This document shows, piece by piece, positions 1 to 64,000 of a stretch of DNA of 64,000 bases. Numbering within the stretch: the stretch's first letter is position 1; each line of letters starts with the position of its first letter. Source of the stretch: an uncultured Lachnospiraceae bacterium (GTDB lineage: Bacteria > Bacillota > Clostridia > Lachnospirales > Lachnospiraceae); contig CANQMR010000010.1 in the NCBI GenBank assembly GCA_947625015.1, positions 1 through 64,000 of the forward strand, given 5' to 3'. The notes under the pieces were generated by a model. It was not told the origin of the DNA, made no database searches, and saw only the letters and a list, made by a program, of their open reading frames with translations. The position numbers and the translations under genes were made by a program.

Positions 1-110
1 CAATATCTGCATTTTTCAAGGTTCATCGGAGCCTGTTTTTTTTCGGCTCAGTTTTTCATAGGTCACTTGACACTACCGATAGATAATATAAAATTATCCT
101 ATCAGGGAGA

Positions 111-150
111 TGTCAAATAGTTTCGTCAAGGGTGTCAAATAGTTTCATCA
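111..150. repeat. Two 18-bp direct repeats, 22-bp period
   Basis: The units at 111-128 and 133-150 read TGTCAAATAGTTTC(G/A)TCA and differ at one base. A related TGTCAA word occurs in inverted orientation near 66-74. Closely spaced repeats of about 20 bp are typical of the multiple terminal repeats of IS21-family elements, so this may be the right end of an insertion sequence lying mostly left of the window. The repeat ends only 6 bp before the stop codon of the neighbouring gene. No transposase is visible in the first 110 bases, so the IS reading is an inference. Confidence 0.5.
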
Positions 151-156
151 AAAATA

Positions 157-954
157 TCAATTTTTATTTTTTACCTTTGTTTCAAGCCAGAGACAGAACC
201 CAAAATGCGGATTGTCCCTGACTTCACCATACCTTTGTAACATAATGTACACATTTCCATTTTTCCCTATCTCATAATAAATACCATTTTCAAGATGTGC
301 AGACATACCGCTGTCTCTCCAAGAAAAAGAAGGAAATGCCATACCTAACAATCTTTCGTCCATACATTCTTCATATTCTACAGATTCCTTATCCATAGTT
401 ATATCTGCCATCCAGATTTCCCCACTCCAAGCATGAATCTTCATATAAATCTTTACGTCATTTTTTGTATATGTAATTTCCCACATACTAAGCATCTGCA
501 TTTCTATATCTGTGTCATTTTCCAGGGTAAACAGTTTCGCGGTTATGTTATCAAAGGGAGTTGTCCGCATTTCATCCGGCAGTATCTTCGCTCCTGCCAG
601 GTTACCAATCCACCGGCATCCTTTATCTATAGCCTGTTTCATACTCATCTGCCCCGCGAACGGCTCATGCGGTATTTGTCTCCCGCCTTCCTCCCAGACA
701 GACAGCACTTCGGCAATTTCTTCTTCTGATAATACCTTTCCCGTAAAATCATTCTGATCATTTTCCGACACCATAATGTCTGCACTTCCATTTGTTTCAT
801 CATTTACAACAGACGGTATAGCAACCTGTCCTTTTTGACTCAATATCTGATTCTGCTTTGCACTTAACAGCTTGTCCATAAGAAACCAGCCGCCAAAAAC
901 AACAAGAAACAAAAGGGCCGCCATAATCAGTGTATATCTATTTCTTTCTTTCAT
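157..954 (-). CDS. Membrane-anchored extracytoplasmic protein, two-component operon partner
   Basis: A 265-residue protein with a short basic start (MKERNRY), one membrane segment at about residues 8-28, and a long extracytoplasmic part with no family I recognise. Its start codon overlaps the stop of the upstream sensor kinase by 4 bp (ATGA), so the two are translationally coupled. It may modulate the kinase or be its output. The C-terminus (ending LETKVKNKN) lies 6 bp from possible IS terminal repeats, so it may have been shortened by an insertion. Function unknown. Confidence 0.75.
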   Translation of the reverse strand: MKERNRYTLIMAALLFLVVFGGWFLMDKLLSAKQNQILSQKGQVAIPSVVNDETNGSADIMVSENDQNDFTGKVLSEEEIAEVLSVWEEGGRQIPHEPFAGQMSMKQAIDKGCRWIGNLAGAKILPDEMRTTPFDNITAKLFTLENDTDIEMQMLSMWEITYTKNDVKIYMKIHAWSGEIWMADITMDKESVEYEECMDERLLGMAFPSFSWRDSGMSAHLENGIYYEIGKNGNVYIMLQRYGEVRDNPHFGFCLWLETKVKNKN

Positions 955-2357
955 CTGTTCCCTCCATCACAACAGTTTAACCGGATACGGACGCTTGTCC
1001 CCGATATGCCGTCACTGTCAAATTCCAATGTGCTTCCATGAATCTCCGCAATCCGCTGTGACAATGCCAGTCCAATACCGGCGCCATGCAATTTTCTGGA
1101 ACGCGATTTATCCACCATGTAAAAGGCCTCTGTTATCCGCTTGATCTCATCTGCCGGAATCCCCGCCCCATCATCTGCAATCTCAAAAACATAGAGTCCT
1201 GACTCCAATCTGCCATTCACTGCAATATGCCCGGCATTTGCCTTGATCGCATTATCAAGCAGATTCAAAAATAATGTCTTAAATAAATCATACTCCACTC
1301 TTACATATGCTTGTTCCGCATAACCGTCAATTGCGACGTCTTTTTCCTCTGTAAGATATTTTACATCATCTATCAGTTCTTCCAACAACTGCCCCGTTTC
1401 CATTTCTTCCAAAAGAAATTCTTGATGATTTAATAAGGTCAAATCCATTAGTTTATGCGATAAAGATTCCAGGCGCATTCCTTCATTCCAGATATACCAT
1501 GCCGCCTGTTTCTGCTCTGCTCTCGGTAAATCCTTCTGATACATTCGATCTGCATATCCGATAATAGAGGTTAACGGCGTCTTAAGCTCATGTGCAAAAT
1601 TTGCCACAAAATCTTCCTTTCTTCTGGCACTTTCAGAAAGCTCCACCACCTTTTCCTCAACAGCAGCCGACATCCTGTTGAAATCTGCGGCAAGCTGACC
1701 AATTTCATCCTGGCTGGAAACCGGAATCCGTTCCCTATAATTCCCGTCTGCTATCCTCTTTGCCGCCCTTGTCAACGCATTAACCGGTCTGGTAAAAAAG
1801 ACGGACAAACCCAGACTTAAGCACAGCCCAATCACAACGGCTGCCACATATACCCATAGAAATTTATTCTGAATCTGTTTCTGTTGTTCTAACACATTTT
1901 CCACATCAATTCCTGTAATCAGATACCACTTTGTGTCATCATATCTGATAACTCCCGTTACCATGACATAGGTTCTGTTTTCTATTGTATCAAACTGGTA
2001 GTTGCTTTGATCCGGTAGTGTCTTGGAAAGCAATGGTTCTAATGCTGTATCCTTGTCAAATTCATTATAAATTTCCTTATCATCTCCCGAAAAAACCGCA
2101 ATAACACCATTCATTTCTTCTTTTATTACACTGATATCATAGAATCCCTTGGTAACACCGGTATCCCAATATTCCCCTTTTGTAATCAGTTCCGATTGAA
2201 GCACGAATTTATTATACTGATACTGTTCTAATGCTGCCTGAACCTCCCTTTCCATTGCATTTTCCAAAAAAAAGGAAAGCAGAATATATCCGCCTACCAG
2301 AAAAATCACACTAAATGACAACATAATACTGCAAAAAAATTTTATCCCAAGTTTCAT
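951..2357 (-). CDS. Sensor histidine kinase (HAMP, HisKA, HATPase)
   Basis: A 468-residue membrane kinase. TM1 is at about 7-30, followed by an extracellular sensor of about 130 residues, TM2 at about 165-188, a HAMP linker to about 240, then HisKA with phospho-acceptor His256 in NFAHELKTP. The ATPase domain shows an N box (NLLDNAIKAN), a G1 box (ADDGAGIPADE) and a G2 box (HGAGIGLALS). All catalytic boxes are intact. It follows the response regulator gene with a 1-bp gap and overlaps the anchored protein downstream, forming an RR-HK-partner operon. The stimulus cannot be told; the layout is typical of cell-envelope sensors. Confidence 0.93.
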   Translation of the reverse strand: MKLGIKFFCSIMLSFSVIFLVGGYILLSFFLENAMEREVQAALEQYQYNKFVLQSELITKGEYWDTGVTKGFYDISVIKEEMNGVIAVFSGDDKEIYNEFDKDTALEPLLSKTLPDQSNYQFDTIENRTYVMVTGVIRYDDTKWYLITGIDVENVLEQQKQIQNKFLWVYVAAVVIGLCLSLGLSVFFTRPVNALTRAAKRIADGNYRERIPVSSQDEIGQLAADFNRMSAAVEEKVVELSESARRKEDFVANFAHELKTPLTSIIGYADRMYQKDLPRAEQKQAAWYIWNEGMRLESLSHKLMDLTLLNHQEFLLEEMETGQLLEELIDDVKYLTEEKDVAIDGYAEQAYVRVEYDLFKTLFLNLLDNAIKANAGHIAVNGRLESGLYVFEIADDGAGIPADEIKRITEAFYMVDKSRSRKLHGAGIGLALSQRIAEIHGSTLEFDSDGISGTSVRIRLNCCDGGNR

Positions 2358-2358
2358 T

Positions 2359-3015
2359 CTACCCCTCCAAACGGTACCCTATACGGAATACCGTTTTGAT
2401 ATACTTCTCCCATCCTAATTTTTTCCTTAACCTTTGTATATGGGTATCCAGTGTTCTGGTATCCCCCATAAACGGTTGTTTCCAGACCTTTTCATATAAT
2501 TTATCACGTTGCTGTACTATGTTTCTGTTTTGTATCAAATCCACCAGCAAATCAAATTCTTTCATGGTAAGCTCAATCTCCAAACTATTTTGTAAAACCT
2601 TTCTGGATTCCAAATCTACTATAACATCTGAAAAGGTAAGCTGATTGATGCTTTTCCCACATCTGCGAAGCACTGCCGCCATTCTTGCAATCACCTCTCC
2701 GGTCTGAAACGGCTTTACAATGTAGTCATCCGCTCCCATGTTAAGCCCCTGTATGCGTTCTTTTAACGCTCCTTTTGCTGTTAAAAATATAACAGGAATT
2801 TCCATTGGTTTGATATATTCCAGCAATTCATAACCGTCTATTTCCGGCAGCATAATATCCAGCAGTACCAAATCAAAATCCATTTTTTCTTCCAGTATAT
2901 CCGCTGCACACTTTCCGTCATATGCACATGTGCAATCATACCCGGCATCCTTTAATTCTACATATAGCAAATTAGCGATTGCTTCATCATCCTCTACAAT
3001 CAAAATGTTGTACAT
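2359..3015 (-). CDS. OmpR/PhoB-family response regulator
   Basis: A 218-residue regulator. The receiver domain (about 1-115) has the acidic pair ED(9)D(10), phospho-acceptor Asp53 in LLDIMLPEIDG, and the conserved Lys in VKPF. The C-terminal winged helix (about 125-218) carries the family motif RTLDTHIQRLRKKLG. It is the first gene of the unit and should be phosphorylated by the kinase encoded 1 bp downstream. Its promoter must lie in 3016-3172, an AT-rich stretch in which I could not choose one promoter over others. Confidence 0.95.
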   Translation of the reverse strand: MYNILIVEDDEAIANLLYVELKDAGYDCTCAYDGKCAADILEEKMDFDLVLLDIMLPEIDGYELLEYIKPMEIPVIFLTAKGALKERIQGLNMGADDYIVKPFQTGEVIARMAAVLRRCGKSINQLTFSDVIVDLESRKVLQNSLEIELTMKEFDLLVDLIQNRNIVQQRDKLYEKVWKQPFMGDTRTLDTHIQRLRKKLGWEKYIKTVFRIGYRLEG

Positions 3016-3172
3016 TCTTCTTACTCTCTTTCATTTATTTTTACAGGATTAAAACATTATGTACCACAAAATTCTATAATGCGCCTGTAACTTATATATA
3101 CCACTCACTTGTGTCATAGTTGTATCATACGATTTTCTTCCGCTTCGGCCCGTATTTTTATAATCTGCAAAC

Positions 3173-3207
3173 AAAAAAAAGGCTCCCAACCTTATAGGTT
3201 GGGAACC
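3173..3207 (-). terminator. Rho-independent terminator of the spoIIQ-like gene
   Basis: On the minus strand the hairpin GGTTCCCAACC-loop-GGTTGGGAGCC is followed directly by a run of eight T. It lies about 20 bp after the stop of the M23-like gene and separates it from the response regulator operon. Confidence 0.9.
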
Positions 3208-3226
3208 CGACACTGAAAATCTGCTT

Positions 3227-4027
3227 TTATTCAATAAAAAGTAATGGATCGATTGCCTCTTCACCCTGTAACATCTGGAAGAACAGGTGGCTGCCCTCCT
3301 CGGCAAAACTGTCTGTAGGATTGCCAATGGTTCCGATGGATTCACCGGCCTTGACGAAATCCCCCTCCTTGACATAGATTGTATCAAGCTGTCCATAGAC
3401 AATGCTATAATCGTTGCCAATATAGAGCGTCACCATATTGCCATACAGATTATCGCTGGTTACCTTTGTGACCTTCCCAAGAAATGCATTCTTTACCGTA
3501 GTGCCATTGCCCGCCGCAATCAGCATACCCGGATTGCACTGATACTGATCCAGTGTCTTAAAATACACCGTTGTTTCCATACTGTAGGGTAAGATGACTT
3601 CCCCGTTTACCGGCCAGTTTATTGTCTTTTCACTGGTAAAATTCAACTCGCCGGCGTCTGCGGTAACCGGAATCTGCTGCTGTTCTTCTGTCTTTTCCTG
3701 CTCCTCCGTATCCGCTTCTGTCGTTTTTTCTTCTGTCTTTTCCTCTGTCGTTATCTTTTCCGTAGTCGTTACTGTGGTTCTCTTTTCTGTTCCTGCCTGA
3801 TTCGCGGTTTTTCCGTTGGTTTCCTCTACCCTTTGTTCTTCTGTGGTAATTGCGGAATAATCGGAGGCCCTGTTCAAATCCACATCATTGCTGGCAAGCT
3901 GGTCCCCGTCCCGCTGGGCTGTATATACCCCGACTACAGCCAGCACTGCTAAAAGTCCTATGCCCAATGCCACATAAAATGCATTGTCCTTAATCTTTTG
4001 TAACAAATTATGATCACGACTATTCAT
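3227..4027 (-). CDS. spoIIQ: SpoIIQ-like protein with degenerate LytM (M23) domain
   Basis: A 266-residue protein with a cytoplasmic start, one membrane segment (about 18-34), a Thr/Glu-rich linker (about 60-118) and a C-terminal LytM/M23 fold (about 135-262). In active M23 peptidases the metal and catalytic residues are HxxxD, a YxHL His and HxH. Here they align with N165/L169, Q213 and H247-L-F249, so almost all are lost and the domain should not cleave peptidoglycan. Degenerate LytM domains are known in SpoIIQ, which builds the forespore-mother cell channel. Two genes upstream is spoIID, the usual neighbour in clostridia, with an L,D-transpeptidase in between. The SpoIIQ assignment rests on architecture and context. 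The start is preceded by AGAGGTGAT. Confidence 0.75.
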   Translation of the reverse strand: MNSRDHNLLQKIKDNAFYVALGIGLLAVLAVVGVYTAQRDGDQLASNDVDLNRASDYSAITTEEQRVEETNGKTANQAGTEKRTTVTTTEKITTEEKTEEKTTEADTEEQEKTEEQQQIPVTADAGELNFTSEKTINWPVNGEVILPYSMETTVYFKTLDQYQCNPGMLIAAGNGTTVKNAFLGKVTKVTSDNLYGNMVTLYIGNDYSIVYGQLDTIYVKEGDFVKAGESIGTIGNPTDSFAEEGSHLFFQMLQGEEAIDPLLFIE

Positions 4028-4106
4028 TATTCATCACCTCTACAGTTAGGTTTGCCACAGAGGAAATGAATTATTCAAAATCAATTCAATTTTTTCATTC
4101 CTATTT

Positions 4107-5573
4107 TTAATTTTTTAACTGATAGGTAACGCTTAACGTGGTAACATTGCCAAATTCATCAGTTGCGCAGTATATTACAATATAAGGCTGTCCCGGCGTA
4201 TAGGTTAAAGGCCGGCTTACCGTCACTTCCACTTTATTACTATTATCCGTCGCCTCCACCAGACTTAAGAGATATTCATCGCTTAACATTTTGGATACAT
4301 GGACAGGAGCCTGCTGCTTATTTTTGAGTTCCAGTACGGGCGGTTCCATATCCACATCCACAGATAAGACCACCACTTCGGATACATTTCCCTCCGAGTC
4401 TTTGGCGCAATATTTGACATGGCATTTCCCGTAACCCTTTTCCAGTATCTCTGAATAATCTACGGTAATCGCATCACTTTCCAATTCCATGGTGCCGTCA
4501 AACGCCACTACATTTTCAAGCAGCAATTCATGGAGTTCCTCAGCAGTAGAAGCCGCATATGCGCCTATCCTTGTAACCTTCTGATCCACATACAAGACCG
4601 GCGGCTGCTCATCCTTTATGATGATATTCGCCGTAGCGCTGCCTGTAATATTCGTCTCATCTGTTACCGAATAAGTAACCTTATAGGTTCCACAGGTATT
4701 TACATCCACTTCCCCATCTACGTTCATGTAATTCGTCACGTCCTTACCGGTAGAGTCTAAAGCTGTGATCCCCGCCGTTTCGTCAAAATCAGAATACCGC
4801 TCTATCTCCCTGTCATAAGCGCCCAAAATTACAGGAATATTTCCCATATATGGGTTGTCCCGGTCCGGATCGGTCGGGTCCCAGTTGCCCTCCTGACCGC
4901 CGCTGCTTATGACTGCGGCTACCGGCTTTCCCATGGGGCCTTCATACTCGCTTTCAAAAATCTCCACATAAGTGTCCTGACTGCAATTATCATAAATCCA
5001 CTTCGCATCAATAACGGACAGGCGAACGCAGCCTGCCGACACACTCTGTCCCAATTTATTATATTCTTCTATCTCCAGGTCGCCTTTATTTTCTGTAAAA
5101 TAAGGAACGGAATGGAACAGAATACTCCCCTCAATTACCGTCGCATACTGCCCAAATACTCCGTCCTCCAAGGCAAGCCATTCCTCTCTGTCGCCCAGAT
5201 TAAAAATGCCGTCAGGCGTGTTATTCCCTTCGCCTACAGAACAAATCATGGCTTTCACCGGCTTGCTGTAATAACCATCGGCTCCCACTGCATAAACTGT
5301 CACCACATTGCAGGTCTTATTGACTTTAATGCAATAAGGCAGGCCGTTATCTTTTAAATCCGTTCCATTATAAAATACCGCCTCCGACAACGCTTCATTA
5401 CCGCTTGTCCCGCCATCCCGGATAACGGACCCGGTGTATTCGCCCAAATCCTTTGCACCCTTCTGGTAGCCTGTCATAACTACCCTGCCGTCCAACTGTC
5501 CGGCTGCCACAATCAGAACGATACTGACCGCAACCATAAACAGAATATCTGACAGAAATGATGTATGTTTCAT
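4107..5573 (-). CDS. L,D-transpeptidase (YkuD) with Ig-like domains
   Basis: A 488-residue exported enzyme expected to make 3-3 crosslinks, or exchange D-residues, in peptidoglycan stems. It has an N-terminal membrane anchor, a YkuD domain at about 80-200 with conserved His154 (LFHSVPY) and catalytic Cys182 in SAGCVRLS, then about three tandem Ig-like modules to the C-terminus, recognisable by repeated D-x-x-GN-x-(S/T) strands such as TDEFGNVTT. I chose the ATG at 5573 because AGAAGG lies 9 bases before it; the GTG at 5582 would abut that site. It sits between spoIID and the spoIIQ-like gene, which suggests a role in forespore wall remodelling, although it also has a promoter that looks like a housekeeping type. 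Confidence 0.88.
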   Translation of the reverse strand: MKHTSFLSDILFMVAVSIVLIVAAGQLDGRVVMTGYQKGAKDLGEYTGSVIRDGGTSGNEALSEAVFYNGTDLKDNGLPYCIKVNKTCNVVTVYAVGADGYYSKPVKAMICSVGEGNNTPDGIFNLGDREEWLALEDGVFGQYATVIEGSILFHSVPYFTENKGDLEIEEYNKLGQSVSAGCVRLSVIDAKWIYDNCSQDTYVEIFESEYEGPMGKPVAAVISSGGQEGNWDPTDPDRDNPYMGNIPVILGAYDREIERYSDFDETAGITALDSTGKDVTNYMNVDGEVDVNTCGTYKVTYSVTDETNITGSATANIIIKDEQPPVLYVDQKVTRIGAYAASTAEELHELLLENVVAFDGTMELESDAITVDYSEILEKGYGKCHVKYCAKDSEGNVSEVVVLSVDVDMEPPVLELKNKQQAPVHVSKMLSDEYLLSLVEATDNSNKVEVTVSRPLTYTPGQPYIVIYCATDEFGNVTTLSVTYQLKN

Positions 5574-5633
5574 ATTGCACACCCTTCTATTTACACAATA
5601 AATGATTATGTCAACTATACGGATAACATAACA

Positions 5634-5662
5634 ATTATTCCATAAAATTATCTAACTGTCAA
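5634..5662 (-). promoter_or_regulatory. Sigma-A-type promoter of the L,D-transpeptidase gene
   Basis: TTGACA (5657-5662), a 17-bp spacer and AATAAT (5634-5639) read toward the L,D-transpeptidase. Transcription should begin near 5627, giving a leader of about 55 nt. Five of six bases match at the -10 and six of six at the -35. Confidence 0.65.
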
Positions 5663-5697
5663 CAACTGCAATCATCAGAAACCAACTGCGGCCGCAG

Positions 5698-6708
5698 TCA
5701 GGAGATAAAGTCAACGACGCTTACTCCCTGATAATAATATTTTATGATTTCTTCCGCCTTTTTCCCGTCTAAAGCCATGCGGTTAGCCCCATACTGCGAA
5801 AGGCCCAGACAATTCCCTTTTCCGAGGCAGACAAAACGGATTCCTCCCTCGACTTCCTCCACATAGAAATTCATGGACGCTAAGGAAAACATTTCCATCG
5901 CTTCTTCTCCGGTATAAGCGGTTCCGTTGACGGAAAGTTTCTTCACAAAACCGTTTTCTGTGCTCTCCTCTACCGTAATCGGGATTTTCTGCCCGTTGCC
6001 TTCCTGTGCAGGGTCCGGCGCTGCTTCTCCCGTCTGTTCCTCTGTTGCCTGACCCTCTGCCGCCGTATTTTCCTGTGTGGCTTTATTGATCATCTGTCCT
6101 AATTCCTCCCATGTATACACCACCAGATTCATATAATTCTTTGCCTCTACATCCAGACTGCTGTCCACCGATTGCAGATAGGAAACCTCCTCGCCGAGAA
6201 TTTCTTTGGCGTCGGCCGTCTTTCCAATACTGACCTCATGGTAAAGCGCCATAATCAGGGAATCCTCCTGCTTAATTACCTTACCTGCCGTATCCACTAC
6301 CGCCCGCTCAAAATAATCCTCATATTTTTCATAATTCTGCTCTCCCCAGAGGGCAATCCGCTCCTCCACAGTCAGATAGTGGTAGGAAAGGTCAGCCGCA
6401 TCCGTTGTATTTTTCTCCTGCATTTCCTTCAGCACATTAGTGCGGACTAAAATTGCCTGCACTTTTAACGCCTCTATATTATAGCCGGCAGAAATGGTCC
6501 CGGCCAGCACGCCCAGCACATATTCTTCCACATCTATACTTTTATATAGTCCGTCCGTTTCAATTTGTATCTCTTTTCCCAACAGCCGGCTTTCCAGCGC
6601 ATACCCGCCCCGGCCAAGTCCGGCCCTGTCACTGAAAAGCCCCGTTACCGTTATCAGCGCCAGAGGAACCATTACCATAATCAATAAAAAAACAATTATC
6701 TTTTTCAT
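5698..6708 (-). CDS. spoIID: Stage II sporulation protein D-like, catalytic Glu replaced
   Basis: A 336-residue SpoIID/LytB-family protein with an N-terminal membrane anchor (about 1-25). The core starts at EEYVLGVLAGTISAGY and continues EALKVQAILVRT. The C-terminal block is GLSQYGANRMA followed by KKAEEIIKYYYQG, and a Glu/Gln/Ala-rich insert sits at about 215-245. SpoIID is a lytic transglycosylase that cuts septal peptidoglycan in engulfment, and its catalytic Glu lies in a SEMP-type motif. Here that position reads GTIS, so Thr71 replaces Glu. The usual GHG before the SQYGA block is also altered (GKGNCLG). The protein may be structural or have changed chemistry. The ribosome site lies inside the terminator hairpin of the upstream gene. 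Confidence 0.85.
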   Translation of the reverse strand: MKKIIVFLLIMVMVPLALITVTGLFSDRAGLGRGGYALESRLLGKEIQIETDGLYKSIDVEEYVLGVLAGTISAGYNIEALKVQAILVRTNVLKEMQEKNTTDAADLSYHYLTVEERIALWGEQNYEKYEDYFERAVVDTAGKVIKQEDSLIMALYHEVSIGKTADAKEILGEEVSYLQSVDSSLDVEAKNYMNLVVYTWEELGQMINKATQENTAAEGQATEEQTGEAAPDPAQEGNGQKIPITVEESTENGFVKKLSVNGTAYTGEEAMEMFSLASMNFYVEEVEGGIRFVCLGKGNCLGLSQYGANRMALDGKKAEEIIKYYYQGVSVVDFIS

Positions 6709-6743
6709 AAAAAAACCTCTCCCACTATTCTATGTGGGAGAGG
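6709..6743 (-). terminator. Terminator after glgP that contains the spoIID ribosome site
   Basis: On the minus strand a perfect 10-bp stem, CCTCTCCCAC/GTGGGAGAGG (6716-6725 and 6734-6743) with an 8-base loop, is followed by seven T and then at once by the spoIID ATG. It is a standard intrinsic terminator for glgP, but its 3' arm GGGAGAGG is also the only plausible ribosome-binding site of spoIID, 7 bases from the start. Confidence 0.9.
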
Positions 6744-6780
6744 TCTGAAATAGTCCTTGTATTTCATTGTCAAATCGCTG

Positions 6781-9246
6781 TTACTTGCCGGATTTCTTAG
6801 TTGTCTTAGGCATAGTCACCTCAACCTTTTCCAGATGCCAGATCTCCTGTGCATACTGCTCAATGGTTCTGTCTGAAGAGAACTTGCCGGCGCAGGCCGT
6901 ATTCAGCATAGCCATCTTCGCCCAGCCCTTTTCATCGCGGTACGCCTCATCTACCTTCTTATGCGCCTCGCAATAAGAATCAAAATCCTTCAGCGTAAAG
7001 TATACGTCTTCCTTAATCAGAGAATCATAGATATCCCTGAATATCTCGGTATCATCATTGAAGGTTCCATTGATTAACTGTGTCAGCACTTTGCGGACAT
7101 TGGCATTGCTGTTAAAGATATCCTCCGGATGATAATTCTTATCCCGCTCATAAGCCATAACCTCGTCTGCGGATAAACCAAAGATGAAGGCGTTCTCCTC
7201 GCCGACTTCCTCTACAATCTCGACATTGGCGCCGTCCATGGTCCCTAACGTCGGCGCGCCGTTTAACATAAACTTCATGTTACCGGTACCGGAAGCCTCT
7301 CTGGATGCGGTGGAAATCTGTTCGGAAACATCTGCCGCAGCAAAAATCAGCTCCGCATTGGATACCCGGTAATTCTCGATAAATACCACCTTAATCTTGC
7401 CCTTAATCGACTCATCATTGTTAATCACATCTGCAACGGAGTTAATCAGCTTAATTGTCAGCTTCGCCCGCTTATAACCGGCTGCCGCCTTGGCGCCAAA
7501 GATAAATGTTCTCGGCACAATATCCATCTCCGGATGCTCTTTAATCTCATTGTACAGATACATAACATGAAGAATATTCAAAAGCTGTCTCTTGTACTCG
7601 TGAAGACGCTTAACCTGTACATCAAAAATAGAACGGGGATCTACTTCAACGCCGTTATGCTGCTTGATATAGGCTGCCAGACGAACCTTATTCTGATATT
7701 TGATATTCATAAACTCCTGCTGGCATTTTTCATCATCCACATAAACTTTCAGTTTGGCCAGATGCGGAAGGTCTGTAATCCACTCGTCGCCAATCTTGGA
7801 AGTAATCCAGTCCGCCAACAGCGGATTTCCATGTAACAGGAACCGTCTCTGGGTAATACCATTAGTCTTGTTATTGAACTGTTCCGGTCTCATCTCGTAG
7901 AAATCCTTAAGTTCGCGTTTCTTCAAAATCTCAGTGTGAAGCTGCGCTACACCGTTGACAGAGAAGGAACCGGCAATGGCAAGATGCGCCATCTTAACCT
8001 GGCCGTCATAAAGAATCGCCATGCTCTTAACCTTTTCCGGATTATTCGGATATTTCTCCCTGATTTCATTGACATATCTTCTGTCAATCTCCTCGATAAT
8101 CTGATATACGCGGGGAAGCAGTCTTGAGAACAGCTCAATCGGCCATTTCTCCAAAGCCTCCGCCATAATTGTATGGTTGGTGTAAGCACAGGTATGACAG
8201 GTAATATCCCACGCTTCATCCCACTCCAAGCCTTCCTCATCCACCAACAGACGCATCAGCTCTGCAACGGTTACTGTCGGATGGGTATCATTTAACTGGA
8301 ACGTTACCTTCTTCGGCAGGTCGTGTAAATCCTTATTATTCTCTTTAAATTTATTCAATGCAGTCTGAATGGAAGCAGAAATAAAGAAATACTGCTGCTT
8401 TAATCTTAATTCCTTACCTGCATAATGGTTATCATTCGGATAAAGGACCTCAACAATGGTTCTTGCCAAATTCTGCTGCTCCACCGCCTTCTGGTATTCT
8501 CCTTTATCAAAAGAATCCAGATTAAAGTCCTGAATTGCCTCTGCATCCCAGATTCTCAATGTATTTACCACATGATTACCATATCCGATAATCGGAAGGT
8601 CATACGGTACTGCGCGGATAGATGAATATCCTTCCTGTATAAACTGGTTCTTGCCATCCTTATATTCTACCTTGACATGGCCGCCAAATTTAACCTCACA
8701 GGCGTACTCTGAACGGCGGACCTCAAACGGATTGCCATCCTTCAACCAGTCATCCGGCTTTTCAATCTGATAACCGTCTTCAATCTTCTGCTTAAACATA
8801 CCGTAACGGTAACGGATACCACAACCGTATGCAGGGTAGCCTAAGGTAGCCAGAGAATCTAAGAAACAAGCTGCCAATCTTCCCAGACCGCCGTTGCCGA
8901 GAGCGGCATCCGGCTCCTGATCCTCGATTACGTTCAGGTCAAAGCCCAATTCATCCAACGCTTCTTTTACTTCACTATAACAGGTCAGATTAATCAGGTT
9001 GTTGCCTAACGCCCTTCCCATCAAAAATTCCATGGACAGATAATATACTGTCTTGGCATTCCTTTTCTCATATTCCTTATGGGTTGCAATCCACTGGTCA
9101 ATAATCGTATCCTTGATTGCATATGAAACAGCCTGAAATACCTGCTGCTGCGTTGCATCATCAATGGTCTTGCGATAAAGAGTCTTTACATTATTAATAA
9201 CTTCCTTCTTAAAGGCTTCTTTATCAAAGTCTAATTTCCTAGCCAT
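6781..9246 (-). CDS. glgP: Glycogen/starch alpha-glucan phosphorylase
   Basis: An 821-residue GT35 phosphorylase that releases glucose-1-phosphate from storage alpha-1,4-glucan using pyridoxal phosphate. Family blocks are all present: the early glycine-rich AALGNGGLGRLAACF, the QLNDTHPT segment, the VKRLHEYKRQLLN block, and the PLP-lysine region EASGTGNMKFMLNG near residue 665. Length is normal for the bacterial family. It has its own promoter and terminator and is not in a glycogen operon here. The start is fixed by AAAGGAGG about 8 bases upstream. Glycogen breakdown during growth or sporulation is the expected role. Confidence 0.97.
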   Translation of the reverse strand: MARKLDFDKEAFKKEVINNVKTLYRKTIDDATQQQVFQAVSYAIKDTIIDQWIATHKEYEKRNAKTVYYLSMEFLMGRALGNNLINLTCYSEVKEALDELGFDLNVIEDQEPDAALGNGGLGRLAACFLDSLATLGYPAYGCGIRYRYGMFKQKIEDGYQIEKPDDWLKDGNPFEVRRSEYACEVKFGGHVKVEYKDGKNQFIQEGYSSIRAVPYDLPIIGYGNHVVNTLRIWDAEAIQDFNLDSFDKGEYQKAVEQQNLARTIVEVLYPNDNHYAGKELRLKQQYFFISASIQTALNKFKENNKDLHDLPKKVTFQLNDTHPTVTVAELMRLLVDEEGLEWDEAWDITCHTCAYTNHTIMAEALEKWPIELFSRLLPRVYQIIEEIDRRYVNEIREKYPNNPEKVKSMAILYDGQVKMAHLAIAGSFSVNGVAQLHTEILKKRELKDFYEMRPEQFNNKTNGITQRRFLLHGNPLLADWITSKIGDEWITDLPHLAKLKVYVDDEKCQQEFMNIKYQNKVRLAAYIKQHNGVEVDPRSIFDVQVKRLHEYKRQLLNILHVMYLYNEIKEHPEMDIVPRTFIFGAKAAAGYKRAKLTIKLINSVADVINNDESIKGKIKVVFIENYRVSNAELIFAAADVSEQISTASREASGTGNMKFMLNGAPTLGTMDGANVEIVEEVGEENAFIFGLSADEVMAYERDKNYHPEDIFNSNANVRKVLTQLINGTFNDDTEIFRDIYDSLIKEDVYFTLKDFDSYCEAHKKVDEAYRDEKGWAKMAMLNTACAGKFSSDRTIEQYAQEIWHLEKVEVTMPKTTKKSGK

Positions 9247-9279
9247 GCTTTGTCTCCTCCTTTTGTCAACTCGGTAATT

Positions 9280-9308
9280 ATTCTACCAAAAATAAACAAT
9301 TTTAACAA
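9280..9308 (-). promoter_or_regulatory. glgP promoter
   Basis: TTGTTA (9303-9308), a 17-bp spacer and TAGAAT (9280-9285) read toward glgP, about 35 bp before its start codon. The -35 box lies 26 bp past the amidase stop codon, so the two genes can be transcribed separately. Confidence 0.65.
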
Positions 9309-9333
9309 GACCTAAGTCTATGATTTCTTATGA

Positions 9334-11052
9334 CTATCGTTTTTTTGTGCGAATCCCCTTTGAATTTACATAATATTTGCCAATCCACTTATTTTTCTTC
9401 ATTTTTCCGCTGGTCTTGTCAAAATAATAATAATTTCTGCTAATCTTCTTCCAGCCCTTAACCATGGCTCCGTTCTTCGGGTTAAAATAGTACTTGCTGC
9501 CCTTATATTTCACAAATCCGGTCTTTCGCGTACCGTTAGAGGCAAAATAATACTGCTTTTTACCTATGGTTACAATCTTATTTCTTGCCATGACGCCGGT
9601 TTCCGGATCAAGGTAATAATATTTCCCCTTGTACTTCTGTGAGCCGTACAGCATACGCGCACTCTCCGGATCAAACAGATAATATTTGCCATTGACCTTC
9701 TGCGTTCCGGTAACAAGATAATTCTTCTTACCTACATAATAATTGGCTCCGTCTAACGTATACATTCCCTTTTTCGCCTGCTGTCCGGACTGCTGGAATA
9801 AATACAGATGAATGCCGTCTCCATAAACCTCATTCTTTGCCAGCGTTCCATTTCCCTTAGCCAGATAGGAAGCCTTTCCAACCTGAAAAGCGCCGGTTAT
9901 CAACTTACCGGTAGTCGGATGCAGATAAAATATATCTTCTCCCTGCATCAAAAATCCGGTTACCATATTTCCCTGCGTATCAAAATAATACCAGCTTCCC
10001 TCATATTTTACCCAGCCAATAACCTTTCTTCCGTCCTCCGCAATATAACAGGTAGAATCATTTTGTTTTTTCAATTTTCCCTTTATAACCGGTTGTGACA
10101 AATTATAATAGGAGATAATCGCATTGGCATCGGCCTGTCCCACTTTCTTCCTCTTAGCGGCCGTCTTAAAAAATTTCTTGCAGTCGGAAGCGCTGGTTAC
10201 ATAGCCATGCTCAATAATCACGCTGGGAATATTCTGTACCACGCCGTTGCGCACAATAGAATAATAATCCGCCAGTTTGCCATTCACATAGCGGTTGCCT
10301 GTACCGGATTTGCGCAGCAAAAATCCTCTGTTGGCAATACCCAGCTTATTTAACTCTTTTAATGCAATCTTGCCAAACGCCTGGGTTTCCTTCCGTATCC
10401 TGTCATGATAACCGGATTTATACGCCACCAGCAGATTAGCCCCTGTGGAGCTTCCTGCATTAATATGCATACTGACCAGAAAATCTGCATTTAACATTTT
10501 CGCATAATTGTTGCGGGCAATCAGACATTCTCCAAGATCCAGTTCTGCGCAACAGCTGTCTGCATCACGCGTTGTGTACACCGTCACGTCCCCATATTGG
10601 TTCAGCTTGTCCTGACATGCCGCGGCAATATCGTAAACCACATTTTCCTCCCGCAGTCCATTTGCGCTTGCGCCGGGATGCCGCTTGCAGTGTCCCGGGT
10701 CAAGAACAATCACTTTTGCAGTGGCCGGAGATAATTGCGACTGCATATACTTAGTTTCATCAATCTGCGCTGTCGGTTGTTCCGTTGTTTCTCCCTGCTC
10801 GGTCGTTGCCTGTTGTTCGGTCGATGCCTGCTGCTCGGTCGTTGTCTCCGGTTCGGTTGTCGTCTCCGGTTCGGTCGTTGTCCCCGCTTCGGTTGTTGTT
10901 GTCGGTTCGCCGGACTGCTGCTCACCGGACTGTTGCCCGGTTCCAACTCTTTGCAAGACATCCGCCACACCTGTCGCCTGTACGGGATAGCAGGAACCCG
11001 CCAGCATGGCGGCTACCAATATACCTGAAATTACTCTCTTTATCCTTCTCAA
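9334..11052 (-). CDS. N-acetylmuramoyl-L-alanine amidase with wall-binding repeats
   Basis: A 572-residue secreted autolysin. A signal peptide (about 1-26) is followed by a Thr/Glu/Gln-rich linker of repeated TTE-type units (about 48-95) and an amidase_3 domain (about 110-320). The zinc and catalytic residues are visible: His in LDPGHC, Glu in GLREEN, His in SMHIN and Glu in IIEHGY. The rest is about ten aromatic cell-wall-binding repeats of the CW_1/choline-binding type (WVKYEGSWYYFD and similar). It cuts the lactyl-peptide amide bond of peptidoglycan while held on the wall. The ATG at 11052 has AGAAGG right against it; an in-frame TTG at 11061 with GGAG 8 bases upstream is another possible start. 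Confidence 0.93.
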   Translation of the reverse strand: MRRIKRVISGILVAAMLAGSCYPVQATGVADVLQRVGTGQQSGEQQSGEPTTTTEAGTTTEPETTTEPETTTEQQASTEQQATTEQGETTEQPTAQIDETKYMQSQLSPATAKVIVLDPGHCKRHPGASANGLREENVVYDIAAACQDKLNQYGDVTVYTTRDADSCCAELDLGECLIARNNYAKMLNADFLVSMHINAGSSTGANLLVAYKSGYHDRIRKETQAFGKIALKELNKLGIANRGFLLRKSGTGNRYVNGKLADYYSIVRNGVVQNIPSVIIEHGYVTSASDCKKFFKTAAKRKKVGQADANAIISYYNLSQPVIKGKLKKQNDSTCYIAEDGRKVIGWVKYEGSWYYFDTQGNMVTGFLMQGEDIFYLHPTTGKLITGAFQVGKASYLAKGNGTLAKNEVYGDGIHLYLFQQSGQQAKKGMYTLDGANYYVGKKNYLVTGTQKVNGKYYLFDPESARMLYGSQKYKGKYYYLDPETGVMARNKIVTIGKKQYYFASNGTRKTGFVKYKGSKYYFNPKNGAMVKGWKKISRNYYYFDKTSGKMKKNKWIGKYYVNSKGIRTKKR

Positions 11053-11102
11053 ATTCCCAACTCCTATTCTTCATTTGCTTATTACGTATAGAACATTTAT
11101 TC

Positions 11103-11131
11103 ATTATAACCTTATTTTTAAAGCGGTGCAA
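11103..11131 (-). promoter_or_regulatory. Amidase promoter
   Basis: TTGCAC (11126-11131), a 17-bp spacer and a consensus TATAAT (11103-11108) read toward the amidase, giving a leader of about 45 nt. Confidence 0.7.
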
Positions 11132-11252
11132 CCTCTCACGCCAAAAAAATGGTACTATACAAATCAGAAATTTTTGTTAAAATAGGTAATATATTACTAA
11201 TAGTAAAAGGCTTTCAAATATTGGAAGCCGCAGATAACAGGAGGATATGAAC

Positions 11253-11633
11253 ATGGAATATGTATGGAACGACCGAAAGAGAACTCTGTTTGGACTGCCG
11301 TTATCCTTTACCAAGTATATGCTCTCAGAAGACCGGCTTTTTATCGAACAGGGATTTTTGAATAAGCGGGAGGACGAGGTGCGACTTTACCGCATTATGG
11401 ACGTCTCTCTAAGCAGGAGCATATGGCAGCGGATTTTTGGCGTAGGAACCATTCACTGCTGCTCCGCCGACAAGACATTGAAGGACTTTGATATTGTCAG
11501 CGTGAAAAATTCAAAGGAGGTCAAAGAACAGTTGTCCCAGTTAGTAGAGGCCCAGCGCGACGCCAAACGGGTTACCAACCGGGAATATATGGACGACGAC
11601 CACGACGATACGGATTTCGATTCCATAGATTAA
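11253..11633 (+). CDS. Bacterial PH-domain (bPH_2) protein
   Basis: A small cytoplasmic protein of 126 residues. The pattern LFGLPLSFTKYMLSEDRL then RLYRIMDVSLSRSIWQRIFGVGTI fits the YdbS/bPH_2 fold, with the family's D-V-S/Q-x-L...G-x-G-T-I block, but it lacks the membrane helices of YdbS/YdbT. The C-terminus is an acidic tail (DDDHDDTDFDSID). I start it at the second ATG (11253), 8 bases after AGGAGG; the ATG at 11247 is too close to that site. A candidate -35 TTGTTA is at about 11175. Role unknown; single gene, divergent from the amidase. Confidence 0.8.
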   Translation: MEYVWNDRKRTLFGLPLSFTKYMLSEDRLFIEQGFLNKREDEVRLYRIMDVSLSRSIWQRIFGVGTIHCCSADKTLKDFDIVSVKNSKEVKEQLSQLVEAQRDAKRVTNREYMDDDHDDTDFDSID

Positions 11634-11658
11634 TCCGTATCCTTTTTCAGAGAATATG

Positions 11659-11667
11659 CATATTATA
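11659..11667 (+). promoter_or_regulatory. Possible sigma-K-like -10 element before the collagen-like gene
   Basis: CATATTATA matches the CATANNNTA core of sigma-K promoters and lies 32 bp before the collagen-like start codon. No clear -35 element was seen. The guess draws on collagen-like exosporium proteins being late mother-cell products. Confidence 0.3.
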
Positions 11668-11698
11668 GTCATAATGAATATTACATAAGGACATCATT

Positions 11699-12514
11699 AT
11701 GACAAGAGCCGAATTTTTCAATTACAATAGCAATAATCATTGCTGTGAAAACTCTAACAATAATACATGTGAAAAAAATCCCTGCTGCAAAGAATGTTGT
11801 ATTCCCGGGCCAAGAGGTCCCAGAGGCCTTACCGGACCTCAGGGACCCGCTGGTCCTCAGGGTGCTGCTGGTCCTGCCGGCCCTCAAGGACCTCAGGGAG
11901 AGCCCGGGCCTCAGGGAATCCAAGGTCTTGTTGGAGAAACTGGTCCGCAGGGACCACAAGGCGAAACCGGGGCAACCGGACCTCAGGGACCACAAGGCGA
12001 AACCGGCGCAACCGGGCCGCAGGGACCACAAGGCGAAACCGGCGCAACCGGGCCGCAAGGACCACAAGGTGAGACCGGACCGGCTGGCGGTGTCTTGAAT
12101 TATGCAGATTTCTACGCTTTAATGCCGCCAGATAATGCGTCAACTGTTGCACCCGGAACTGATGTCAGCTTTCCCGAAGACGGTTCCAACAGCGGTACAG
12201 ACATTTCAAGAAACAGTGCCAGTTCCTTTACTCTGGGGCCGATTGGCACCTATCAGATACTTTTCCAGGTAAGTGTGGATGAAGCCGGACAGCTAATGCT
12301 GACCTTAAATGGCGCAGAGCAACCCTACACAGTAGCAGGCCGGGCAACCGGAACCTCACAGATTGTAGGCATGGCTATTGTCACCACCACTTCTGAAAAT
12401 TCTACTCTAACCGTACGAAACCCCACTGGTAACGCAGCCGCTTTGACAATTACCCCACTGGCAGGGGGGACCCAGCCGGTTTCAGCCCATCTGGTAATTA
12501 CACAAATTGCATAA
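11699..12514 (+). CDS. Collagen-like surface/exosporium-type protein
   Basis: A 271-residue protein in three parts. The N-terminal 35 residues are Asn/Cys-rich ([15 protein letters not shown]) with no signal peptide. Residues about 38-130 are some 31 uninterrupted Gly-X-Y triplets ([12 protein letters not shown] units). The C-terminal 135 residues look like the trimerising jelly-roll domain of BclA-type exosporium proteins. Lack of a signal peptide plus a Cys-rich head is common in spore-surface proteins of clostridia, assembled from the mother cell side. AAGGA lies about 8 bases before the ATG. It may instead be a vegetative surface filament. Confidence 0.88.
11942..12084 (+). repeat. 36-bp tandem repeat in the collagen-like gene
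   Basis: Nearly four copies of a 36-bp unit encode the 12-residue block [12 protein letters not shown]. The central copies are almost identical in DNA and not only in protein, which points to recent expansion and likely copy-number variation between strains. Confidence 0.9.
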
Positions 12515-12540
12515 AAAAAGCGCCCCTTTTACAGACAAAA

Positions 12541-12583
12541 GAAAGACGAGCGAGAAGCGATTGCTTTTTGCCCGTCTTTTTCT
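12541..12583. terminator. Bidirectional terminator
   Basis: An inverted repeat (GAAAGACG against CGTCTTTTTC, with weaker inner pairing) has T-rich flanks on both strands. It lies between the convergent collagen-like gene and CPBP-protease gene and should serve both. Confidence 0.65.
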
Positions 12584-12630
12584 TTGCCTGTTACACAGGG
12601 ATAAGCCTTTGTCTCAATTGGGAAACAAGA

Positions 12631-13311
12631 TTAAAAGAATACAAACACAGCGACAAGGGATATTGCGTTTCCCAGAATGTGTGAAAGGGTGCTGATAACG
12701 CAATTGCCCGATTTATGATAAACCACCGAGAAAATCAAACTGTCGATGAATACACCGGCAACATCATAAAGCACAACTCCTAGGTTTCCTGCGGCAATAT
12801 GCCCCGCTGCAAAAACAGCCGATGAAACAACCGCGCAGAGCCAAATCGGAAATATTTTTGAGGTTTTTCCAAAGAGAAAGCCTCTATACGCAATCTCCTC
12901 TCCAAATGCCGCAATGATAACCTGACCTATCAGCAGCGCAATTTTATCAAAAGACAGTCCCACAGAACTTGTCCTTTCCATTAGATGGGAAACATTCTCT
13001 CCGCCGAAAATCAGATTTCCAACAACAAGCGATACAATACCACTCACACTTGGCAGCAGCGCCCAGGCAACCACACCCGGCTTTTTAAAATCCTCCACAA
13101 TAGTATGAAAACGCAAACCCGATTCGGAATCCTCTGCTTTGCTGACAGCTTCCGTAATAAAGAAAAATGCAATCCCCACAAATACGGAATACCCCGCTAT
13201 TTTTGAGGATGGCACAACTTTTGTTGCCGTCAATAAGATCATTATTGCCACACCGATAATCGTGAGGACAACACTCTTTTTGTTCTTCTCAATAACTTGC
13301 TGGTTTTTCAT
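12631..13311 (-). CDS. CPBP-family intramembrane metalloprotease
   Basis: A 226-residue polytopic membrane protein of the CAAX/CPBP (Abi) family. The three conserved motifs are intact: EEIAYRGFLFG (EExxxR), VFAAGH (FxxxH) and HILGN (HxxxN/B). Such proteins cleave inside or near the membrane and are often linked to peptide or bacteriocin immunity. It is co-transcribed with the TetR-type regulator, sharing 4 bp at the junction, so the regulator probably controls it. The substrate cannot be inferred. Confidence 0.92.
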   Translation of the reverse strand: MKNQQVIEKNKKSVVLTIIGVAIMILLTATKVVPSSKIAGYSVFVGIAFFFITEAVSKAEDSESGLRFHTIVEDFKKPGVVAWALLPSVSGIVSLVVGNLIFGGENVSHLMERTSSVGLSFDKIALLIGQVIIAAFGEEIAYRGFLFGKTSKIFPIWLCAVVSSAVFAAGHIAAGNLGVVLYDVAGVFIDSLIFSVVYHKSGNCVISTLSHILGNAISLVAVFVFF

Positions 13312-13877
13312 TCCATTTCCTCCTGTACTGCCAATGCGCCCCTATACGCCCGCTCCAAATGGGATTTGATAAGCTCCTCGTCGTATTCCAATGAGTTGTT
13401 AGCGATGATACTCGCATATCCATGAGCAAACAAAAAAATCGTGATAAAGATTTCTTTTACCTGCTCTATGCTTCCTCCAACTGCTCCCTGCATTGCTAAA
13501 AGAACAGGGGCAAGTTCTTCAGCATCTATCATTTCAAGCAAAGTCGTTCCGGTAAAAAAGTTTGATTGAAAAAGAAAACGGAACAAATGCGGTTCTTCCA
13601 TCGCGAAGCGGATATAATTCAACCCAATTCCGAGCATAACGCCTCCCTGCGGGCTTTCAATATTCATCAGGTATTCGGAATGATAGCAGTCTGCTTTTGC
13701 ATAAGCAGCTTTTTTCAACTCCTCAATCGTTGCAAAGTGGTACATAATCGGCTGCGTAGAACATTTCAACTTTTTTGCGACTGTTCTTGCGTTAATATTT
13801 TCCGCGCCTGTTTCACGAGCAACCTCAAAGGCAGCGTCAACGACCATATCTTTTGTAATTTTAGGTTTTGGCGGCAT
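13308..13877 (-). CDS. TetR/AcrR-family transcriptional regulator
   Basis: A 189-residue repressor. The N-terminal TetR helix-turn-helix is at about 8-55 (VVDAAFEVARETG, then NINARTVAKKLKCSTQPIMYHF) and the variable ligand-binding domain follows. Its promoter carries a long palindrome just downstream of the -10 box, so autorepression together with the downstream CPBP protease is expected. Ligand unknown. Confidence 0.93.
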   Translation of the reverse strand: MPPKPKITKDMVVDAAFEVARETGAENINARTVAKKLKCSTQPIMYHFATIEELKKAAYAKADCYHSEYLMNIESPQGGVMLGIGLNYIRFAMEEPHLFRFLFQSNFFTGTTLLEMIDAEELAPVLLAMQGAVGGSIEQVKEIFITIFLFAHGYASIIANNSLEYDEELIKSHLERAYRGALAVQEEME

Positions 13878-13896
13878 AGTTTTCCCTTCTTTTAAT

Positions 13897-13928
13897 AATT
13901 CTTGTTATATAACAATAATTATATTATA
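13897..13928 (-). promoter_or_regulatory. TetR-type operator next to a promoter -10
   Basis: TTGTTATATAACAA (13902-13915) is a perfect 14-bp palindrome, extended by AATT on each side (13897-13920). Read on the minus strand, TATAAT (13923-13928) ends just before it, with a possible -35 TTTACT 16 bp further upstream. The operator therefore covers the likely transcription start of the tetR-CPBP operon. Confidence 0.8.
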
Positions 13929-13965
13929 GCAGATTTATCAGGAAAGTAAAGAAATAAGTGATAAC

Positions 13966-14457
13966 TCAATCAATAGAAACGGTAAAGGTAAGCGTGTCAG
14001 TGTAATCTCCCGCATACAGAATATGGTCTTTTTGCAGATCGGTGGCAAATTTGAGAATTGCCCAGCCCGTACTTTCTCCGGCCTGAACAGTCAGTATTAT
14101 ATGATTATTTCCCTCAGGAACATCATTATAGTTAATCATCAGCCGGTATGCAATATACCCGTCACCGTTCATCATCTTAAAATCATTGCGGCTTGCCAGG
14201 TTCACATTCAGGGCAGTGCCCTCATTGAGCACCACATCGCTTACCTGAAGCGACCGTTCCACCTGTTTTTCCGCATCTGAAAAGGTTACGCTGGCAGGAA
14301 TGGTTACGGTATAGGTCACTCCCGCATTATAGTCTACCGTAATATTTCCGCTGTTTTCTTTGGAATCCTGCGTTATCGTTTCCCCGGACGCCAGCGAAAC
14401 CGTTAAGCTGCTAAGCGTGAGGAATACAATCAAAATAATAAATACCCATTTTTTCAC
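13966..14457 (-). CDS. Secreted beta-rich protein, unknown function
   Basis: A 163-residue protein with a signal peptide (about 1-24, cleavage near SLASG) and a compact domain rich in alternating Thr/Val strands (YTVTIPASVTF to DTLTFTVSID). This resembles secreted beta-sandwich surface proteins in general but no family I can name. The preceding gene ends 43 bp upstream on the same strand and encodes another single-membrane-segment protein of similar style, so the two may act together outside the cell. Confidence 0.75.
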   Translation of the reverse strand: MKKWVFIILIVFLTLSSLTVSLASGETITQDSKENSGNITVDYNAGVTYTVTIPASVTFSDAEKQVERSLQVSDVVLNEGTALNVNLASRNDFKMMNGDGYIAYRLMINYNDVPEGNNHIILTVQAGESTGWAILKFATDLQKDHILYAGDYTDTLTFTVSID

Positions 14458-14500
14458 TTCTATCCCCTCTTAAACAAACTCCATTCATATCCTGTTTCAT

Positions 14501-15067
14501 TTAATCGACAAGCAGCCTGATTCTCATATCCGCATTATTGGTAAATGTCTTTTCCTCATTCATGCGATAAGGCTGCACATGAATCACTGCGTCATACTCC
14601 CCTTTGTCAAGCTGGCGGGAAAGGGTAATGCGGTTAATGCTTTTCCCCGGTTCAACAAGGCCCGATGTGTACAAAACCTCGTAATCCTGCCCCTTGCTAT
14701 CGTACAGCCTGAGTTCAAAAGTCAGATAATACATCTGCGCGTTTTCTTCCGGATTCACAAAACTAACCTCTTGCTCCTTTGTGTTTGCAGAAAAAATCAT
14801 GGAGTCCCGGCCGGCGATTACCACGCCCTGTTCCAAATTCTGCTCCGTTCCGGACGGCAGGCCGTTATTCTCATTCGGATCAATTACCAGTTCCACGCCT
14901 CCTGCCTTTTGAGATGAAGCAGGATTTTCCCCGTATCCGTCCTTGTTCCGTCTTTCGGTCAGTCTGCTGCATGTCACAATGCCAAATAGTAAGAAAATCA
15001 GCAAAATCAAAAAAGCAAGCCGTTTTACACCGCTGCTTTTTTCCTGCTTTTTGCCTTTCACATTCAT
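14501..15067 (-). CDS. Membrane-anchored extracytoplasmic protein
   Basis: A 188-residue protein starting MNVKGKKQ, with a basic head, one membrane segment (about 18-34) and an extracellular domain whose strands (YYLTFELRLYDSKG, INRITLSRQLDKGEYDAVIHVQPY) suggest a beta-sandwich. The Cys at the end of the hydrophobic stretch (IVTCSRL) is a weak lipobox. I use the ATG at 15067, preceded by GGGAGAGAGG, rather than the upstream start at 15094. Likely operon with the next gene. Function unknown. Confidence 0.7.
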   Translation of the reverse strand: MNVKGKKQEKSSGVKRLAFLILLIFLLFGIVTCSRLTERRNKDGYGENPASSQKAGGVELVIDPNENNGLPSGTEQNLEQGVVIAGRDSMIFSANTKEQEVSFVNPEENAQMYYLTFELRLYDSKGQDYEVLYTSGLVEPGKSINRITLSRQLDKGEYDAVIHVQPYRMNEEKTFTNNADMRIRLLVD

Positions 15068-15344
15068 TCCCTCTCTCCCACAGCATGATAGCAATGTCTA
15101 CCTTCATTATTTATCATGGCCGGAAAATTATCTTATTGCTATAAGCTATGACGATATTTGACATTTTGTTACTTAAAACTACCAATTCTTACGAGGAAAA
15201 CCTATCATACACTTAGCTTATTTAAATAATTTATGGAATAACACATTTGTATTCCAAATTAAGAAAACTATAATGTATTTTCAGCATACAATTTACAATC
15301 TTCGTGTTCAAGTAAGAAGTATGGAGCACAACTGTTGTATGGAT

Positions 15345-15974
15345 TCAATCTCCATTTTGCTCCCCTATAACATAATCTGCTGACTTATTAGGCTGATACT
15401 CACTAAAATACTTGTGTTCGGCAGGAAAGTATCTATTTTGGTACTTATCAACTATTTGCTGTTCGTTACCTATATATGTATCACGTTTTAATACTCTTTC
15501 TAATCTGACGGTTTCAGGAATATCAATATAAACCATAAAATCAAATATTCCCTTCAATTCCTTTCTTTGCAAAAATATCCCTTCAACAATGACTACTGTG
15601 TGCTCTGTTACATCATAAGATTTCTTATAGTAATTATCATTATCTTTATCATATAATTCTATTTCAAGCTGATTTTTTGTAGTGCCATTTTTGATTTTAT
15701 TGATAGTCTCAACAAAGTATTTATATCTCCATTGCAAATCATAATAACATTGCCACTCGGGATATGATGTATTATATCTAACCTCTCGCATGGTAATAAA
15801 ATCATCAATATGCAGTAAAATAATATTGAATTTATAACTCTCAAGTTTTTTGCAGATTTTTTCAGAAATTGTGCTTTTGCCAGCGCCTCCCAATCCATCT
15901 ATGCCCACAACAGTTACTTTATGATTATCTGCAATTCTTATAATTGAGCGGCATACCAAATTTTCATAAGACAT
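15345..15974 (-). CDS. Uridine-kinase-like P-loop kinase
   Basis: A 209-residue cytoplasmic protein with a Walker A at GLGGAGKSTIS (about 27-37), a substrate-proximal LLHIDDFI, and a HTVVIVEGIFLQ strand typical of the uridine kinase/phosphoribulokinase superfamily. Later RLERVLKRDTY forms the usual Arg-rich lid. The natural substrate is uncertain: a nucleoside, pantothenate-like or other small alcohol. It stands alone and its AT-rich composition differs from nearby genes, so it may be acquired. The 250 bp upstream on the 15.1 kb side hold no other gene I can support. Confidence 0.8.
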   Translation of the reverse strand: MSYENLVCRSIIRIADNHKVTVVGIDGLGGAGKSTISEKICKKLESYKFNIILLHIDDFITMREVRYNTSYPEWQCYYDLQWRYKYFVETINKIKNGTTKNQLEIELYDKDNDNYYKKSYDVTEHTVVIVEGIFLQRKELKGIFDFMVYIDIPETVRLERVLKRDTYIGNEQQIVDKYQNRYFPAEHKYFSEYQPNKSADYVIGEQNGD

Positions 15975-16080
15975 GTTATCATACCTCCAAGTATTTTTTA
16001 TAATATATCACAATGCTTTATGTAATTCAGCTTGCGACGATGCCGTTCAAGCCAAACAATTTCCTGACAATGGGAATTAT

Positions 16081-16464
16081 TCATACTGTTATCTCAATTT
16101 GGTTCCCTTCTATCGCAACTATACAGCTCTCGTAATATCCATCCCCCGTTGTTCTAGGACCGCTTATAACTGAAAAACCATCTGCTCTCAACCTGTCCGT
16201 CAATTCATCAACACGCTTTTTGTTACCGACAGAAAAAGCAACATGTGCATAACCGGTACGATTCAATGTTTTCTCAGCATCTACCATTTCTGGCTTTGTC
16301 ATTATTTCCAGTCTTGCTCCATCATCGAAGCTGATGAAAAAAGACCGGAAGTCTGTAGATGTGTTGTGATAGCCATCATTGGAATGACCTCCAAGGTAAG
16401 TGACAAAGAAATCTCTGGCAGCTTCCAAATCTTTCACATATAGCGCAATATGTTCTATTCTCAT
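16081..16464 (-). CDS. VOC-superfamily (glyoxalase-like) protein
   Basis: A 127-residue protein with the paired beta-alpha-beta modules of the vicinal oxygen chelate fold: MRIEHIALYVKDLEAARDFF at the start, and GYAHVAFSVGNKKRVDELTDRL then SCIVAIEGNQIEITV in the second half. His5, the His in AHVAFSV and Glu residues near the end are in the usual metal-ligand positions. Could be a glyoxalase I or dioxygenase-like or resistance-type protein; substrate unknown. Confidence 0.85.
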   Translation of the reverse strand: MRIEHIALYVKDLEAARDFFVTYLGGHSNDGYHNTSTDFRSFFISFDDGARLEIMTKPEMVDAEKTLNRTGYAHVAFSVGNKKRVDELTDRLRADGFSVISGPRTTGDGYYESCIVAIEGNQIEITV

Positions 16465-16503
16465 ATTTTTTCCTCCATAAACACCTATTTGCCTAAATAA
16501 ATT

Positions 16504-17871
16504 CTAATTTTCGTCCCTTCTGCCCACTCGCTTTAAAAAACTCCGGCTCAGAAACAGAGAAAGAAAGAAGGTAATCACAAAGGCTAACGGCTGGGCCTCC
16601 TGAATCCCTGCCATTCCCCTGAGATTCGCCAACAAAAGAAGCACAGGGATAAAGACTACGCCGCTTCTCATAGAAGAAGCCACAATGGCCATTACCCGCT
16701 GTCCCGTACTCTGGAAGCCCATTTCCGTAACCATGGTAAGGGGGACGGCAGTTAATGTAATTAACTGAAGCCTTAACGCCCGCAGGGCAAGGCCTACCAC
16801 CTCCCCATCGTCCCGAAACAGACGGACCACAGGCTCCGCATAGATATAGACCGGTATTACAGTAACGATTAAGAGTACTTCGGAAAGCGCAAAGGTAAAC
16901 CAAAACGCTTTTTTTACGCGTTCATATTTCCCTGCGCCATAATTAAAACTGCTGACCGGCTGGAAGCCCTGACCGATTCCAATAGCAAGGGCCATCATAA
17001 AGAAACTGATCCGGGACACAATGCTCATGGCGGCCACAGCCGCATCTCCGTATACAGCCGCATGGGAATTTAACATAATCGTCGCCACACTATTAAGCGC
17101 CTGGCGCAGCAGGCTGGGAAATCCGGTAGCCGTCACATTGCCCAGGGTTCTAAGCTGCCAGTCCACACAGGAAATTCTGATTTTCGTCTGGGTTCTGCCG
17201 GACAAAAACATATATAGCAGAATCAAAAAGCTGATAAGCTGGGAAACCGCAGTGGATATTCCCGCCCCTTCCACACCTAAATGCAGTCCGAAGATTAAGA
17301 GGGCGTCCCCCGCAATATTCAGCACGCCGCCTGTCATCAGCCCCAACATACCGAGTTTTGCTCGCCCCTCGTACCGCAGCAGGTTATTCATCGTCAGGCT
17401 GGCGGACATAAAGGGCGCCGCCAATATAATCCAGAAAATATAGGTTTTGGCATAGGGTGCAATCGTCTCCGTACTGCCTAACGCATACACCAGCGGATTC
17501 AGAAAAATCAAGCTGAATACGCCAATCAGCGCCCCCAAAATCAGCGACATGAAAAATCCGGTGGACGTATACCGGGTAGCTCTTTTCTCATCTTTATGCC
17601 CCAGACTGCGGGACATCACGCTGCCCGCTCCCTGTCCGCACATAAAAGCCACCGCCTGCAAAATGGACATAAAGCCAAAGACCACGCCTACCGCGCCGCT
17701 GGCGCTGTTGCCGAGCGTTCCCACAAAAGCCGTATCCACCAGGTTATATATGTTGGTAATCAGCATACTGAGCACCGTAGGCACTGCCAGCGTTGCCACT
17801 AACTTCTCCACCGGCGTTTCCGTCATTTTTATATACTGTCTGTTCTGAATCTCAATTTCTGTCTCCGTCAT
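16504..17871 (-). CDS. MATE-family multidrug/metabolite exporter
   Basis: A polytopic protein of about 455 residues with twelve predicted helices, typical of the DinF/NorM-like MATE family in Firmicutes. The start PVEKLVATLAVPTVLSMLI and the repeated half near GNVTATGFPSLLRQALNS are family signatures. It exports cationic compounds or metabolites in exchange for Na+ or H+. I start at MTETEIEIQ (17871), preceded by GGGAGTGAGAG, rather than the upstream ATG at 17925. It is encoded on the same strand as the hybrid kinase but 85 bp away; a link is not shown. Confidence 0.93.
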   Translation of the reverse strand: MTETEIEIQNRQYIKMTETPVEKLVATLAVPTVLSMLITNIYNLVDTAFVGTLGNSASGAVGVVFGFMSILQAVAFMCGQGAGSVMSRSLGHKDEKRATRYTSTGFFMSLILGALIGVFSLIFLNPLVYALGSTETIAPYAKTYIFWIILAAPFMSASLTMNNLLRYEGRAKLGMLGLMTGGVLNIAGDALLIFGLHLGVEGAGISTAVSQLISFLILLYMFLSGRTQTKIRISCVDWQLRTLGNVTATGFPSLLRQALNSVATIMLNSHAAVYGDAAVAAMSIVSRISFFMMALAIGIGQGFQPVSSFNYGAGKYERVKKAFWFTFALSEVLLIVTVIPVYIYAEPVVRLFRDDGEVVGLALRALRLQLITLTAVPLTMVTEMGFQSTGQRVMAIVASSMRSGVVFIPVLLLLANLRGMAGIQEAQPLAFVITFFLSLFLSRSFLKRVGRRDEN

Positions 17872-17956
17872 ACTCTCACTCCCATAACGCTTGTTACGCA
17901 CCTGCCATAATAATGTATTTTCCACATAGAAAAATGTGCAAACCAGTCAGAACTGC

Positions 17957-20179
17957 CTATTCGTCATGGTTTAGTATTTCGTTCATGGCTGCAAGCACTG
18001 CTGAAATCTCAAGAGGCTTGGAAAGGTGCGCATTCATGCCCGCCTGCCGGCTCTTTTCCTCGTCCTCGGCAAATGCATTGGCGGTCATTGCACAAATGTA
18101 GACGCGCGCAGCATCGGGGCGTTCCATTGCCCGTATCCTTCTGGTGGCTTCAAAACCGTCCATGCGCGGCATCTGGATATCCATAAGGATAAGGTCATAG
18201 TAGCCTGTTTTGCTCTTCGCAAACAGGTCAACCGCCTTCTCTCCGTCCTCCGCCTGGTCAATCACTGCGCCCGTAACCGTTCCAATCAGCTCAACGGCAA
18301 TTTCCCGGTTCATCTCGTTATCCTCGGCAAGCAAAATATGTTTGCCGTCAAAATTGTAGGTTTTATTTTCCACGCTTCTTTTATCTGTGGATTTGTCTGT
18401 TTTCCAGTCAATCATGCGGTCATTTTCGGTAACGGTGAAGGGCAGCTCCACCTCAAATTCGGAACCTTTTCCATATTCGCTGCGCACTGTGACATGGCCG
18501 CCCATAAGCTCGGAAAATCTGCGGACAATGGACAGGCCAAGACCGGTTCCGCCAAATTTATGCGTGATCTCGGCAGTTTCCTGCTCAAATGCCTCAAATA
18601 TCTTTTCCAGGTTTTCCTCTTTTATCCCCATTCCTGTATCTTTGACTGAAAAACGCAGCCAGATAAGTTCTTCCTCATGCTTCACTTCACTGACGCCTAA
18701 GACAATCTCACCGCCCTTCGGCGTGAATTTAAAGGCGTTAGAGAGAAGATTGGTGAGTATCTGATTGAGGCGCAGGGAGTCTCCCTCGATAAATTCATTC
18801 ACGCTGCCGGACAGGGAAATTTTGAAGTCGATTTCCTTTTCTTCCGCCTGTATACTGTAAATATTTTCGATATTTTCAAGAAAGAGCTGCAGGTCAAAAA
18901 GCTCGTTCTTAAGCTGTATCTTTCCGCTCTCAATCTTTGACATATCCAATACATCATTGATAAGCGACATCAGGTGCTTTGATGACAACGACACCTTTCT
19001 CAGGCAATCGTCTATCTTTTCGGGATTGCCCATATTCCGGCGGGCGATTTCCGTCATGCCGATAATGCCATTCATCGGCGTGCGTATTTCGTGGCTCATG
19101 CGGCTTAAAAACTCACTTTTTGCAAGGCTTGCCTGTTCTGCCGCCTGCTGCGCCTTTTCAGCCGATTCCCGGGCCTCCTCAAGCTGTTTGGAGTGGGCCC
19201 TTAAATTCATCAGATAGATGATAAAAATGGTCAGTATCAACAACATCACAGAAGCCATCATGGTAATTGCATTTCGGTTAAGGCGGCTGCTCAGCTCCTC
19301 AGTCATTTCATCAACAACCGCATAGGGCACTTCCATGAGCATATACCAATCTGTGTCCTCGATAGGCGCATAATACATACACATGTGGGTCTCAGCGGCC
19401 TTGAATACCACCATGCCGGCATTGCCCTTTTTCAAGTCGTCCTCTACCTGTTCCACAGAGAACCCATCATCAAATTCTGCATATTGTTTGAATTTGGAAA
19501 TGATATTGCTTCCTTGGGGAAGATCGGAAAAGAAAGTGTTATACACAATAAAACTGCCGTCTCTGGTAACAATGCTCGCATTGGTCTGTCCGTCCTCACT
19601 GCGCAAAAACAAATGCCGTCCAATGGAATCCGCCGTAAACCCTGCAATAACTGCAATGATATCCGTCCCATCAAAATGAATCGGCGATACCTGTGTACCG
19701 AGAACAATCATATTGTTATCTAAGAATGTTTCATTATAGGAAATCAGTTTGTCCTCACCGTTGAGCAGCTCCGCAAGAAAGCTGAGCTTAGAGGCCGCAG
19801 GGCGTTTCCCGTCCCTGCTGTAATAAAAGCCGTTCTCGTCGATAAACGCCATAAACTCAAAGTCATTATTCTGCTCGGCATTGGTTATGAACCTTTTCAT
19901 CGCATCCAGATTTTTCATATCCTCGTCATTGACGCTTTCCGCCACAGCTTTCAGCCCGCTGTATCTCATGGAAAGCCCCGATTTGAAGTTAGCCTGCGTC
20001 AAATTTGTCATCTCACGCAGGTACATGGTGTTCATATTTTTAGTAAAACCGGCTGTTGTCGCTGATGCGGCAACAATCAGCCAGCCCACCAGCAGGCACA
20101 CAAACGCACTTGCCAGAATTAATACGGCGTAAAACCGCCTGTGTGAAATCTTTTTGCCATAACCCTCACTCATTTTCAT
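17957..20179 (-). CDS. Hybrid sensor histidine kinase with Cache-type sensor
   Basis: A 740-residue membrane protein: TM1 at about 15-37, a large extracellular region (about 40-300) of double-Cache style, TM2 at about 305-325, a coiled-coil linker, HisKA with acceptor His in SRMSHEIRTPMNG, HATPase boxes (NLLSNAFKFT, GTGLGLSIVRRF) and a C-terminal receiver with its Asp in LILMDIQMPRMDG. All catalytic residues are present. Its start overlaps the end of the solute-binding lipoprotein gene by 14 bp, so the binding protein probably delivers its ligand to the Cache domain. No HPt or separate output regulator is encoded nearby. Confidence 0.93.
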   Translation of the reverse strand: MKMSEGYGKKISHRRFYAVLILASAFVCLLVGWLIVAASATTAGFTKNMNTMYLREMTNLTQANFKSGLSMRYSGLKAVAESVNDEDMKNLDAMKRFITNAEQNNDFEFMAFIDENGFYYSRDGKRPAASKLSFLAELLNGEDKLISYNETFLDNNMIVLGTQVSPIHFDGTDIIAVIAGFTADSIGRHLFLRSEDGQTNASIVTRDGSFIVYNTFFSDLPQGSNIISKFKQYAEFDDGFSVEQVEDDLKKGNAGMVVFKAAETHMCMYYAPIEDTDWYMLMEVPYAVVDEMTEELSSRLNRNAITMMASVMLLILTIFIIYLMNLRAHSKQLEEARESAEKAQQAAEQASLAKSEFLSRMSHEIRTPMNGIIGMTEIARRNMGNPEKIDDCLRKVSLSSKHLMSLINDVLDMSKIESGKIQLKNELFDLQLFLENIENIYSIQAEEKEIDFKISLSGSVNEFIEGDSLRLNQILTNLLSNAFKFTPKGGEIVLGVSEVKHEEELIWLRFSVKDTGMGIKEENLEKIFEAFEQETAEITHKFGGTGLGLSIVRRFSELMGGHVTVRSEYGKGSEFEVELPFTVTENDRMIDWKTDKSTDKRSVENKTYNFDGKHILLAEDNEMNREIAVELIGTVTGAVIDQAEDGEKAVDLFAKSKTGYYDLILMDIQMPRMDGFEATRRIRAMERPDAARVYICAMTANAFAEDEEKSRQAGMNAHLSKPLEISAVLAAMNEILNHDE

Positions 20180-22091
20180 TCACCGATGTGATCCTTCCTT
20201 CAATCTGCGATGCTATTTCTTCATCGTTATGACTGATGATATATTCTTTCAGTATGCTTTGAAAAGTATATTCTGTCTCACGAACGAGCTTCACATTTTC
20301 GGCTTTTGGAACATCATCACTGTAGACATTGAGCATGGTGTAGCCGTCGCCGTTGTTGTCGGAATATCCTGCGTTGCCCGCCATATAATCCGTTACGGCA
20401 ATCGTATATACCGCATTATCATCAAGCGGCGAGCCGTCCGGAAGCGTGACATCCAAAAGCTGCGCCGGCGAGTCGTCGGTGGGCGCAGAAAAGGAATATT
20501 TAAGCCCCGAAACATTGAGAAATCTTCCTCCTGGTATCTCTACATCGCGTATCATGGTTGTCAAGCTGTTTGAAAGCATACTCTTTATGACTTCCGCATT
20601 CACTTCAAGAACGATGATATGATTCTCATAAGGGCAGACATACTCCAGATCATAGCTGTAAATATCGCCTTCGTACAGACTTCCTCTGATACCGCCTCCA
20701 TTTACCACAGCGATATCCACATCGATTATTTCCCTGACTGCATCAGCGATCAGGTTGCCAATCTCCGTCTCTTGTGTACGCACATTATAGTTTTCAACAA
20801 TCATATCATGGTCGATTGTCCCAATCAGCGTGGCGGTTTGGTCGCCGCCGTTTTGCATGTATTCATCTACCTCGGCAATCGCAGAGTCCATATCCTTCTG
20901 TCCGCAAAGTACGGCGTTGCACCGGTCGCCAAAGTAGCGCATAAAATCATTGGACATGGAAATATTGTAGTTATAACCTGCATCTATACAGTCTTTTATT
21001 CCGTCGGGAACAATATCCATACTGGGCGCATAGTCCACAAGATAGGAATAAGCCGCCCCATTATCCATCATAAAGGCGTCCTGCCCTTCCGGAGTAGACA
21101 AAAGGCCAAGTATTTTCCGGCAGGCGTCCAGCCGGTCTTCATTGCCCTCTTCCGTAAGCGCCTTGTTGATGCCAAGAAACGCCGTCGGCGTAGAAACCGT
21201 CCATGCGGGGTTTCCCTCGCTGCTGAGCATCGGCAGCATATCAAATTCATAACTGCTGTTCTTCCGGATCTCATCCAACATATTAACACTATCAAACGCC
21301 ATCAGCATTTTCCCGCTGCTCATTTTCTCAAAGATAGGCGCAGCGTTGGAAACAGGGGAGAACGGAAGCGGATCCATATATCCCTTATCTATCATTTCTA
21401 ACGGCAAATCAAGACATGTATCAAAGGACTCCGCAAAAGAGCCTTTGCCGCTTTTCAGCTCGTCCAGCCATTGGATGCCCTCGGAAAGTCCGAAGAAATC
21501 CGGAATCTTTGTTACGATAGCAAAAGTCGCCGTAACGGCAGGCGTACCGTCTACAGCAAAAACAGTACCGTTTTCGTCGATACCAATATGATCCGCTTTC
21601 GCTTTTTCAAGCACTGCTAACAGTTCGTCCTGTGTTGTGGGAACAGACAAGCCGTTTTCCCGCAGAAGCGTAGCATTATAGATATACCCGTAATACTGCG
21701 CCGGCAGCGGAATAAACAGATTTTTCCCATCTTTGGCAGTCTTTCGCATAATGCCGGACTGGTATGCCGCAATATATTCATCTGCGCTCAAGTCCACAAG
21801 ATAATTCAACACATCGCCTGTTGCAAGAGTGGAGGCAACAATATCGGTTCCATGCCCGTTGCGCAGACGGCGTTCCGTTTCGCCATCAATCGTCCCCAAC
21901 GCGTTCCTTTCAATCTGAAGATCGATATCCGGATATGTAGTTTCCACAAGTTGTTCCACATTGGGCAAATCGCTGGTATATAGCATGGTAACGACTGTCT
22001 TATCTCCCTTTGGCTTCCCGTTTTGGGACGAGGAACAGCCGCTAAGGCAGAGTACGGCTATAACCAGAAAAATTGTTTTTCTAATATTCAT
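20166..22091 (-). CDS. Solute-binding lipoprotein fused to 5'-nucleotidase C-terminal domain
   Basis: A 641-residue lipoprotein from the ATG at 22091 with a clear lipobox (CLSGC). Residues about 30-400 look like an ABC-type sugar solute-binding domain (for example YYGYIYNATLLRENGLSVP). Residues about 415-620 match the C-terminal domain of 5'-nucleotidases (TEIGNLIADAVREI, VVNGGGIRGSL, TIAVTDYMAGNAGY), which binds the nucleoside part of the substrate. The metallophosphatase domain that normally precedes it is absent, so hydrolysis is not expected. There is no permease nearby. The gene is coupled to a hybrid kinase, so a sensory role is more likely than transport. Confidence 0.88.
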   Translation of the reverse strand: MNIRKTIFLVIAVLCLSGCSSSQNGKPKGDKTVVTMLYTSDLPNVEQLVETTYPDIDLQIERNALGTIDGETERRLRNGHGTDIVASTLATGDVLNYLVDLSADEYIAAYQSGIMRKTAKDGKNLFIPLPAQYYGYIYNATLLRENGLSVPTTQDELLAVLEKAKADHIGIDENGTVFAVDGTPAVTATFAIVTKIPDFFGLSEGIQWLDELKSGKGSFAESFDTCLDLPLEMIDKGYMDPLPFSPVSNAAPIFEKMSSGKMLMAFDSVNMLDEIRKNSSYEFDMLPMLSSEGNPAWTVSTPTAFLGINKALTEEGNEDRLDACRKILGLLSTPEGQDAFMMDNGAAYSYLVDYAPSMDIVPDGIKDCIDAGYNYNISMSNDFMRYFGDRCNAVLCGQKDMDSAIAEVDEYMQNGGDQTATLIGTIDHDMIVENYNVRTQETEIGNLIADAVREIIDVDIAVVNGGGIRGSLYEGDIYSYDLEYVCPYENHIIVLEVNAEVIKSMLSNSLTTMIRDVEIPGGRFLNVSGLKYSFSAPTDDSPAQLLDVTLPDGSPLDDNAVYTIAVTDYMAGNAGYSDNNGDGYTMLNVYSDDVPKAENVKLVRETEYTFQSILKEYIISHNDEEIASQIEGRITSVNENE

Positions 22092-22223
22092 CACTATCAC
22101 CATTCTCTTAAGTATAATATAATGGTAACCTTTAAGGGGAATGGTGTCAAGATTTTTTGCAAGTCGGGATAGTGTAAATTTACTGTAGAATTTAAATAAA
22201 CAGAATGACACATGTATTGTAAT

Positions 22224-22356
22224 CTTGCCTTTACACTATCATAAAAAGTCTATACAGGGTAATCCAACTGCATTTGATTCCCTTATGGAGTGTTTTTGCA
22301 GAATAGGCAGAGAAAAATGATTTTTCCACAACTTCCAACCACACAAAAGGGGATTC
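22224..22356. repeat. Left copy of an island-flanking direct repeat
   Basis: About 133 bp resembling 27022-27156 in the same orientation, roughly three quarters identical by eye. Shared blocks include CATTTGATTCCC, CATAAAAAG and CCACAAC(T)TCCAACCA. It lacks the second arm of the tuf terminator that follows the other copy. Confidence 0.75.
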
Positions 22357-22370
22357 AAAATTTTCTTTCT

Positions 22371-23198
22371 CTAGCAATTCGGGTTAAGTATACCTGTATA
22401 GTAATTAAGTAAATCTAAGAGCCTTTCTCTCCAGTTATGTGCATCTATTTCAAACTCATCACATACTATAGATAATACAAACAAAAACGATTGTGTAGCT
22501 AATAGCAAAGGAGCCTCATGACCGTTTTGGTGCTGCCGATTGTCAATCCCTACAAATTCTGGTTCGTTGCCCAGTCTGAGCATATTACCTGCGGAACTTA
22601 CATGAAGTGCCATACAAGCCCTTTTATATATTAAGTGATTCATCGCAACATGTTTCTTATATGCAACATCAGGCTGCGAAGAAATAACCTCATCTACCAC
22701 TTCCTTGAACGATTTTTTACCTGCCCACCAATAATCTTGTTTACCAGTATGATGCGCGGCTGTTCGCAATTTTGCTATGTCTTGCTCTATTCTATTTTTT
22801 TCTTCCAAATCCATCTGAACAAATTCTGCCGCATATTTAAGAATTTTGTTGCGCTGAATTTCATAATCAAGCCAGAAATCATCCACATATTCTTGAAAAT
22901 CTTCATCCTTTTTATGTATTTCAAAAAAAGATGACAAAATGAACTGCTCGTAAAGATTCCTAGCGAGGGACAGTGCCCCATCCGGATAGCCACATTGTAT
23001 GAGGCACATAATCTCTTTCATTGTTACTATGGATTTTCCTGTCATAAAGAAAAGAATATTTCGATAATCATGTGCATATTTAACCCCTGCCTCACTTATT
23101 TTTTTATATAAACAATCATCAAACTCATCGACAACATTTACTAGATCAATAAGTCTCCACTTCTTTATATGTTCACTATTTTGACTGTTAATTTCCAT
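22371..23198 (-). CDS. DUF5677-like protein
   Basis: A mainly helical soluble protein of 275 residues that resembles the DUF5677 group: HDYRNILFFMTGKSIVTMKE, then GALSLARNLYEQFILSSFF and a late ACMALHVSSAGN. Its function is unknown; members often lie in defence or mobile regions. I start at MEINSQNSEH (23198), preceded by AGAGAAAG; the open frame reaches 23378 without a better ribosome site. It begins the accessory island between the two long direct repeats and is more AT-rich than the flanking genes. Confidence 0.7.
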   Translation of the reverse strand: MEINSQNSEHIKKWRLIDLVNVVDEFDDCLYKKISEAGVKYAHDYRNILFFMTGKSIVTMKEIMCLIQCGYPDGALSLARNLYEQFILSSFFEIHKKDEDFQEYVDDFWLDYEIQRNKILKYAAEFVQMDLEEKNRIEQDIAKLRTAAHHTGKQDYWWAGKKSFKEVVDEVISSQPDVAYKKHVAMNHLIYKRACMALHVSSAGNMLRLGNEPEFVGIDNRQHQNGHEAPLLLATQSFLFVLSIVCDEFEIDAHNWRERLLDLLNYYTGILNPNC

Positions 23199-23286
23199 AT
23201 TCTTTCTCTCTTTTAATATACTGCTTATATCAATCATTTCTTTGATTAAAATTGAAAAATCAAAGAAATGACTTGTTGCTGAACAA

Positions 23287-23903
23287 CTACCCACATATTC
23301 TATATACCCTATTTCTATTCGCACCAATTGGCTCAACTTCTGGCATATCACTAAGTAATACTCTTGTCCGTACAACACTTAATCCGATATATTCGGCTAT
23401 ATCGCTTGCTTTTGATTCCCATTTTGTTCAAGAAAATCTCTTATTTTTTCTATATTCTTCTGTGTTTTACCGCTTGTTTTTTATTGCTTGTTTTTTTCGC
23501 CATTTTTTTTCACCACTTTTTTTACAAAAGAAAGCGTCAATACCGTCCTATCCGGATTAAACCTTTCCTCAATGATCGGCTCCTCCCAACCCTCATCTGC
23601 CCAGACATTAAAGATATTCGGAACACCGTTTCCAGCACGTTCCCCAATATTGATAAGATTAAACATCTTCATAAGCACTTTGTTTCTCGGATCGGACTCG
23701 CCACCGAGGCGCATCTGTTTCGTGCCGGTTCTCACATAACCGGGATTTGCCAAGATTAGCTTGTCTGCTTCTTTTCTAATCACAACACATCGCAAGCCAT
23801 GATAATCCGCATTAATCAGACAATTTGCCAAAGTTTCTCGGAGAGCCTTGTGTACCGGCGTATCATCTACCCGTTCGCCTCCAGACAGTTTAAACGGTAG
23901 CGT
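23287..23903 (-). pseudogene. Broken paralogue of the AlbA_2-type ATP-binding regulator
   Basis: A remnant aligning closely with the second half of the intact gene at 25035-26534. It begins without a start codon inside KLSGGERVDDTPVHKALRE, runs through GYVRTGTKQMRLGGESDPRN, and stops at TAA (23481) just after the VKKVVKKNGEKNKQ tract. Beyond that stop, KTQKNIEKIRDFLEQNGNQ and, after a frameshift, KASDIAEYIGLSVVRTR can still be read down to TAG at 23287. These correspond to the C-terminal winged helix of the intact copy. So the gene has lost its N-terminal half, gained a stop and shifted frame. Confidence 0.85.
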
Positions 23904-23991
23904 TTTCTTTTAAGTCATTTATATGGTAATTGGACAAACATTCATAAAGTCTTTATGTAACGATAATTTTAGTACCTGTTTTAAATTCAGT

Positions 23992-24168
23992 CTAGTTATC
24001 CTTTTTGTCATCTTTTTTATATATATTATATAAATAATCTATTAAAACCTGGCATATTAAAACCACAACGATAATAAGAGCGAATTTATATAAAACTGGA
24101 ATTTTAGTAGTAAATGCAATAATAATTCCTATTATGACACTAATTAAATATCTTATATACTGTTTCAT
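23992..24168 (-). CDS. Small membrane protein
   Basis: 58 residues, MKQYIRYLISVII onward, with two closely spaced hydrophobic segments and a charged tail (YKKDDKKDN). The start is fixed by AAGGAGG six bases upstream; that site overlaps the end of a short open frame (24180-24287) coding a hydrophobic peptide. Small immunity proteins of bacteriocins can look like this, but nothing else supports it. Confidence 0.55.
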   Translation of the reverse strand: MKQYIRYLISVIIGIIIAFTTKIPVLYKFALIIVVVLICQVLIDYLYNIYKKDDKKDN

Positions 24169-24179
24169 ATTACTCCTCC

Positions 24180-24287
24180 TTAACATCCTATATTAACAAC
24201 AATTATGCCAACTGTTGTCCCAGCTGCCACAGTTACACATGTTAATGCTACAGGGGTATTCCAAATCCATGAAATGGCGTTTGAAAT
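24180..24287 (-). other. Possible degenerate bacteriocin-like peptide frame
   Basis: A 35-codon open frame without a start codon, closed upstream by TAG (24288-24290) and another stop before it. It reads ISNAISWIWNTPV, then ALTCVTVAAGTTVGIIVV, then NIGC. The Thr/Cys/Gly/Val-rich hydrophobic makeup recalls lantibiotic or membrane-active peptide cores. Its stop lies within the ribosome site of the next small membrane protein gene. No maturation enzyme is nearby. It could equally be noise. Confidence 0.25.
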
Positions 24288-24393
24288 CTAATGAATTTAT
24301 ACTGATTGAGAGAGTACCAATCAAAAACATAGAATAACAAAATATCCGCTTAAATTCTTATATCCTTTATCAACTTATTTTTATTATCGAGGT

Positions 24394-24663
24394 TCATTCA
24401 TGTTTATCATGGATATTTATTTCACTTATTTTTTTAGATACCCAAAACATACTTCTACATGTAATAATAATTGCCCAAACTACATAGATTATAGCGAGAG
24501 AAGTAAACATCTCAGATTCTAAGCCCGCTTTCAAACAAAAAAATACTATTCCAAATACCATAATAGCCGTTACCATTATTGGCAACAGCCAAGATATCAC
24601 TATCCAAACAATAACTTTTTTATTTTTTTCTTTTTTCATTTTTTCGTTTAAATAATTATTCAT
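24394..24663 (-). CDS. Small two-helix membrane protein
   Basis: 89 residues: a charged N-terminus (MNNYLNEKMKKEKNKK), two hydrophobic segments at about 18-42 and 52-72, and a polar tail. GAGGAG sits 7-8 bases before the ATG. No family recognised. Part of the AT-rich island; perhaps an immunity-type or phage-derived protein. Confidence 0.6.
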   Translation of the reverse strand: MNNYLNEKMKKEKNKKVIVWIVISWLLPIMVTAIMVFGIVFFCLKAGLESEMFTSLAIIYVVWAIIITCRSMFWVSKKISEINIHDKHE

Positions 24664-24793
24664 TACGTATCTCCTCGATTTAGAGTTAATATATCAATAA
24701 CCTATTGTCCTATTCTTTCTGATTCTTTAGCTATTAAGTATTCCATTACACATTTTCCGCAAAACATCAAGTCATTTAAATATATTATATTTG

Positions 24794-24986
24794 TTATCCC
24801 GTCTTTACAAGCATAGATAAATATCTATATACAGTTGATTTAGATTTTCCAATCACCATTTCTGCCGCCTGTGGCGTAATTTCCCCATTTTTCTCCAAAT
24901 ATTCAATAATGGGCAAAACTTTATAATAATTTTTGTGGTAAAACTTCAGTCAAAACTTCAGTCAAAACTTCGCTCAAACTTCGCTC
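24794..24986 (-). pseudogene. C-terminal winged-helix remnant of a second AlbA_2-type paralogue
   Basis: On the minus strand a 12-bp repeat tract codes in part for LTEVLTEVL. One unit has lost a T from its T run, which breaks the frame, and the sequence shifts again into KNYYKVLPIIEYLEKNGEIT, then PQAAEMVIGKSKSTVYRYLS, ending TAA at 24794. This is the winged-helix tail usual for this protein family. Nothing of the ATPase part remains. Confidence 0.7.
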
Positions 24987-25005
24987 ATTTTTTTGAGCGA
25001 AGTTT
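24976..25005. repeat. Perfect 12-bp inverted repeat
   Basis: AAACTTCGCTCA and TGAGCGAAGTTT flank a six-T loop (24988-24993), with TTTTT following on the plus strand. One arm is part of the decayed repeat tract of the neighbouring pseudogene. It could act as a terminator on the plus strand, but no gene ends there. Confidence 0.6.
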
Positions 25006-25034
25006 TTATTCTCAACTTTAAAACCTTATCATTT

Positions 25035-26534
25035 TTATACCTTTTTGTATTTACGTCCCTTAATAACTCCATTATCCACCAACAGTCCATCTTCAACAAG
25101 ACTTCTGAGCAATTCTTTTGTTCTTGTCTCCTTAATTCCCAGAGCACCAGCCAAATCACTGGCTTTATACCACACATCAGTATTCATAAATGCCAGAATT
25201 GCATCATAATGTGCCTGTGTCTTTTCTGTCACTTTTTTTCTGACGCTTTTTTCTGACGCTTTTTTTCTGACGCTTTTTTCTGTCACTTTTTTTACAAAAG
25301 AAAGCGTCAGTACTGTTCTATCCGGATCAAACCTTTCCTCAATGATCGGCTCCTCCCAGCCCTCATCTGCCCAGACATTGAAGATATTCGGCACACCGCT
25401 TCCGGCACGTTCCCCGATATTGATAAGATTAAACATCTTCATAAGCGCCTTGTTTCTCGGATCGGACTCACCGCCGAGACGCATCTGCTTTTTACCCGTC
25501 CTGATATAACCGGGATTTGCAAAAATCAGTTTGTCTGCTTCTTTTCTGATCACGATACCGCGCAATCCATGATAATCTGCATGGATCAAGCAGTTTGCCA
25601 AAGCTTCACGAAGCGCCTTGTGTACCGGAGTATCGTCAATACGCTCTCCGCCGGACATTTTGAACGGCACTTTGACATCTTTGATAATTTTGTTATAGAC
25701 TCTGAAATAAAAATCGCACACATTTCCAGACCACTCACCAGAACTGGACTGCAATCTGTCGCTCCAGCGGGTGGTAGGATCTAATTCCTCCCTGTAATCC
25801 AGGAAATATTCCGGAAAATGACGCACAATATTATATTCGTCCCCAAACATCAGCATCCCCGCCGCTGTGGGATGCAGTTGTCCGTCTTCCTGGGAAGTTG
25901 CAGCCGCACCGATACTTCTCAAATATTCGTGATCGCTCAGGCGTTCAAACGGATGCCCCTCTTTCAACGAGCGATGGCTGTTTCTATAACCATGGATTGT
26001 ATCATAATTCAGATCATCCATAGGCACCTTGTCCAGCACTTCCATGTCCATCGTGCGCTCCGTTTGATCCCGAAGCATCGCTTTTACCTGCAGTCTGGTA
26101 CAATGATAGTCACCCTCATAGTTTCGGCGGAACGTGCCATTAAAAATATCATTATTGATATATACCGGCTTCTGCTCCCGCTTTGCCATCGGCACATAGA
26201 TCACCATGATGACATCTTTCTTATCACCCACTTCATACGTTTGAACATCATCTTCTGACAACAGGTTGATGCTTACTTTCTTGGGATTGTTAATCGTGTC
26301 CCAAAAATCTTTGCGAAGCTTTGAAGCATTCCGCAGTCCGGTTGTTGTCCAATTTCCGTCTTTTTCTTCTTTAACACCAAGGATAATAACCCCTCCATAG
26401 CAATTAGCAAATGCAGAATAGGTATCCCAGAGAGAAATCGGCAGAGCGATGCTTGCTTTCTTTACTTCTCTGCGATTATCTTCTCGGTATTCATCAAATT
26501 TTGACAAGTCAAACACTTCGGTCATATTTTTCAT
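25035..26534 (-). CDS. AlbA_2-domain ATP-binding regulator, intact copy
   Basis: A 499-residue protein of the widespread 'putative DNA-binding' (AlbA_2 / AAA-4 type) family. The N-terminal AlbA_2 domain starts near ESREVKKAS-like EDNRREVKKASIALP and has FANCYGGVIILGV. The middle has the HATPase_c_4-like block HKALREALANCLIHADYHG with GGESDPRNKALMKMFNLI and GERAGSGVPNIF. A tract of KKASEK/SVRKKVTEK units links to a C-terminal winged helix (KASDLAGALGIKETRTKELL). Such proteins are linked to transcription control or defence. The linker is made of poly-T-rich DNA repeats and may slip. Two broken paralogues lie just downstream. Confidence 0.88.
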   Translation of the reverse strand: MKNMTEVFDLSKFDEYREDNRREVKKASIALPISLWDTYSAFANCYGGVIILGVKEEKDGNWTTTGLRNASKLRKDFWDTINNPKKVSINLLSEDDVQTYEVGDKKDVIMVIYVPMAKREQKPVYINNDIFNGTFRRNYEGDYHCTRLQVKAMLRDQTERTMDMEVLDKVPMDDLNYDTIHGYRNSHRSLKEGHPFERLSDHEYLRSIGAAATSQEDGQLHPTAAGMLMFGDEYNIVRHFPEYFLDYREELDPTTRWSDRLQSSSGEWSGNVCDFYFRVYNKIIKDVKVPFKMSGGERIDDTPVHKALREALANCLIHADYHGLRGIVIRKEADKLIFANPGYIRTGKKQMRLGGESDPRNKALMKMFNLINIGERAGSGVPNIFNVWADEGWEEPIIEERFDPDRTVLTLSFVKKVTEKSVRKKASEKSVRKKVTEKTQAHYDAILAFMNTDVWYKASDLAGALGIKETRTKELLRSLVEDGLLVDNGVIKGRKYKKV

Positions 26535-26608
26535 TTCTCACATACCTCAAAGTTGATTTTGACGTAATACCTGTCTATATCGCCAAATCATTCTATCAAA
26601 TTATTTTC

Positions 26609-26788
26609 TCATCTACTACCAATTTCAATTTCTCTTTGAACTTTACTCGAAGGAATGATAACATCTCCATACTTATCAGGCATATAGGAGCCACGCAATT
26701 TGTTTGCAATACTCCATATAAAGTTTGTTTCTGCTGTTACATCTATAGGATTATCATCCCACATCACATCTATTGCTAAATTTGCCAT
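26609..26788 (-). pseudogene. N-terminal stub of type I restriction methylase HsdM
   Basis: A 59-codon frame, MANLAIDVMWDDNPID, then TNFIWSIANKLRGSYMPDKY and GDVIIPS, followed by unrelated sequence and TGA. The segment matches, from memory, the opening of HsdM subunits (IWSIANKLRG...YGDVIIPM). The whole methylase domain and the HsdS and HsdR genes are missing. A type I restriction system was probably lost here, leaving the stub. Confidence 0.75.
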
Positions 26789-26896
26789 TTATTTTTTCTC
26801 TGCACCCGGTATTCTACCCTCATTACACAATAAGTTTACTCTTCTTCCAGAAATCCCCCACTTTTCAGCTATTTCTTTCACAGTTAGGTATTCCAT
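26789..26896 (-). pseudogene. Truncated HTH (helix-turn-helix) small protein
   Basis: 35 codons: MEYLTVKEIAEKWGISGRR followed by VNLLCNEGRIPGAEKK and TAA. The N-terminal part is the usual MerR-like/excisionase HTH of small regulators that precede restriction genes. The rest, normally GAxxFGxxWLIP, is missing because the stop comes early. Its TAA touches the ATG of the HsdM stub. Confidence 0.7.
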
Positions 26897-27021
26897 ACCA
26901 TCTTCCACCTTTGCAGTTCAAATTAACATATATTATATTCCAACTTTGGAATAATAACAAGTATATCTGCATATTTCGTTTATAATTAACATACAACACA
27001 TCAACAGGGGCGGGGAATTTC

Positions 27022-27156
27022 CTTGCCATTATTTTACAATACCATAAAAAGGCCATAGAAAATCATCTAACTACATTTGATTCCCATATAAAGTTTCTTA
27101 CAGAAAAGACACAGAAAACCGATTTCACCACAACTCCCAACCATGCAAAAAGGGAT
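27022..27156. repeat. Right copy of an island-flanking direct repeat
   Basis: About 135 bp matching 22224-22356 in the same orientation, ending in the first arm of the tuf terminator. The two copies bracket the 4.7 kb of decayed and AT-rich genes. Confidence 0.75.
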
Positions 27157-27178
27157 TCGGAGCCAACTCCGAATCCCT
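27147..27178 (-). terminator. tuf (str operon) terminator
   Basis: On the minus strand GGGATTCGGAG-TTGG-CTCCGAATCCC with TTTTT after it: an 11-bp stem with a 4-base loop, starting about 24 bp after the tuf stop. Confidence 0.93.
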
Positions 27179-27201
27179 TAATTTTACTATGATTTTATCA
27201 A

Positions 27202-28389
27202 TTACTCAACAATCGTAGCCACACGACCAGAACCAACTGTTCTACCACCCTCGCGGATAGCGAATGTAAGACCCTGCTCCATAGCTACCGGATGAATCAA
27301 CTCGATTGTCATCTCTACATTATCACCAGGCATACACATCTCTGTACCAGAAGGTAACTCGCAAACACCAGTTACGTCTGTTGTTCTGAAATAGAACTGT
27401 GGACGATAGTTATTGAAGAATGGTGTATGACGACCACCCTCGTCCTTGGTCAGAACGTAAACCTGAGCAGTAAACTTCTTATGGCAGGTAACGGTACCCG
27501 GCTTAGCTACAACCTGTCCACGAACGATATCTGTTCTCTGGATACCACGAAGCAATGCGCCGATGTTATCACCAGCCTGAGCCTCGTCTAACAGCTTACG
27601 GAACATCTCGATACCGGTTACAACTGTCTTCTGTGTCTCTTCCTTAACACCGATGATCTCAACTTCATCATTTAAGTGAAGCACACCACGCTCTACTCTA
27701 CCAGTTGCAACAGTACCACGACCGGTAATTGTAAATACATCCTCTACAGGCATCAGGAATGGCTGATCTGTAGCACGCTGTGGATCAGGAATATACTCAT
27801 CAACAGTGTTCATTAACTCTAAGATCTTGTCGCCCCACTCGCCTGAAGGATCCTCTAATGCCTTAAGAGCAGAACCCTTAACGATAGGACAATCCTTGAA
27901 GCCATACTCCTCTAACTGCTCGGTAACTTCCATCTCAACTAACTCGATTAACTCGTCGTCATCTACCATATCGCACTTATTTAAGAATACTACGATATAA
28001 GGAACGCCAACCTGACGAGACAATAAGATGTGCTCCTTTGTCTGAGCCATAACACCGTCAGTAGCAGCTACAACAAGGATAGCGCCGTCCATCTGAGCAG
28101 CACCGGTAATCATGTTCTTAACATAGTCGGCATGGCCCGGGCAGTCAACGTGAGCGTAATGTCTCTTCTCTGTCTCATACTCAACGTGAGCAGTAGAAAT
28201 TGTGATACCTCTTTCTCTCTCTTCCGGAGCCTTATCGATATTCTCGAATGCAACAGCCTCACCAGTACCTAATCTCTCATGAAGAGTCTTTGTGATTGCT
28301 GCTGTTAAAGTAGTTTTACCATGATCTACGTGTCCGATTGTACCAATGTTACAATGTGGTTTCGTTCTTTCAAACTTTGCTTTTGACAT
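27202..28389 (-). CDS. tuf: Elongation factor Tu
   Basis: 395 residues from [10 protein letters not shown] (28389), which follows AAGGAGG by 7 bases. The GTPase that brings aminoacyl-tRNA to the ribosome. G1 [11 protein letters not shown]2 near RGITIS, G3 DCPGHADY and G4 NKCD are all intact, and domains 2 and 3 are full length ([13 protein letters not shown]; ending [11 protein letters not shown]). Last gene of the str operon, behind fusA by 105 bp. An in-frame upstream ATG at 28425 lacks a ribosome site. Confidence 0.98.
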
Positions 28390-28494
28390 TTTATAATTCC
28401 TCCTTAAATTCGCCTCTTTGGGCATTTTTAATCAGCTAATACTGATTATATTAGATACATCCAATATTTTCAAGTATTTTCTTTGTTATTTTAC

Positions 28495-30615
28495 CTAGTT
28501 ACCCTTCTTTGCTGCCACAACTTTCTCCTGAATATTCTTAGGCGCCGGCTCATACTTCTCAAAGAACATAGAGTAATTACCGCGGCCCTGTGTAGAAGAA
28601 CGGAGCTCTGTAGAGTAACCGAACATCTCTGCAAGGGGAACCAAAGCCCTTACAATCTTACCGCCGCCAAGGTCATCCATACTCTGAATCTGGCCGCGCT
28701 TAGCATTCAGGCTTCCGATTACATCACCCATATACTCCTCAGGCATAGTAACTTCAACCTTCATAATCGGCTCTAACAGAACCGGTGACGCCTTTGTCAT
28801 TGCATCCTTAAATGCCATGGAACCGGCAATGTGGAATGCCATTTCGTTGGAATCGACTTCATGATAAGAACCGTCGTATACGGTAGCATGGATACCTACA
28901 ACCGGGAATCCTGCAAGAATACCGGCCTTTGTAGCCTCCTCGATACCTTCTCCGACTGCCGGAATGTATTCCTTCGGAATCGCACCGCCGACAACCTCAG
29001 AATCAAACTTGAACAGCTCCTCACCGTTGGCGTCCATAGGCTCAAACCGAACCTTACAGTGTCCGTACTGTCCACGACCACCGGACTGCTTAGCATATTT
29101 GCTGTCTACATCTACCGCCTTGGTAATGGTCTCCTTATAAGCAACCTGAGGCGCACCAACATTAGCCTCTACCTTGAACTCACGAAGCAGACGGTCAACG
29201 ATAATCTCCAAGTGAAGCTCACCCATACCGGCAATAATCGTCTGTCCGGTCTCCTGATTGGTGTGGGCTCTAAATGTAGGATCTTCTTCCGCCAGCTTAG
29301 CCAGCGCCTCTCCTAACTTACCCTGTCCGGCCTTCGTCTTCGGCTCGATTGCAAGCTCGATAACCGGCTCCGGGAATTCCATAGACTCAAGGATAACCGG
29401 GTGCTGCTCGTCGCAGATTGTATCACCGGTTGTCGTAAACTTAAATCCAACCGCAGCGGCGATATCACCGGAATATACCTTGTCTAACTCTTCTCTCTTA
29501 TTTGCATGCATCTGCAAGATACGGCCAACACGCTCTTTCTTGCCCTTTGTTGCATTTAATACATAGGAACCGGAATTCATGGTACCGGAATATACCCGGA
29601 AGAACGCCAGCTTTCCTACGAACGGGTCTGCCATAATCTTAAATGCCAAGGCAGAGAACGGCTCCTCGTCAGATGAATGTCTTACGACCTCGTTGCCATC
29701 CTCGTCAACGCCCTTAATATCCGGAATATCCGTCGGCGCAGGCATGAACTCCAAAATTGCATCTAACAGCTTCTGGACGCCCTTATTCTTGTAAGCAGAA
29801 CCACAGCATACCGGAACTGCCTCACAGGTACAGGTACCCTTTCTCAAAGCCTTCTTTAAACTGTCAATAGACGGCTCCTCGCCCTCTAAATACTCCATCA
29901 TCAAATCATCATCTAACTCGCAGATTTTCTCAACAAGCTCTGTATGATAATTCTCGGCATCATCCTTCATGTCGTCAGGGATATCGACAATAGAAATATC
30001 GTCTCCCTTCTCGTCATTATAAATGTATGCCTTCATCTCAAATAAATCAATGATTCCCTTAAAATCATCTTCCTTGCCGATTGGCAACTGGGTAATAATC
30101 GCATTCTTGCCAAGCCGCTCGCGAATCTGGTCCACTGCGCCATAGAAGTTTGCGCCTAAAATGTCCATCTTATTGATAAATGCCATTCTCGGTACATTAT
30201 AGGTATCCGCCTGACGCCATACATTTTCTGACTGAGGCTCAACACCGCCCTTAGCACAGAATACGCCAACCGCACCGTCAAGTACACGAAGGGAACGCTC
30301 TACTTCTACGGTAAAGTCCACATGGCCCGGAGTATCAATGATATTGATACGATGCTCCAAAGCACCCGGCTTTGCCTTGCAGTTCTCCTGCTCTGTCCAG
30401 TGGCAGGTCGTAGCTGCGGAAGTAATTGTAATACCTCTTTCCTGCTCCTGCTCCATCCAGTCCATGGTAGCAGTACCCTCGTGAGTATCACCAATCTTAT
30501 AATTAACACCGGTATAATATAAGATACGCTCTGTAAGCGTGGTCTTACCAGCATCAATATGCGCCATAATACCGATATTTCTGGTTCTCTCTAATGGATA
30601 TTCTCTTCCAGCCAA
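28495..30615 (-). CDS. fusA: Elongation factor G
   Basis: A 706-residue translocation GTPase. G1 [16 protein letters not shown]2 region [13 protein letters not shown]3 DTPGHVDF and G4 NKMD lead into domains II-V, with a normal C-terminus ([15 protein letters not shown]). Directly downstream of rpsG with a 38-bp gap holding its ribosome site, in standard str operon order. Confidence 0.98.
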
Positions 30616-30653
30616 GATTTTTTCCTCCTTGTTTTAATACTATCAAGATACGA

Positions 30654-31124
30654 CTAGAATCTGTAATGTGCAAATGCCTTGTTTGCCTCTGCCATCTTGT
30701 GCATATCTTCTTTCTTCTTTACTGCTGCACCCGTATTGTTGGCTGCATCCATTAATTCTTTGGCAAGTCTCTCCTCCATGGTCTTCTCACTTCTGCTGCG
30801 TGAGTAAGTAGTCAGCCAGCGAAGAGCCAATGCCTGTCTCCTGTCAGGTCTTACATCAATAGGCACCTGATAGGTAGCGCCGCCGATTCGTCTTGCCTTT
30901 ACTTCCAATACCGGCATAATGTTGTTAAGCGCCTCTTCAAATACTTCCAAAGCAGGCTTGCCGGTCTCATTGGCAACACGCTCAAATGCGCCATATACAA
31001 TCTTCTGAGCCACACCCTTCTTACCATCAAGCATAATGTTGTTGATAAGCTTGGTAACCACTTTGCTATTATAAATCGGATCCGCTAAAACGTCTCTCTT
31101 TTGAATATGTCCTTTACGTGGCAC
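30654..31124 (-). CDS. rpsG: 30S ribosomal protein S7
   Basis: 156 residues, [20 protein letters not shown] onward, with the conserved VGGATYQVP-like [12 protein letters not shown] and [10 protein letters not shown]; full length, ending AFAHYRF. Primary 16S rRNA-binding protein of the small-subunit head. The start codon is GTG, preceded by GGAGGGAAGTAAC. S7 is the usual feedback regulator of str operons, and the 193-bp gap to rpsL contains structure that could serve this. Confidence 0.97.
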
Positions 31125-31152
31125 GTTACTTCCCTCCTGTTATATTTTTCGC

Positions 31153-31175
31153 TAAACCGATATCCAATCGGTTTA
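31153..31175 (-). other. Hairpin in the rpsL-rpsG spacer
   Basis: A 9-bp stem TAAACCGAT/ATCGGTTTA with a 5-base loop lies about 30 bp before the rpsG start. Further upstream (31176-31245) are two similar words, GGTTCCCCAAGCG and GGTTACCAAGCGG. The spacer is long for this operon and could be an S7 autoregulatory site. No terminator U-tract follows. Confidence 0.5.
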
Positions 31176-31317
31176 AAGGTACTCATGTTCCGCTTGGTAA
31201 CCGCTGAGGGTTCGCTTGGGGAACCTGTTCGTGCGGGCGTTGCATAGCTTTCTATCGTAACTACAATGAAAAACATAGCCATTACCAGCACTATTAATCT
31301 GTTTGACTTACTGTTAC

Positions 31318-31737
31318 CTATTTCGCATCCTTCGGTCTCTTGGCACCGTACTTAGAACGCGCTTGCCGTCTCTTGGCAACGCCTGCCGTATCCAAAGTAC
31401 CACGAATGATATGATATCTGGTACCAGGTAAGTCCTTTACTCTGCCGCCGCGGATCAAAACCACGCTATGCTCCTGAAGGTTGTGTCCCTCACCAGGAAT
31501 GTAGCTGGTAACCTCGATACCGTTAGACAAACGAACTCTGGCAATCTTTCTAAGCGCTGAGTTAGGCTTTTTAGGCGTAGCAGTCTTAACTGCGGTGCAG
31601 ACGCCACGCTTCTGCGGTGCGGCAACATCAGTCGCTCTCTTCTGTAAAGAGTTGTAACCCTTCTGGAGAGCCGGTGCAGTAGACTTTTTCTCTACAGTCT
31701 GTCTTCCTTTTCTAACTAACTGGTTAAATGTTGGCAT
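31318..31737 (-). CDS. rpsL: 30S ribosomal protein S12
   Basis: 139 residues from [12 protein letters not shown] (31737), with GGAGGTG 7 bases upstream; the in-frame ATG 9 bases earlier is too close to that site. Decoding-centre protein. The streptomycin-resistance loops are wild-type in form: KKPNSALRK and [12 protein letters not shown]. Slight extension between residues 20 and 30 ([11 protein letters not shown]), as in many clostridia. Confidence 0.97.
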
Positions 31738-31804
31738 GTTTTTCACCTCCGTTCATTCTGAATTTTGGGCGCAAGAATCCCTATGGATTCACGCACACTT
31801 TGAC

Positions 31805-31833
31805 ATTATAGCCATATCACAATGCAGTGTCAA
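31805..31833 (-). promoter_or_regulatory. Consensus promoter of the str operon
   Basis: TTGACA (31828-31833), 17 bp, TATAAT (31805-31810): a perfect match to the housekeeping consensus. Transcription should start near 31798, leaving a leader of about 60 nt with a small GAATCC/GGATTC hairpin. This is the strongest promoter seen in the window. Confidence 0.9.
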
Positions 31834-31882
31834 GGGATTTTGTGAAATTTTCGGGCTCTTTGGAAAAATATTCTTCTGGATA

Positions 31883-32734
31883 TTAGAACGACCTCCCATA
31901 GATATCCTTCTTCCTCACCACCAGATAACCGATAATAGCAAACAAAGCCGACAGTCCACACAAATAGACTATGCCGAAGCCAATCTGATTAGGAGAAAAT
32001 GCGGGATTAATATTATCAGGGAAATACCGCGCAACCATCGCATAACCATGGGGCAGAAAAGGATTTCCATAGTAGCAGGCAATAACCAGCGCTGCTGTTA
32101 CCGCCGCCATGCTTACTGTACCTTCATATATAATAGAAATGATTATCTGGAACAGGGATTGAACAATACCTGCCAGCATCGGAAGCAAGGCTGTCATTAT
32201 AAGCAGCCTGGCAACAGAAACATTACCAAATATCGTACCATAACAGGATTCTAACAGGAGCGCATGTTTTTCTAAATTTACCTCACCATAGGCAATCCAG
32301 ACATAACTGATATTCACACACCATATCAGGGCAAAATATACTATATTTACCACACAGCACCAGATACACTTGGAAATCCACCAGTAGGAGCGCTTTTTGC
32401 TCTGTACAATCATATACATTCCAAATCCATGCATATCCCGCCGTATATAGTCCCCTATGCAATAGGACAAAACAAGATACTGCAATATCCAGCCAAAGGG
32501 AACCGCAAAAGTATCGCCGCTATCCGCACTGTAATGAAAAGGCATTCTCCCATAAAAATTATTTATCCCAAATTCCAGCAGCGACCAGTTTTTCCCATAC
32601 AGTTTTATAAAATATTCTGAAGAGCGGTCAAGTATAATGCAGGTAATCACGCATACCATGATCAACAGTATATACCGCGCCCTATATCGGATAAGGCCCT
32701 CTTTCAGATCATGTTTTATAAATTTGCCTATCAT
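31883..32734 (-). CDS. ABC-2-type permease, module 2 (last gene)
   Basis: 283 residues, six predicted membrane helices, no signal peptide. Opens MIGKFIKHDLKEGLIRYRAR and has the spaced aromatic helices of lantibiotic-immunity/ABC-2 permeases. It corresponds to the 285-residue permease at 35674 in the other module, sharing the layout FIKHDL/FSYDI start and a Y-W-(L/I)-(A/S)-K-(I/C)-(L/I)W loop. It overlaps the ATPase gene by 4 bp. The end of the ten-gene operon runs into the rpsL promoter region with no obvious terminator. Confidence 0.85.
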   Translation of the reverse strand: MIGKFIKHDLKEGLIRYRARYILLIMVCVITCIILDRSSEYFIKLYGKNWSLLEFGINNFYGRMPFHYSADSGDTFAVPFGWILQYLVLSYCIGDYIRRDMHGFGMYMIVQSKKRSYWWISKCIWCCVVNIVYFALIWCVNISYVWIAYGEVNLEKHALLLESCYGTIFGNVSVARLLIMTALLPMLAGIVQSLFQIIISIIYEGTVSMAAVTAALVIACYYGNPFLPHGYAMVARYFPDNINPAFSPNQIGFGIVYLCGLSALFAIIGYLVVRKKDIYGRSF

Positions 32735-33372
32735 GAAACCGCTCCCTCCACAATCCTTCCCTCCGACATATAAATCTTCTCGTCCGCAAGATAATCCATT
32801 TCCTCCTTATCGTGACAGGCAATAATGATAATCCGGTTCTCATCTGCAAGGTTACGAATTGCCTGTCCGATTACTTCGACTCCGTCAGCATCAATCGCAT
32901 TAATGGGCTCATCCAATAAAATAATATCCGGCCCGCCCATAATAGCTGCTGCAATTCCCAGTCTCTGCCGCATTCCCAGCGAATATTTATAGAATCTTCT
33001 TTTATCCTCCCAATCCAAGCCTACTTGTTCCAGCGTATCCCTTATCTCCTGTTCGCTGACACTGCGCTGCAAATCAGCTAACATTTTCAGATTTTCATAA
33101 CCGGTGTAGTCATTCAGAAACACCGGATTTTCAATCAGTATGCCAATGCTGTCCGGGAATGACATATCCTTGCCAAGCACCCTGTCATTTATGCGTATGG
33201 TGCCGCCGGTAGGATAGATCAGGCCTGCTATCAGCCGCATAAGCATGGTTTTTCCGCAACCGTTTTTTCCACTCAGTCCGTAAATGCGTCCTCCGGTAAA
33301 GGTGTAATTAATATCATCTAACACCGTAACTCCTTTTATGGTCTTTTTTAGCTGTTCTATCTGAATCTTCAT
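32731..33372 (-). CDS. ABC transporter ATPase, module 2
   Basis: 213 residues, a single nucleotide-binding domain. Walker A GKNGCGKTML, signature YSLGMRQRLGIA (the SLGM variant of BcrA/NatA-like ABC-2 systems instead of LSGGQ), Walker B IILLDEPINAID, switch His in IACHDKEE. About half of its residues match the ATPase at 36521 by eye. Partners are the permeases on both sides. Likely role: drive export of, or immunity to, a peptide or lipid-type substrate. Confidence 0.93.
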   Translation of the reverse strand: MKIQIEQLKKTIKGVTVLDDINYTFTGGRIYGLSGKNGCGKTMLMRLIAGLIYPTGGTIRINDRVLGKDMSFPDSIGILIENPVFLNDYTGYENLKMLADLQRSVSEQEIRDTLEQVGLDWEDKRRFYKYSLGMRQRLGIAAAIMGGPDIILLDEPINAIDADGVEVIGQAIRNLADENRIIIIACHDKEEMDYLADEKIYMSEGRIVEGAVS

Positions 33373-33376
33373 CTCA

Positions 33377-34249
33377 TCACCTCTGTTTCAACATATCTCT
33401 TTTATGGTTCGCCACGCAATAGACCAAGGTTAAAATCAGTACCGTTGCCGCTGTGGCCAGCGACATAGCAGAGCACCGGTTCATTCCCGTCAGTTGGGCC
33501 GGATTGATAATGTCACTGATATTATAGGAGCGAAACGAAGGCAGCAAGCTGTCCATTCCGTAATAAAGACAGCAGGCAAACAGCATGGGAAAAGCAATAA
33601 CGGAAAAAATATTGTCGAAGCAATGGGTTACCGCCAATGAAATACACGCAAAAAGTCCCCCATACATAAAATCAACCGCCATATATGCCATGGCATACAG
33701 GACCGGCTGCTCAAAAAACAGGGACGCCCACATATCCTTATTGGATATGACTGCCTGCATCGATAAAGGGTCTGTGCCGATTACCGGAACATAGCAGGCC
33801 GTTAGAATAAAGTTTAAAAATAACGGCACAAATACTACAGTGCCGCCACTGATAAATGCGCCTGCCGCTTTAGCCAGAAAATATTTTTTTCTGGAACATC
33901 TGGATATCATCTGGGCCGCATAGCCGTCTCCCCACTCCTGATAAAGACTGCCGCCATAGGGCAATGCCGCTAACAGGGGAAACAACAGGTAAAATAACTG
34001 GTTGCAGGGCGAATAGATTTCACTGCCCATCCATGCCTGCAAAATTCCCGTTTCAAACCATGTTCCATATAAAGTATCCTCATACCCCGCATTGATTACC
34101 TGGGCATATTCTTCGTTGTTTGGCAGGTACACATTTTTATAAAACCATGCCATCTGAAACAACCCTATGGACATACCAACACACAAGGCAATGAAAAACC
34201 CCTTTGTCCGCATGGATTTTTTAATCTCATTTCTCAATAGCTGTTTCAT
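33377..34249 (-). CDS. ABC-2-type permease, module 2 (first)
   Basis: 290 residues with about six membrane helices. N-terminus MKQLLRNEIKKSMRTKGFFIA, a cytoplasmic helix before TM1, and a long extracellular first loop (YLPNNEEYAQVINAGYED). It matches the 269-residue permease at 37156 in layout and in motifs such as LFYLLFPLLAALPYG (LYYLIFPIMAALPFA there). It overlaps the preceding small anchored-protein gene by 23 bp. Confidence 0.87.
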   Translation of the reverse strand: MKQLLRNEIKKSMRTKGFFIALCVGMSIGLFQMAWFYKNVYLPNNEEYAQVINAGYEDTLYGTWFETGILQAWMGSEIYSPCNQLFYLLFPLLAALPYGGSLYQEWGDGYAAQMISRCSRKKYFLAKAAGAFISGGTVVFVPLFLNFILTACYVPVIGTDPLSMQAVISNKDMWASLFFEQPVLYAMAYMAVDFMYGGLFACISLAVTHCFDNIFSVIAFPMLFACCLYYGMDSLLPSFRSYNISDIINPAQLTGMNRCSAMSLATAATVLILTLVYCVANHKRDMLKQR

Positions 34250-34817
34250 CTTTGTCCTCCGCTATATCAACATCTGTTATCAGCATTTCATTTTTTTCCG
34301 GATACATTCCCAGAACCGTTTTGTAAACGGTCTTCCCTTCTTCTACCTCCTGCCACTGGCTTTCCAGAAGGTTTTCCCTGTACAGTTCATAGGGGACCAG
34401 CATAGTATCGCCTGAATGAAAGGTTCCATCAAAAAGGGAAGGATTCATTGCCTGCAGCATAAATATATCAATCCCGTTAAACAAATGATAATATTGCAGC
34501 GGAATGTAGGTTTCCAGCGACCCGTCCTCCTCCACTCTGCTCACTTTATACTCCACTACCAGTAATTTTCTCTGATTCTTTCCGACATTATCCTCCGCAT
34601 AGCCTTCCAGTTCGCTGTGTGCCTTAAAAAAATCTGCATATTCCCATAAGACAGCGTCTACAATCTGGTATTCTATACCCTTATATACTGCGCCCTCTCC
34701 CTGAGTAACCTGATTTACAACAGGACGCCTTGCATGTCCTGTCACATAGATAATCCTCACCAAAACAAGAACGGCGCAGATTAAGGTACATATCATCAGC
34801 AAAATCGGTTTTTTCAT
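34227..34817 (-). CDS. Anchored extracellular protein, module 2 (shorter type)
   Basis: 196 residues with one N-terminal membrane segment (about 5-25) and an extracytoplasmic beta-rich domain. Segments GEGAVYKGIEYQIVDAVLW and LLVVEYKVSRVEEDG resemble DUF4352/DUF5028-like extracellular sandwiches. It is the counterpart of the 203-residue protein at 37958 (EPGETMQFNGIEIATEEARLY there). Likely an accessory subunit that captures or shields a ligand at the outer face of the transporter. Exact role unknown. Confidence 0.7.
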   Translation of the reverse strand: MKKPILLMICTLICAVLVLVRIIYVTGHARRPVVNQVTQGEGAVYKGIEYQIVDAVLWEYADFFKAHSELEGYAEDNVGKNQRKLLVVEYKVSRVEEDGSLETYIPLQYYHLFNGIDIFMLQAMNPSLFDGTFHSGDTMLVPYELYRENLLESQWQEVEEGKTVYKTVLGMYPEKNEMLITDVDIAEDKDETAIEK

Positions 34818-34837
34818 CCGTTTTTTCCTCCATACAC

Positions 34838-35677
34838 CTATTCCACATCCAGCTTAATAAATTTGTGAAGTTTATCCTCATATATATTATAAGTCTCATT
34901 CATAATCATAGCTGTCCCCGGTAATACCAGATACCATTCCCCCTCATACAATTCCGTAGGCTTTACCTCAACGCTTTCCTCCTCTCCTTTATTTCCCTTC
35001 CACGCCGTACACTCATAGGCTATTTGCAGGGAAATCTTTTCTCCGGGCTGTAAAATAGGATTGCATGTATTTTTTTCGTCCACAGGATCAGGAATGGCCG
35101 CAACATAAAAATCATGATTACTCCACATACCGCTCACTACTCCTCTGCCCTCCTCTTCATGCCAGCCTTTTGTGTCGTCATAATTATATCCCCGCTCATT
35201 TACATAAGCACAGTCCATATTAAGTGGATAAAATTGCTGTTTTACCGGTTTTTCATTTGTCACCTCATATTCAATGTAAATAATCTCCGCCTGATTTAAC
35301 TCCTCTTTTTTCCACTCTTCCATATTGTTTACATCGTACTCAAAATATTCTTCAACAAACCATTTACTGTCCCTAAATTCCTCAAAAGTATCAAATTTCT
35401 TAACAAACTTCACCTCATAACCAAAACCGCCAAAGGATTGGTAACCATCCTCCATAGTGTAAATATTTTTCTCCTCTGCCGCCTCCTTATCCTTTTGAAG
35501 CTGGGCAAAGTATTCCTGTTCATTGGGTTCATAGACCTCTGTTTCCCCTGTGTCAGCAGTGCTCTCCTGTGAGTCTGCCTGTTGCGTGTCTGTTCTCTGA
35601 TTTTTCTTGTACAGCCCTGCTAAAAATATGACTGCGGCAATTGCCAAAATACTTATAAAATACAATAGTTTTTTCAT
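34838..35677 (-). CDS. Anchored extracellular protein, module 2 (longer type)
   Basis: 279 residues: a membrane segment at about 4-22, an acidic Thr/Glu/Gln-rich spacer (about 30-70), then a beta-rich domain (AEIIYIEYEVTNEKPVKQQFYPLN). First gene of the second module; it corresponds to the 261-residue protein at 38574, which has the same plan of anchor, acidic spacer and sandwich. It overlaps the upstream permease gene by 4 bp, so the two modules form one transcript. Confidence 0.7.
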   Translation of the reverse strand: MKKLLYFISILAIAAVIFLAGLYKKNQRTDTQQADSQESTADTGETEVYEPNEQEYFAQLQKDKEAAEEKNIYTMEDGYQSFGGFGYEVKFVKKFDTFEEFRDSKWFVEEYFEYDVNNMEEWKKEELNQAEIIYIEYEVTNEKPVKQQFYPLNMDCAYVNERGYNYDDTKGWHEEEGRGVVSGMWSNHDFYVAAIPDPVDEKNTCNPILQPGEKISLQIAYECTAWKGNKGEEESVEVKPTELYEGEWYLVLPGTAMIMNETYNIYEDKLHKFIKLDVE

Positions 35678-36531
35678 AATCCATCCACCTTTCCCAAAAA
35701 ATCAACCCTCTTAAATTGTCGGATACCTATGATTAAAAATATTACAATCAATACACTATCTATTAAAATAGCAATGACCGGCGATATTCCTTCCGGTGAA
35801 ATCCGATCATTTCTAAGCCACATGGTATAATTTCCAAGCCATAAATAAGATGTAGAGTAAACCGATACCACCAACATGGCATTGACTAACATAAAACTTA
35901 CAACCGGCGTTTTCCAAAAAGCAACAACCCCTTGTATAACCGTAATTGCAATTGTTGTTAAAACCGGTAGAATGACAATAACGACTATCAAATCCGTTGT
36001 TGTATAGTTGAGCAGCTCCGGCGACAAATTGTTCCAAATTTCTTCCGTCAGTTTCCAGCTAAGCAGGCGGTGTTTGCAAATAATATATCCGGCAATCGTA
36101 CCATAGACCAACAGATAGCACCACGCCACTGACAGAATCTGCCACAAAATCTTAGCCAGCCACCAGCTTACCCTGTCCTTTCCATATAAGATGCTCATCC
36201 TGCCATATTGAACAAAGTCTTCATACGGATAAAAACCCACTATATACGCAACAAATGCATGAAAGGCAAGCCAATAAATCGGTAACACAAAAACAGAACT
36301 AGCCGATAATTCATACACATAATCTCCCTGAAAAAAGTAGGCCAGATAATCAAGAAATGTTCCATATTTTTCACAATATCCATACTCAATCAATGTTTGG
36401 ATATATTTATCTGCCTGTAATATCACCAGAAGCGTAATAGCTATAAGCAGTAAAGATTTCGGCAGCTCGCGCCAGCCTCCCTGATTGATATCATAACTAA
36501 AATATTTTCCTATTTTTGTCTTATCTGTCAT
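35674..36531 (-). CDS. ABC-2-type permease, module 1 (last)
   Basis: 285 residues with six predicted helices; starts MTDKTKIGKYFSYDINQGGW. It overlaps the ATPase gene by 11 bp and is followed by the first gene of module 2 with a 4-bp overlap. Matches the 283-residue permease of module 2 in size and topology, including the RMSILYGKDRVSWWLAKILW loop (MYMIVQSKKRSYWWISKCIW there). Confidence 0.85.
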   Translation of the reverse strand: MTDKTKIGKYFSYDINQGGWRELPKSLLLIAITLLVILQADKYIQTLIEYGYCEKYGTFLDYLAYFFQGDYVYELSASSVFVLPIYWLAFHAFVAYIVGFYPYEDFVQYGRMSILYGKDRVSWWLAKILWQILSVAWCYLLVYGTIAGYIICKHRLLSWKLTEEIWNNLSPELLNYTTTDLIVVIVILPVLTTIAITVIQGVVAFWKTPVVSFMLVNAMLVVSVYSTSYLWLGNYTMWLRNDRISPEGISPVIAILIDSVLIVIFLIIGIRQFKRVDFLGKVDGL

Positions 36532-37156
36532 TTACAATTCTCCCCTCCTGAATGTGTATAATGACATCAGACAAATAATCCAGTTCTTCCCTATCGTGAC
36601 AGGCTACAAGAATAATCCGGTCTTCATTCCGCAGCTCCAGCAGCAACTCTTTAATCCTTTCAACCGTATATTCATCTAACGCATTAATTGGTTCATCCAA
36701 TATAATCAATTGTGGCTTTCCCATAACTGCCGCTGCAATCCCCAATTTCTGTTTCATTCCAAGGGAAAATCTGCCAAAAGGCTTACTCTCCTGCGCATTT
36801 AATCCAACCCTTTCCAATATGCTTCTTATATCCTCTTCCGGTATTCCTCCGGAAAGATTTGCCAATACCTTAAGATTATCCATAGCTGAATATTCCTGAA
36901 TAAATGAGGGGTTTTCAATTAACGCTCCCACACTTTGCGGAAAGTCAATATCCTTCCCGATCTTCTTCCCGTCAATCGCAACATATCCGGCGGTAGGTCG
37001 AATCAATCCGGTAATGGCACGCATAAGCATGGTTTTCCCAGAGCCATTTTTCCCTCGTAATCCATATATTTTTCCCCCCGTCAGAGTCAGATTAATTTGA
37101 TCTAATACAGTGACCTTCCGGATTATTTTCGTATAATCCTTTATCACAAGTTCCAT
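36521..37156 (-). CDS. ABC transporter ATPase, module 1
   Basis: 211 residues. Walker A GKNGSGKTML, signature FSLGMKQKLGIA, Walker B LIILDEPINALDE and His in VACHDREE. Closely similar to the module 2 ATPase over its whole length, so the pair most likely arose by tandem duplication. It lies between its two permease genes with 1-bp and 11-bp overlaps. Confidence 0.93.
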   Translation of the reverse strand: MELVIKDYTKIIRKVTVLDQINLTLTGGKIYGLRGKNGSGKTMLMRAITGLIRPTAGYVAIDGKKIGKDIDFPQSVGALIENPSFIQEYSAMDNLKVLANLSGGIPEEDIRSILERVGLNAQESKPFGRFSLGMKQKLGIAAAVMGKPQLIILDEPINALDEYTVERIKELLLELRNEDRIILVACHDREELDYLSDVIIHIQEGRIVNDR

Positions 37157-37965
37157 TACAACACATCCTTTCGTGTCAACACACCAACAAATAAAGCAAA
37201 AGAAAATATTACCGTCACTATCAGTTTCATAAAAATCTCCCAGCCATTCAGCAATAAATCTGTCATTTCAGCAATGTTGGAAAACGCCCAGTTTACACAA
37301 TCAAATTGGTACAATATTGTTCGCTCTAATATGCAAAACACAAATCCAAATACATAGATAGAATACTTCATTTTTGCGATAAGGGAAAAGCAGAGCGCTA
37401 TGCCGGCTATGCAGCCTCCAACCAGAAAATCAATCCCCCAGAAAATGACCGCATAGAAGAAAGGATGCTCATAAAAAATATTACAATAAGGTTGACCGTC
37501 CAAGGGAACTGCCTGTAAACTTAATTCGCTAGGCGGATATCCCGGCACAAATCCTGCGTGAAGAAAAAGGCTGAACATTAAAGGAAGCACTGTTACCAAT
37601 CCCCCTGTCACAAACGCAACTAAATATTTTGCAGCCGCATATGCGTTTCGTTTCACCTTCATAAACAGCACCTTCTGATAGCCGCTTTGTTTATCTTCAT
37701 AATAGGACGCAGCAAACGGCAATGCTGCCATAATCGGAAAAATCAAATAGTACAGACTGCGATAAAACAATTGTATATCTCTTCCCAAATACGATAGCCA
37801 GCATACTATCGGATAGTCACTATTTTCATAAAAGTTTTTCACAATGCCGCCCATTTCATAATGGACAGCCTGCAAAACGGAGCACAACATACCTGCTCCC
37901 AACACAAACCATATTCTCTTTGACCGCATGGCCCTATTCCATTCAAAATGTAACACCTCAATCAT
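37156..37965 (-). CDS. ABC-2-type permease, module 1 (first)
   Basis: 269 residues with about six membrane helices. MIEVLHFEWNRAMRSKRIWF gives a basic cytoplasmic start, with LYYLIFPIMAALPFAASYYED in the middle. Overlaps the anchored-protein gene upstream by 8 bp and the ATPase downstream by 1 bp. Counterpart of the permease at 33377. Confidence 0.87.
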   Translation of the reverse strand: MIEVLHFEWNRAMRSKRIWFVLGAGMLCSVLQAVHYEMGGIVKNFYENSDYPIVCWLSYLGRDIQLFYRSLYYLIFPIMAALPFAASYYEDKQSGYQKVLFMKVKRNAYAAAKYLVAFVTGGLVTVLPLMFSLFLHAGFVPGYPPSELSLQAVPLDGQPYCNIFYEHPFFYAVIFWGIDFLVGGCIAGIALCFSLIAKMKYSIYVFGFVFCILERTILYQFDCVNWAFSNIAEMTDLLLNGWEIFMKLIVTVIFSFALFVGVLTRKDVL

Positions 37966-38569
37966 CGGTAACTGTCTCCTCTATTTTAAAGTTTAATTCA
38001 TTTGCGCAGTAGCCCTCCTGATAACTTCCAAGACAAAGAGTATAGCCGTAATCCGTTAGATGCTGCCATGTATTATCCGTTATTGCAATATGATTTATAT
38101 CTGTTACAAAAGTCAAATCTATCTCTTCTCCCGGTTGTAAATTTCCTGTATGAACTGCCCTGTTGAAAATCGGATTAATATCTTGTGAAATAAGTGGATT
38201 AAAAGCAGAAATCCAGCGATGTTCCATACGGACATACGCTCCAAACAGCTCTTTTAGAGCATACTCCTGTTCAGAAATATTTTTAATGTGAAATGTGTAA
38301 GCCAGAACTTTCGTTCCATTCATCAGCCGAAGAGTTTCATCATCATAATCTGCCGCATATTGCTGTCCATACTGATTCAGGAACTCAGCCACATCATATA
38401 ATCTTGCCTCCTCTGTAGCAATCTCTATCCCGTTAAATTGCATAGTCTCGCCCGGTTCATATTTATGTATCTCATATGCATACTGTTTTTGATTGCGCAC
38501 TATTTTCAAGCTCCAAAACACACAGAAAATTACGAAAAAACATACAAACCATTTTTTCAGAACTTTCAT
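37958..38569 (-). CDS. Anchored extracellular protein, module 1 (shorter type)
   Basis: 203 residues: one membrane segment (about 6-24) then a beta-rich extracytoplasmic domain with ETMQFNGIEIATEEARLYDV and VLAYTFHIKNISEQEYALKE, the pattern of DUF4352/DUF5028-like proteins. Spaced 4 bp from the preceding gene. Equivalent to the 196-residue protein of module 2. Confidence 0.7.
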   Translation of the reverse strand: MKVLKKWFVCFFVIFCVFWSLKIVRNQKQYAYEIHKYEPGETMQFNGIEIATEEARLYDVAEFLNQYGQQYAADYDDETLRLMNGTKVLAYTFHIKNISEQEYALKELFGAYVRMEHRWISAFNPLISQDINPIFNRAVHTGNLQPGEEIDLTFVTDINHIAITDNTWQHLTDYGYTLCLGSYQEGYCANELNFKIEETVTDD

Positions 38570-38573
38570 ATTA

Positions 38574-39359
38574 TTACTCCATTTCTAACGGCACCTTCTG
38601 GCCTTCTTCAATACACATCAACGGTAGTTTTTGATATTTTGCATCTATTTCTAGTCCCAATCTTCCATCACCTAAATACCAGTCATATTCGTCTAACTTC
38701 TCAGGTTCAAAAAGCGAAAAACCATAAGTAACCTCCGCAACTTCCCCCGCTGACAATTCAAAATTGCCAAATTCATGTAGCGCCTCGCCCATATTCCCCT
38801 TATTCCTCGTACAAAAACATACGCTGCCGGAATCAGATATCCATGTCCCATTTTTCTCTAAGCCATACATATAAAACTGGCGAATATGACCATTGCCTGC
38901 ATTTTCCCATAATTCAACACTTTCATTGTTATAATTTGTTATCTGTAAAGTAAGAAAATAAAATCCCTGAGAAATATCCGGATTATCGGCGGTATCCGCT
39001 ATTACGCCCATTTGCCAGTTATCAGGATTTTGGTATATAGCATCCGTCAGTTGCGCCGGGTGGAGAGTAAACTCAGACTTTAACACTTTGACTCCCACAT
39101 TCCCCTCTACACATTCTTCGCCAAAGGGAATAAAGCCTGTTGCTGCATCGGGCTTTCCCACCATTTCTTCTGCCGACTGAGATTCCTCCTTTGTCTTTTC
39201 TGAATTTCCCGTATCCTCCTGTGTGTCCGTTTTTCTCTGAGCTATGTTTTGTTCCCTTGCCTCATTATGTTGCTGCATAAAAAAATAGGCGGCAACAACA
39301 CTTATACAACACAACAGAATTACACCTATTATTGCTTTTCCTATCTTTTGCTTTGTCAT
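38574..39359 (-). CDS. Anchored extracellular protein, module 1 (longer type), operon head
   Basis: 261 residues, first gene of the ten-gene ABC operon. Membrane segment at about 9-28, Glu/Lys/Gln-rich spacer to about 70, then a beta-sandwich-like domain (GFYFLTLQITNYNNESVELWENAG). The ATG has AGGAGG 7 bases upstream. The divergent region upstream (39360-39525) also serves the LytTR two-component genes and carries an inverted repeat suited to a dimeric regulator. Confidence 0.72.
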   Translation of the reverse strand: MTKQKIGKAIIGVILLCCISVVAAYFFMQQHNEAREQNIAQRKTDTQEDTGNSEKTKEESQSAEEMVGKPDAATGFIPFGEECVEGNVGVKVLKSEFTLHPAQLTDAIYQNPDNWQMGVIADTADNPDISQGFYFLTLQITNYNNESVELWENAGNGHIRQFYMYGLEKNGTWISDSGSVCFCTRNKGNMGEALHEFGNFELSAGEVAEVTYGFSLFEPEKLDEYDWYLGDGRLGLEIDAKYQKLPLMCIEEGQKVPLEME

Positions 39360-39404
39360 AACTAACCTCCTGCTTTTTATACATTAATTTTATCATGCAG
39401 ATAT

Positions 39405-39432
39405 CCGTTTTAATTAAAAGACTAACAAACGG
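39405..39432. promoter_or_regulatory. Candidate regulator site between the ABC operon and the LytTR system
   Basis: CCGTTT (39405-39410) and AAACGG (39427-39432) form an inverted repeat with centres two helical turns (22 bp) apart. Further words TGAATAAATA and TATTCATTTA/CATTTATTCA follow at 39438-39486. The site lies upstream of the ABC operon on one strand and of the kinase promoter on the other. Binding by the LytTR regulator is inferred from spacing and position only. Confidence 0.45.
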
Positions 39433-39494
39433 TCATATATGAATAAATACCGCCTAACCTCTTTTATTCATTTAACATTTATTCAGAATAAGCG

Positions 39495-39523
39495 TTGATT
39501 TACAGTAAAATCCATAATATAAT
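39495..39523 (+). promoter_or_regulatory. Promoter of the kinase-regulator genes
   Basis: TTGATT (39495-39500), 17-bp spacer, TATAAT (39518-39523). Transcription would start near 39530, past the ATG at 39526, which supports the GTG at 39571 as the true kinase start. Confidence 0.75.
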
Positions 39524-39570
39524 TAATGACGGTTCAGGCGACAGAAAACAGGATTGGAAAGGTGATAGTT

Positions 39571-40881
39571 GTGACGATTTTTTACCATTTATCCATTTAT
39601 ATATTAACTGCATTTTCCTACTTCCTACCGATATGCTGTTTCCTGCCTTTTAAACTAAAATGGAAAGAGAAGGTCTTCTTTTTTTTCCTGCTGTTTCTCA
39701 ATGTTTTTTTAATGGGAAATTATCTGGGACATCTGGGAGTTATTTTATTGATTGTCAGTTCATGTCTCTACATTTCATTGCTTGACAAGAGTTACCTGCT
39801 AAATATTTGTGTATTCATTGCAGCATATTTGTTCTGTGTGGTGATAGAAAATATTTTTTCCCTGCTCTGGGACACTTTTATTTTTCCTGTTTCAGCTTTG
39901 ACGAAGTCCTATCCATATTACACAATGTACATCATACTTTTTATCGTTATCGAGGCGCTTATTTGTCCTCCTTTAGCTAAACTGCTCCATAAATTAATTA
40001 ACAAATTCCATATTCGTATTTCAAAACGGTATCTTATATTAATTGTTACCAATCTGGCTGTGTGCCTGTTTATCTTTTTATTTAATGTAATAATAGGCGG
40101 CTATATCGGGTATAACCGGAAAATTATTATATTTGACTGTATTCTCTTCGGCTTCTATTTCCTTATCAGCATAATATTAATTATCAATATTGTCAAGGCG
40201 CATATGATAAAACTGGAAATGGATATGCGGCAGGAGTCGTATGACAGATTGCAGGATTACACAAATCAGGTTGAACATATGTATTCCTCTCTTCGTTCCT
40301 TTAAGCATGATTATCAGAATATAATGCTTACCATGTCCGGTTATATTGAGGCTGAAGATATGGAAGGGTTAAAAGGGTATTTTGAGAAGGAAATTATGCC
40401 CTTAAACCAGCAGCTTTCCAAAAGCTCTGCCAATCTCAACCAGTTGATGAATATAAAGATTACGGAAATTAAGAGTATCGTTTCCGCCAAGCTCCTATAT
40501 GCGGCAGAGCTTAATATAAATATAAGCATAGAGGTTATGGAGGAAATTTCTGATATTTCAATGGATACCGTTGACCTTGCACGCCTATTGGGGATTTTTC
40601 TTGATAATGCCATTGAAGCCGCACTGGAAACGGAAGCACCCACCATTCATTTTGCAATCATTCATTCAGAAACGGAATATCTCTTCATGGTTGCCAACAC
40701 CTTTATCGACAGAGAAATCCCTTTTGCAACCTTGAAACAACCCTCTGTCTCCACAAAAGGAGGAAACAGAGGCATTGGGCTTTATAATGCAAATGAAATC
40801 CTCTCGCAATACCAGAATATAATATGGGATACAGAAATCAAGAATTCCTGTTTTATACAGCGATTACATATTACAAAGTAA
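39571..40881 (+). CDS. AgrC/ComD-like GHKL sensor kinase
   Basis: About 436 residues from GTG 39571, which has AAAGGTGAT upstream; the longer frame from 39526 starts at or before the transcript start. Six to seven membrane helices fill the first 210 residues. Then comes the family's H box, RSFKHDYQNIMLTMSGYIE, and a GHKL ATPase domain with LGIFLDNAIEAA and a G box TKGGNRGIGLYNANEIL. Kinases of this type usually sense peptides. It is followed 18 bp later by a LytTR response regulator. Divergent to the ABC operon, it is the likely sensor of that transporter's substrate. Confidence 0.9.
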   Translation: MTIFYHLSIYILTAFSYFLPICCFLPFKLKWKEKVFFFFLLFLNVFLMGNYLGHLGVILLIVSSCLYISLLDKSYLLNICVFIAAYLFCVVIENIFSLLWDTFIFPVSALTKSYPYYTMYIILFIVIEALICPPLAKLLHKLINKFHIRISKRYLILIVTNLAVCLFIFLFNVIIGGYIGYNRKIIIFDCILFGFYFLISIILIINIVKAHMIKLEMDMRQESYDRLQDYTNQVEHMYSSLRSFKHDYQNIMLTMSGYIEAEDMEGLKGYFEKEIMPLNQQLSKSSANLNQLMNIKITEIKSIVSAKLLYAAELNINISIEVMEEISDISMDTVDLARLLGIFLDNAIEAALETEAPTIHFAIIHSETEYLFMVANTFIDREIPFATLKQPSVSTKGGNRGIGLYNANEILSQYQNIIWDTEIKNSCFIQRLHITK

Positions 40882-40899
40882 AAAAAGGACGGTAATTGT

Positions 40900-41640
40900 A
40901 TGATTGATATATTTATATGTGAGGACAACCAGAAACAATTAGATTTATTTACCCAAAATATCCGGGATAGCATTATGATTGAAGAACTGGATATGGAGAT
41001 TGCGCTTGCAACCACAAATCCCCATGCCGTTTTGGATAGGCTTGCAGATACAGAAAACCTTGGCCTGTTTTTCCTAGACATTGATTTAAAGTCAGACATC
41101 GACGGGTTAATGCTTGCCCAACGCATAAGGAAACAACAGCCGCGCTGCTTTATTATTTTCCTCACCTCCCATTCTGAAATGAGTTTTCTTACCTTTCAGT
41201 ATAAGGTGGAGGCTTTGGATTTTATTATCAAAGATACTGCCGAGCATATTAAATATAAAATCCACGAGTGTCTTTTGGATGTCCAGCAGAAATACACATC
41301 ACTTAACAATAATATCAATAAAACCTTTGTCATCCGCCATGCTGACAAGTATATTTCTATTGATTTTGATGATATTCTTTTCTTTGAGACTTCAAACAAC
41401 ATTCACAAAATATTGCTCCACGCCCATAAAAGGGTAATTGAATTTAACGGGCAGCTAAAAGAAATCGAACATCAGCTAGACCACCGCTTTTACCGGTGTC
41501 ACCGCTCTTATATCATTAATAAGGACGCCATTGCCGAAGCGGATTTTGACGCGATGAACCTTCTCATGAAAAACGGCGAGACCTGTCCCATAGCGGTGCG
41601 TCACAAAAGGGGACTTAGAAAATTAATGTCACTGGAGTAA
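40900..41640 (+). CDS. LytTR-family response regulator
   Basis: 246 residues. The receiver domain opens IDIFICEDNQKQLDLF with acceptor Asp in LGLFFLDIDLKSDIDG, and a LytTR DNA-binding domain (about 145-246) has KYISIDFDDILFFETSNNIH and the end block HRSYIINKDAIAE. AgrA/ComE-like. Together with the kinase it forms a quorum- or peptide-sensing pair. LytTR proteins bind paired sites about two turns apart, as found upstream of the ABC operon and of the racemase-like gene. Confidence 0.94.
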   Translation: MIDIFICEDNQKQLDLFTQNIRDSIMIEELDMEIALATTNPHAVLDRLADTENLGLFFLDIDLKSDIDGLMLAQRIRKQQPRCFIIFLTSHSEMSFLTFQYKVEALDFIIKDTAEHIKYKIHECLLDVQQKYTSLNNNINKTFVIRHADKYISIDFDDILFFETSNNIHKILLHAHKRVIEFNGQLKEIEHQLDHRFYRCHRSYIINKDAIAEADFDAMNLLMKNGETCPIAVRHKRGLRKLMSLE

Positions 41641-41677
41641 CGCCGCAGGCAAAGCATTTCTGCAAAAAACTGGTTAC

Positions 41678-41713
41678 AAATTTGATGCATTCTGTTTTCA
41701 AATTATATGCATT
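41678..41713 (+). promoter_or_regulatory. 14-bp direct repeat, 22-bp period, before the racemase-like gene
   Basis: AAATTTGATGCATT (41678-41691) and AAATTATATGCATT (41700-41713) share 12 of 14 bases. Direct repeats with centres 21-22 bp apart are the usual form of LytTR binding sites. They lie directly after the regulator gene and about 55 bp before the racemase-like start. Confidence 0.5.
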
Positions 41714-41767
41714 TCCCTGATATCTTAAATGCAGACAACGAAACGCCGGAGAAAACAGGAGGTTTTT

Positions 41768-42868
41768 ATGCCTGCACTTTTTATAGACCAGAATATTTTG
41801 AAGAATAACATTGAAATCACAAAAGAACTTGCAAAAGATTCCCTGATTATCGGAGTGGTAAAGGAAAACGGTTACGGATTAGGGCTTTGCGAATATGCCC
41901 GTCTGTTAGTGGAAAACGGAATTGATATTCTGGCAGTCACCGATATAGACGAGGCCGTCGCCTTACGAAAAAGCGGTATCCACTGCGATATCCTGATGCT
42001 CACTCCGCTTTACCAGCGGGCCGAGCTTGAATGCGCTTTAGCCAACTACATCATATTATGCATTGCCTCCTGTGAAGGCGGGGAGCTGGCGGAAAGCATT
42101 GCCAGAGAGCTTAACACCTACGCCCGGGCGCATATCTGCATTGATACGGGCTTTGGCCGGTACGGGTTCCCCGACAACCGCCTTCAGGACATTATATATA
42201 CCATTCACCATATGCAGCATATCTGTGTCACCGGCATTTACTCTCATTTCTATGCGTCTGCATGCCGGAAATCCCAGTATACCCTAGAACAGTTTAACCG
42301 TTTTACCAATCTGTGCGACAAGCTGGAGGAGGCGTCTATATTTACAGGGTTCCGGCATATCGCCGCCACCTGTGCGCTGCTTAAATATCCGGAAACCCGG
42401 TTAGACGCTGTCCGCATTGGCTCCGCCTTTCTCGGCCGGCTTCCCTTTCCCGACCAATGGGGCTACAAACCGGCGGGAATGTTAGAGGCCGCCATTTCAG
42501 ATATTCATACACTGCCTGCCGGACATAACATCGGCTATGGCCACACCTACATTACCAGAAAAAAAACCACCGTTGCCATTGTTCCGGCAGGCTACTCCCA
42601 TGGACTTGATGTGCGGCGCGCCAATCCCTGTCCGGGAATTGCGCATCTGCCCCGCCATATCCTGCATCTATTAAAAAACGCCCTGTTCCCTGAGAAACTA
42701 TATGGGCTCCATGACCGGCAGGCTTTTCCGGTTCTGGGCCGGGTAGGTATGAATTCTGTAGCCGTTGATATTACGGGCGCTAACCTGTCTGTGGGAGACG
42801 TCATCCGCTTTCCGGTCAATCCCATTTTTGTAGACAGCAGCATTCCCCGCAGATATAAGATTGATTAG
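41768..42868 (+). CDS. Alanine-racemase-like PLP enzyme
   Basis: 366 residues from MPALFIDQ (41768), with AGGAGG 6 bases upstream; the ATG at 41729 has no ribosome site. An alanine racemase fold: PLP Lys32 in GVVKENGYG (VVKANAYG in most), IDTGFGRYGF, RIGSAFLG, the catalytic Tyr in VPAGYSHGLDV (usually GYADG) and GRVGMNSVAVDI where GRVCMDQ is normal. Key Lys and Tyr remain but nearby residues differ, so substrate preference may not be alanine. No membrane domain of the VanT type. It lies behind a LytTR regulator and next to an export cluster, which suggests a wall modification role. Confidence 0.85.
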   Translation: MPALFIDQNILKNNIEITKELAKDSLIIGVVKENGYGLGLCEYARLLVENGIDILAVTDIDEAVALRKSGIHCDILMLTPLYQRAELECALANYIILCIASCEGGELAESIARELNTYARAHICIDTGFGRYGFPDNRLQDIIYTIHHMQHICVTGIYSHFYASACRKSQYTLEQFNRFTNLCDKLEEASIFTGFRHIAATCALLKYPETRLDAVRIGSAFLGRLPFPDQWGYKPAGMLEAAISDIHTLPAGHNIGYGHTYITRKKTTVAIVPAGYSHGLDVRRANPCPGIAHLPRHILHLLKNALFPEKLYGLHDRQAFPVLGRVGMNSVAVDITGANLSVGDVIRFPVNPIFVDSSIPRRYKID

Positions 42869-42887
42869 TGCGATTTTCCACCCATAT

Positions 42888-44123
42888 TCAATTACGGCGC
42901 AATGCCTCCATGGGACTTAATTTGGCAGCCTTTCTGGCAGGGTAGATGCCAAAAAAGATACCCACGCAGGAAGAAAATGCAGAAGCCAGTAGTATGGTGC
43001 CAAATTTTAATACCGGCACAAAACGCATATTCGGCACTAAAAGTCCGATAATCCCGGCGATTCCCCATGCTCCGATAATACCTGCCATAATCCCGATTAT
43101 GCCGCCAATCAGTGTAATAAAAGCAGATTCCGCTAAGAACTGAATCGTGATAGAACCCGTCTTTGCCCCTAACGCTTTTCGGATACCAATCTCTTTAGTA
43201 CGCTCCATCACTGATACCAGCATAATATTCATAACGCCGATTCCTCCCACCAAAAGGGATACAGAGGCCACAAAAGCCACAAATACCGTAATCAGTCTGA
43301 TTACTGAATTAACGGATTTCATAATATCATCAAAGCTCTCATACATATACTCTTCTTCCCCCTTGCAATGGTGGGCAGTTTCCAGATAATCAATGATATC
43401 CCTACAGAGCTTTTCCGAATCCACATCATCTTCCTTTAAAATATAGAAGTCCGTTATATCATTTTTTATGTCTAATCCCGTAACTCTTGTAATCGTTTCC
43501 GGGGGAATTACCACCTGAATATAAGGATCGGAATAAAGGGCCTCAACTGTATTATTCTCTTTTGATTCTGTAATCCCCATAATGGTCACCGGTATATCCA
43601 ATGAATCATACAACCGGATAGTCAAATCCATACCCACCACATTGGTGGAGCCGAACAGTTTCATGGCGTCTGCCTCCGAAATCACACATACCGGCCTGCC
43701 GTCCTCCGCCTCTTTTTCCGTAAACGCATTCCCCTTTACAAATTCCCAATCCATAATAGCAAAACCGTCCGGGTTAATGCACACGATATCCGCCTTAAAA
43801 TCATCCTTTTTGGTGCTGGTGGTTCCTTCAAAAAAGGTCTCGGTAGCCGCCGCCTTCACGCCCTCCATCTGGCGGATATGGTCCAACTCTTCAGCCGTAA
43901 TATAATACTTATCCTGATAGTCCATAAGATAAAAAAAGACCTGCCCTTTACCCAGATTCCCAAGCTCTTTGGAAATCAATTCCGTTGCGCCGTTTCCCAC
44001 AGCCATAATCAGGATTACCGAAGAAATTCCGATGATGATGCCAAGCATAGTAAGAAATGTTCTGACTTTATTGGCCCAGATATTTTTCAGCGCCATTTTG
44101 ATATATTCACCAAGCTGTATCAT
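42888..44123 (-). CDS. MacB-like ABC permease (FtsX domain)
   Basis: 411 residues. N-terminal helix after MALKNIWANKVRTFLTMLGIIIGISSVI, a large extracytoplasmic MacB_PCD-type domain (about 45-280) and three C-terminal helices with VMERTKEIGIRKALGAK, the FtsX coupling motif. Works with the ATPase and adaptor upstream in a tripartite, Gram-positive version of MacAB (as in Spr/YknXYZ-type peptide or drug efflux). Gap to the adaptor is 9 bp. Convergent with the racemase-like gene with only 19 bp between the stops. Confidence 0.94.
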   Translation of the reverse strand: MIQLGEYIKMALKNIWANKVRTFLTMLGIIIGISSVILIMAVGNGATELISKELGNLGKGQVFFYLMDYQDKYYITAEELDHIRQMEGVKAAATETFFEGTTSTKKDDFKADIVCINPDGFAIMDWEFVKGNAFTEKEAEDGRPVCVISEADAMKLFGSTNVVGMDLTIRLYDSLDIPVTIMGITESKENNTVEALYSDPYIQVVIPPETITRVTGLDIKNDITDFYILKEDDVDSEKLCRDIIDYLETAHHCKGEEEYMYESFDDIMKSVNSVIRLITVFVAFVASVSLLVGGIGVMNIMLVSVMERTKEIGIRKALGAKTGSITIQFLAESAFITLIGGIIGIMAGIIGAWGIAGIIGLLVPNMRFVPVLKFGTILLASAFSSCVGIFFGIYPARKAAKLSPMEALRRN

Positions 44124-44132
44124 ATGCTCCTC

Positions 44133-45605
44133 CTATTCCGCCGACAAATCGACCGCTCCGCTTCCCTGATACAGTTCTCCGGGCTTCATATCTGCGGTTA
44201 CCCTGGTAATTACCTTATCCCCCTCCTTCAGACCTTCCGTAACCTCATAATAAGAATCGGAATAAAGGCCTAACTTAACATCCCGCCGGACAATCCGGTT
44301 ATCCTCATCTAACGCCAGCACAAAGTCCCCGTCAACATCTGTATTTAATGCCTCATAGGGAACCGCCAGCGTTTCTTTAGACTCTCCTACAAATATATAT
44401 ACCTTTGCAGGGACGCCGACAAAAATTCCATCATCCGGGTTAGCAATCCGTATCCTTCCCTTAATGGTAGCGGCTGTTGAATTCTGCACCATGATGGCGT
44501 CACTCACTGCAACCCGGCTGATATAATCTACAGCGCCGTCATACTCATTGCTGCCTACCACAACCCGGGCCTTCTGCTCAGGCGATATATAGCCTAAATC
44601 ATCCTTAGCTACGGAAAACTCTACCCCTATAGAATCCGAATGGATAATCGTCATTACCGTCTGCGTCTCATTGGCATATGCGCCCTCGATTACCTCCACA
44701 GACTCCACAATACCGTCCGTTAATGCCACAATCCCTGCCTCTGCTTCTTCGTAGGATTCCTTTGCCTCGTCTACACTCATATCGGAAAGCTGCTTTGTCA
44801 CATCCATCTGAGCCTTTGTGCTTTCAGACACTTTTACATCCTTATTGGCAGATACAATTCCCTCCTGCTCTGCCAAATCGGCCTGTTTGTCGGCCAGCTC
44901 CTCCTGCTTCTTAGCCAAGTCCTTATTCAGACTGCGGATTTTCTGGACAATGGGCTTTGTATCGGTAAGTTTAGGCGCTCTTGTGGTTCCCTCCTCTGTA
45001 GGCGTTGCAGCAGCCGCCTCTTCCTTTGCATTATCCTTTTCTGCTTCTGACAGCTTGTCCTCCTGTTCCACAATCTGGTCATTCAAACTTTCCACTTCTT
45101 CTTTCAGCTTTTTAATGTCCTTTTCCAGTTCCTTAATTTTTTTCTTCGCTCCGCTGACTTTGCCCGCTGCCTCGTCAGCCATCTCATAGCTCTCATTTCC
45201 CGCTGCCTGCTCAGACTTTGCCTGAAGCCGCACCTTTTCCAGATTATCCCCCAGTTCTGCCGCATCATAGGTCAATAGTACATCTCCCTTTTTCACCGTC
45301 TGCCCCGGCTCCACGCAGATATTCTGAATCCTGGCTGTCACCGGCGAGGTATAGGCATCTTTTTCTATGCCTATGGTAGTGCCGGATGTCGTAATCTCCT
45401 GCCGCACATCCTGTTTTTTCACCTCATAAATGGCATCGTCTTGTACCGCCATCTGCTCCATGGCTTCCTTCATGCCCTTTGAAAGGCTCTTTAGTCCCGC
45501 CACTGCAACGCCAGCCAGCAAAACAACTGCCACTACCACAATTATAACGACGGTCTTCTTTTTCTCCCCTGATTTTTTCTTATTTTTTGCTTCCTCATTA
45601 TTCAT
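44133..45605 (-). CDS. HlyD/RND-type membrane fusion adaptor
   Basis: 490 residues from [11 protein letters not shown] (45605), which overlaps the ATPase stop by 8 bp. A membrane anchor (about 17-40), lipoyl-like half-motif (VTARIQNICVEPGQTVKKGD), a long helical hairpin (about 125-270) with Lys/Glu heptads, a second lipoyl half and beta-barrel, and a C-terminal domain (GLKEGDKVITR). The hairpin carries an unusual Ala/Thr/Glu-rich insert (EEAAAATPTEEG). Links the MacB-like permease to the cell surface. Confidence 0.92.
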   Translation of the reverse strand: MNNEEAKNKKKSGEKKKTVVIIVVVAVVLLAGVAVAGLKSLSKGMKEAMEQMAVQDDAIYEVKKQDVRQEITTSGTTIGIEKDAYTSPVTARIQNICVEPGQTVKKGDVLLTYDAAELGDNLEKVRLQAKSEQAAGNESYEMADEAAGKVSGAKKKIKELEKDIKKLKEEVESLNDQIVEQEDKLSEAEKDNAKEEAAAATPTEEGTTRAPKLTDTKPIVQKIRSLNKDLAKKQEELADKQADLAEQEGIVSANKDVKVSESTKAQMDVTKQLSDMSVDEAKESYEEAEAGIVALTDGIVESVEVIEGAYANETQTVMTIIHSDSIGVEFSVAKDDLGYISPEQKARVVVGSNEYDGAVDYISRVAVSDAIMVQNSTAATIKGRIRIANPDDGIFVGVPAKVYIFVGESKETLAVPYEALNTDVDGDFVLALDEDNRIVRRDVKLGLYSDSYYEVTEGLKEGDKVITRVTADMKPGELYQGSGAVDLSAE

Positions 45606-46305
45606 CGTCTTTCCCCTCATCTTCCCTCGTAATATCAGATTCTATCTTCCCATCCATAATCCGAACCACCCGTTTGGCATTGGCGGCAATCCCTTCGTCA
45701 TGGGTAATCAGTACAATCGTATTGCCCTGCTCATTCAGCCCGTTTAAAATGCGCATAATATCCTGAGAAGACTTCGAGTCCAGATTTCCCGTAGGCTCAT
45801 CTGCCAAAATCAGCGGCGGAGATGCTACGACAGCCCTGGCAATGGCAACCCGTTGCTGTTGTCCGCCGGACATCTCGGAGGGCTTATGCTTCATCCTGTC
45901 CCCTAAGCCAACCTTCCTAAGAGACTCCTCTGCCAGCTTACGCCGCTTCCCCTTTTCCACCTTGCGGTAGATTAACGGCAGTTCCACATTTTCCAACGCA
46001 GTTAAATTCTGTATCAGGTTAAAGCCCTGAAAAATAAAGCCGATATAACTGTTCCGCACCTCTGAAAGCTCGTTATCCGTAAGGTTTAATACATCCTGCC
46101 CGTTCAGTATGTACTCCCCCTCCATAGGCACATCCAGACAGCCCAACATATTCATCAGGGTGGATTTGCCGGAACCGGAATGTCCCACAACGGCTACAAA
46201 TTCCCCTTCCCTGACCTCTAAGTCTATGCCGTCTAAAGCCCGGACTTCATTTTCTCCGGGATTGTATATCTTATACATATTTTTAACTTTAATTAAGGCG
46301 TCCAT
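45598..46305 (-). CDS. MacB/LolD-type ABC ATPase
   Basis: 235 residues: Walker [14 protein letters not shown]-loop FQGFNLI, signature [14 protein letters not shown], Walker [14 protein letters not shown], switch His in ITHDEGIA. First gene of the three-gene export operon. The ribosome site is weak (GGAGAG 14-15 bases upstream of the ATG). Confidence 0.96.
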
Positions 46306-46416
46306 TTTCTCTTTTTTACTCTCCTGTTCCTTTTTGGGAAATAGTCACCCTGCCGGCAACGGGGTTATCCCGTATATATTTCACATATTAACACAAGCCT
46401 GTTTTTTACTCAACTC

Positions 46417-47322
46417 TCATTCTTTTTCCGCAATAATCCTTTCCTTAATATCCGGCAGGAATACGCCGGAACGAATCATGGCAATCTCCTGTTTATAGGG
46501 CGCGTAGGATTTCTTCAGGTTTTCCGGATCCTTCACATAAGGGGACTCCAAAATCTTAGGCACCTCGCAAAAATCCTTATGGTTCATAATGTACATTAAG
46601 GCATCAAAGCCAATATGTCCGCAGCCGAAATTCTCGTGGCGGTCCTTTCCGGCTCCCGGCTCATTTTTGCTGTCGTTCATATGGAATACGGCAATCTGCT
46701 CCTTTCCAATCAGCCGGTCAAACCGCTCCATTACCCCGTCAAAATCATGGATAATATCATAGCCCGCATCGCTGGTGTGGCAGGTGTCAAAGCACACCCG
46801 CAGCTTATCATTATAGACAACTTTGTCATATATCATCGCAAGCTCCTCAAAGCACTTTCCGATTTCACTTCCCTTTCCCGCCATGGTTTCCAAAGCCACC
46901 TGTACCTTCGTATCCTTTGTAAGAACGGAATTTAAGCCCCGGGCAATCTGGTCTATTCCCTTTTCCACGCCCTCCCCTACATGGGAACCGGGGTGAAGCA
47001 CCAGAACGGAGGAGCCCATAGCCGCCGTTCTTTCTATTTCCAGTCCCAGAAACTCCACAGCAATCTCAAAGGTTTCCGGTTTCACCGAGTTAGCCAGATT
47101 AATAATATAAGGAGCATGTACCACAAACTCCCTGATACCATGCTCCTTCATTAAAGCCTGCGCCTCTCCGATGCGGAGGGCAGACAGCTCTTTCCGTTTT
47201 GTATTCTGGGGCGCCCCCGTATATAGCATAAAAGTATTTGCGCCGTAACCTGCCGCCTCCTTTACGGAGCCAAGCATCATTTCCTTTCCGCTCATGCCTA
47301 CATGACAGCCCAATTTTAACAT
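46417..47322 (-). CDS. nfo: Endonuclease IV
   Basis: 301 residues of the AP endonuclease 2 TIM-barrel family. Metal ligands are visible: [32 protein letters not shown] and the HMNDSKN and [13 protein letters not shown] blocks. Cleaves 5' of abasic sites in base excision repair. It lies 74 bp downstream of exodeoxyribonuclease III on the same strand, an unusual pairing of the two AP endonuclease families. Confidence 0.96.
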
Positions 47323-47396
47323 TCCGTTTTCTTCCTCCCTATTATCTTTTATCTGCGAAACGCTCTTATTCCCAGGCCAGGTTTCCCACCTCTAAT

Positions 47397-48152
47397 CTAA
47401 AGCGCTATCGTAAGCTCCACAGGACAGTGGTCCGAGCCCATGACTTCCGTTAAAATTCCCGCTCCCTGTAACCTGTCCCGAAGACATTCCGACACAAGGA
47501 AATAGTCAATCCGCCATCCCGCATTTTTCTCTCTTGCTTTAAAGCGGTAGGACCACCAGGAGTAGACGCCCTCCTGCTCCGGATAAAAATAGCGGTAGGT
47601 ATCAATAAATCCGTTGTCCAAAAGCGTAGTAAATTTCTCCCGTTCCTCGTCAGTAAACCCCGCATTTTTCCGGTTGGTCTTTGGATTTTTTAAATCAATC
47701 TCCTTATGGGCCACATTCATATCCCCGCAGACCACCACAGGCTTTTTCTTCTCTAAGCCCTTTAAATACGCAAGAAAAGCATCCTCCCAATCCATGCGAT
47801 AGGGAAGCCTTGCCAGCTCGTTCTGGGAATTAGGCGTATACACCGTAACCATATAAAAGTCGTCAAACTCCAAAGTAATTACCCGGCCCTCCTTATCATG
47901 CTCCTCCACGCCTATGCCTAAGGCAGCGGAATGAGGCTTTTTCTTCGTAAAGATTGCCGTCCCGGAATATCCTTTTTTCTCCGCATAATTCCAGTACTGG
48001 TAATAACCGGGAAGGTCCAGCGTAAGCTGGCCCTCCTGCATTTTTGATTCCTGGATGCAGAAAATATCCGCATCCGCCTCCTTGAAAAAGTCCATAAAGC
48101 CCTTGCCTGCACAGGCTCTTATTCCATTTACATTCCATGATATCAGTTTCAT
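47397..48152 (-). CDS. xth: Exodeoxyribonuclease III
   Basis: 251 residues from [14 protein letters not shown] (48152), preceded by GGAGGATGGC. AP endonuclease family 1 with catalytic Glu in CIQESKMQ, the Asp/Asn pair in [13 protein letters not shown] and the final SDHCPVEL. Full length. Base excision repair nuclease, 3'-phosphatase and AP endonuclease. Confidence 0.96.
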
Positions 48153-48238
48153 GCCATCCTCCATTACTGCCTGTCAATTCATCTGCCTATCATCACATCT
48201 GTTTACTATTGCGGCTGTCTGCTTTCATCTGTCTACCA

Positions 48239-50533
48239 TCACTGCATATCTAACAACTGCGGTTCCGCATATTCCTGCGCCATCAGATAAATCAATGGAG
48301 AATTCCAGTAAATGGTAACCTCATTGCAGGAATAGCTCTGGGTGTTGTCCACATAGCATTTTGCCGCCGGAGTGTCCTTAAGGACAACCTTGGCGTAAGG
48401 GTCCTCTAACGCGCTGTCCGGTCCGCCTGCCAACATTCCCGGCATCGGCTTACCCAAAGCCTCGGAAGGTCTGTGGTGTGGATGAACCGGGCTTAAGGTT
48501 CCCTCGCCGGTCACAAAGCAGTAGCCTGTGGCATTTACCCCTAACAGGTAGTTAAGCTGCGCCTTGGCTGCGGCCACATACTCCTCGTTCGGTTTAATCT
48601 CATTTGCCAGATAAAGCAGCATACCGCTGTTGGCAACTCCCATGTTAGAACCCCATTCGTAACTGTCTTCCCGGTTTACCTTATATGCATTTCCCTTGCT
48701 TGTGGCAACCACACTGTCAGCCGCCTCAAAAAATGCCTTGTCGATATCCCGTAACAGGTTGGTGCTGTCCGCCGCAAGCTCCGGCGTTGTCAGCGCGGCA
48801 TAGGCTCCATAGGCTCCCACATCTGCCCAGCCTAAACTGCCCAGATTTGTCACCTCCGGCAGAACCTCTGCCATAACTGTTTTATACTTTTCATCCTGCG
48901 TGGTCTTGTAAAGCTCTGCCGCCGCCCAGAAATATTCGTCCTTGCTGTTGCCGTCGGGATACTCGCCGGTTGCCACATCCGTTGGGTTCTGGAACCCTCT
49001 CTCATCTTTATGGGCTTCATAGTAGGCAAAGGCTTTCTCTGCCGCCGTCAGGCAGGTTGCAGAAAAGTCCGCATACGCGCTTTCTTTGCTGTCGCCATAG
49101 ATTCTTGCCGCCATAGCCATAACTGCCGCAAAATCCGCAGAGGCCGTCTTAGACAAAGGACATACGACCAGTTCGGCAGTCTCCTCCTGCGGCATCACCA
49201 TTTCCGGAAATTCCTTGCATGTCACCTTATGATATACGCCGCCGGTCTCCCCATCCTGCATTTTTAACATCCAGTCTAATTCGTATTTTGCCTCCTGCAA
49301 TGCATCATTGATCCCGTCGCCGCTTTCCGGTATTCCGCATTCGTCTCCGAAAGCCTGCGGCGTTTTCTCATAGGCCAGCAGCAAATCCGCCGCTGCCTTC
49401 GCCCCCGGCACCACATACCTTCCATAATCTCCGGCGTCATGCCAGCCGCCGCTCACATCAATCTGCTTGTCGGTTCCATATATCACAGCCTTCTCGGCGT
49501 GGCACTGCGGATGGGCAAAATCACCGGCCAATTTTTCGGTAAGTTCCATGCCGCAGCGCTGTAAATACAGCATTTTCACTACATTTTTAAATGTGCTGTC
49601 ATACACATCAGCGCCAATGACAAAGGACGGGGATTCCTCTCCTTTTCCGGTCACAATCTTATAGGTTCCCTCCTTCGTCACCTCCGAAAAGTCACCTGTG
49701 CAGTTGGTTTCTCCCGCATAAGGATTATCTTCCGGCTCTGACAGGCTGCCCTCAAATACAGACTCTCCCGTACTCTCCTCCACCACCTGAAATGTGGTGT
49801 CATCTTCTTCCAAATCCGCAAATACCGCAATCTTTTCAGCGTCCGGCTTATAGCCTATCTGGTTCACTTTGACCTTGGGCAGTTCCACCTCCTCTGCCTC
49901 CACTGCGCCGGAAGCGTCCACCACTGTCAGGGAAAGATTATCTAACATAATCGAATGAGCCCCGATAGACGCCGCGTCCAAACCTGCCTCGGCCATGGAA
50001 TTGACATAGCCCATATTAAAGCAGAGCCTCGGCGCCGGGTCCGTCGCCTCTTCCATGGTAAACTGAGAGGAGATATGCTGCACCTCTTCCGTCACAGAAA
50101 CGGTCTCTGCATGGTAGGCATGATAATCGCCGCCGTTTAACTGTATCCGCCAGTCAAAATCCCGCTCCATGGTTCCATGGACGTCAAATTCAAACTGGTA
50201 GACTGTCCCCTCCGTCATCTCGAAGCCGTCATAATACACTTGTACCCCATGTTCTACGGTTCCGGTCGAGGTGATATCCACCTGTAACTCACCGGCGCTG
50301 TTATCCGTAAGAGACGCATTTCCTCCATTGGTATACATTTCAAAATGATTGGTGCCGTCTGAAAAATCTCCATTGGTAATCAAGTTTCCCTGTGGGGCTT
50401 CCGTCGTTGCTTCCTCTGACACTGCCTGCGTAGTCTCCTCTGTTGCAGGTGTCTGCTCTTTCCCGCAGCCCGCCAGTCCAAAGACCAGAGCCGCCGTTAA
50501 AATGATTCCTGTAACCCTCTTTAATCTGTGCAT
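48239..50533 (-). CDS. Surface-anchored GH9 endoglucanase lipoprotein
   Basis: 764 residues. Lipobox GLAGC after a short signal, a Thr/Glu-rich spacer, a carbohydrate-binding module of CBM4_9 type (about 50-205), a CelD_N Ig-like domain (about 220-305) and a family 9 catalytic domain. Catalytic bases lie in SGGWHDAGDYGRYVVPG, the active-site His in PHHRPS, and the acid Glu in CNEVTIYWNSPL. An inverting beta-1,4-glucanase held on the membrane surface, so it probably acts on oligosaccharides or mixed-linkage glucan near the cell. Lies behind deoC with a 58-bp gap. Confidence 0.93.
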   Translation of the reverse strand: MHRLKRVTGIILTAALVFGLAGCGKEQTPATEETTQAVSEEATTEAPQGNLITNGDFSDGTNHFEMYTNGGNASLTDNSAGELQVDITSTGTVEHGVQVYYDGFEMTEGTVYQFEFDVHGTMERDFDWRIQLNGGDYHAYHAETVSVTEEVQHISSQFTMEEATDPAPRLCFNMGYVNSMAEAGLDAASIGAHSIMLDNLSLTVVDASGAVEAEEVELPKVKVNQIGYKPDAEKIAVFADLEEDDTTFQVVEESTGESVFEGSLSEPEDNPYAGETNCTGDFSEVTKEGTYKIVTGKGEESPSFVIGADVYDSTFKNVVKMLYLQRCGMELTEKLAGDFAHPQCHAEKAVIYGTDKQIDVSGGWHDAGDYGRYVVPGAKAAADLLLAYEKTPQAFGDECGIPESGDGINDALQEAKYELDWMLKMQDGETGGVYHKVTCKEFPEMVMPQEETAELVVCPLSKTASADFAAVMAMAARIYGDSKESAYADFSATCLTAAEKAFAYYEAHKDERGFQNPTDVATGEYPDGNSKDEYFWAAAELYKTTQDEKYKTVMAEVLPEVTNLGSLGWADVGAYGAYAALTTPELAADSTNLLRDIDKAFFEAADSVVATSKGNAYKVNREDSYEWGSNMGVANSGMLLYLANEIKPNEEYVAAAKAQLNYLLGVNATGYCFVTGEGTLSPVHPHHRPSEALGKPMPGMLAGGPDSALEDPYAKVVLKDTPAAKCYVDNTQSYSCNEVTIYWNSPLIYLMAQEYAEPQLLDMQ

Positions 50534-50591
50534 ATTTCCTCTCCTTATTCCTTTTTCTATCTGTCAGTCCCTTGCAAAATACATTTTACAA

Positions 50592-51296
50592 TCATTGTTC
50601 CTCTAAAATGCGCACCGTTGCGGAGGTGCCTAACCGATCTGCGCCCGCCTCAAGCATCGCCTTTGCCGTCTTTAAATCCCGGATGCCGCCGGACGCCTTT
50701 ACCCGCACCCGCTTATGTGTCCTGCCGGTTTCCTTCTCTAACGCCATGGTTTTATCGTCAACGGTCTTCCGCATCAGGGCTACATCCTCTACGGTTGCGC
50801 CCCCTGTGCTAAAGCCTGTCGAGGTCTTGACAAAATCAGCCCCTGCCTCTACGGCAGTCTCGCAGGACAACACTTTTTCTTCCTCCGTCAGCAGACAGGT
50901 CTCAATGATTACCTTCAGCGTCACATCCCTTCCCATGGTATTGTTGGCGCACACCTCTTTGACTTCCGCAATATCCTTTTTCACAAGCTCCCAGTCCCCA
51001 TCCTTAACAGCGCCCACATTGATTACCATATCAATCTCTGTGGCGCCGTCTTCAATGGCGGTCAATGCCTCCAGCTTCTTGGCCATGGTGCTCATAGCCC
51101 CTAACGGAAATCCCACTACCGTACACACTCCTATGTCCGTATCCAACAGCAGGCTTGACACCTGTTTTGTTCTTGCACTGTTAACGCAGACCGAGGCAAA
51201 ATGATACTGTATTGCCTCCCGGCAGATCCCATTGACCTCCTCCTCGCTGGCGTCCGCCTTTAAAATCGTATGGTCAAAATATCTGCTGAATTCCAT
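50592..51296 (-). CDS. deoC: Deoxyribose-phosphate aldolase
   Basis: 234 residues, a class I aldolase TIM barrel. Schiff-base Lys in ADFVKTSTGFSTGGAT and the proton-relay Lys in VRVKASGGIRD. Splits deoxyribose-5-phosphate into glyceraldehyde-3-phosphate and acetaldehyde in deoxynucleoside salvage. AGGGGAGGGG precedes the ATG. It begins 22 bp after the stop of the type III toxin, so transcription through the toxin gene may reach it. Confidence 0.96.
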   Translation of the reverse strand: MEFSRYFDHTILKADASEEEVNGICREAIQYHFASVCVNSARTKQVSSLLLDTDIGVCTVVGFPLGAMSTMAKKLEALTAIEDGATEIDMVINVGAVKDGDWELVKKDIAEVKEVCANNTMGRDVTLKVIIETCLLTEEEKVLSCETAVEAGADFVKTSTGFSTGGATVEDVALMRKTVDDKTMALEKETGRTHKRVRVKASGGIRDLKTAKAMLEAGADRLGTSATVRILEEQ

Positions 51297-51318
51297 ATGT
51301 TCCCCTCCCTATCATTTA

Positions 51319-51837
51319 TTAACAGTTATATTTTGCACATTCCAACTCCATCCGCTTAAAATCCAGGCACTGTTTTCTGGCGGAAAAATTCTCTCCAGTA
51401 ATATACTTTTGATAAAGAACATTTGCCGTATTAGTCAAATCACTTATATGTTCGTTACACCATTCTAATTCTTTAATAAGCAGTTCTTTTTTTCTTCTCG
51501 TGTCCATATTATCATGTTTGCGGATTTTTGTATCAATTCGTTGTAGTTGTGCATTTTCAACAGGTATCATAAGATTAAAATTTAAAACGCCTATCAAAGA
51601 GCCATTATATATAATTTTCTTAAAATCTATCTTATCACGCATTTTTTCATGCTTTTTCTTAGGTTTTGACATCGGGACACAATATTTGTGTTCATTACAT
51701 ATAATGATTATGCCAAGAAAAGGGCGTTCATCTTTCCCTATCTGTGGCGATACGGAAAAGATTCTATCATCAATATTATGCAGATTTCGGATGTATTTCA
51801 TGTCTATCCGATAAACTTCTAATGGTAACTGAGTCAT
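51319..51837 (-). CDS. Type III toxin, ToxN/AbiQ family endoribonuclease
   Basis: 172 residues. Blocks KYIRNLHNIDDRIFSV, RPFLGIIIICNEHKYCVPM, SKPKKKHEKMRD and IGVLNFNLMIPV match the ToxN fold, in which Lys and Ser/Thr residues of the S-(K/P)-KK motif form the RNase site. Such toxins are kept inactive by a repeat-based RNA encoded just upstream; here that RNA, its promoter and its terminator are all present. AGGAG is 6-7 bases before the ATG. Role: phage defence by abortive infection or plasmid/locus stability. Confidence 0.92.
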   Translation of the reverse strand: MTQLPLEVYRIDMKYIRNLHNIDDRIFSVSPQIGKDERPFLGIIIICNEHKYCVPMSKPKKKHEKMRDKIDFKKIIYNGSLIGVLNFNLMIPVENAQLQRIDTKIRKHDNMDTRRKKELLIKELEWCNEHISDLTNTANVLYQKYITGENFSARKQCLDFKRMELECAKYNC

Positions 51838-51857
51838 AAAATTCTCCTGTAAAATAT

Positions 51858-51951
51858 TTCAAGGACTATGTTGCCATAGTCCTTGAATGTAGTGTCACCG
51901 CAGCGACGCTAACGCTTTTTGAACGTCCACTTGTTGGCAGGACTCTCCTTT
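51858..51951 (-). ncRNA. Type III antitoxin RNA (ToxI-like) with terminator
   Basis: The transcript would run from about 51951 to a perfect 13-bp hairpin (TTCAAGGACTATG-GCAA-CATAGTCCTTGAA, 51858-51887) followed by ATATTTT. Within it, CTGC...ACGTTCAA and CTGC...ACATTCAA recur with offsets of 36-37 nt, suggesting one full and one partial repeat unit; most ToxI RNAs carry more. GC-rich pairing (AGCGTTAGCGTCGCTG) could form the pseudoknot. Readthrough of the hairpin would allow expression of the toxin. Confidence 0.8.
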
Positions 51952-51957
51952 AATAGT

Positions 51958-51985
51958 ATTCTATCAAATAAAATTATTTTGTCAA
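51958..51985 (-). promoter_or_regulatory. Promoter of the antitoxin-toxin locus
   Basis: TTGACA (51980-51985), a 16-bp spacer and TAGAAT (51958-51963) on the minus strand, in the gap after the RNase HI gene's stop. Confidence 0.8.
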
Positions 51986-52012
51986 CGATTTTTCCAAATT
52001 TCCGGATTATTA

Positions 52013-52681
52013 TCACAAACCTAAAGCCTCTTTAGCCAGCCGGTCCGCCATCTCATTATAAGTCACGCCGGTATGGGCCGCTACCTTCTGAAAGGAAATG
52101 CCGATTTCTTTCCGCTTCTCGGCGATAAAGTCTTTATAGCGTATGGTCCCTGCTTTATTGGCTTTCCAGACGTCGTTGGCCCATTTTTCAATCCCTTCAT
52201 AATCATAGTAAATGACAATCTCCCGGTATCCATGCTCTATGGCCCAGAGCACAGCCTTTTCGCTGCCGAGTATCTCTCCTGCCACATTCCGCATTTCCAC
52301 ATAATCCGGGTCCTCGTCGCTGCCATTTAATATAACGACCTCTTCCGGAAGGACCAGCGCACATCCGTAGGCATACTTCTTCTGGTTGTGGTCATAGCTG
52401 CCATCCACATAGGCAATTAAGCGGGTATCTGTGCTGACAGGGTTGTTATTCTCCTCTGCTGAAATTTCCACCGCATTCTCTCCTGCGACGGCATCCTCCT
52501 CTTTCTCAACCTGATAAGCGGATACGCCGGCCTGTTCCATAAATGCCTTTGCCTCCTCTAAGGATGGAAAACTTTTATACACTGCGCCGGAAACCTGATC
52601 CACCTGTTGCTTGCATGCCTCCCATGTGAGATAAATCCCCGGTGTTTTTCCCTCTGCTACTGCATAATATTTTTTGCTCAT
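52013..52681 (-). CDS. rnhA: Ribonuclease HI with viroplasmin-type N-terminal domain
   Basis: 222 residues. The N-terminal 48 residues (KKYYAVAEGKTPGIYLTWEA, then FPSLEEAKAF) are the hybrid-binding viroplasmin domain seen in eukaryotic-type RNase H1. After an acidic spacer, the catalytic domain has DEDD residues in YVDGSYDHN, MRNVAGEILG, IYYDYEGIEKWA and NEMADRLAKEA. Degrades RNA in RNA-DNA hybrids. GGGAGG lies 8 bases before the ATG. Confidence 0.95.
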   Translation of the reverse strand: MSKKYYAVAEGKTPGIYLTWEACKQQVDQVSGAVYKSFPSLEEAKAFMEQAGVSAYQVEKEEDAVAGENAVEISAEENNNPVSTDTRLIAYVDGSYDHNQKKYAYGCALVLPEEVVILNGSDEDPDYVEMRNVAGEILGSEKAVLWAIEHGYREIVIYYDYEGIEKWANDVWKANKAGTIRYKDFIAEKRKEIGISFQKVAAHTGVTYNEMADRLAKEALGL

Positions 52682-52748
52682 ACTTTTATTTCCTCCCTTA
52701 AATATATATCATATGTACTACATAACTGCTTTTTCTTCCTGTTCAGCG

Positions 52749-53090
52749 TCAATGCTTCGCCCGTACTTTTTCCCATTCCTCATACCGGGCGGCATACTGC
52801 GCATTTAACCATTCCACAAGCTGCTCCTTTCCCGCCTCGTCAAAGGGAAAGGTCTCTACAGTCTTTTGCTCCTCAGGCGTTGCGTCAAAGCTATAAGGCT
52901 CCGGCCAGATTATCACCTGAAACAGCGCATCCCCCTTTTTATCCGACGGCTTTAACGCCACATCTTCCATAGGAGCCCTCGCAATGCGGAAACGCATTCC
53001 TCTGTGGCTTCCATAATATGGTATTCCATGTTCATACCACGAAATGCCGTAAGACGCCTTATTTTCAATGGGAATTATCTTCTCCTCCAT
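52749..53090 (-). CDS. Small soluble protein, end of the unknown-function operon
   Basis: 113 residues from MEEKIIPIENK (53090), with AGGAGG 6 bases upstream. No membrane segment. Opens with a beta-rich stretch (SYGISWYEHGIPYYG, MRFRIARAPMEDVAL) and ends with an Arg/Glu-rich helix (LNAQYAARYEEWEKVRAKH). No family recognised. The start lies just after the stop of the coiled-coil membrane protein gene, so it is probably the last gene of the operon. Confidence 0.75.
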   Translation of the reverse strand: MEEKIIPIENKASYGISWYEHGIPYYGSHRGMRFRIARAPMEDVALKPSDKKGDALFQVIIWPEPYSFDATPEEQKTVETFPFDEAGKEQLVEWLNAQYAARYEEWEKVRAKH

Positions 53091-53100
53091 GTCTGTCCTC

Positions 53101-54276
53101 CTAATGTACATTAATATGATAAAGCTCCAGCGTTTTCCTCACCTGGCTGCGTAGCTCCGGATTGGTCTTTAACAGTTCCTTAATCTCTTTTAATCCATTT
53201 AAGCGCATTTTATCATTATAGGCAATCTGTTCCCTTAGCTTCTGCCTGCGCACATTCAGGGAATGTTTGACCTCCACCATCTCCCGGCTGTCAATCAGCG
53301 CTAAAGACTGCTTGGCCCAGATATCCGGGTCCTTCACCCCGTTGGAAAACAGCAGCTTGGAAAGAGCGTCTGAAAACTCCCGCAAATCCCCGGAGGTCTT
53401 CTGGAATTTTCTCACCTCGTCTACCATAATCAAATACTGGTCGTAGAGATATTCCAACTCCCGCAGGCTTTTCACATGATATTTATCATACAGATAATCC
53501 AGCATGGCGGTATTGTTAATATACTTAATCTTTACCTTATTCATCAGGTTAATGGCCCGGTTCTCCTTCTTCTCCGATACCTTAAATTCATAGGAAAGAT
53601 TCTTAAAGGTCACGACGCACAAAGCCGCCATCAACGCCACCACCAGCAGAATCATTAAAACCGGAATTACCATTGCCGTCTTCGTCAGCATCCCGACGAC
53701 AACCAAAGTAACTACCAAAAGCAGCGATATTGTTCCAAAGCCAATCGTGAACATCCGAAGTCTGGCCTGCCGCTCCTCAATGGATTCCTGAAGATATTCC
53801 TGGGTATTTTTCTCTCCCTCTAAATGCTTCATATCCCGCTTAATCTTCATATCCATATCCTCTAAATCCTTAAGCTGCCCGAAAATCTTTGTCAAATCCT
53901 TCTCCATTCCCTGTATCATGCGGAAATTTTCATCACTAATCCGGTCGTCGGAATGCAGGAAAGCAGAAGTCTCATTTTCCAGAAAAGCAATCTTTTTGGC
54001 AATGTCCGCAATCTCCTTTCGCACATTGTCCGGCAGGGCTTCAATGGTCTGGATATCCTTAAAATAAGAAGTCACCAGTTCATATTCCACCCGCAGATCC
54101 TCCATCAGATAGGTGGTCTCTACAATCTGGTCGCACTTAAAGGCAATATCCTCCTCCGGCCCCTTGGCCTTTGCCGCCTGTCTGGACAAAAAGGTATCAA
54201 TGCTCTCATATTCAAAGGTTTCCTCCGTAACCTCTTCCTTTGTAAACAAATCTTTTACCGAACTCAGTAATCCCAT
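53101..54276 (-). CDS. Coiled-coil protein with two central membrane segments
   Basis: 391 residues. A cytoplasmic N-terminal half with long helices (about 95-165, charged heptads such as GMEKDLTKIFGQLKDLEDMD), two close membrane segments (about 176-198 and 203-225) and a C-terminal helical half (about 235-391). Both long arms should face the cytoplasm. No known family. Gene order and the tight spacing tie it to the TPR-like protein and the Hsp70/actin-like ATPase; it probably anchors the complex to the membrane. Confidence 0.8.
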   Translation of the reverse strand: MGLLSSVKDLFTKEEVTEETFEYESIDTFLSRQAAKAKGPEEDIAFKCDQIVETTYLMEDLRVEYELVTSYFKDIQTIEALPDNVRKEIADIAKKIAFLENETSAFLHSDDRISDENFRMIQGMEKDLTKIFGQLKDLEDMDMKIKRDMKHLEGEKNTQEYLQESIEERQARLRMFTIGFGTISLLLVVTLVVVGMLTKTAMVIPVLMILLVVALMAALCVVTFKNLSYEFKVSEKKENRAINLMNKVKIKYINNTAMLDYLYDKYHVKSLRELEYLYDQYLIMVDEVRKFQKTSGDLREFSDALSKLLFSNGVKDPDIWAKQSLALIDSREMVEVKHSLNVRRQKLREQIAYNDKMRLNGLKEIKELLKTNPELRSQVRKTLELYHINVH

Positions 54277-54324
54277 TTATACCGCTCCCTGTTATATCCG
54301 TAATTGTAAACCATCTGCGCTAAA

Positions 54325-55158
54325 TCACACAGACTGTTCGCGAAATTCTGTCTTTAAATGTTCAATCACCGTATCCATACGCTTGCTGAAATCTGTCAGA
54401 TTATTTTTCTCATAGTGGAATATGGCCTTCTCCATTCTATGATAGATCGGCGAGCCTACGACATCCTCTTCGGTATCCTGCAAGGCGTCATAGATGGAAT
54501 CTACCATCTCCTCTGCCCCGTAAAGCCGGGCCGTCTCTTCCACTTCCCGCCGCTCCTTCATCGTCGCCATCAGCAACAGGTATTCATAGATGGACCGGGT
54601 ATTCCTCGCAAGCTCAAAGGCTTTCAGGTAAGACGCCATGGCTTCCTCTAACTCAAAGTTATGGGCTAACGCCACCGCCCGGTTATGATAGATTGTTCCT
54701 TTTTGCTGCGGATTGTTTATGTCCGGATACTGTTCTAATATCTCATCATATATGGCCGCCGCCTTAATATATTTACGGTACCGAAGGAAACCGTCCGCCT
54801 GCAGCTTACGGAACTGGGGCGGCGTCAAACCTTTCATCCGCTCTAACTGAAATATAAATTCCTTAATCTCCGCTATCGTATAAAATTCCTTATAAGTCAG
54901 GATTGTCGTCAGCAAATCGGTTAAGTCCGCCTGTTTTTTCTCCTTGATCGCCCGGAGTTTATCGGCAAGCTCCGGCAGATGCAGCCCATCCTCAATCCAG
55001 TTAAACATGAGCGTACCGATATATTCCCCGGCAACCAAAGCGATATTATTGTAGATATAATAACAAAGCTCCTCATAGGAAAAAACTTCGATTCTGGTAT
55101 TGGGAAAAATATATGAAGTTTCCGCCGGCTGCGTTTCGCACAAGATCACTCTGCCCAT
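54325..55158 (-). CDS. TPR-like helical protein
   Basis: 277 residues, soluble. A first domain (MGRVILCETQPAETSYIFPN) of about 110 residues is followed by tetratricopeptide-like helices at about 118-215: GFLRYRKYIKAAAIYDEILEQYP, then TIYHNRAVALAHNFELEEAM with A-x-x-Y-x-x-A spacing. A likely protein-protein adaptor. Between the ATPase (33-bp gap) and the membrane protein (48-bp gap). Function unknown. Confidence 0.8.
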   Translation of the reverse strand: MGRVILCETQPAETSYIFPNTRIEVFSYEELCYYIYNNIALVAGEYIGTLMFNWIEDGLHLPELADKLRAIKEKKQADLTDLLTTILTYKEFYTIAEIKEFIFQLERMKGLTPPQFRKLQADGFLRYRKYIKAAAIYDEILEQYPDINNPQQKGTIYHNRAVALAHNFELEEAMASYLKAFELARNTRSIYEYLLLMATMKERREVEETARLYGAEEMVDSIYDALQDTEEDVVGSPIYHRMEKAIFHYEKNNLTDFSKRMDTVIEHLKTEFREQSV

Positions 55159-55190
55159 AGCATATCCTTTCTCTCATCTTTTATCACAAT

Positions 55191-56456
55191 TCATAGCCCT
55201 TCGCTTATGGAAAATTCTTTCCGGTAAATCTTATTGGTGGTGGGATAGATTCTTCCAAATCCCATATCCCGGATCACAATCGCCCCCGTACGCTCGTCTA
55301 AAAGCTCCACCTCCAAAGAGAGCTTTGTGGTCTTCGGCGGCCGTCTGGGAAGGCCATGAATCTCAATAATCTCCTTTTGCATATCCTTTGTAATCTTATC
55401 CCTGTACATCAGATTGATTCGGTTGGTATCGTCCAAAAATACAGTTACCCTGCCCTTCATATTATACCACTCCCTGCCGCCTAAAGCGATGGGATAAAAG
55501 GTATTCTTTCCCTCCATATCCCCAATATTCACGCCAATATCAAAGGGAATGGCCGACTCGGTACACAGCACGCAGTCCTTATCCTTTTCATAGGCGCCGT
55601 AACGGGCATGATAACAGGCTCCCTTGGTGTAGATGTTCTGCCCCATAAATACCCGTCTGCCGTCGCACAGCACATTGGCCGCCTCCTCAATCCATTTATC
55701 GTTAAAGCCGGGGCCGGTCAAATACACAGTGGAAATGTATGTCTCCCTCATCTTTCCTTTGGCAATCCCCGCAAAATAATGGTCTAACTCCTCCACATCC
55801 TCAAAAAGCCGGGCGTAGGGCATCTCCTTTGTCAGGTCATTGCGGCCTAATTGAAAAATACGCATATTGCCCTGCTGCTTTTTATCTATGCGGTAATATT
55901 CCATTCCGTCATGGCCATACTCAAACATGGCCACGCTGTTTGTGTGGAGCCGTTCATCCTGATTCATGACATACTGAAAAAATGCATTCTCATGGCTCAT
56001 GATGTAAAAAGCGTCCTTCGGAAGGGAAAGCTCCCGCCGCAATTTTTCCAGCACATGATACAACTTGGGGTGGTATTTCTCCATGGTAACCGTAAGCCCT
56101 TTTAACTGATATTCCTCTGAGCGCGACAGAAAATCCCCGATGTGCGTTTTCAGCAAAATAAGCAGCAGCTCTTCATAGGTATAAGCCGTTCCGTCAACTG
56201 ATACCGTTTCCCCGGAATCAATGTTGACGGCCACATCCTCCACCATGGTTCCCATCTCCTGAAAACGAATGGAACTGACATTATTGCCCACATACCATTT
56301 CTTCCCTTCCTCGGAATAAAACATGACGTTGGGAAGTTGATAGGTTTCCGTATTATTCAGTTGATACACCGATTCCGGTTCCTTCTTGTCCTCCCGGAAA
56401 TAGCTTAACTGCACATTCTTCCTGCACAGATCAAGCCCTAAATAAATCTCTTTCAT
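55191..56456 (-). CDS. Hsp70/actin-superfamily-like ATPase (DUF5716-like)
   Basis: 421 residues. The start KEIYLGLDLCRKNVQLSYF is a phosphate-1 loop of the actin/Hsp70/FtsA superfamily; NSVAMFEYGHDGMEYYRI sits where phosphate 2 (DxGGGT) belongs but is degenerate; STVYLTGPGFNDKW and FMGQNIYTKGACYHARYG fit the adenosine motif and the following helix. The C-terminal 90 residues are beta-rich (TKLSLEVELLDERTGAIVI), like a substrate-binding sandwich. I recall this as DUF5716, found beside DUF5717. ATP binding is plausible, hydrolysis less sure. Confidence 0.8.
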   Translation of the reverse strand: MKEIYLGLDLCRKNVQLSYFREDKKEPESVYQLNNTETYQLPNVMFYSEEGKKWYVGNNVSSIRFQEMGTMVEDVAVNIDSGETVSVDGTAYTYEELLLILLKTHIGDFLSRSEEYQLKGLTVTMEKYHPKLYHVLEKLRRELSLPKDAFYIMSHENAFFQYVMNQDERLHTNSVAMFEYGHDGMEYYRIDKKQQGNMRIFQLGRNDLTKEMPYARLFEDVEELDHYFAGIAKGKMRETYISTVYLTGPGFNDKWIEEAANVLCDGRRVFMGQNIYTKGACYHARYGAYEKDKDCVLCTESAIPFDIGVNIGDMEGKNTFYPIALGGREWYNMKGRVTVFLDDTNRINLMYRDKITKDMQKEIIEIHGLPRRPPKTTKLSLEVELLDERTGAIVIRDMGFGRIYPTTNKIYRKEFSISEGL

Positions 56457-56497
56457 CTCTATCCCTTCATTATCTGCGCCCTGCTAAAAAACAGGCG

Positions 56498-59400
56498 TCA
56501 ATCCAGCAGCTCCAGATTTTCCTCCACAACCGCGGACAGCTTCAAATATTTGTCAATCTTATCAATCAGTGTCTGATGTTCTCCAATCTCCTGATTCACC
56601 ACCATGGAATTGAGCATCTCAAACCGGTTCTCATAGGTATCCATCTCCCCTTTGGCCTTCATGCCCTCGCTCTCATAAATCCGGGTATGCCCCGCATACT
56701 CCTCCGGCATCTCATAAAGCAGGTTCTCTCCATGAAACAATACAAACTCCTTCATATAATATCCCGGCAGGATTTCCATCATTCTTGCCTCTTTATTACA
56801 TTCCGGCTTGTCCACACCGGACTGGATACCGTATTGAAACTTAATCACCTTTCCCGCCTTATCCTTTGTCACCACATAGGTCATCAGGAACAAATCCTTC
56901 GGCAGTCTGGCATACCGCTTGAATTTCCGGAAAAAGGGAAGTAAAATCCCCCGTTTCACAAAATATTCCAACTGCTTTTTCAGCCATTTTACCTCATCTT
57001 CCTCTAAATTCGTCCGGCGGCTTAAGGACAGCAGCATTGCCGCAAGGCACATATCGTCCTCTAACTGTCCAAGCTGCATCTGCTGATACAGGGAACGAAA
57101 ATAGGTATCCGGCAGATCCTTATCCTCCACCAGATAGGCAAAGGCGGCCCGTTTGAAAAAGGCTTTTACCACCATGCCGCCCCGCTTTTTCTCCACAAAA
57201 GAGGTAAAGACCGGAAACACTTCGTTGTCCCACTGCTCGGTATAAAGAGTCTGGCAGATAATATTCTCCTCCAAAAGTTCCAGCCTTGCCAGCCTGCTGT
57301 CAGCCCGTTTCCACAGCTTAAGCATATCCTTGACGCTGCTCTGGTAAGCGTCCACCAGATAAGACAAAACCTGCGGGGACTCCTGTCCAAGACGGTAGAG
57401 ATAACAGGCAATGGAAATCAGCGTCTCGTCATTTTCATAATCCGGAACGGTTCTGACCTTCTCCACCAGCTCTGTCAGCCTCTCCGCCGAAACGCCCTGA
57501 TACCCAAACCGTTTCACTGCTTCAAAGGCGGTATCGTAAAGGCCGCACGCCAAAAGATCACTCATGTATTCCACTCCGTCATGGGAGGCGACAAACTGCA
57601 TATCCATCCTGTCTAAATAGCTGCGCATAATATCCATGTCCTGATGCTCATGATAATACCGGACAATGCCAAAAATTGCCTGCTGCCTGGTCTCCTCGCT
57701 AATCTCCGGGAAAGTCAGGATATCCCTGGCTATGTTGACCTCTCTCGCTGTAGCCGTATCATATGCTTTCCATGCATCATAACGGTAAAGCACATAGCGG
57801 TAATCATCCGCCGCATACTGCCCCAAAATATCCATATATTCCGCCTCGTCCACCAGCTTTTGCAGCTTATAGGGAATGGTGCTGATGAAGCGGTTCTGCT
57901 GACGGTCCACCAAAGAAATCACAGCGGACTCCGTAATCATATCCACATAAGCTGCATGGTTTCTCACCGGCACTACCGTCTCTTTATCCAGCTCTTTATG
58001 GGAAACCACTACGGCAATGATATCGTCGTTGGCAACCGTTAATTTGCGCTTAAAAATAATCTTGACTAACTCCGGGGCAAACTGGGCCGTCACCGCCTGC
58101 GGGCGCAAAAATTCGGAATAGAGAATACTTAAGTCGTCGCTGACATTGCCCTTGATAATCTGGCCCTGCATAAAAGCCTCCATATTGGGCAGATATTCCT
58201 CATACTGTCCCAAATACTGCCGCCGGTTCACAATCACGTTGGCATAGAGGTAAGCATACTCGCTGTCGGACAGAAAGCTCTTATAATTAAAGTAACGGAG
58301 CACAGAATCCGGTATCAAATCATAGCGGCTGTGGTCCATGCTGCGGAGATAATTCTCCTGTATTCCCACCAGCTTATAACCGCATTTAATGCCCTCCAGA
58401 TAATACGGATGGTAACGATGCTCTAACCTCCCTCCCTTAATCAGGAGGCTGCACATAATCCGCACAATATCCGGCTTATGGTCCCTTTCATAAAGGATAT
58501 CCAACAGCGAAAATACCTTGGGGTTAAAATTCTTTTCTCTGGCCGCAAGCTGAAGAAATTCCTCCTCCGCCTCCTTGCCGAGATAATCGTTCCTAAGGCC
58601 AAACCGCAAAGCCGCAAGCTCCGTCTTTGAAAGCTTTTTCAAAAGCAACGGTTCCTCGCTAATGATATCGCAGGCCTCTAAAGCCAGTATCGGACTTTCA
58701 TATCCGCCTACATATAATCCCTCAATCTGGGATAACATAAATCCCCGGTCTGTCTGATACCGCTCGTCCAAATAGATTAACAGCCAGAAATAGAATAGTT
58801 TATCACTTTCCCTCTCTAAGGCCGCCTCGATTGTCTGACAGGCCAGCGAAATCTGCTCCGGCTCCTTAGATAACATTGCCTTTAAATACAGATAATAGCA
58901 GTGTTCCTTTGCCCCCCGCATGGCTTTATCCATATCCGCCTCCATCCGGCGGATCTCCTGTATGGCGTTATCCTCCCTGCCGGCCAAGATATTCATATGC
59001 AAAAGCCCTAACTTATATAGCCCGGTCTCCGGCTCTAACTCAATCAGGCTGTGAAGGGAGACTCTGCTCTGTTCCACAAACTGATGAAGGGGCAGTTTGC
59101 TGGTGCGGTAATCCAGATAATTATGTATCAACGCGGCTGTTTCCAGCTTCTTCATTCGCCGGTTGTGGTCCCTGTGAACCAATATCCGGGAGGGTTCCTC
59201 CGGCTTGCATATACTAATGGCAACTTCAATCTTCTGATAGGTATTCTCTAAGATAATGTGGCCGTTGGCTCCCTGATGTTCATCTAACTGCTCCGGGTCC
59301 AAAGAATAGGAAAGGGTGCACACATCTCCCTCATAATCCATGCTGCGAAGTTCGGATTGGTGCAGGATAATAAATCTGGAATCCGCCTTTACCTGCATCC

Positions 59401-60070
59401 GGCAGTACCCCCATGTATTTTTCAAAAATACCAGCTCATGCTCCTCCCGCATCTTAGGAAACGGGAACTGGAATCTGTCGTGCTGCACCTGTAAGGTAAG
59501 CGCACGTTTCTTATGAATGTAGACCAGAAATTCTTCCAACGCCTGATTCTTGTCTACGGAATCCTTAAGGGTCTGGTAAGCCGCCAGATAATGGGGCTGA
59601 TCCTTGAGGAGAGTGCGGGCAAATTCGCCGGAATAAAAAATCTGCAAAGCCCTGTCCCAGTCCTCCTCCGCCAGCGCGGAAAATTTCATCAGGTCCTCTA
59701 ACGCCGTTCCGTTTACGGCGATAAAGGGAGCGACAATCTCAATGCTGTAGGGAATCTTCTGCTCTAAGCCATTGCCGATTAAATATATATTGCCGTCAAA
59801 GGTGCTGCCCTTTTTTCTTCTGGCCGCATCAAAAGTAAACCGGATTGTCCCTTTTCTGCCAATCAGGCTGTGGTCTTCAAAGCGCAGTAAATAAGCGTCG
59901 TCATATACCATCATCTTAAAGGGAATATCGTTATCTGAGTAAAGCTCTATGCTTCCGGTATAGACGCTGCCCGCCTCTATCTTTAATTGCAAAAAGGTCT
60001 TTGAAACCCTCACCTTGGGATATTCCACATAGAAATCACCCTTGGCATACTGTTCAATCTTACTTTTCAT
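56498..60070 (-). CDS. Giant scaffold protein, beta-sandwich plus helical repeats (DUF5717-like)
   Basis: 1190 residues with no signal peptide or membrane segment. Residues about 1-115 and 195-300 look like Ig-type beta-sandwiches (KIEAGSVYTGSIELYSDNDI; RMQVKADSRFIILHQSEL). About 310-900 is an all-helical solenoid of TPR-like pairs. A second beta-rich region near 1070-1140 (FQYGIQSGVDKPE) precedes the end. I recall the family as DUF5717. It heads the operon behind a candidate promoter at 60137-60164. The architecture suggests a cytoplasmic scaffold working with the ATPase encoded next. Function unknown. Confidence 0.82.
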   Translation of the reverse strand: MKSKIEQYAKGDFYVEYPKVRVSKTFLQLKIEAGSVYTGSIELYSDNDIPFKMMVYDDAYLLRFEDHSLIGRKGTIRFTFDAARRKKGSTFDGNIYLIGNGLEQKIPYSIEIVAPFIAVNGTALEDLMKFSALAEEDWDRALQIFYSGEFARTLLKDQPHYLAAYQTLKDSVDKNQALEEFLVYIHKKRALTLQVQHDRFQFPFPKMREEHELVFLKNTWGYCRMQVKADSRFIILHQSELRSMDYEGDVCTLSYSLDPEQLDEHQGANGHIILENTYQKIEVAISICKPEEPSRILVHRDHNRRMKKLETAALIHNYLDYRTSKLPLHQFVEQSRVSLHSLIELEPETGLYKLGLLHMNILAGREDNAIQEIRRMEADMDKAMRGAKEHCYYLYLKAMLSKEPEQISLACQTIEAALERESDKLFYFWLLIYLDERYQTDRGFMLSQIEGLYVGGYESPILALEACDIISEEPLLLKKLSKTELAALRFGLRNDYLGKEAEEEFLQLAAREKNFNPKVFSLLDILYERDHKPDIVRIMCSLLIKGGRLEHRYHPYYLEGIKCGYKLVGIQENYLRSMDHSRYDLIPDSVLRYFNYKSFLSDSEYAYLYANVIVNRRQYLGQYEEYLPNMEAFMQGQIIKGNVSDDLSILYSEFLRPQAVTAQFAPELVKIIFKRKLTVANDDIIAVVVSHKELDKETVVPVRNHAAYVDMITESAVISLVDRQQNRFISTIPYKLQKLVDEAEYMDILGQYAADDYRYVLYRYDAWKAYDTATAREVNIARDILTFPEISEETRQQAIFGIVRYYHEHQDMDIMRSYLDRMDMQFVASHDGVEYMSDLLACGLYDTAFEAVKRFGYQGVSAERLTELVEKVRTVPDYENDETLISIACYLYRLGQESPQVLSYLVDAYQSSVKDMLKLWKRADSRLARLELLEENIICQTLYTEQWDNEVFPVFTSFVEKKRGGMVVKAFFKRAAFAYLVEDKDLPDTYFRSLYQQMQLGQLEDDMCLAAMLLSLSRRTNLEEDEVKWLKKQLEYFVKRGILLPFFRKFKRYARLPKDLFLMTYVVTKDKAGKVIKFQYGIQSGVDKPECNKEARMMEILPGYYMKEFVLFHGENLLYEMPEEYAGHTRIYESEGMKAKGEMDTYENRFEMLNSMVVNQEIGEHQTLIDKIDKYLKLSAVVEENLELLD

Positions 60071-60136
60071 TGGTATTTACTCCGAAGTCTTGATGTTTTA
60101 CAATTCAGATTGTATAATTAAGCATATATTGAATAG

Positions 60137-60164
60137 ATTATAACAAATTTTACGGCAGATTAAA
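60137..60164 (-). promoter_or_regulatory. Candidate promoter of the unknown-function operon
   Basis: TTTAAT (60159-60164), a 16-bp spacer and TATAAT (60137-60142) on the minus strand, about 70 bp before the 1190-residue gene, in the divergent gap with the aminotransferase gene. Confidence 0.5.
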
Positions 60165-60191
60165 AGATAAAATGGAAAGAAGGTATATTTT

Positions 60192-61277
60192 ATGAATAAT
60201 AACACATTTCATGGCAGTGATTTGGAAACCATTGCGGAAAAATATCATCTGGATTCTTCTACAATCATTCCCTATGCTTCTAATGTGAACCCTCTTGGTA
60301 TGTCACCTATGGCAAAGGAGGCGCTTGCCGAACACATCGAGGCAATTCAATCCTACCCGGACAGGGATTACACAAATCTTCGCGCCACCATTGCCAAATA
60401 CTGCGGCGTAGAGCCGGATATGCTGGTGCTTGGCAACGGCACCTCGGAATTAATCCGCACAGTGACGGCCGCCATTGCCCCCACGAAAACCATGGTACTT
60501 GGCCCCTGCTACTCGGAGTACGCCAATGCCGCCCGGATGGCAGGCAGTGAAGTAGTGACATATATGCTGAAAAATCCGGAGGATTTTGAGATTGATGTGG
60601 ATATGTTTTTAAAGGCATTAAATGATTCCATTGAACTTTTGATTATCTGCAACCCCAACAATCCCACCAGCAAGATTATCACCAAAGAGCAGATGAATAC
60701 CATATTGACCTGCTGCCAGCAGCATGACATCTTCGTCATGGTGGATGAGACTTATGTGGAATTTGTAAGGGACGTCAACTTGGTATCCTCCGTTTCCCTT
60801 ACTCGGAAATTTGATAACTTAATTGTTCTCCGGGGCGTATCGAAATTCTTCGCCGTACCGGGACTCAGGCTGGGATATGCCGTTACCAACAACGAGGATT
60901 TCCTAAACGCCGCTTCCGACAACAAGGTGCCCTGGAACATTAACGCCTTTGCTTCCATTGCCTCTGTCATGTTTGAGGACGAACACTATATCAACCTTAC
61001 CAAAAGCCTGATTCAGACAGAGCGGAACTTAATCTTTTCCGCCCTTTCCAGCCGGAAGACAATCAAGGTATTCAAACCGGAGGCCAACTTTGTGTTAATC
61101 AAACTGTTAAAGGAAGAACAGACCGCCTCAGAAGTCTTTGAATACTGCCTGAAGCGGGGCTTTATGATACGGGATTGTACGGATTATGAAGGATTAGGGG
61201 ATAAATACGTCCGCTTCTGCTTTATGAAACCGGAGCAGAACGACAACATGGTAAACACAATCTTAGAGATTGTGTAA
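60192..61277 (+). CDS. HisC/CobD-like class I/II aminotransferase
   Basis: 361 residues of the fold I PLP enzymes. Substrate arm ASNVNPLGMSP, phosphate-binding GNGTSELI, CNPNNPTS, DETYVEF, PLP Lys218 in LRGVSKFFAVPGLRLGY and the final Arg in YVRFCFMK. Closest to histidinol-phosphate aminotransferase and threonine-phosphate decarboxylase (CobD). No his or cob genes are nearby, so the substrate is open. AGAAGG precedes the ATG. Confidence 0.9.
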   Translation: MNNNTFHGSDLETIAEKYHLDSSTIIPYASNVNPLGMSPMAKEALAEHIEAIQSYPDRDYTNLRATIAKYCGVEPDMLVLGNGTSELIRTVTAAIAPTKTMVLGPCYSEYANAARMAGSEVVTYMLKNPEDFEIDVDMFLKALNDSIELLIICNPNNPTSKIITKEQMNTILTCCQQHDIFVMVDETYVEFVRDVNLVSSVSLTRKFDNLIVLRGVSKFFAVPGLRLGYAVTNNEDFLNAASDNKVPWNINAFASIASVMFEDEHYINLTKSLIQTERNLIFSALSSRKTIKVFKPEANFVLIKLLKEEQTASEVFEYCLKRGFMIRDCTDYEGLGDKYVRFCFMKPEQNDNMVNTILEIV

Positions 61278-61333
61278 CCTGTCAAAACGCTGCGGCACGA
61301 TTTTACACTTAAGGAGGCACTGTTAAGATTACC

Positions 61334-62698
61334 ATGGCAAAGCACAAGCATCCAGATGAGGCTACTAAGCGCAACACCCGATTTATCGTAGTGGTTTCCC
61401 TGATTTGTATTCTCTTAATCCTGCTGCTGTCTATTCTGTTTCCCTCTTCCACAGGCAGTCAGACAGAACCGGCAACAGAGGCGACGACAGAGGAAATTTC
61501 CACCAGCACAGACCCTAAGACTGGCTTTACAAAAGTGGCGGGAAAGGTCTACCGTTTTGAGGAGGACGGGACCTGCCACACAGGCTGGTACCGGATTAAC
61601 GACGACGTCTACTGCTTTAATAAAGACGGCGTTTTGGTTACCGGCTGGTATATTGCCAACGGACATACGTATTATTTTAATGAGGACGGTATTTTACAGA
61701 CTAACCAATGGATTGAAGACCGGTATGTAGGGGAACAGGGATACATATTAAAAAATACCGTTACGCCGGACGGCAAATATGTAGATGCAAACGGCGTCCG
61801 CAACGACAAGGTGAGCCTTGCCACCAGCCGGGAAGGCCTTACGGAGCTAAAGGGCAATCTTGAAGATATGATTGAGCATTACTCCGGATCCTGGTCTGTT
61901 TATGTCAAAGACATTAACCGCAATGAATATTTGTCCATTAATAATATTCAATATTTTTCCGCCAGCATGATTAAACTTTTTTGCGCTGCGGCTGCCTATG
62001 ACTTAATTGAGCAGGGGACCTTAGAGGAGGATGAAACCGTAACCCGCCTCATGCGGGAAATGATATCCGTAAGTGATAACGACGCCTTTAACCTGATGGT
62101 CATGAAATGCGCACCGGATGGCAGCCACATTACCGGCAGGGGCATTATTCAGGAATATATCAATGAAAACGGCTACAACAATACCACTATAACTTCTATT
62201 CTGGTGCCCACCAAATACAAGGCCCCTTCCTCCCCCGGACGGAATTATACCAGTGTGATAGACTGCGGATTACTGTTAGAGCGGATATACAAAGGACAGT
62301 GCGTCAGTCCGGAGGCTTCCGGGAAATTCCTAAATCTGCTGCTTGACCAGACCCATGTCAACAAAATTCCGGCAGGACTGCCGGAGGGAACAAAGTGCGC
62401 CAATAAGACCGGAGACACAGATGAGGTACAGCATGACGCCGCTATTGTATATTCCCCCAATGGCGTATATATTCTGTGCGTGATGAGCAGCGGATGCGGT
62501 TCGGCTATTTCCAATATCCAAACCATATCCAAAACAGTGTATGAATATTTCAATCCCGAAGAACAGGGGACAGGACAGATAGAAATACAAGGGACGGAGC
62601 AGGGGGCAGGACAAATAGAAATACAGCGGGCAGAGCAGGAGACAGAACAGACAGAGACACAGGAAACAAAACAGATAAAAATACAGAAAGCGGATTAA
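61334..62698 (+). CDS. Wall-binding serine hydrolase, class A beta-lactamase fold
   Basis: 454 residues. A membrane segment at about 16-36, a Thr/Glu spacer, three aromatic wall-binding repeats (about 66-130: GKVYRFEEDGTCHTGWY, DVYCFNKDGVLVTGWY, HTYYFNEDGILQTNQW), then a beta-lactamase-like domain with Ser211-x-x-Lys214, Ser247-Asp-Asn249 and Lys358-Thr-Gly360. The tail is a low-complexity Glu/Gln/Thr repeat (QIEIQ/EQ units). Catalytic triad elements are intact, but the Glu166-type residue of lactamases was not located, so a peptidase or esterase role is as likely as beta-lactamase. AAGGAGG is 17 bases before the ATG, unusually far. Confidence 0.88.
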   Translation: MAKHKHPDEATKRNTRFIVVVSLICILLILLLSILFPSSTGSQTEPATEATTEEISTSTDPKTGFTKVAGKVYRFEEDGTCHTGWYRINDDVYCFNKDGVLVTGWYIANGHTYYFNEDGILQTNQWIEDRYVGEQGYILKNTVTPDGKYVDANGVRNDKVSLATSREGLTELKGNLEDMIEHYSGSWSVYVKDINRNEYLSINNIQYFSASMIKLFCAAAAYDLIEQGTLEEDETVTRLMREMISVSDNDAFNLMVMKCAPDGSHITGRGIIQEYINENGYNNTTITSILVPTKYKAPSSPGRNYTSVIDCGLLLERIYKGQCVSPEASGKFLNLLLDQTHVNKIPAGLPEGTKCANKTGDTDEVQHDAAIVYSPNGVYILCVMSSGCGSAISNIQTISKTVYEYFNPEEQGTGQIEIQGTEQGAGQIEIQRAEQETEQTETQETKQIKIQKAD

Positions 62699-62740
62699 GT
62701 AAGACAGTGATTATAGAAAAGTTTAAAAGGAGACAAAACT

Positions 62741-63634
62741 ATGAATTTGATAGAATGGCTTAAGGTCGTGTTGCTTGGCATCGTGGAGGGCGTAACGGAA
62801 TGGCTGCCCATCAGCAGCACCGGACATCTGATTTTAGTGGATGAATTTGTAAAGCTGCACCAAAGCGAAGCCTTTATGGAGATGTTCAATGTGGTGATTC
62901 AATTAGGCGCCATCCTTGCAGTAGTGGTTCTCTTCTGGGGCAAACTATGGCCCTTTCACACAAAGAAACATGCCGCCGCCAACAGTTGGTTTCAAAAACC
63001 GGCTAAGGACGGGGCCCTGAAGGGAATCCAAAACTTTTGCGACAAATATTGCGATATGGATAAGATTGTGCTGTGGTGTAAAATTGTGGTGGCCTGCCTT
63101 CCTGCCATGGTCGTTGGACTGCCTTTTGACGACTGGATGGAGGAACACTTTCACAACGCCACTGTGGTTGCCCTCATGCTGATTTTATATGGTATCTTAT
63201 TTATCATCATAGAAAATTACAACAAAAAAAGAGTCCCCCGCATTGAGTCATTACAAACCTTAAGCTTTAAGGACGCTTTTTTAATCGGCGTATTTCAGGT
63301 GCTTTCCTTAATTCCCGGAACCTCCCGTTCCGGCTCCACCATTATCGGCGGCATCCTCATCGGCGCGTCCAGAGAAATTGCAGCGGAATTCACCTTTTTC
63401 CTTGCCATTCCCGTCATGTTCGGCGCCAGCCTGATTAAGCTGTTAAAGTTCGGTCTGGCCTTTACCGGTACGGAAATCGGCGTGCTGATTCTCGGCATGG
63501 CGGTAGCCTTTGCCGTTTCCGTCTTCGCCATCAAATTCCTTATGGGCTACATCAAGAAACACGATTTCAAGGTATTCGGATGGTACCGGATTATCCTTGG
63601 AATTATCGTGCTGTTATATTTCCGTCTCCGTTAA
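62741..63634 (+). CDS. uppP: Undecaprenyl-diphosphatase
   Basis: 297 residues, polytopic. Active-site blocks are intact: [20 protein letters not shown] near the start and [16 protein letters not shown] in the middle. Dephosphorylates undecaprenyl pyrophosphate so the lipid carrier can be reused in wall synthesis; also gives basal bacitracin resistance. 42 bp after the serine hydrolase gene, likely one transcript. Its stop abuts the stop of the convergent NUDIX gene with no bases between. Confidence 0.97.
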
Positions 63635-64000
63635 TTAACACTGCGGGTTATGGCCGCTTCTGTATTTCACTGCGTAGGCCATAATTCCCGCCACTGTCTT
63701 ACCGTCCGTCATCTTCCCCTCGTAAATCATTTTTTCCAAATCCGCAAGCTCCCAAAATTCCACATTAATTTCCTCCTCCGGGTCTAAATGCTGTTCTGCC
63801 TTCTGCAAGTCTGTGGCGAGGTACAAATCAATCTTTTCATTGCAGAATGCAACGGTTGTATTAATGGTCATAAGGTATTCCATATTGCCGCTCCGGTAGC
63901 CGGTCTCCTCCTCTAACTCCCGCTTTGCACATTCTAAAGTGGGCTCTCCCGGCGCATCTAATTTCCCTGCGGGAAGCTCTAAGGTAAACCGGTCCAAAGC
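63635..64000 (-). CDS. NUDIX hydrolase, ADP-ribose pyrophosphatase-like (partial)
   Basis: About 122 C-terminal residues; the N-terminus is beyond the window edge. The Nudix box is present as LPAGKLDAPGEP followed by AKRELEEETGY, with the catalytic EE of REL-EE-ETG. The C-terminal helix carries GKTVAGIMAYAVKY. This fits ADP-ribose pyrophosphatases (NudF-like), which cut ADP-ribose to AMP and ribose-5-phosphate. The apparent TTG start at 63997 is only where the frame meets the edge. Confidence 0.9.
   Translation of the reverse strand, partial: ALDRFTLELPAGKLDAPGEPTLECAKRELEEETGYRSGNMEYLMTINTTVAFCNEKIDLYLATDLQKAEQHLDPEEEINVEFWELADLEKMIYEGKMTDGKTVAGIMAYAVKYRSGHNPQC

Follow-up and report, generated by a model that had tools for sequence, protein, structure and literature searches.

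A degenerate, lidless Hsp70 encoded beside a giant scaffold in Lachnospiraceae and its kinship with a larger multi-Hsp70 operon of sister families

Introduction

Hsp110/Sse1 exchange factors are ATP-binding proteins whose peptide-binding domain is extended. In the yeast ribosome-associated complex, Ssz1, for which no ATP hydrolysis is reported, binds ATP, forms a pair with the J-protein Zuo1 at the ribosome and passes nascent chains on to an active Hsp70, according to the available part of the source (PMC7083937). For the GAP1-N2 GTPase-centric systems, Kaur et al. (2020, PMC7159879) describe an HSP70, GrpE, a second, reduced Hsp70 and an FNIII protein to which TPR or DnaJ is joined.

The DUF5716 protein described here shares with Ssz1 the Hsp70 fold, the complete SBD-beta and the absence of a lid; judged from the sequence, DUF5716 has lost the catalytic residues. 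Ssz1 is among the best structural matches of the DUF5716 model, tied with other Hsp70s. However, DUF5716 lacks the middle lobe, it arose within a bacterial order according to its tree, and the genes beside it encode a giant scaffold, a TPR protein and, at many loci, a membrane protein. The window operon also lacks a J-protein; no DnaJ/J-domain Pfam match was found among the operon proteins of the window and of a sister-family locus, L094. Compared with Hsp110/Sse1, DUF5716 is shorter and, again, has no middle lobe.

Lachnospiraceae rank with the most common bacteria of the gut. The window, the whole stretch of 64,000 nucleotides analysed here, comes from an uncultured member of this family, and the original prediction placed in it a five-gene operon whose products looked like a membrane-tethered, ATP-dependent cytoplasmic machine. 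No published role for the gene set was found in literature searches.

Results

Gene organization and distribution

All five predicted ORFs are present on the minus strand in head-to-tail order (Table 1), with gaps of 41, 32 and 48 bases between genes 1–2, 2–3 and 3–4, and the proposed names DUF5716 and DUF5717 proved right, with Pfam matches above the cut-off. The small ORF overlaps the coiled-coil gene by 11 bases when its first ATG is taken as the start, and shortens to 113 residues if started from the in-frame ATG at 53090. Because it adjoins the coiled-coil gene (within 133 bases) at only 6 of the 16 loci where it occurs, other ORFs lying between the two at the other 10, the small ORF is probably not a member of the gene set, contrary to its proposed place as the fifth partner. 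The dN/dS values of genes 1–4 are 0.048, 0.073, 0.033 and 0.031, and that of the small ORF is 0.087 (single pair, window versus L125), indicating purifying selection on the operon genes.

The divergent CobD-like gene is a synteny marker found beside both the Lachnospiraceae and the sister-family operon types, and its product probably does not belong to the machine. No minus-strand promoter match was found in the 121-base intergenic region that separates it from the scaffold gene.

Among the sampled genera, 145 of 150 Lachnospiraceae genomes carry DUF5716_C, 143 of these 145 in a single copy, and it is found in 0 of 295 genomes of the same phylum outside the family. Conservation of the neighbourhood, which the prediction had offered for checking, holds for genes 1–3, which stay together across Lachnospiraceae (80 named loci and 20 chosen diverse loci).

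Table 1. Coordinates of the operon, its neighbour and the features of the encoded proteins in the window
Feature	Positions	Strand	Basis
Scaffold gene, DUF5717, 1190 aa	56498..60070	-	Pfam, AlphaFold model, structure comparison of first 290 residues, profile match
PapD-like beta-sandwich 1, residues 18-116	59723..60019	-	
PapD-like beta-sandwich 2, residues 190-292	59195..59503	-	
Helical solenoid, residues 302-1050, beta insert 674-738	56921..59167	-	DSSP of model
DUF5716 gene, degenerate lidless Hsp70, 421 aa	55191..56456	-	Pfam, tree, profile, model, catalytic-residue check
Remnant of phosphate-1 loop, residues 5-18 (LGLDLC...), with the aspartate but without TTN	56403..56444	-	
SBD-beta peptide-binding domain, residues 305-416, eight strands in model, no lid	55209..55544	-	Model, weak profile stretch, DnaK alignment
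TPR-like adaptor gene, 277 aa	54325..55158	-	Pfam, relatives' loci
Coiled-coil protein gene, 391 aa, hydrophobic stretch in middle	53101..54276	-	Hydropathy, relatives' loci
Central hydrophobic stretch of coiled-coil protein, about residues 175-225	53602..53754	-	Hydropathy scan
Small ORF, 120 aa	52749..53111	-	Open reading frames
Divergent intergenic region, 121 bases, scaffold gene / CobD-like gene	60071..60191	.	Presumed promoter region
CobD-like aminotransferase, divergent neighbour	60192..61277	+	Relatives' loci, both operon types

Scaffold, TPR-like and coiled-coil proteins

The scaffold matches DUF5717_N with 819 bits and the DUF5717 C-terminal model with 197.1 bits (cut-off 25). Its AlphaFold model (pLDDT 86.0, pTM 0.57) bears out the predicted beta-sandwiches and helical solenoid, with two PapD-like beta-sandwiches in front of a long solenoid, which carries a beta insert, and with a beta domain plus helices towards the C terminus. 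Furthermore, the scaffold profile matches the split scaffold of the sister families with an E-value of 3.6e-55.

The TPR-like protein is matched by TPR Pfam models below the cut-off only, and in five other genera it forms a single open frame with DUF5716. Neither the coiled-coil protein nor the small ORF has a Pfam match above the cut-off. The two membrane helices predicted in the middle of the coiled-coil protein agree with nine other homologs listed, which show two or three hydropathy peaks, but the window protein itself shows a single peak (residues 203–221); the homologs are the ground for interpreting the stretch as two membrane helices. Because the coiled-coil gene is present at only 42 of the 80 named loci and 4 of the 20 chosen diverse loci, a membrane tether is no general feature of the gene set.

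DUF5716 is a degenerate Hsp70

The 421-residue protein matches DUF5716_C with 306.2 bits (cut-off 34.7) and has no HSP70 Pfam match above the cut-off. Its model (pLDDT 88.9) matches Hsp70s across both the nucleotide-binding and the peptide-binding domains, with two-domain DnaK aligning over model residues 3–421. A profile search of solved structures also leads to DnaK, the SBD-beta stretch of this match being weak, and in the tree DUF5716 is nested among Hsp70 paralogs. The actin/Hsp70 fold originally proposed is thus supported by structure prediction, profile and tree, and DUF5716 is a degenerate Hsp70 by descent, with an actin-like nucleotide-binding domain and an SBD-beta. As for the alpha-helical lid (SBD-alpha), the model contains no helix of at least 4 residues after residue 286, and the protein ends right after SBD-beta.

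Eight Hsp70 catalytic residues (D8, T11, T12, K70, E171, D194, T199 and D201) were checked in 39 DUF5716 sequences. The complete set is kept in 0/39, as are, taken singly, the T199 and K70 positions, whereas the phosphate-1 aspartate is kept in 33/39 and the adenosine-site glycine in 39/39. The middle lobe between phosphate-2 and the adenosine site, corresponding to subdomain IIB of DnaK, which is the GrpE contact there, is gone in all 39. Against a DUF5716 mean of 1.93 bits per column, phosphate-1 (2.53), the adenosine motif (2.63) and residues 262–284 (2.90) are conserved above average, phosphate-2 (1.82) and the K70 region (1.69) below it, and the DxGFG end of the peptide-binding domain, at 3.02, is among the best conserved parts. 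With three regions above the mean and an invariant glycine, the nucleotide site shows a conservation pattern other than plain decay, and DUF5716 may thus still bind nucleotide, possibly without hydrolysing it.

A larger operon in sister families

Sister families of the same order carry a larger operon consisting of a split DUF5717, four Hsp70-like proteins, one of them with a vWA domain, a GrpE-domain protein and a TPR protein, together with the coiled-coil gene in some cases. Three of these Hsp70s keep all eight catalytic residues (44/44 copies), and the fourth, the DUF5716 ortholog, keeps all eight in 0/15; by these counts, the catalytic residues were already lost in the sister-family ortholog while its three siblings keep them. 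The ortholog in L094 still matches Pfam HSP70 above the cut-off (71.7 bits).

As in DnaK-GrpE systems, HA, HC and HD of the sister operon match Pfam HSP70, and a 642-residue protein ends in a GrpE domain (36.6 bits in L094, and 46.1, 27.1 and 55.3 bits in L086, L100 and L102; cut-off 25.8), which also matches GrpE of PDB entry 4ani (E 8.1e-6). In contrast to DnaK-GrpE, three active Hsp70s and a dead one share a single operon, the copies of L094 end ahead of the lid by profile coverage, one having the vWA domain in that place, and the GrpE domain terminates a long helical protein.

Sequence comparison and trees establish the descent of DUF5716 from one of the four Hsp70-like proteins of this multi-Hsp70 operon. 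They likewise show that, in the Lachnospiraceae form, the operon no longer contains the GrpE-domain gene, the two scaffold genes have been joined and DUF5716 has lost IIB. Searches of 100 Lachnospiraceae genomes, at thresholds taken from the scores of known copies and with no positive control inside them, did not find the three active siblings. At the 80 named loci, to which the GrpE-domain search was confined, neither a GrpE-domain protein nor an active sibling was present. The larger operon therefore explains what the Lachnospiraceae gene set is: a dead, lidless Hsp70 on its scaffold that appears to have outlived its ATPases.

Discussion

The original prediction read the gene set as a cytoplasmic machine that depends on ATP and whose Hsp70-like switch is either slow or nucleotide-locked. 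The Hsp70 fold, the retained phosphate-1 aspartate and the invariant adenosine-site glycine speak for it, and since the phosphate-1 and adenosine regions are conserved above the mean, ATP may still bind and lock the DUF5716 fold. However, because DUF5716 never keeps the catalytic set and the active siblings were not found in the 100 genomes searched, an ATP-driven machine is unsupported in Lachnospiraceae; with the middle lobe gone throughout and no GrpE-domain partner at the named loci, slow cycling is not supported either, and the reading as a whole is improbable. A purely structural complex, in which DUF5716 serves the scaffold as a building block and has lost peptide binding, would suit the missing lid, the DUF5716-TPR gene fusions and the constraint on the whole gene set. 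The strong conservation of DxGFG, which could equally mark a docking surface, argues against it, and we hold this alternative to be rather unlikely.

The sister operon, with its HSP70s, GrpE, degenerate Hsp70, vWA and beta-sandwich/TPR proteins, recalls the second theme of the GAP1-N2 systems as described in the available part of Kaur et al. (PMC7159879), and PADLOC gives a weak match for the vWA-Hsp70 of L094 (PDC-M61B, 26.5 bits). A conflict or defence system of that kind is nevertheless very improbable here: DUF5716 is nearly universal in the family and almost always single copy, the gene trees agree with one another, and PADLOC (2023 release) returned 0 matches for the four window proteins. 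Furthermore, Pfam gave no match to a GTPase or GAP1 component in the operon proteins of the window or of L094, in a library that may not hold such models. As far as that part of the paper goes, GAP1-N2 is a patchy conflict system, compared with a family-wide core set here, and its reduced Hsp70 lacks the peptide-binding domain, whereas DUF5716 keeps that domain and loses catalysis. An actin-like filament protein of the MreB/ParM type would have the superfamily fold in common with DUF5716; the peptide-binding domain and the position among Hsp70 paralogs make it scarcely credible.

The reading that we prefer, with about even chances of being right, is that the window set is a reduced Lachnospiraceae form of an older multi-Hsp70 operon, in which a non-cycling DUF5716 relays clients to a chaperone. 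DUF5716, no longer cycling ATP, would sit on the DUF5717 scaffold together with the TPR protein, and the coiled-coil protein, where present, would tie this complex to the membrane. The lidless peptide-binding domain may hold clients weakly and pass them on to a regular chaperone driven by ATP, which in Lachnospiraceae would most likely be DnaK, by analogy with the hand-over of nascent chains from the non-hydrolysing, lidless Ssz1 to Ssb in yeast. A bolder version is possible but doubtful: a separate Hsp70 machine for relaying clients would have arisen in the order on a giant PapD-like/solenoid scaffold, equipped with three active Hsp70s, a GrpE of its own and a single dead Hsp70. Lachnospiraceae would then have shed the private ATPases and the exchange lobe and kept the dead Hsp70 as the hub of a near-universal, membrane-near adaptor feeding DnaK, an independent bacterial counterpart of Ssz1.

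Its origin in a bigger multi-chaperone machine makes a widespread gene set of no known function testable. With a dead Hsp70 recognised as its core, left behind by an operon of four Hsp70s, two domains of unknown function now pose a concrete question about chaperone action without ATP, and a further one, why nearly every member of the Lachnospiraceae keeps DUF5716. The sister families, in which dead and live Hsp70s stand side by side, offer a natural comparison.

Gene organization and distribution

The gene set comprises five consecutive ORFs (table below), separated in order by 41, 32, and 48 bases, with the last pair overlapping by 11 bases. A CobD-like aminotransferase gene (269.8 bits, below the model cut-off of 290.55) lies upstream in divergent orientation. 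The set is under constraint, with a dN/dS of 0.03–0.07 from one sequence pair. DUF5716 and DUF5717 are catalogued Pfam families, and no functional paper on either of them or on the operon was found in the open-access collection searched.

Features in the window and at two fetched loci
Feature	Location	Strand	Description
Gene set	window 52749–60070	minus	five consecutive ORFs
Gene 1		minus	DUF5717, 1190 aa
Gene 2		minus	DUF5716, 421 aa
Gene 3		minus	TPR-like, 277 aa
Gene 4		minus	helical protein, hydrophobic centre, 391 aa
Gene 5		minus	small protein, 120 or 113 aa
ABC region	window 31883–38569	minus	two ABC-transporter-like gene groups
ATP-binding subunit	window 32731–33372		resembles lantibiotic-protection ABC ATPases, 153.9 bits
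ATP-binding subunit	window 36521–37156		resembles lantibiotic-protection ABC ATPases, 176.3 bits
Two genes from operon	window 61334–62698		beta-lactamase-like domain (PF13354, 121 bits) and choline-binding repeats
Own genome, contig C2	L119:2–3186		562-aa Hsp70 directly behind an ORF TPR-rich by eye
Sister-family HD	L094:12267–14342		Hsp70 with von Willebrand A (vWA) domain in lid position

Elsewhere in the window, both ABC ATPase scores fall below the cut-off of 309.75, and the seven ORFs beside them (196–290 aa) gave no NCBIfam match at E 1e-10.

The DUF5716_C model matches 145 of 150 Lachnospiraceae genomes (one per genus), including 123 of the 126 of good quality; the match is single in 143, while G129 contains two on separate contigs and G137 two pieces on the same contig. 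Within a phylum sample of 299 genomes, matches occur in four, every one from Lachnospiraceae. The DUF5717 scaffold is present in three of the five family genomes without a DUF5716_C match. Around DUF5716, 80 named loci, picked via this gene and including short contigs, contain the scaffold (78), the TPR gene (76), the aminotransferase (70), the coiled-coil gene 4 (42), and the small ORF (16). DUF5716 and the TPR protein share one open frame in 5/145 genomes, judged by frame length (690–727 aa) and confirmed at loci L074–L078. In relatives (L131, L138, and L141–L143), the coiled-coil gene is separated from the small ORF by patatin-like or HAD-like proteins, the calls for L131, L138, and L141 being made by eye from the first residues.

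A larger operon in sister families

In other families of the order, the DUF5717_N model matches 60 of 131 genomes, one of them (G552) below the cut-off, and the scaffold is often split into two proteins of ~400 and ~900 aa. Loci were fetched from 19 of these 60 genomes. The Hsp70 HA (~559 aa) immediately follows the scaffold at 17 of them; one ORF intervenes at L095, and HA is not nearby at L096. Locus L094 encodes a split scaffold, HA, a 642-aa protein with a GrpE domain at its end, three further Hsp70-like proteins (HB, HC, and HD, the last an Hsp70 plus vWA), and a TPR protein. Twelve HD copies (642–725 aa) were collected across sister families, the vWA domain being confirmed by Pfam for the L094 copy. 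A homolog of the window coiled-coil protein exists in 5/12 downstream stretches, immediately behind the TPR match at L108, L110, L111, and L115, and after a 308-aa ORF without a match at L107. The divergent upstream aminotransferase is common to the window and 11/19 sister loci, with one intervening ORF in three of these.

HA was found in all 18 tested scaffold-positive sister genomes (675–1127 bits) and in none of eight scaffold-negative ones, where the top match reached only the DnaK level (175–187 bits). In family f126, the operon parts are often separated, HA being adjacent to the scaffold in 4/14 genomes and elsewhere in 10/14. In the dispersed version (G484, G494, G534, and other f126 genomes), different contigs carry either the two halves of the scaffold or scaffold and HA, and none of these parts has been lost.

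Descent of DUF5716

Judged by profiles and trees, DUF5716 corresponds to HB. The HB of L094 exceeds the cut-offs of both the DUF5716_C and HSP70 models, and the DUF5716 and HB profiles align end to end (E 2.3e-45). In a tree of 55 proteins, with long branches in four rows and unusual residue composition in ten, HA, HC, HD, and DUF5716 form one clade each; DUF5716 and HB form a single clade (100/100), joined to HC (100/100).

G450 (family label f125) is an intermediate form. It contains a split scaffold, HA, HB, HC, a 279-aa GrpE-domain protein (46.1 bits), and HD and TPR each split into two ORFs. Its HB retains the long middle lobe, scores 249.9 bits against DUF5716_C, and is the sister of DUF5716 (100/98). 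The scaffold tree (26 rows, root set on L102 by the analyst) likewise pairs G450 with Lachnospiraceae (100/100). Taken together, these results make loss the best account of how the window form arose.

Catalytic residues and remaining Hsp70s

Eight catalytic residues (D8, T11, T12, K70, E171, D194, T199, and D201) were checked with the DnaK of the window's own genome as the ruler. All eight are retained in the full-length copies of HA (18/18), HC (14/14), and HD (12/12) from fetched loci; the full set is found in 0/15 HB and 0/39 DUF5716. DUF5716 still has the phosphate-1 aspartate in 33/39 and the adenosine-site glycine in 39/39, and both regions are conserved above the protein mean; hence, it could possibly bind a nucleotide. 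Between phosphate-2 and the adenosine site lie 142 residues in DnaK, 116–151 in 14 HB, and 138 in G450, but 59–77 in all 39 DUF5716, which we read as loss of subdomain IIB, a GrpE contact.

With 100 Lachnospiraceae genomes searched for each protein, no match was found for HA or HC at E 1e-100 or for HD at E 1e-140. These thresholds, set from the scores of known copies, should be lenient, since known full-length copies score at least 669 (HC), 675 (HA), and 825 bits (HD). In the window's own genome, the Pfam HSP70 model detects DnaK, a 562-aa second Hsp70, which we take to be HscC-like, and two short matches in 335–357-aa frames, probably MreB-like. The 562-aa protein and its TPR-rich neighbor are possibly a further Hsp70–TPR pairing.

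Proposed role

The window set is without the parts that an Hsp70 requires for its ATP cycle, yet it is retained and constrained. DUF5716 is almost certainly an Hsp70 with a degenerate catalytic site that descends from the larger operon, and it probably acts on the scaffold as an adaptor or structural part that does not cycle ATP. The closest published composition found is the Hsp70–GrpE theme of the GAP1-N2 systems, which differ in their GTPases and patchy, conflict-type distribution (PMC7159879).

Lidless, non-hydrolysing Hsp70s are already known in the case of the well-studied Ssz1. Ssz1 binds ATP without hydrolysis, lacks the lid, keeps the peptide-binding SBD-beta, and hands nascent chains on to Ssb (PMC7083937). 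In the window set, a lidless peptide-binding domain remains on a dead hub, together with the large scaffold, the TPR protein, and, in many cases, a membrane protein. By analogy with Ssz1, DUF5716 may play a role of the same kind, relaying clients to an active chaperone, a handover that we consider about evenly balanced. The receivers in sister families would be HA, HC, and HD, and in Lachnospiraceae the likely receiver would be DnaK; a complete parallel to Ssz1, located close to the membrane and with DnaK as receiver, is a tentative and rather doubtful proposal.
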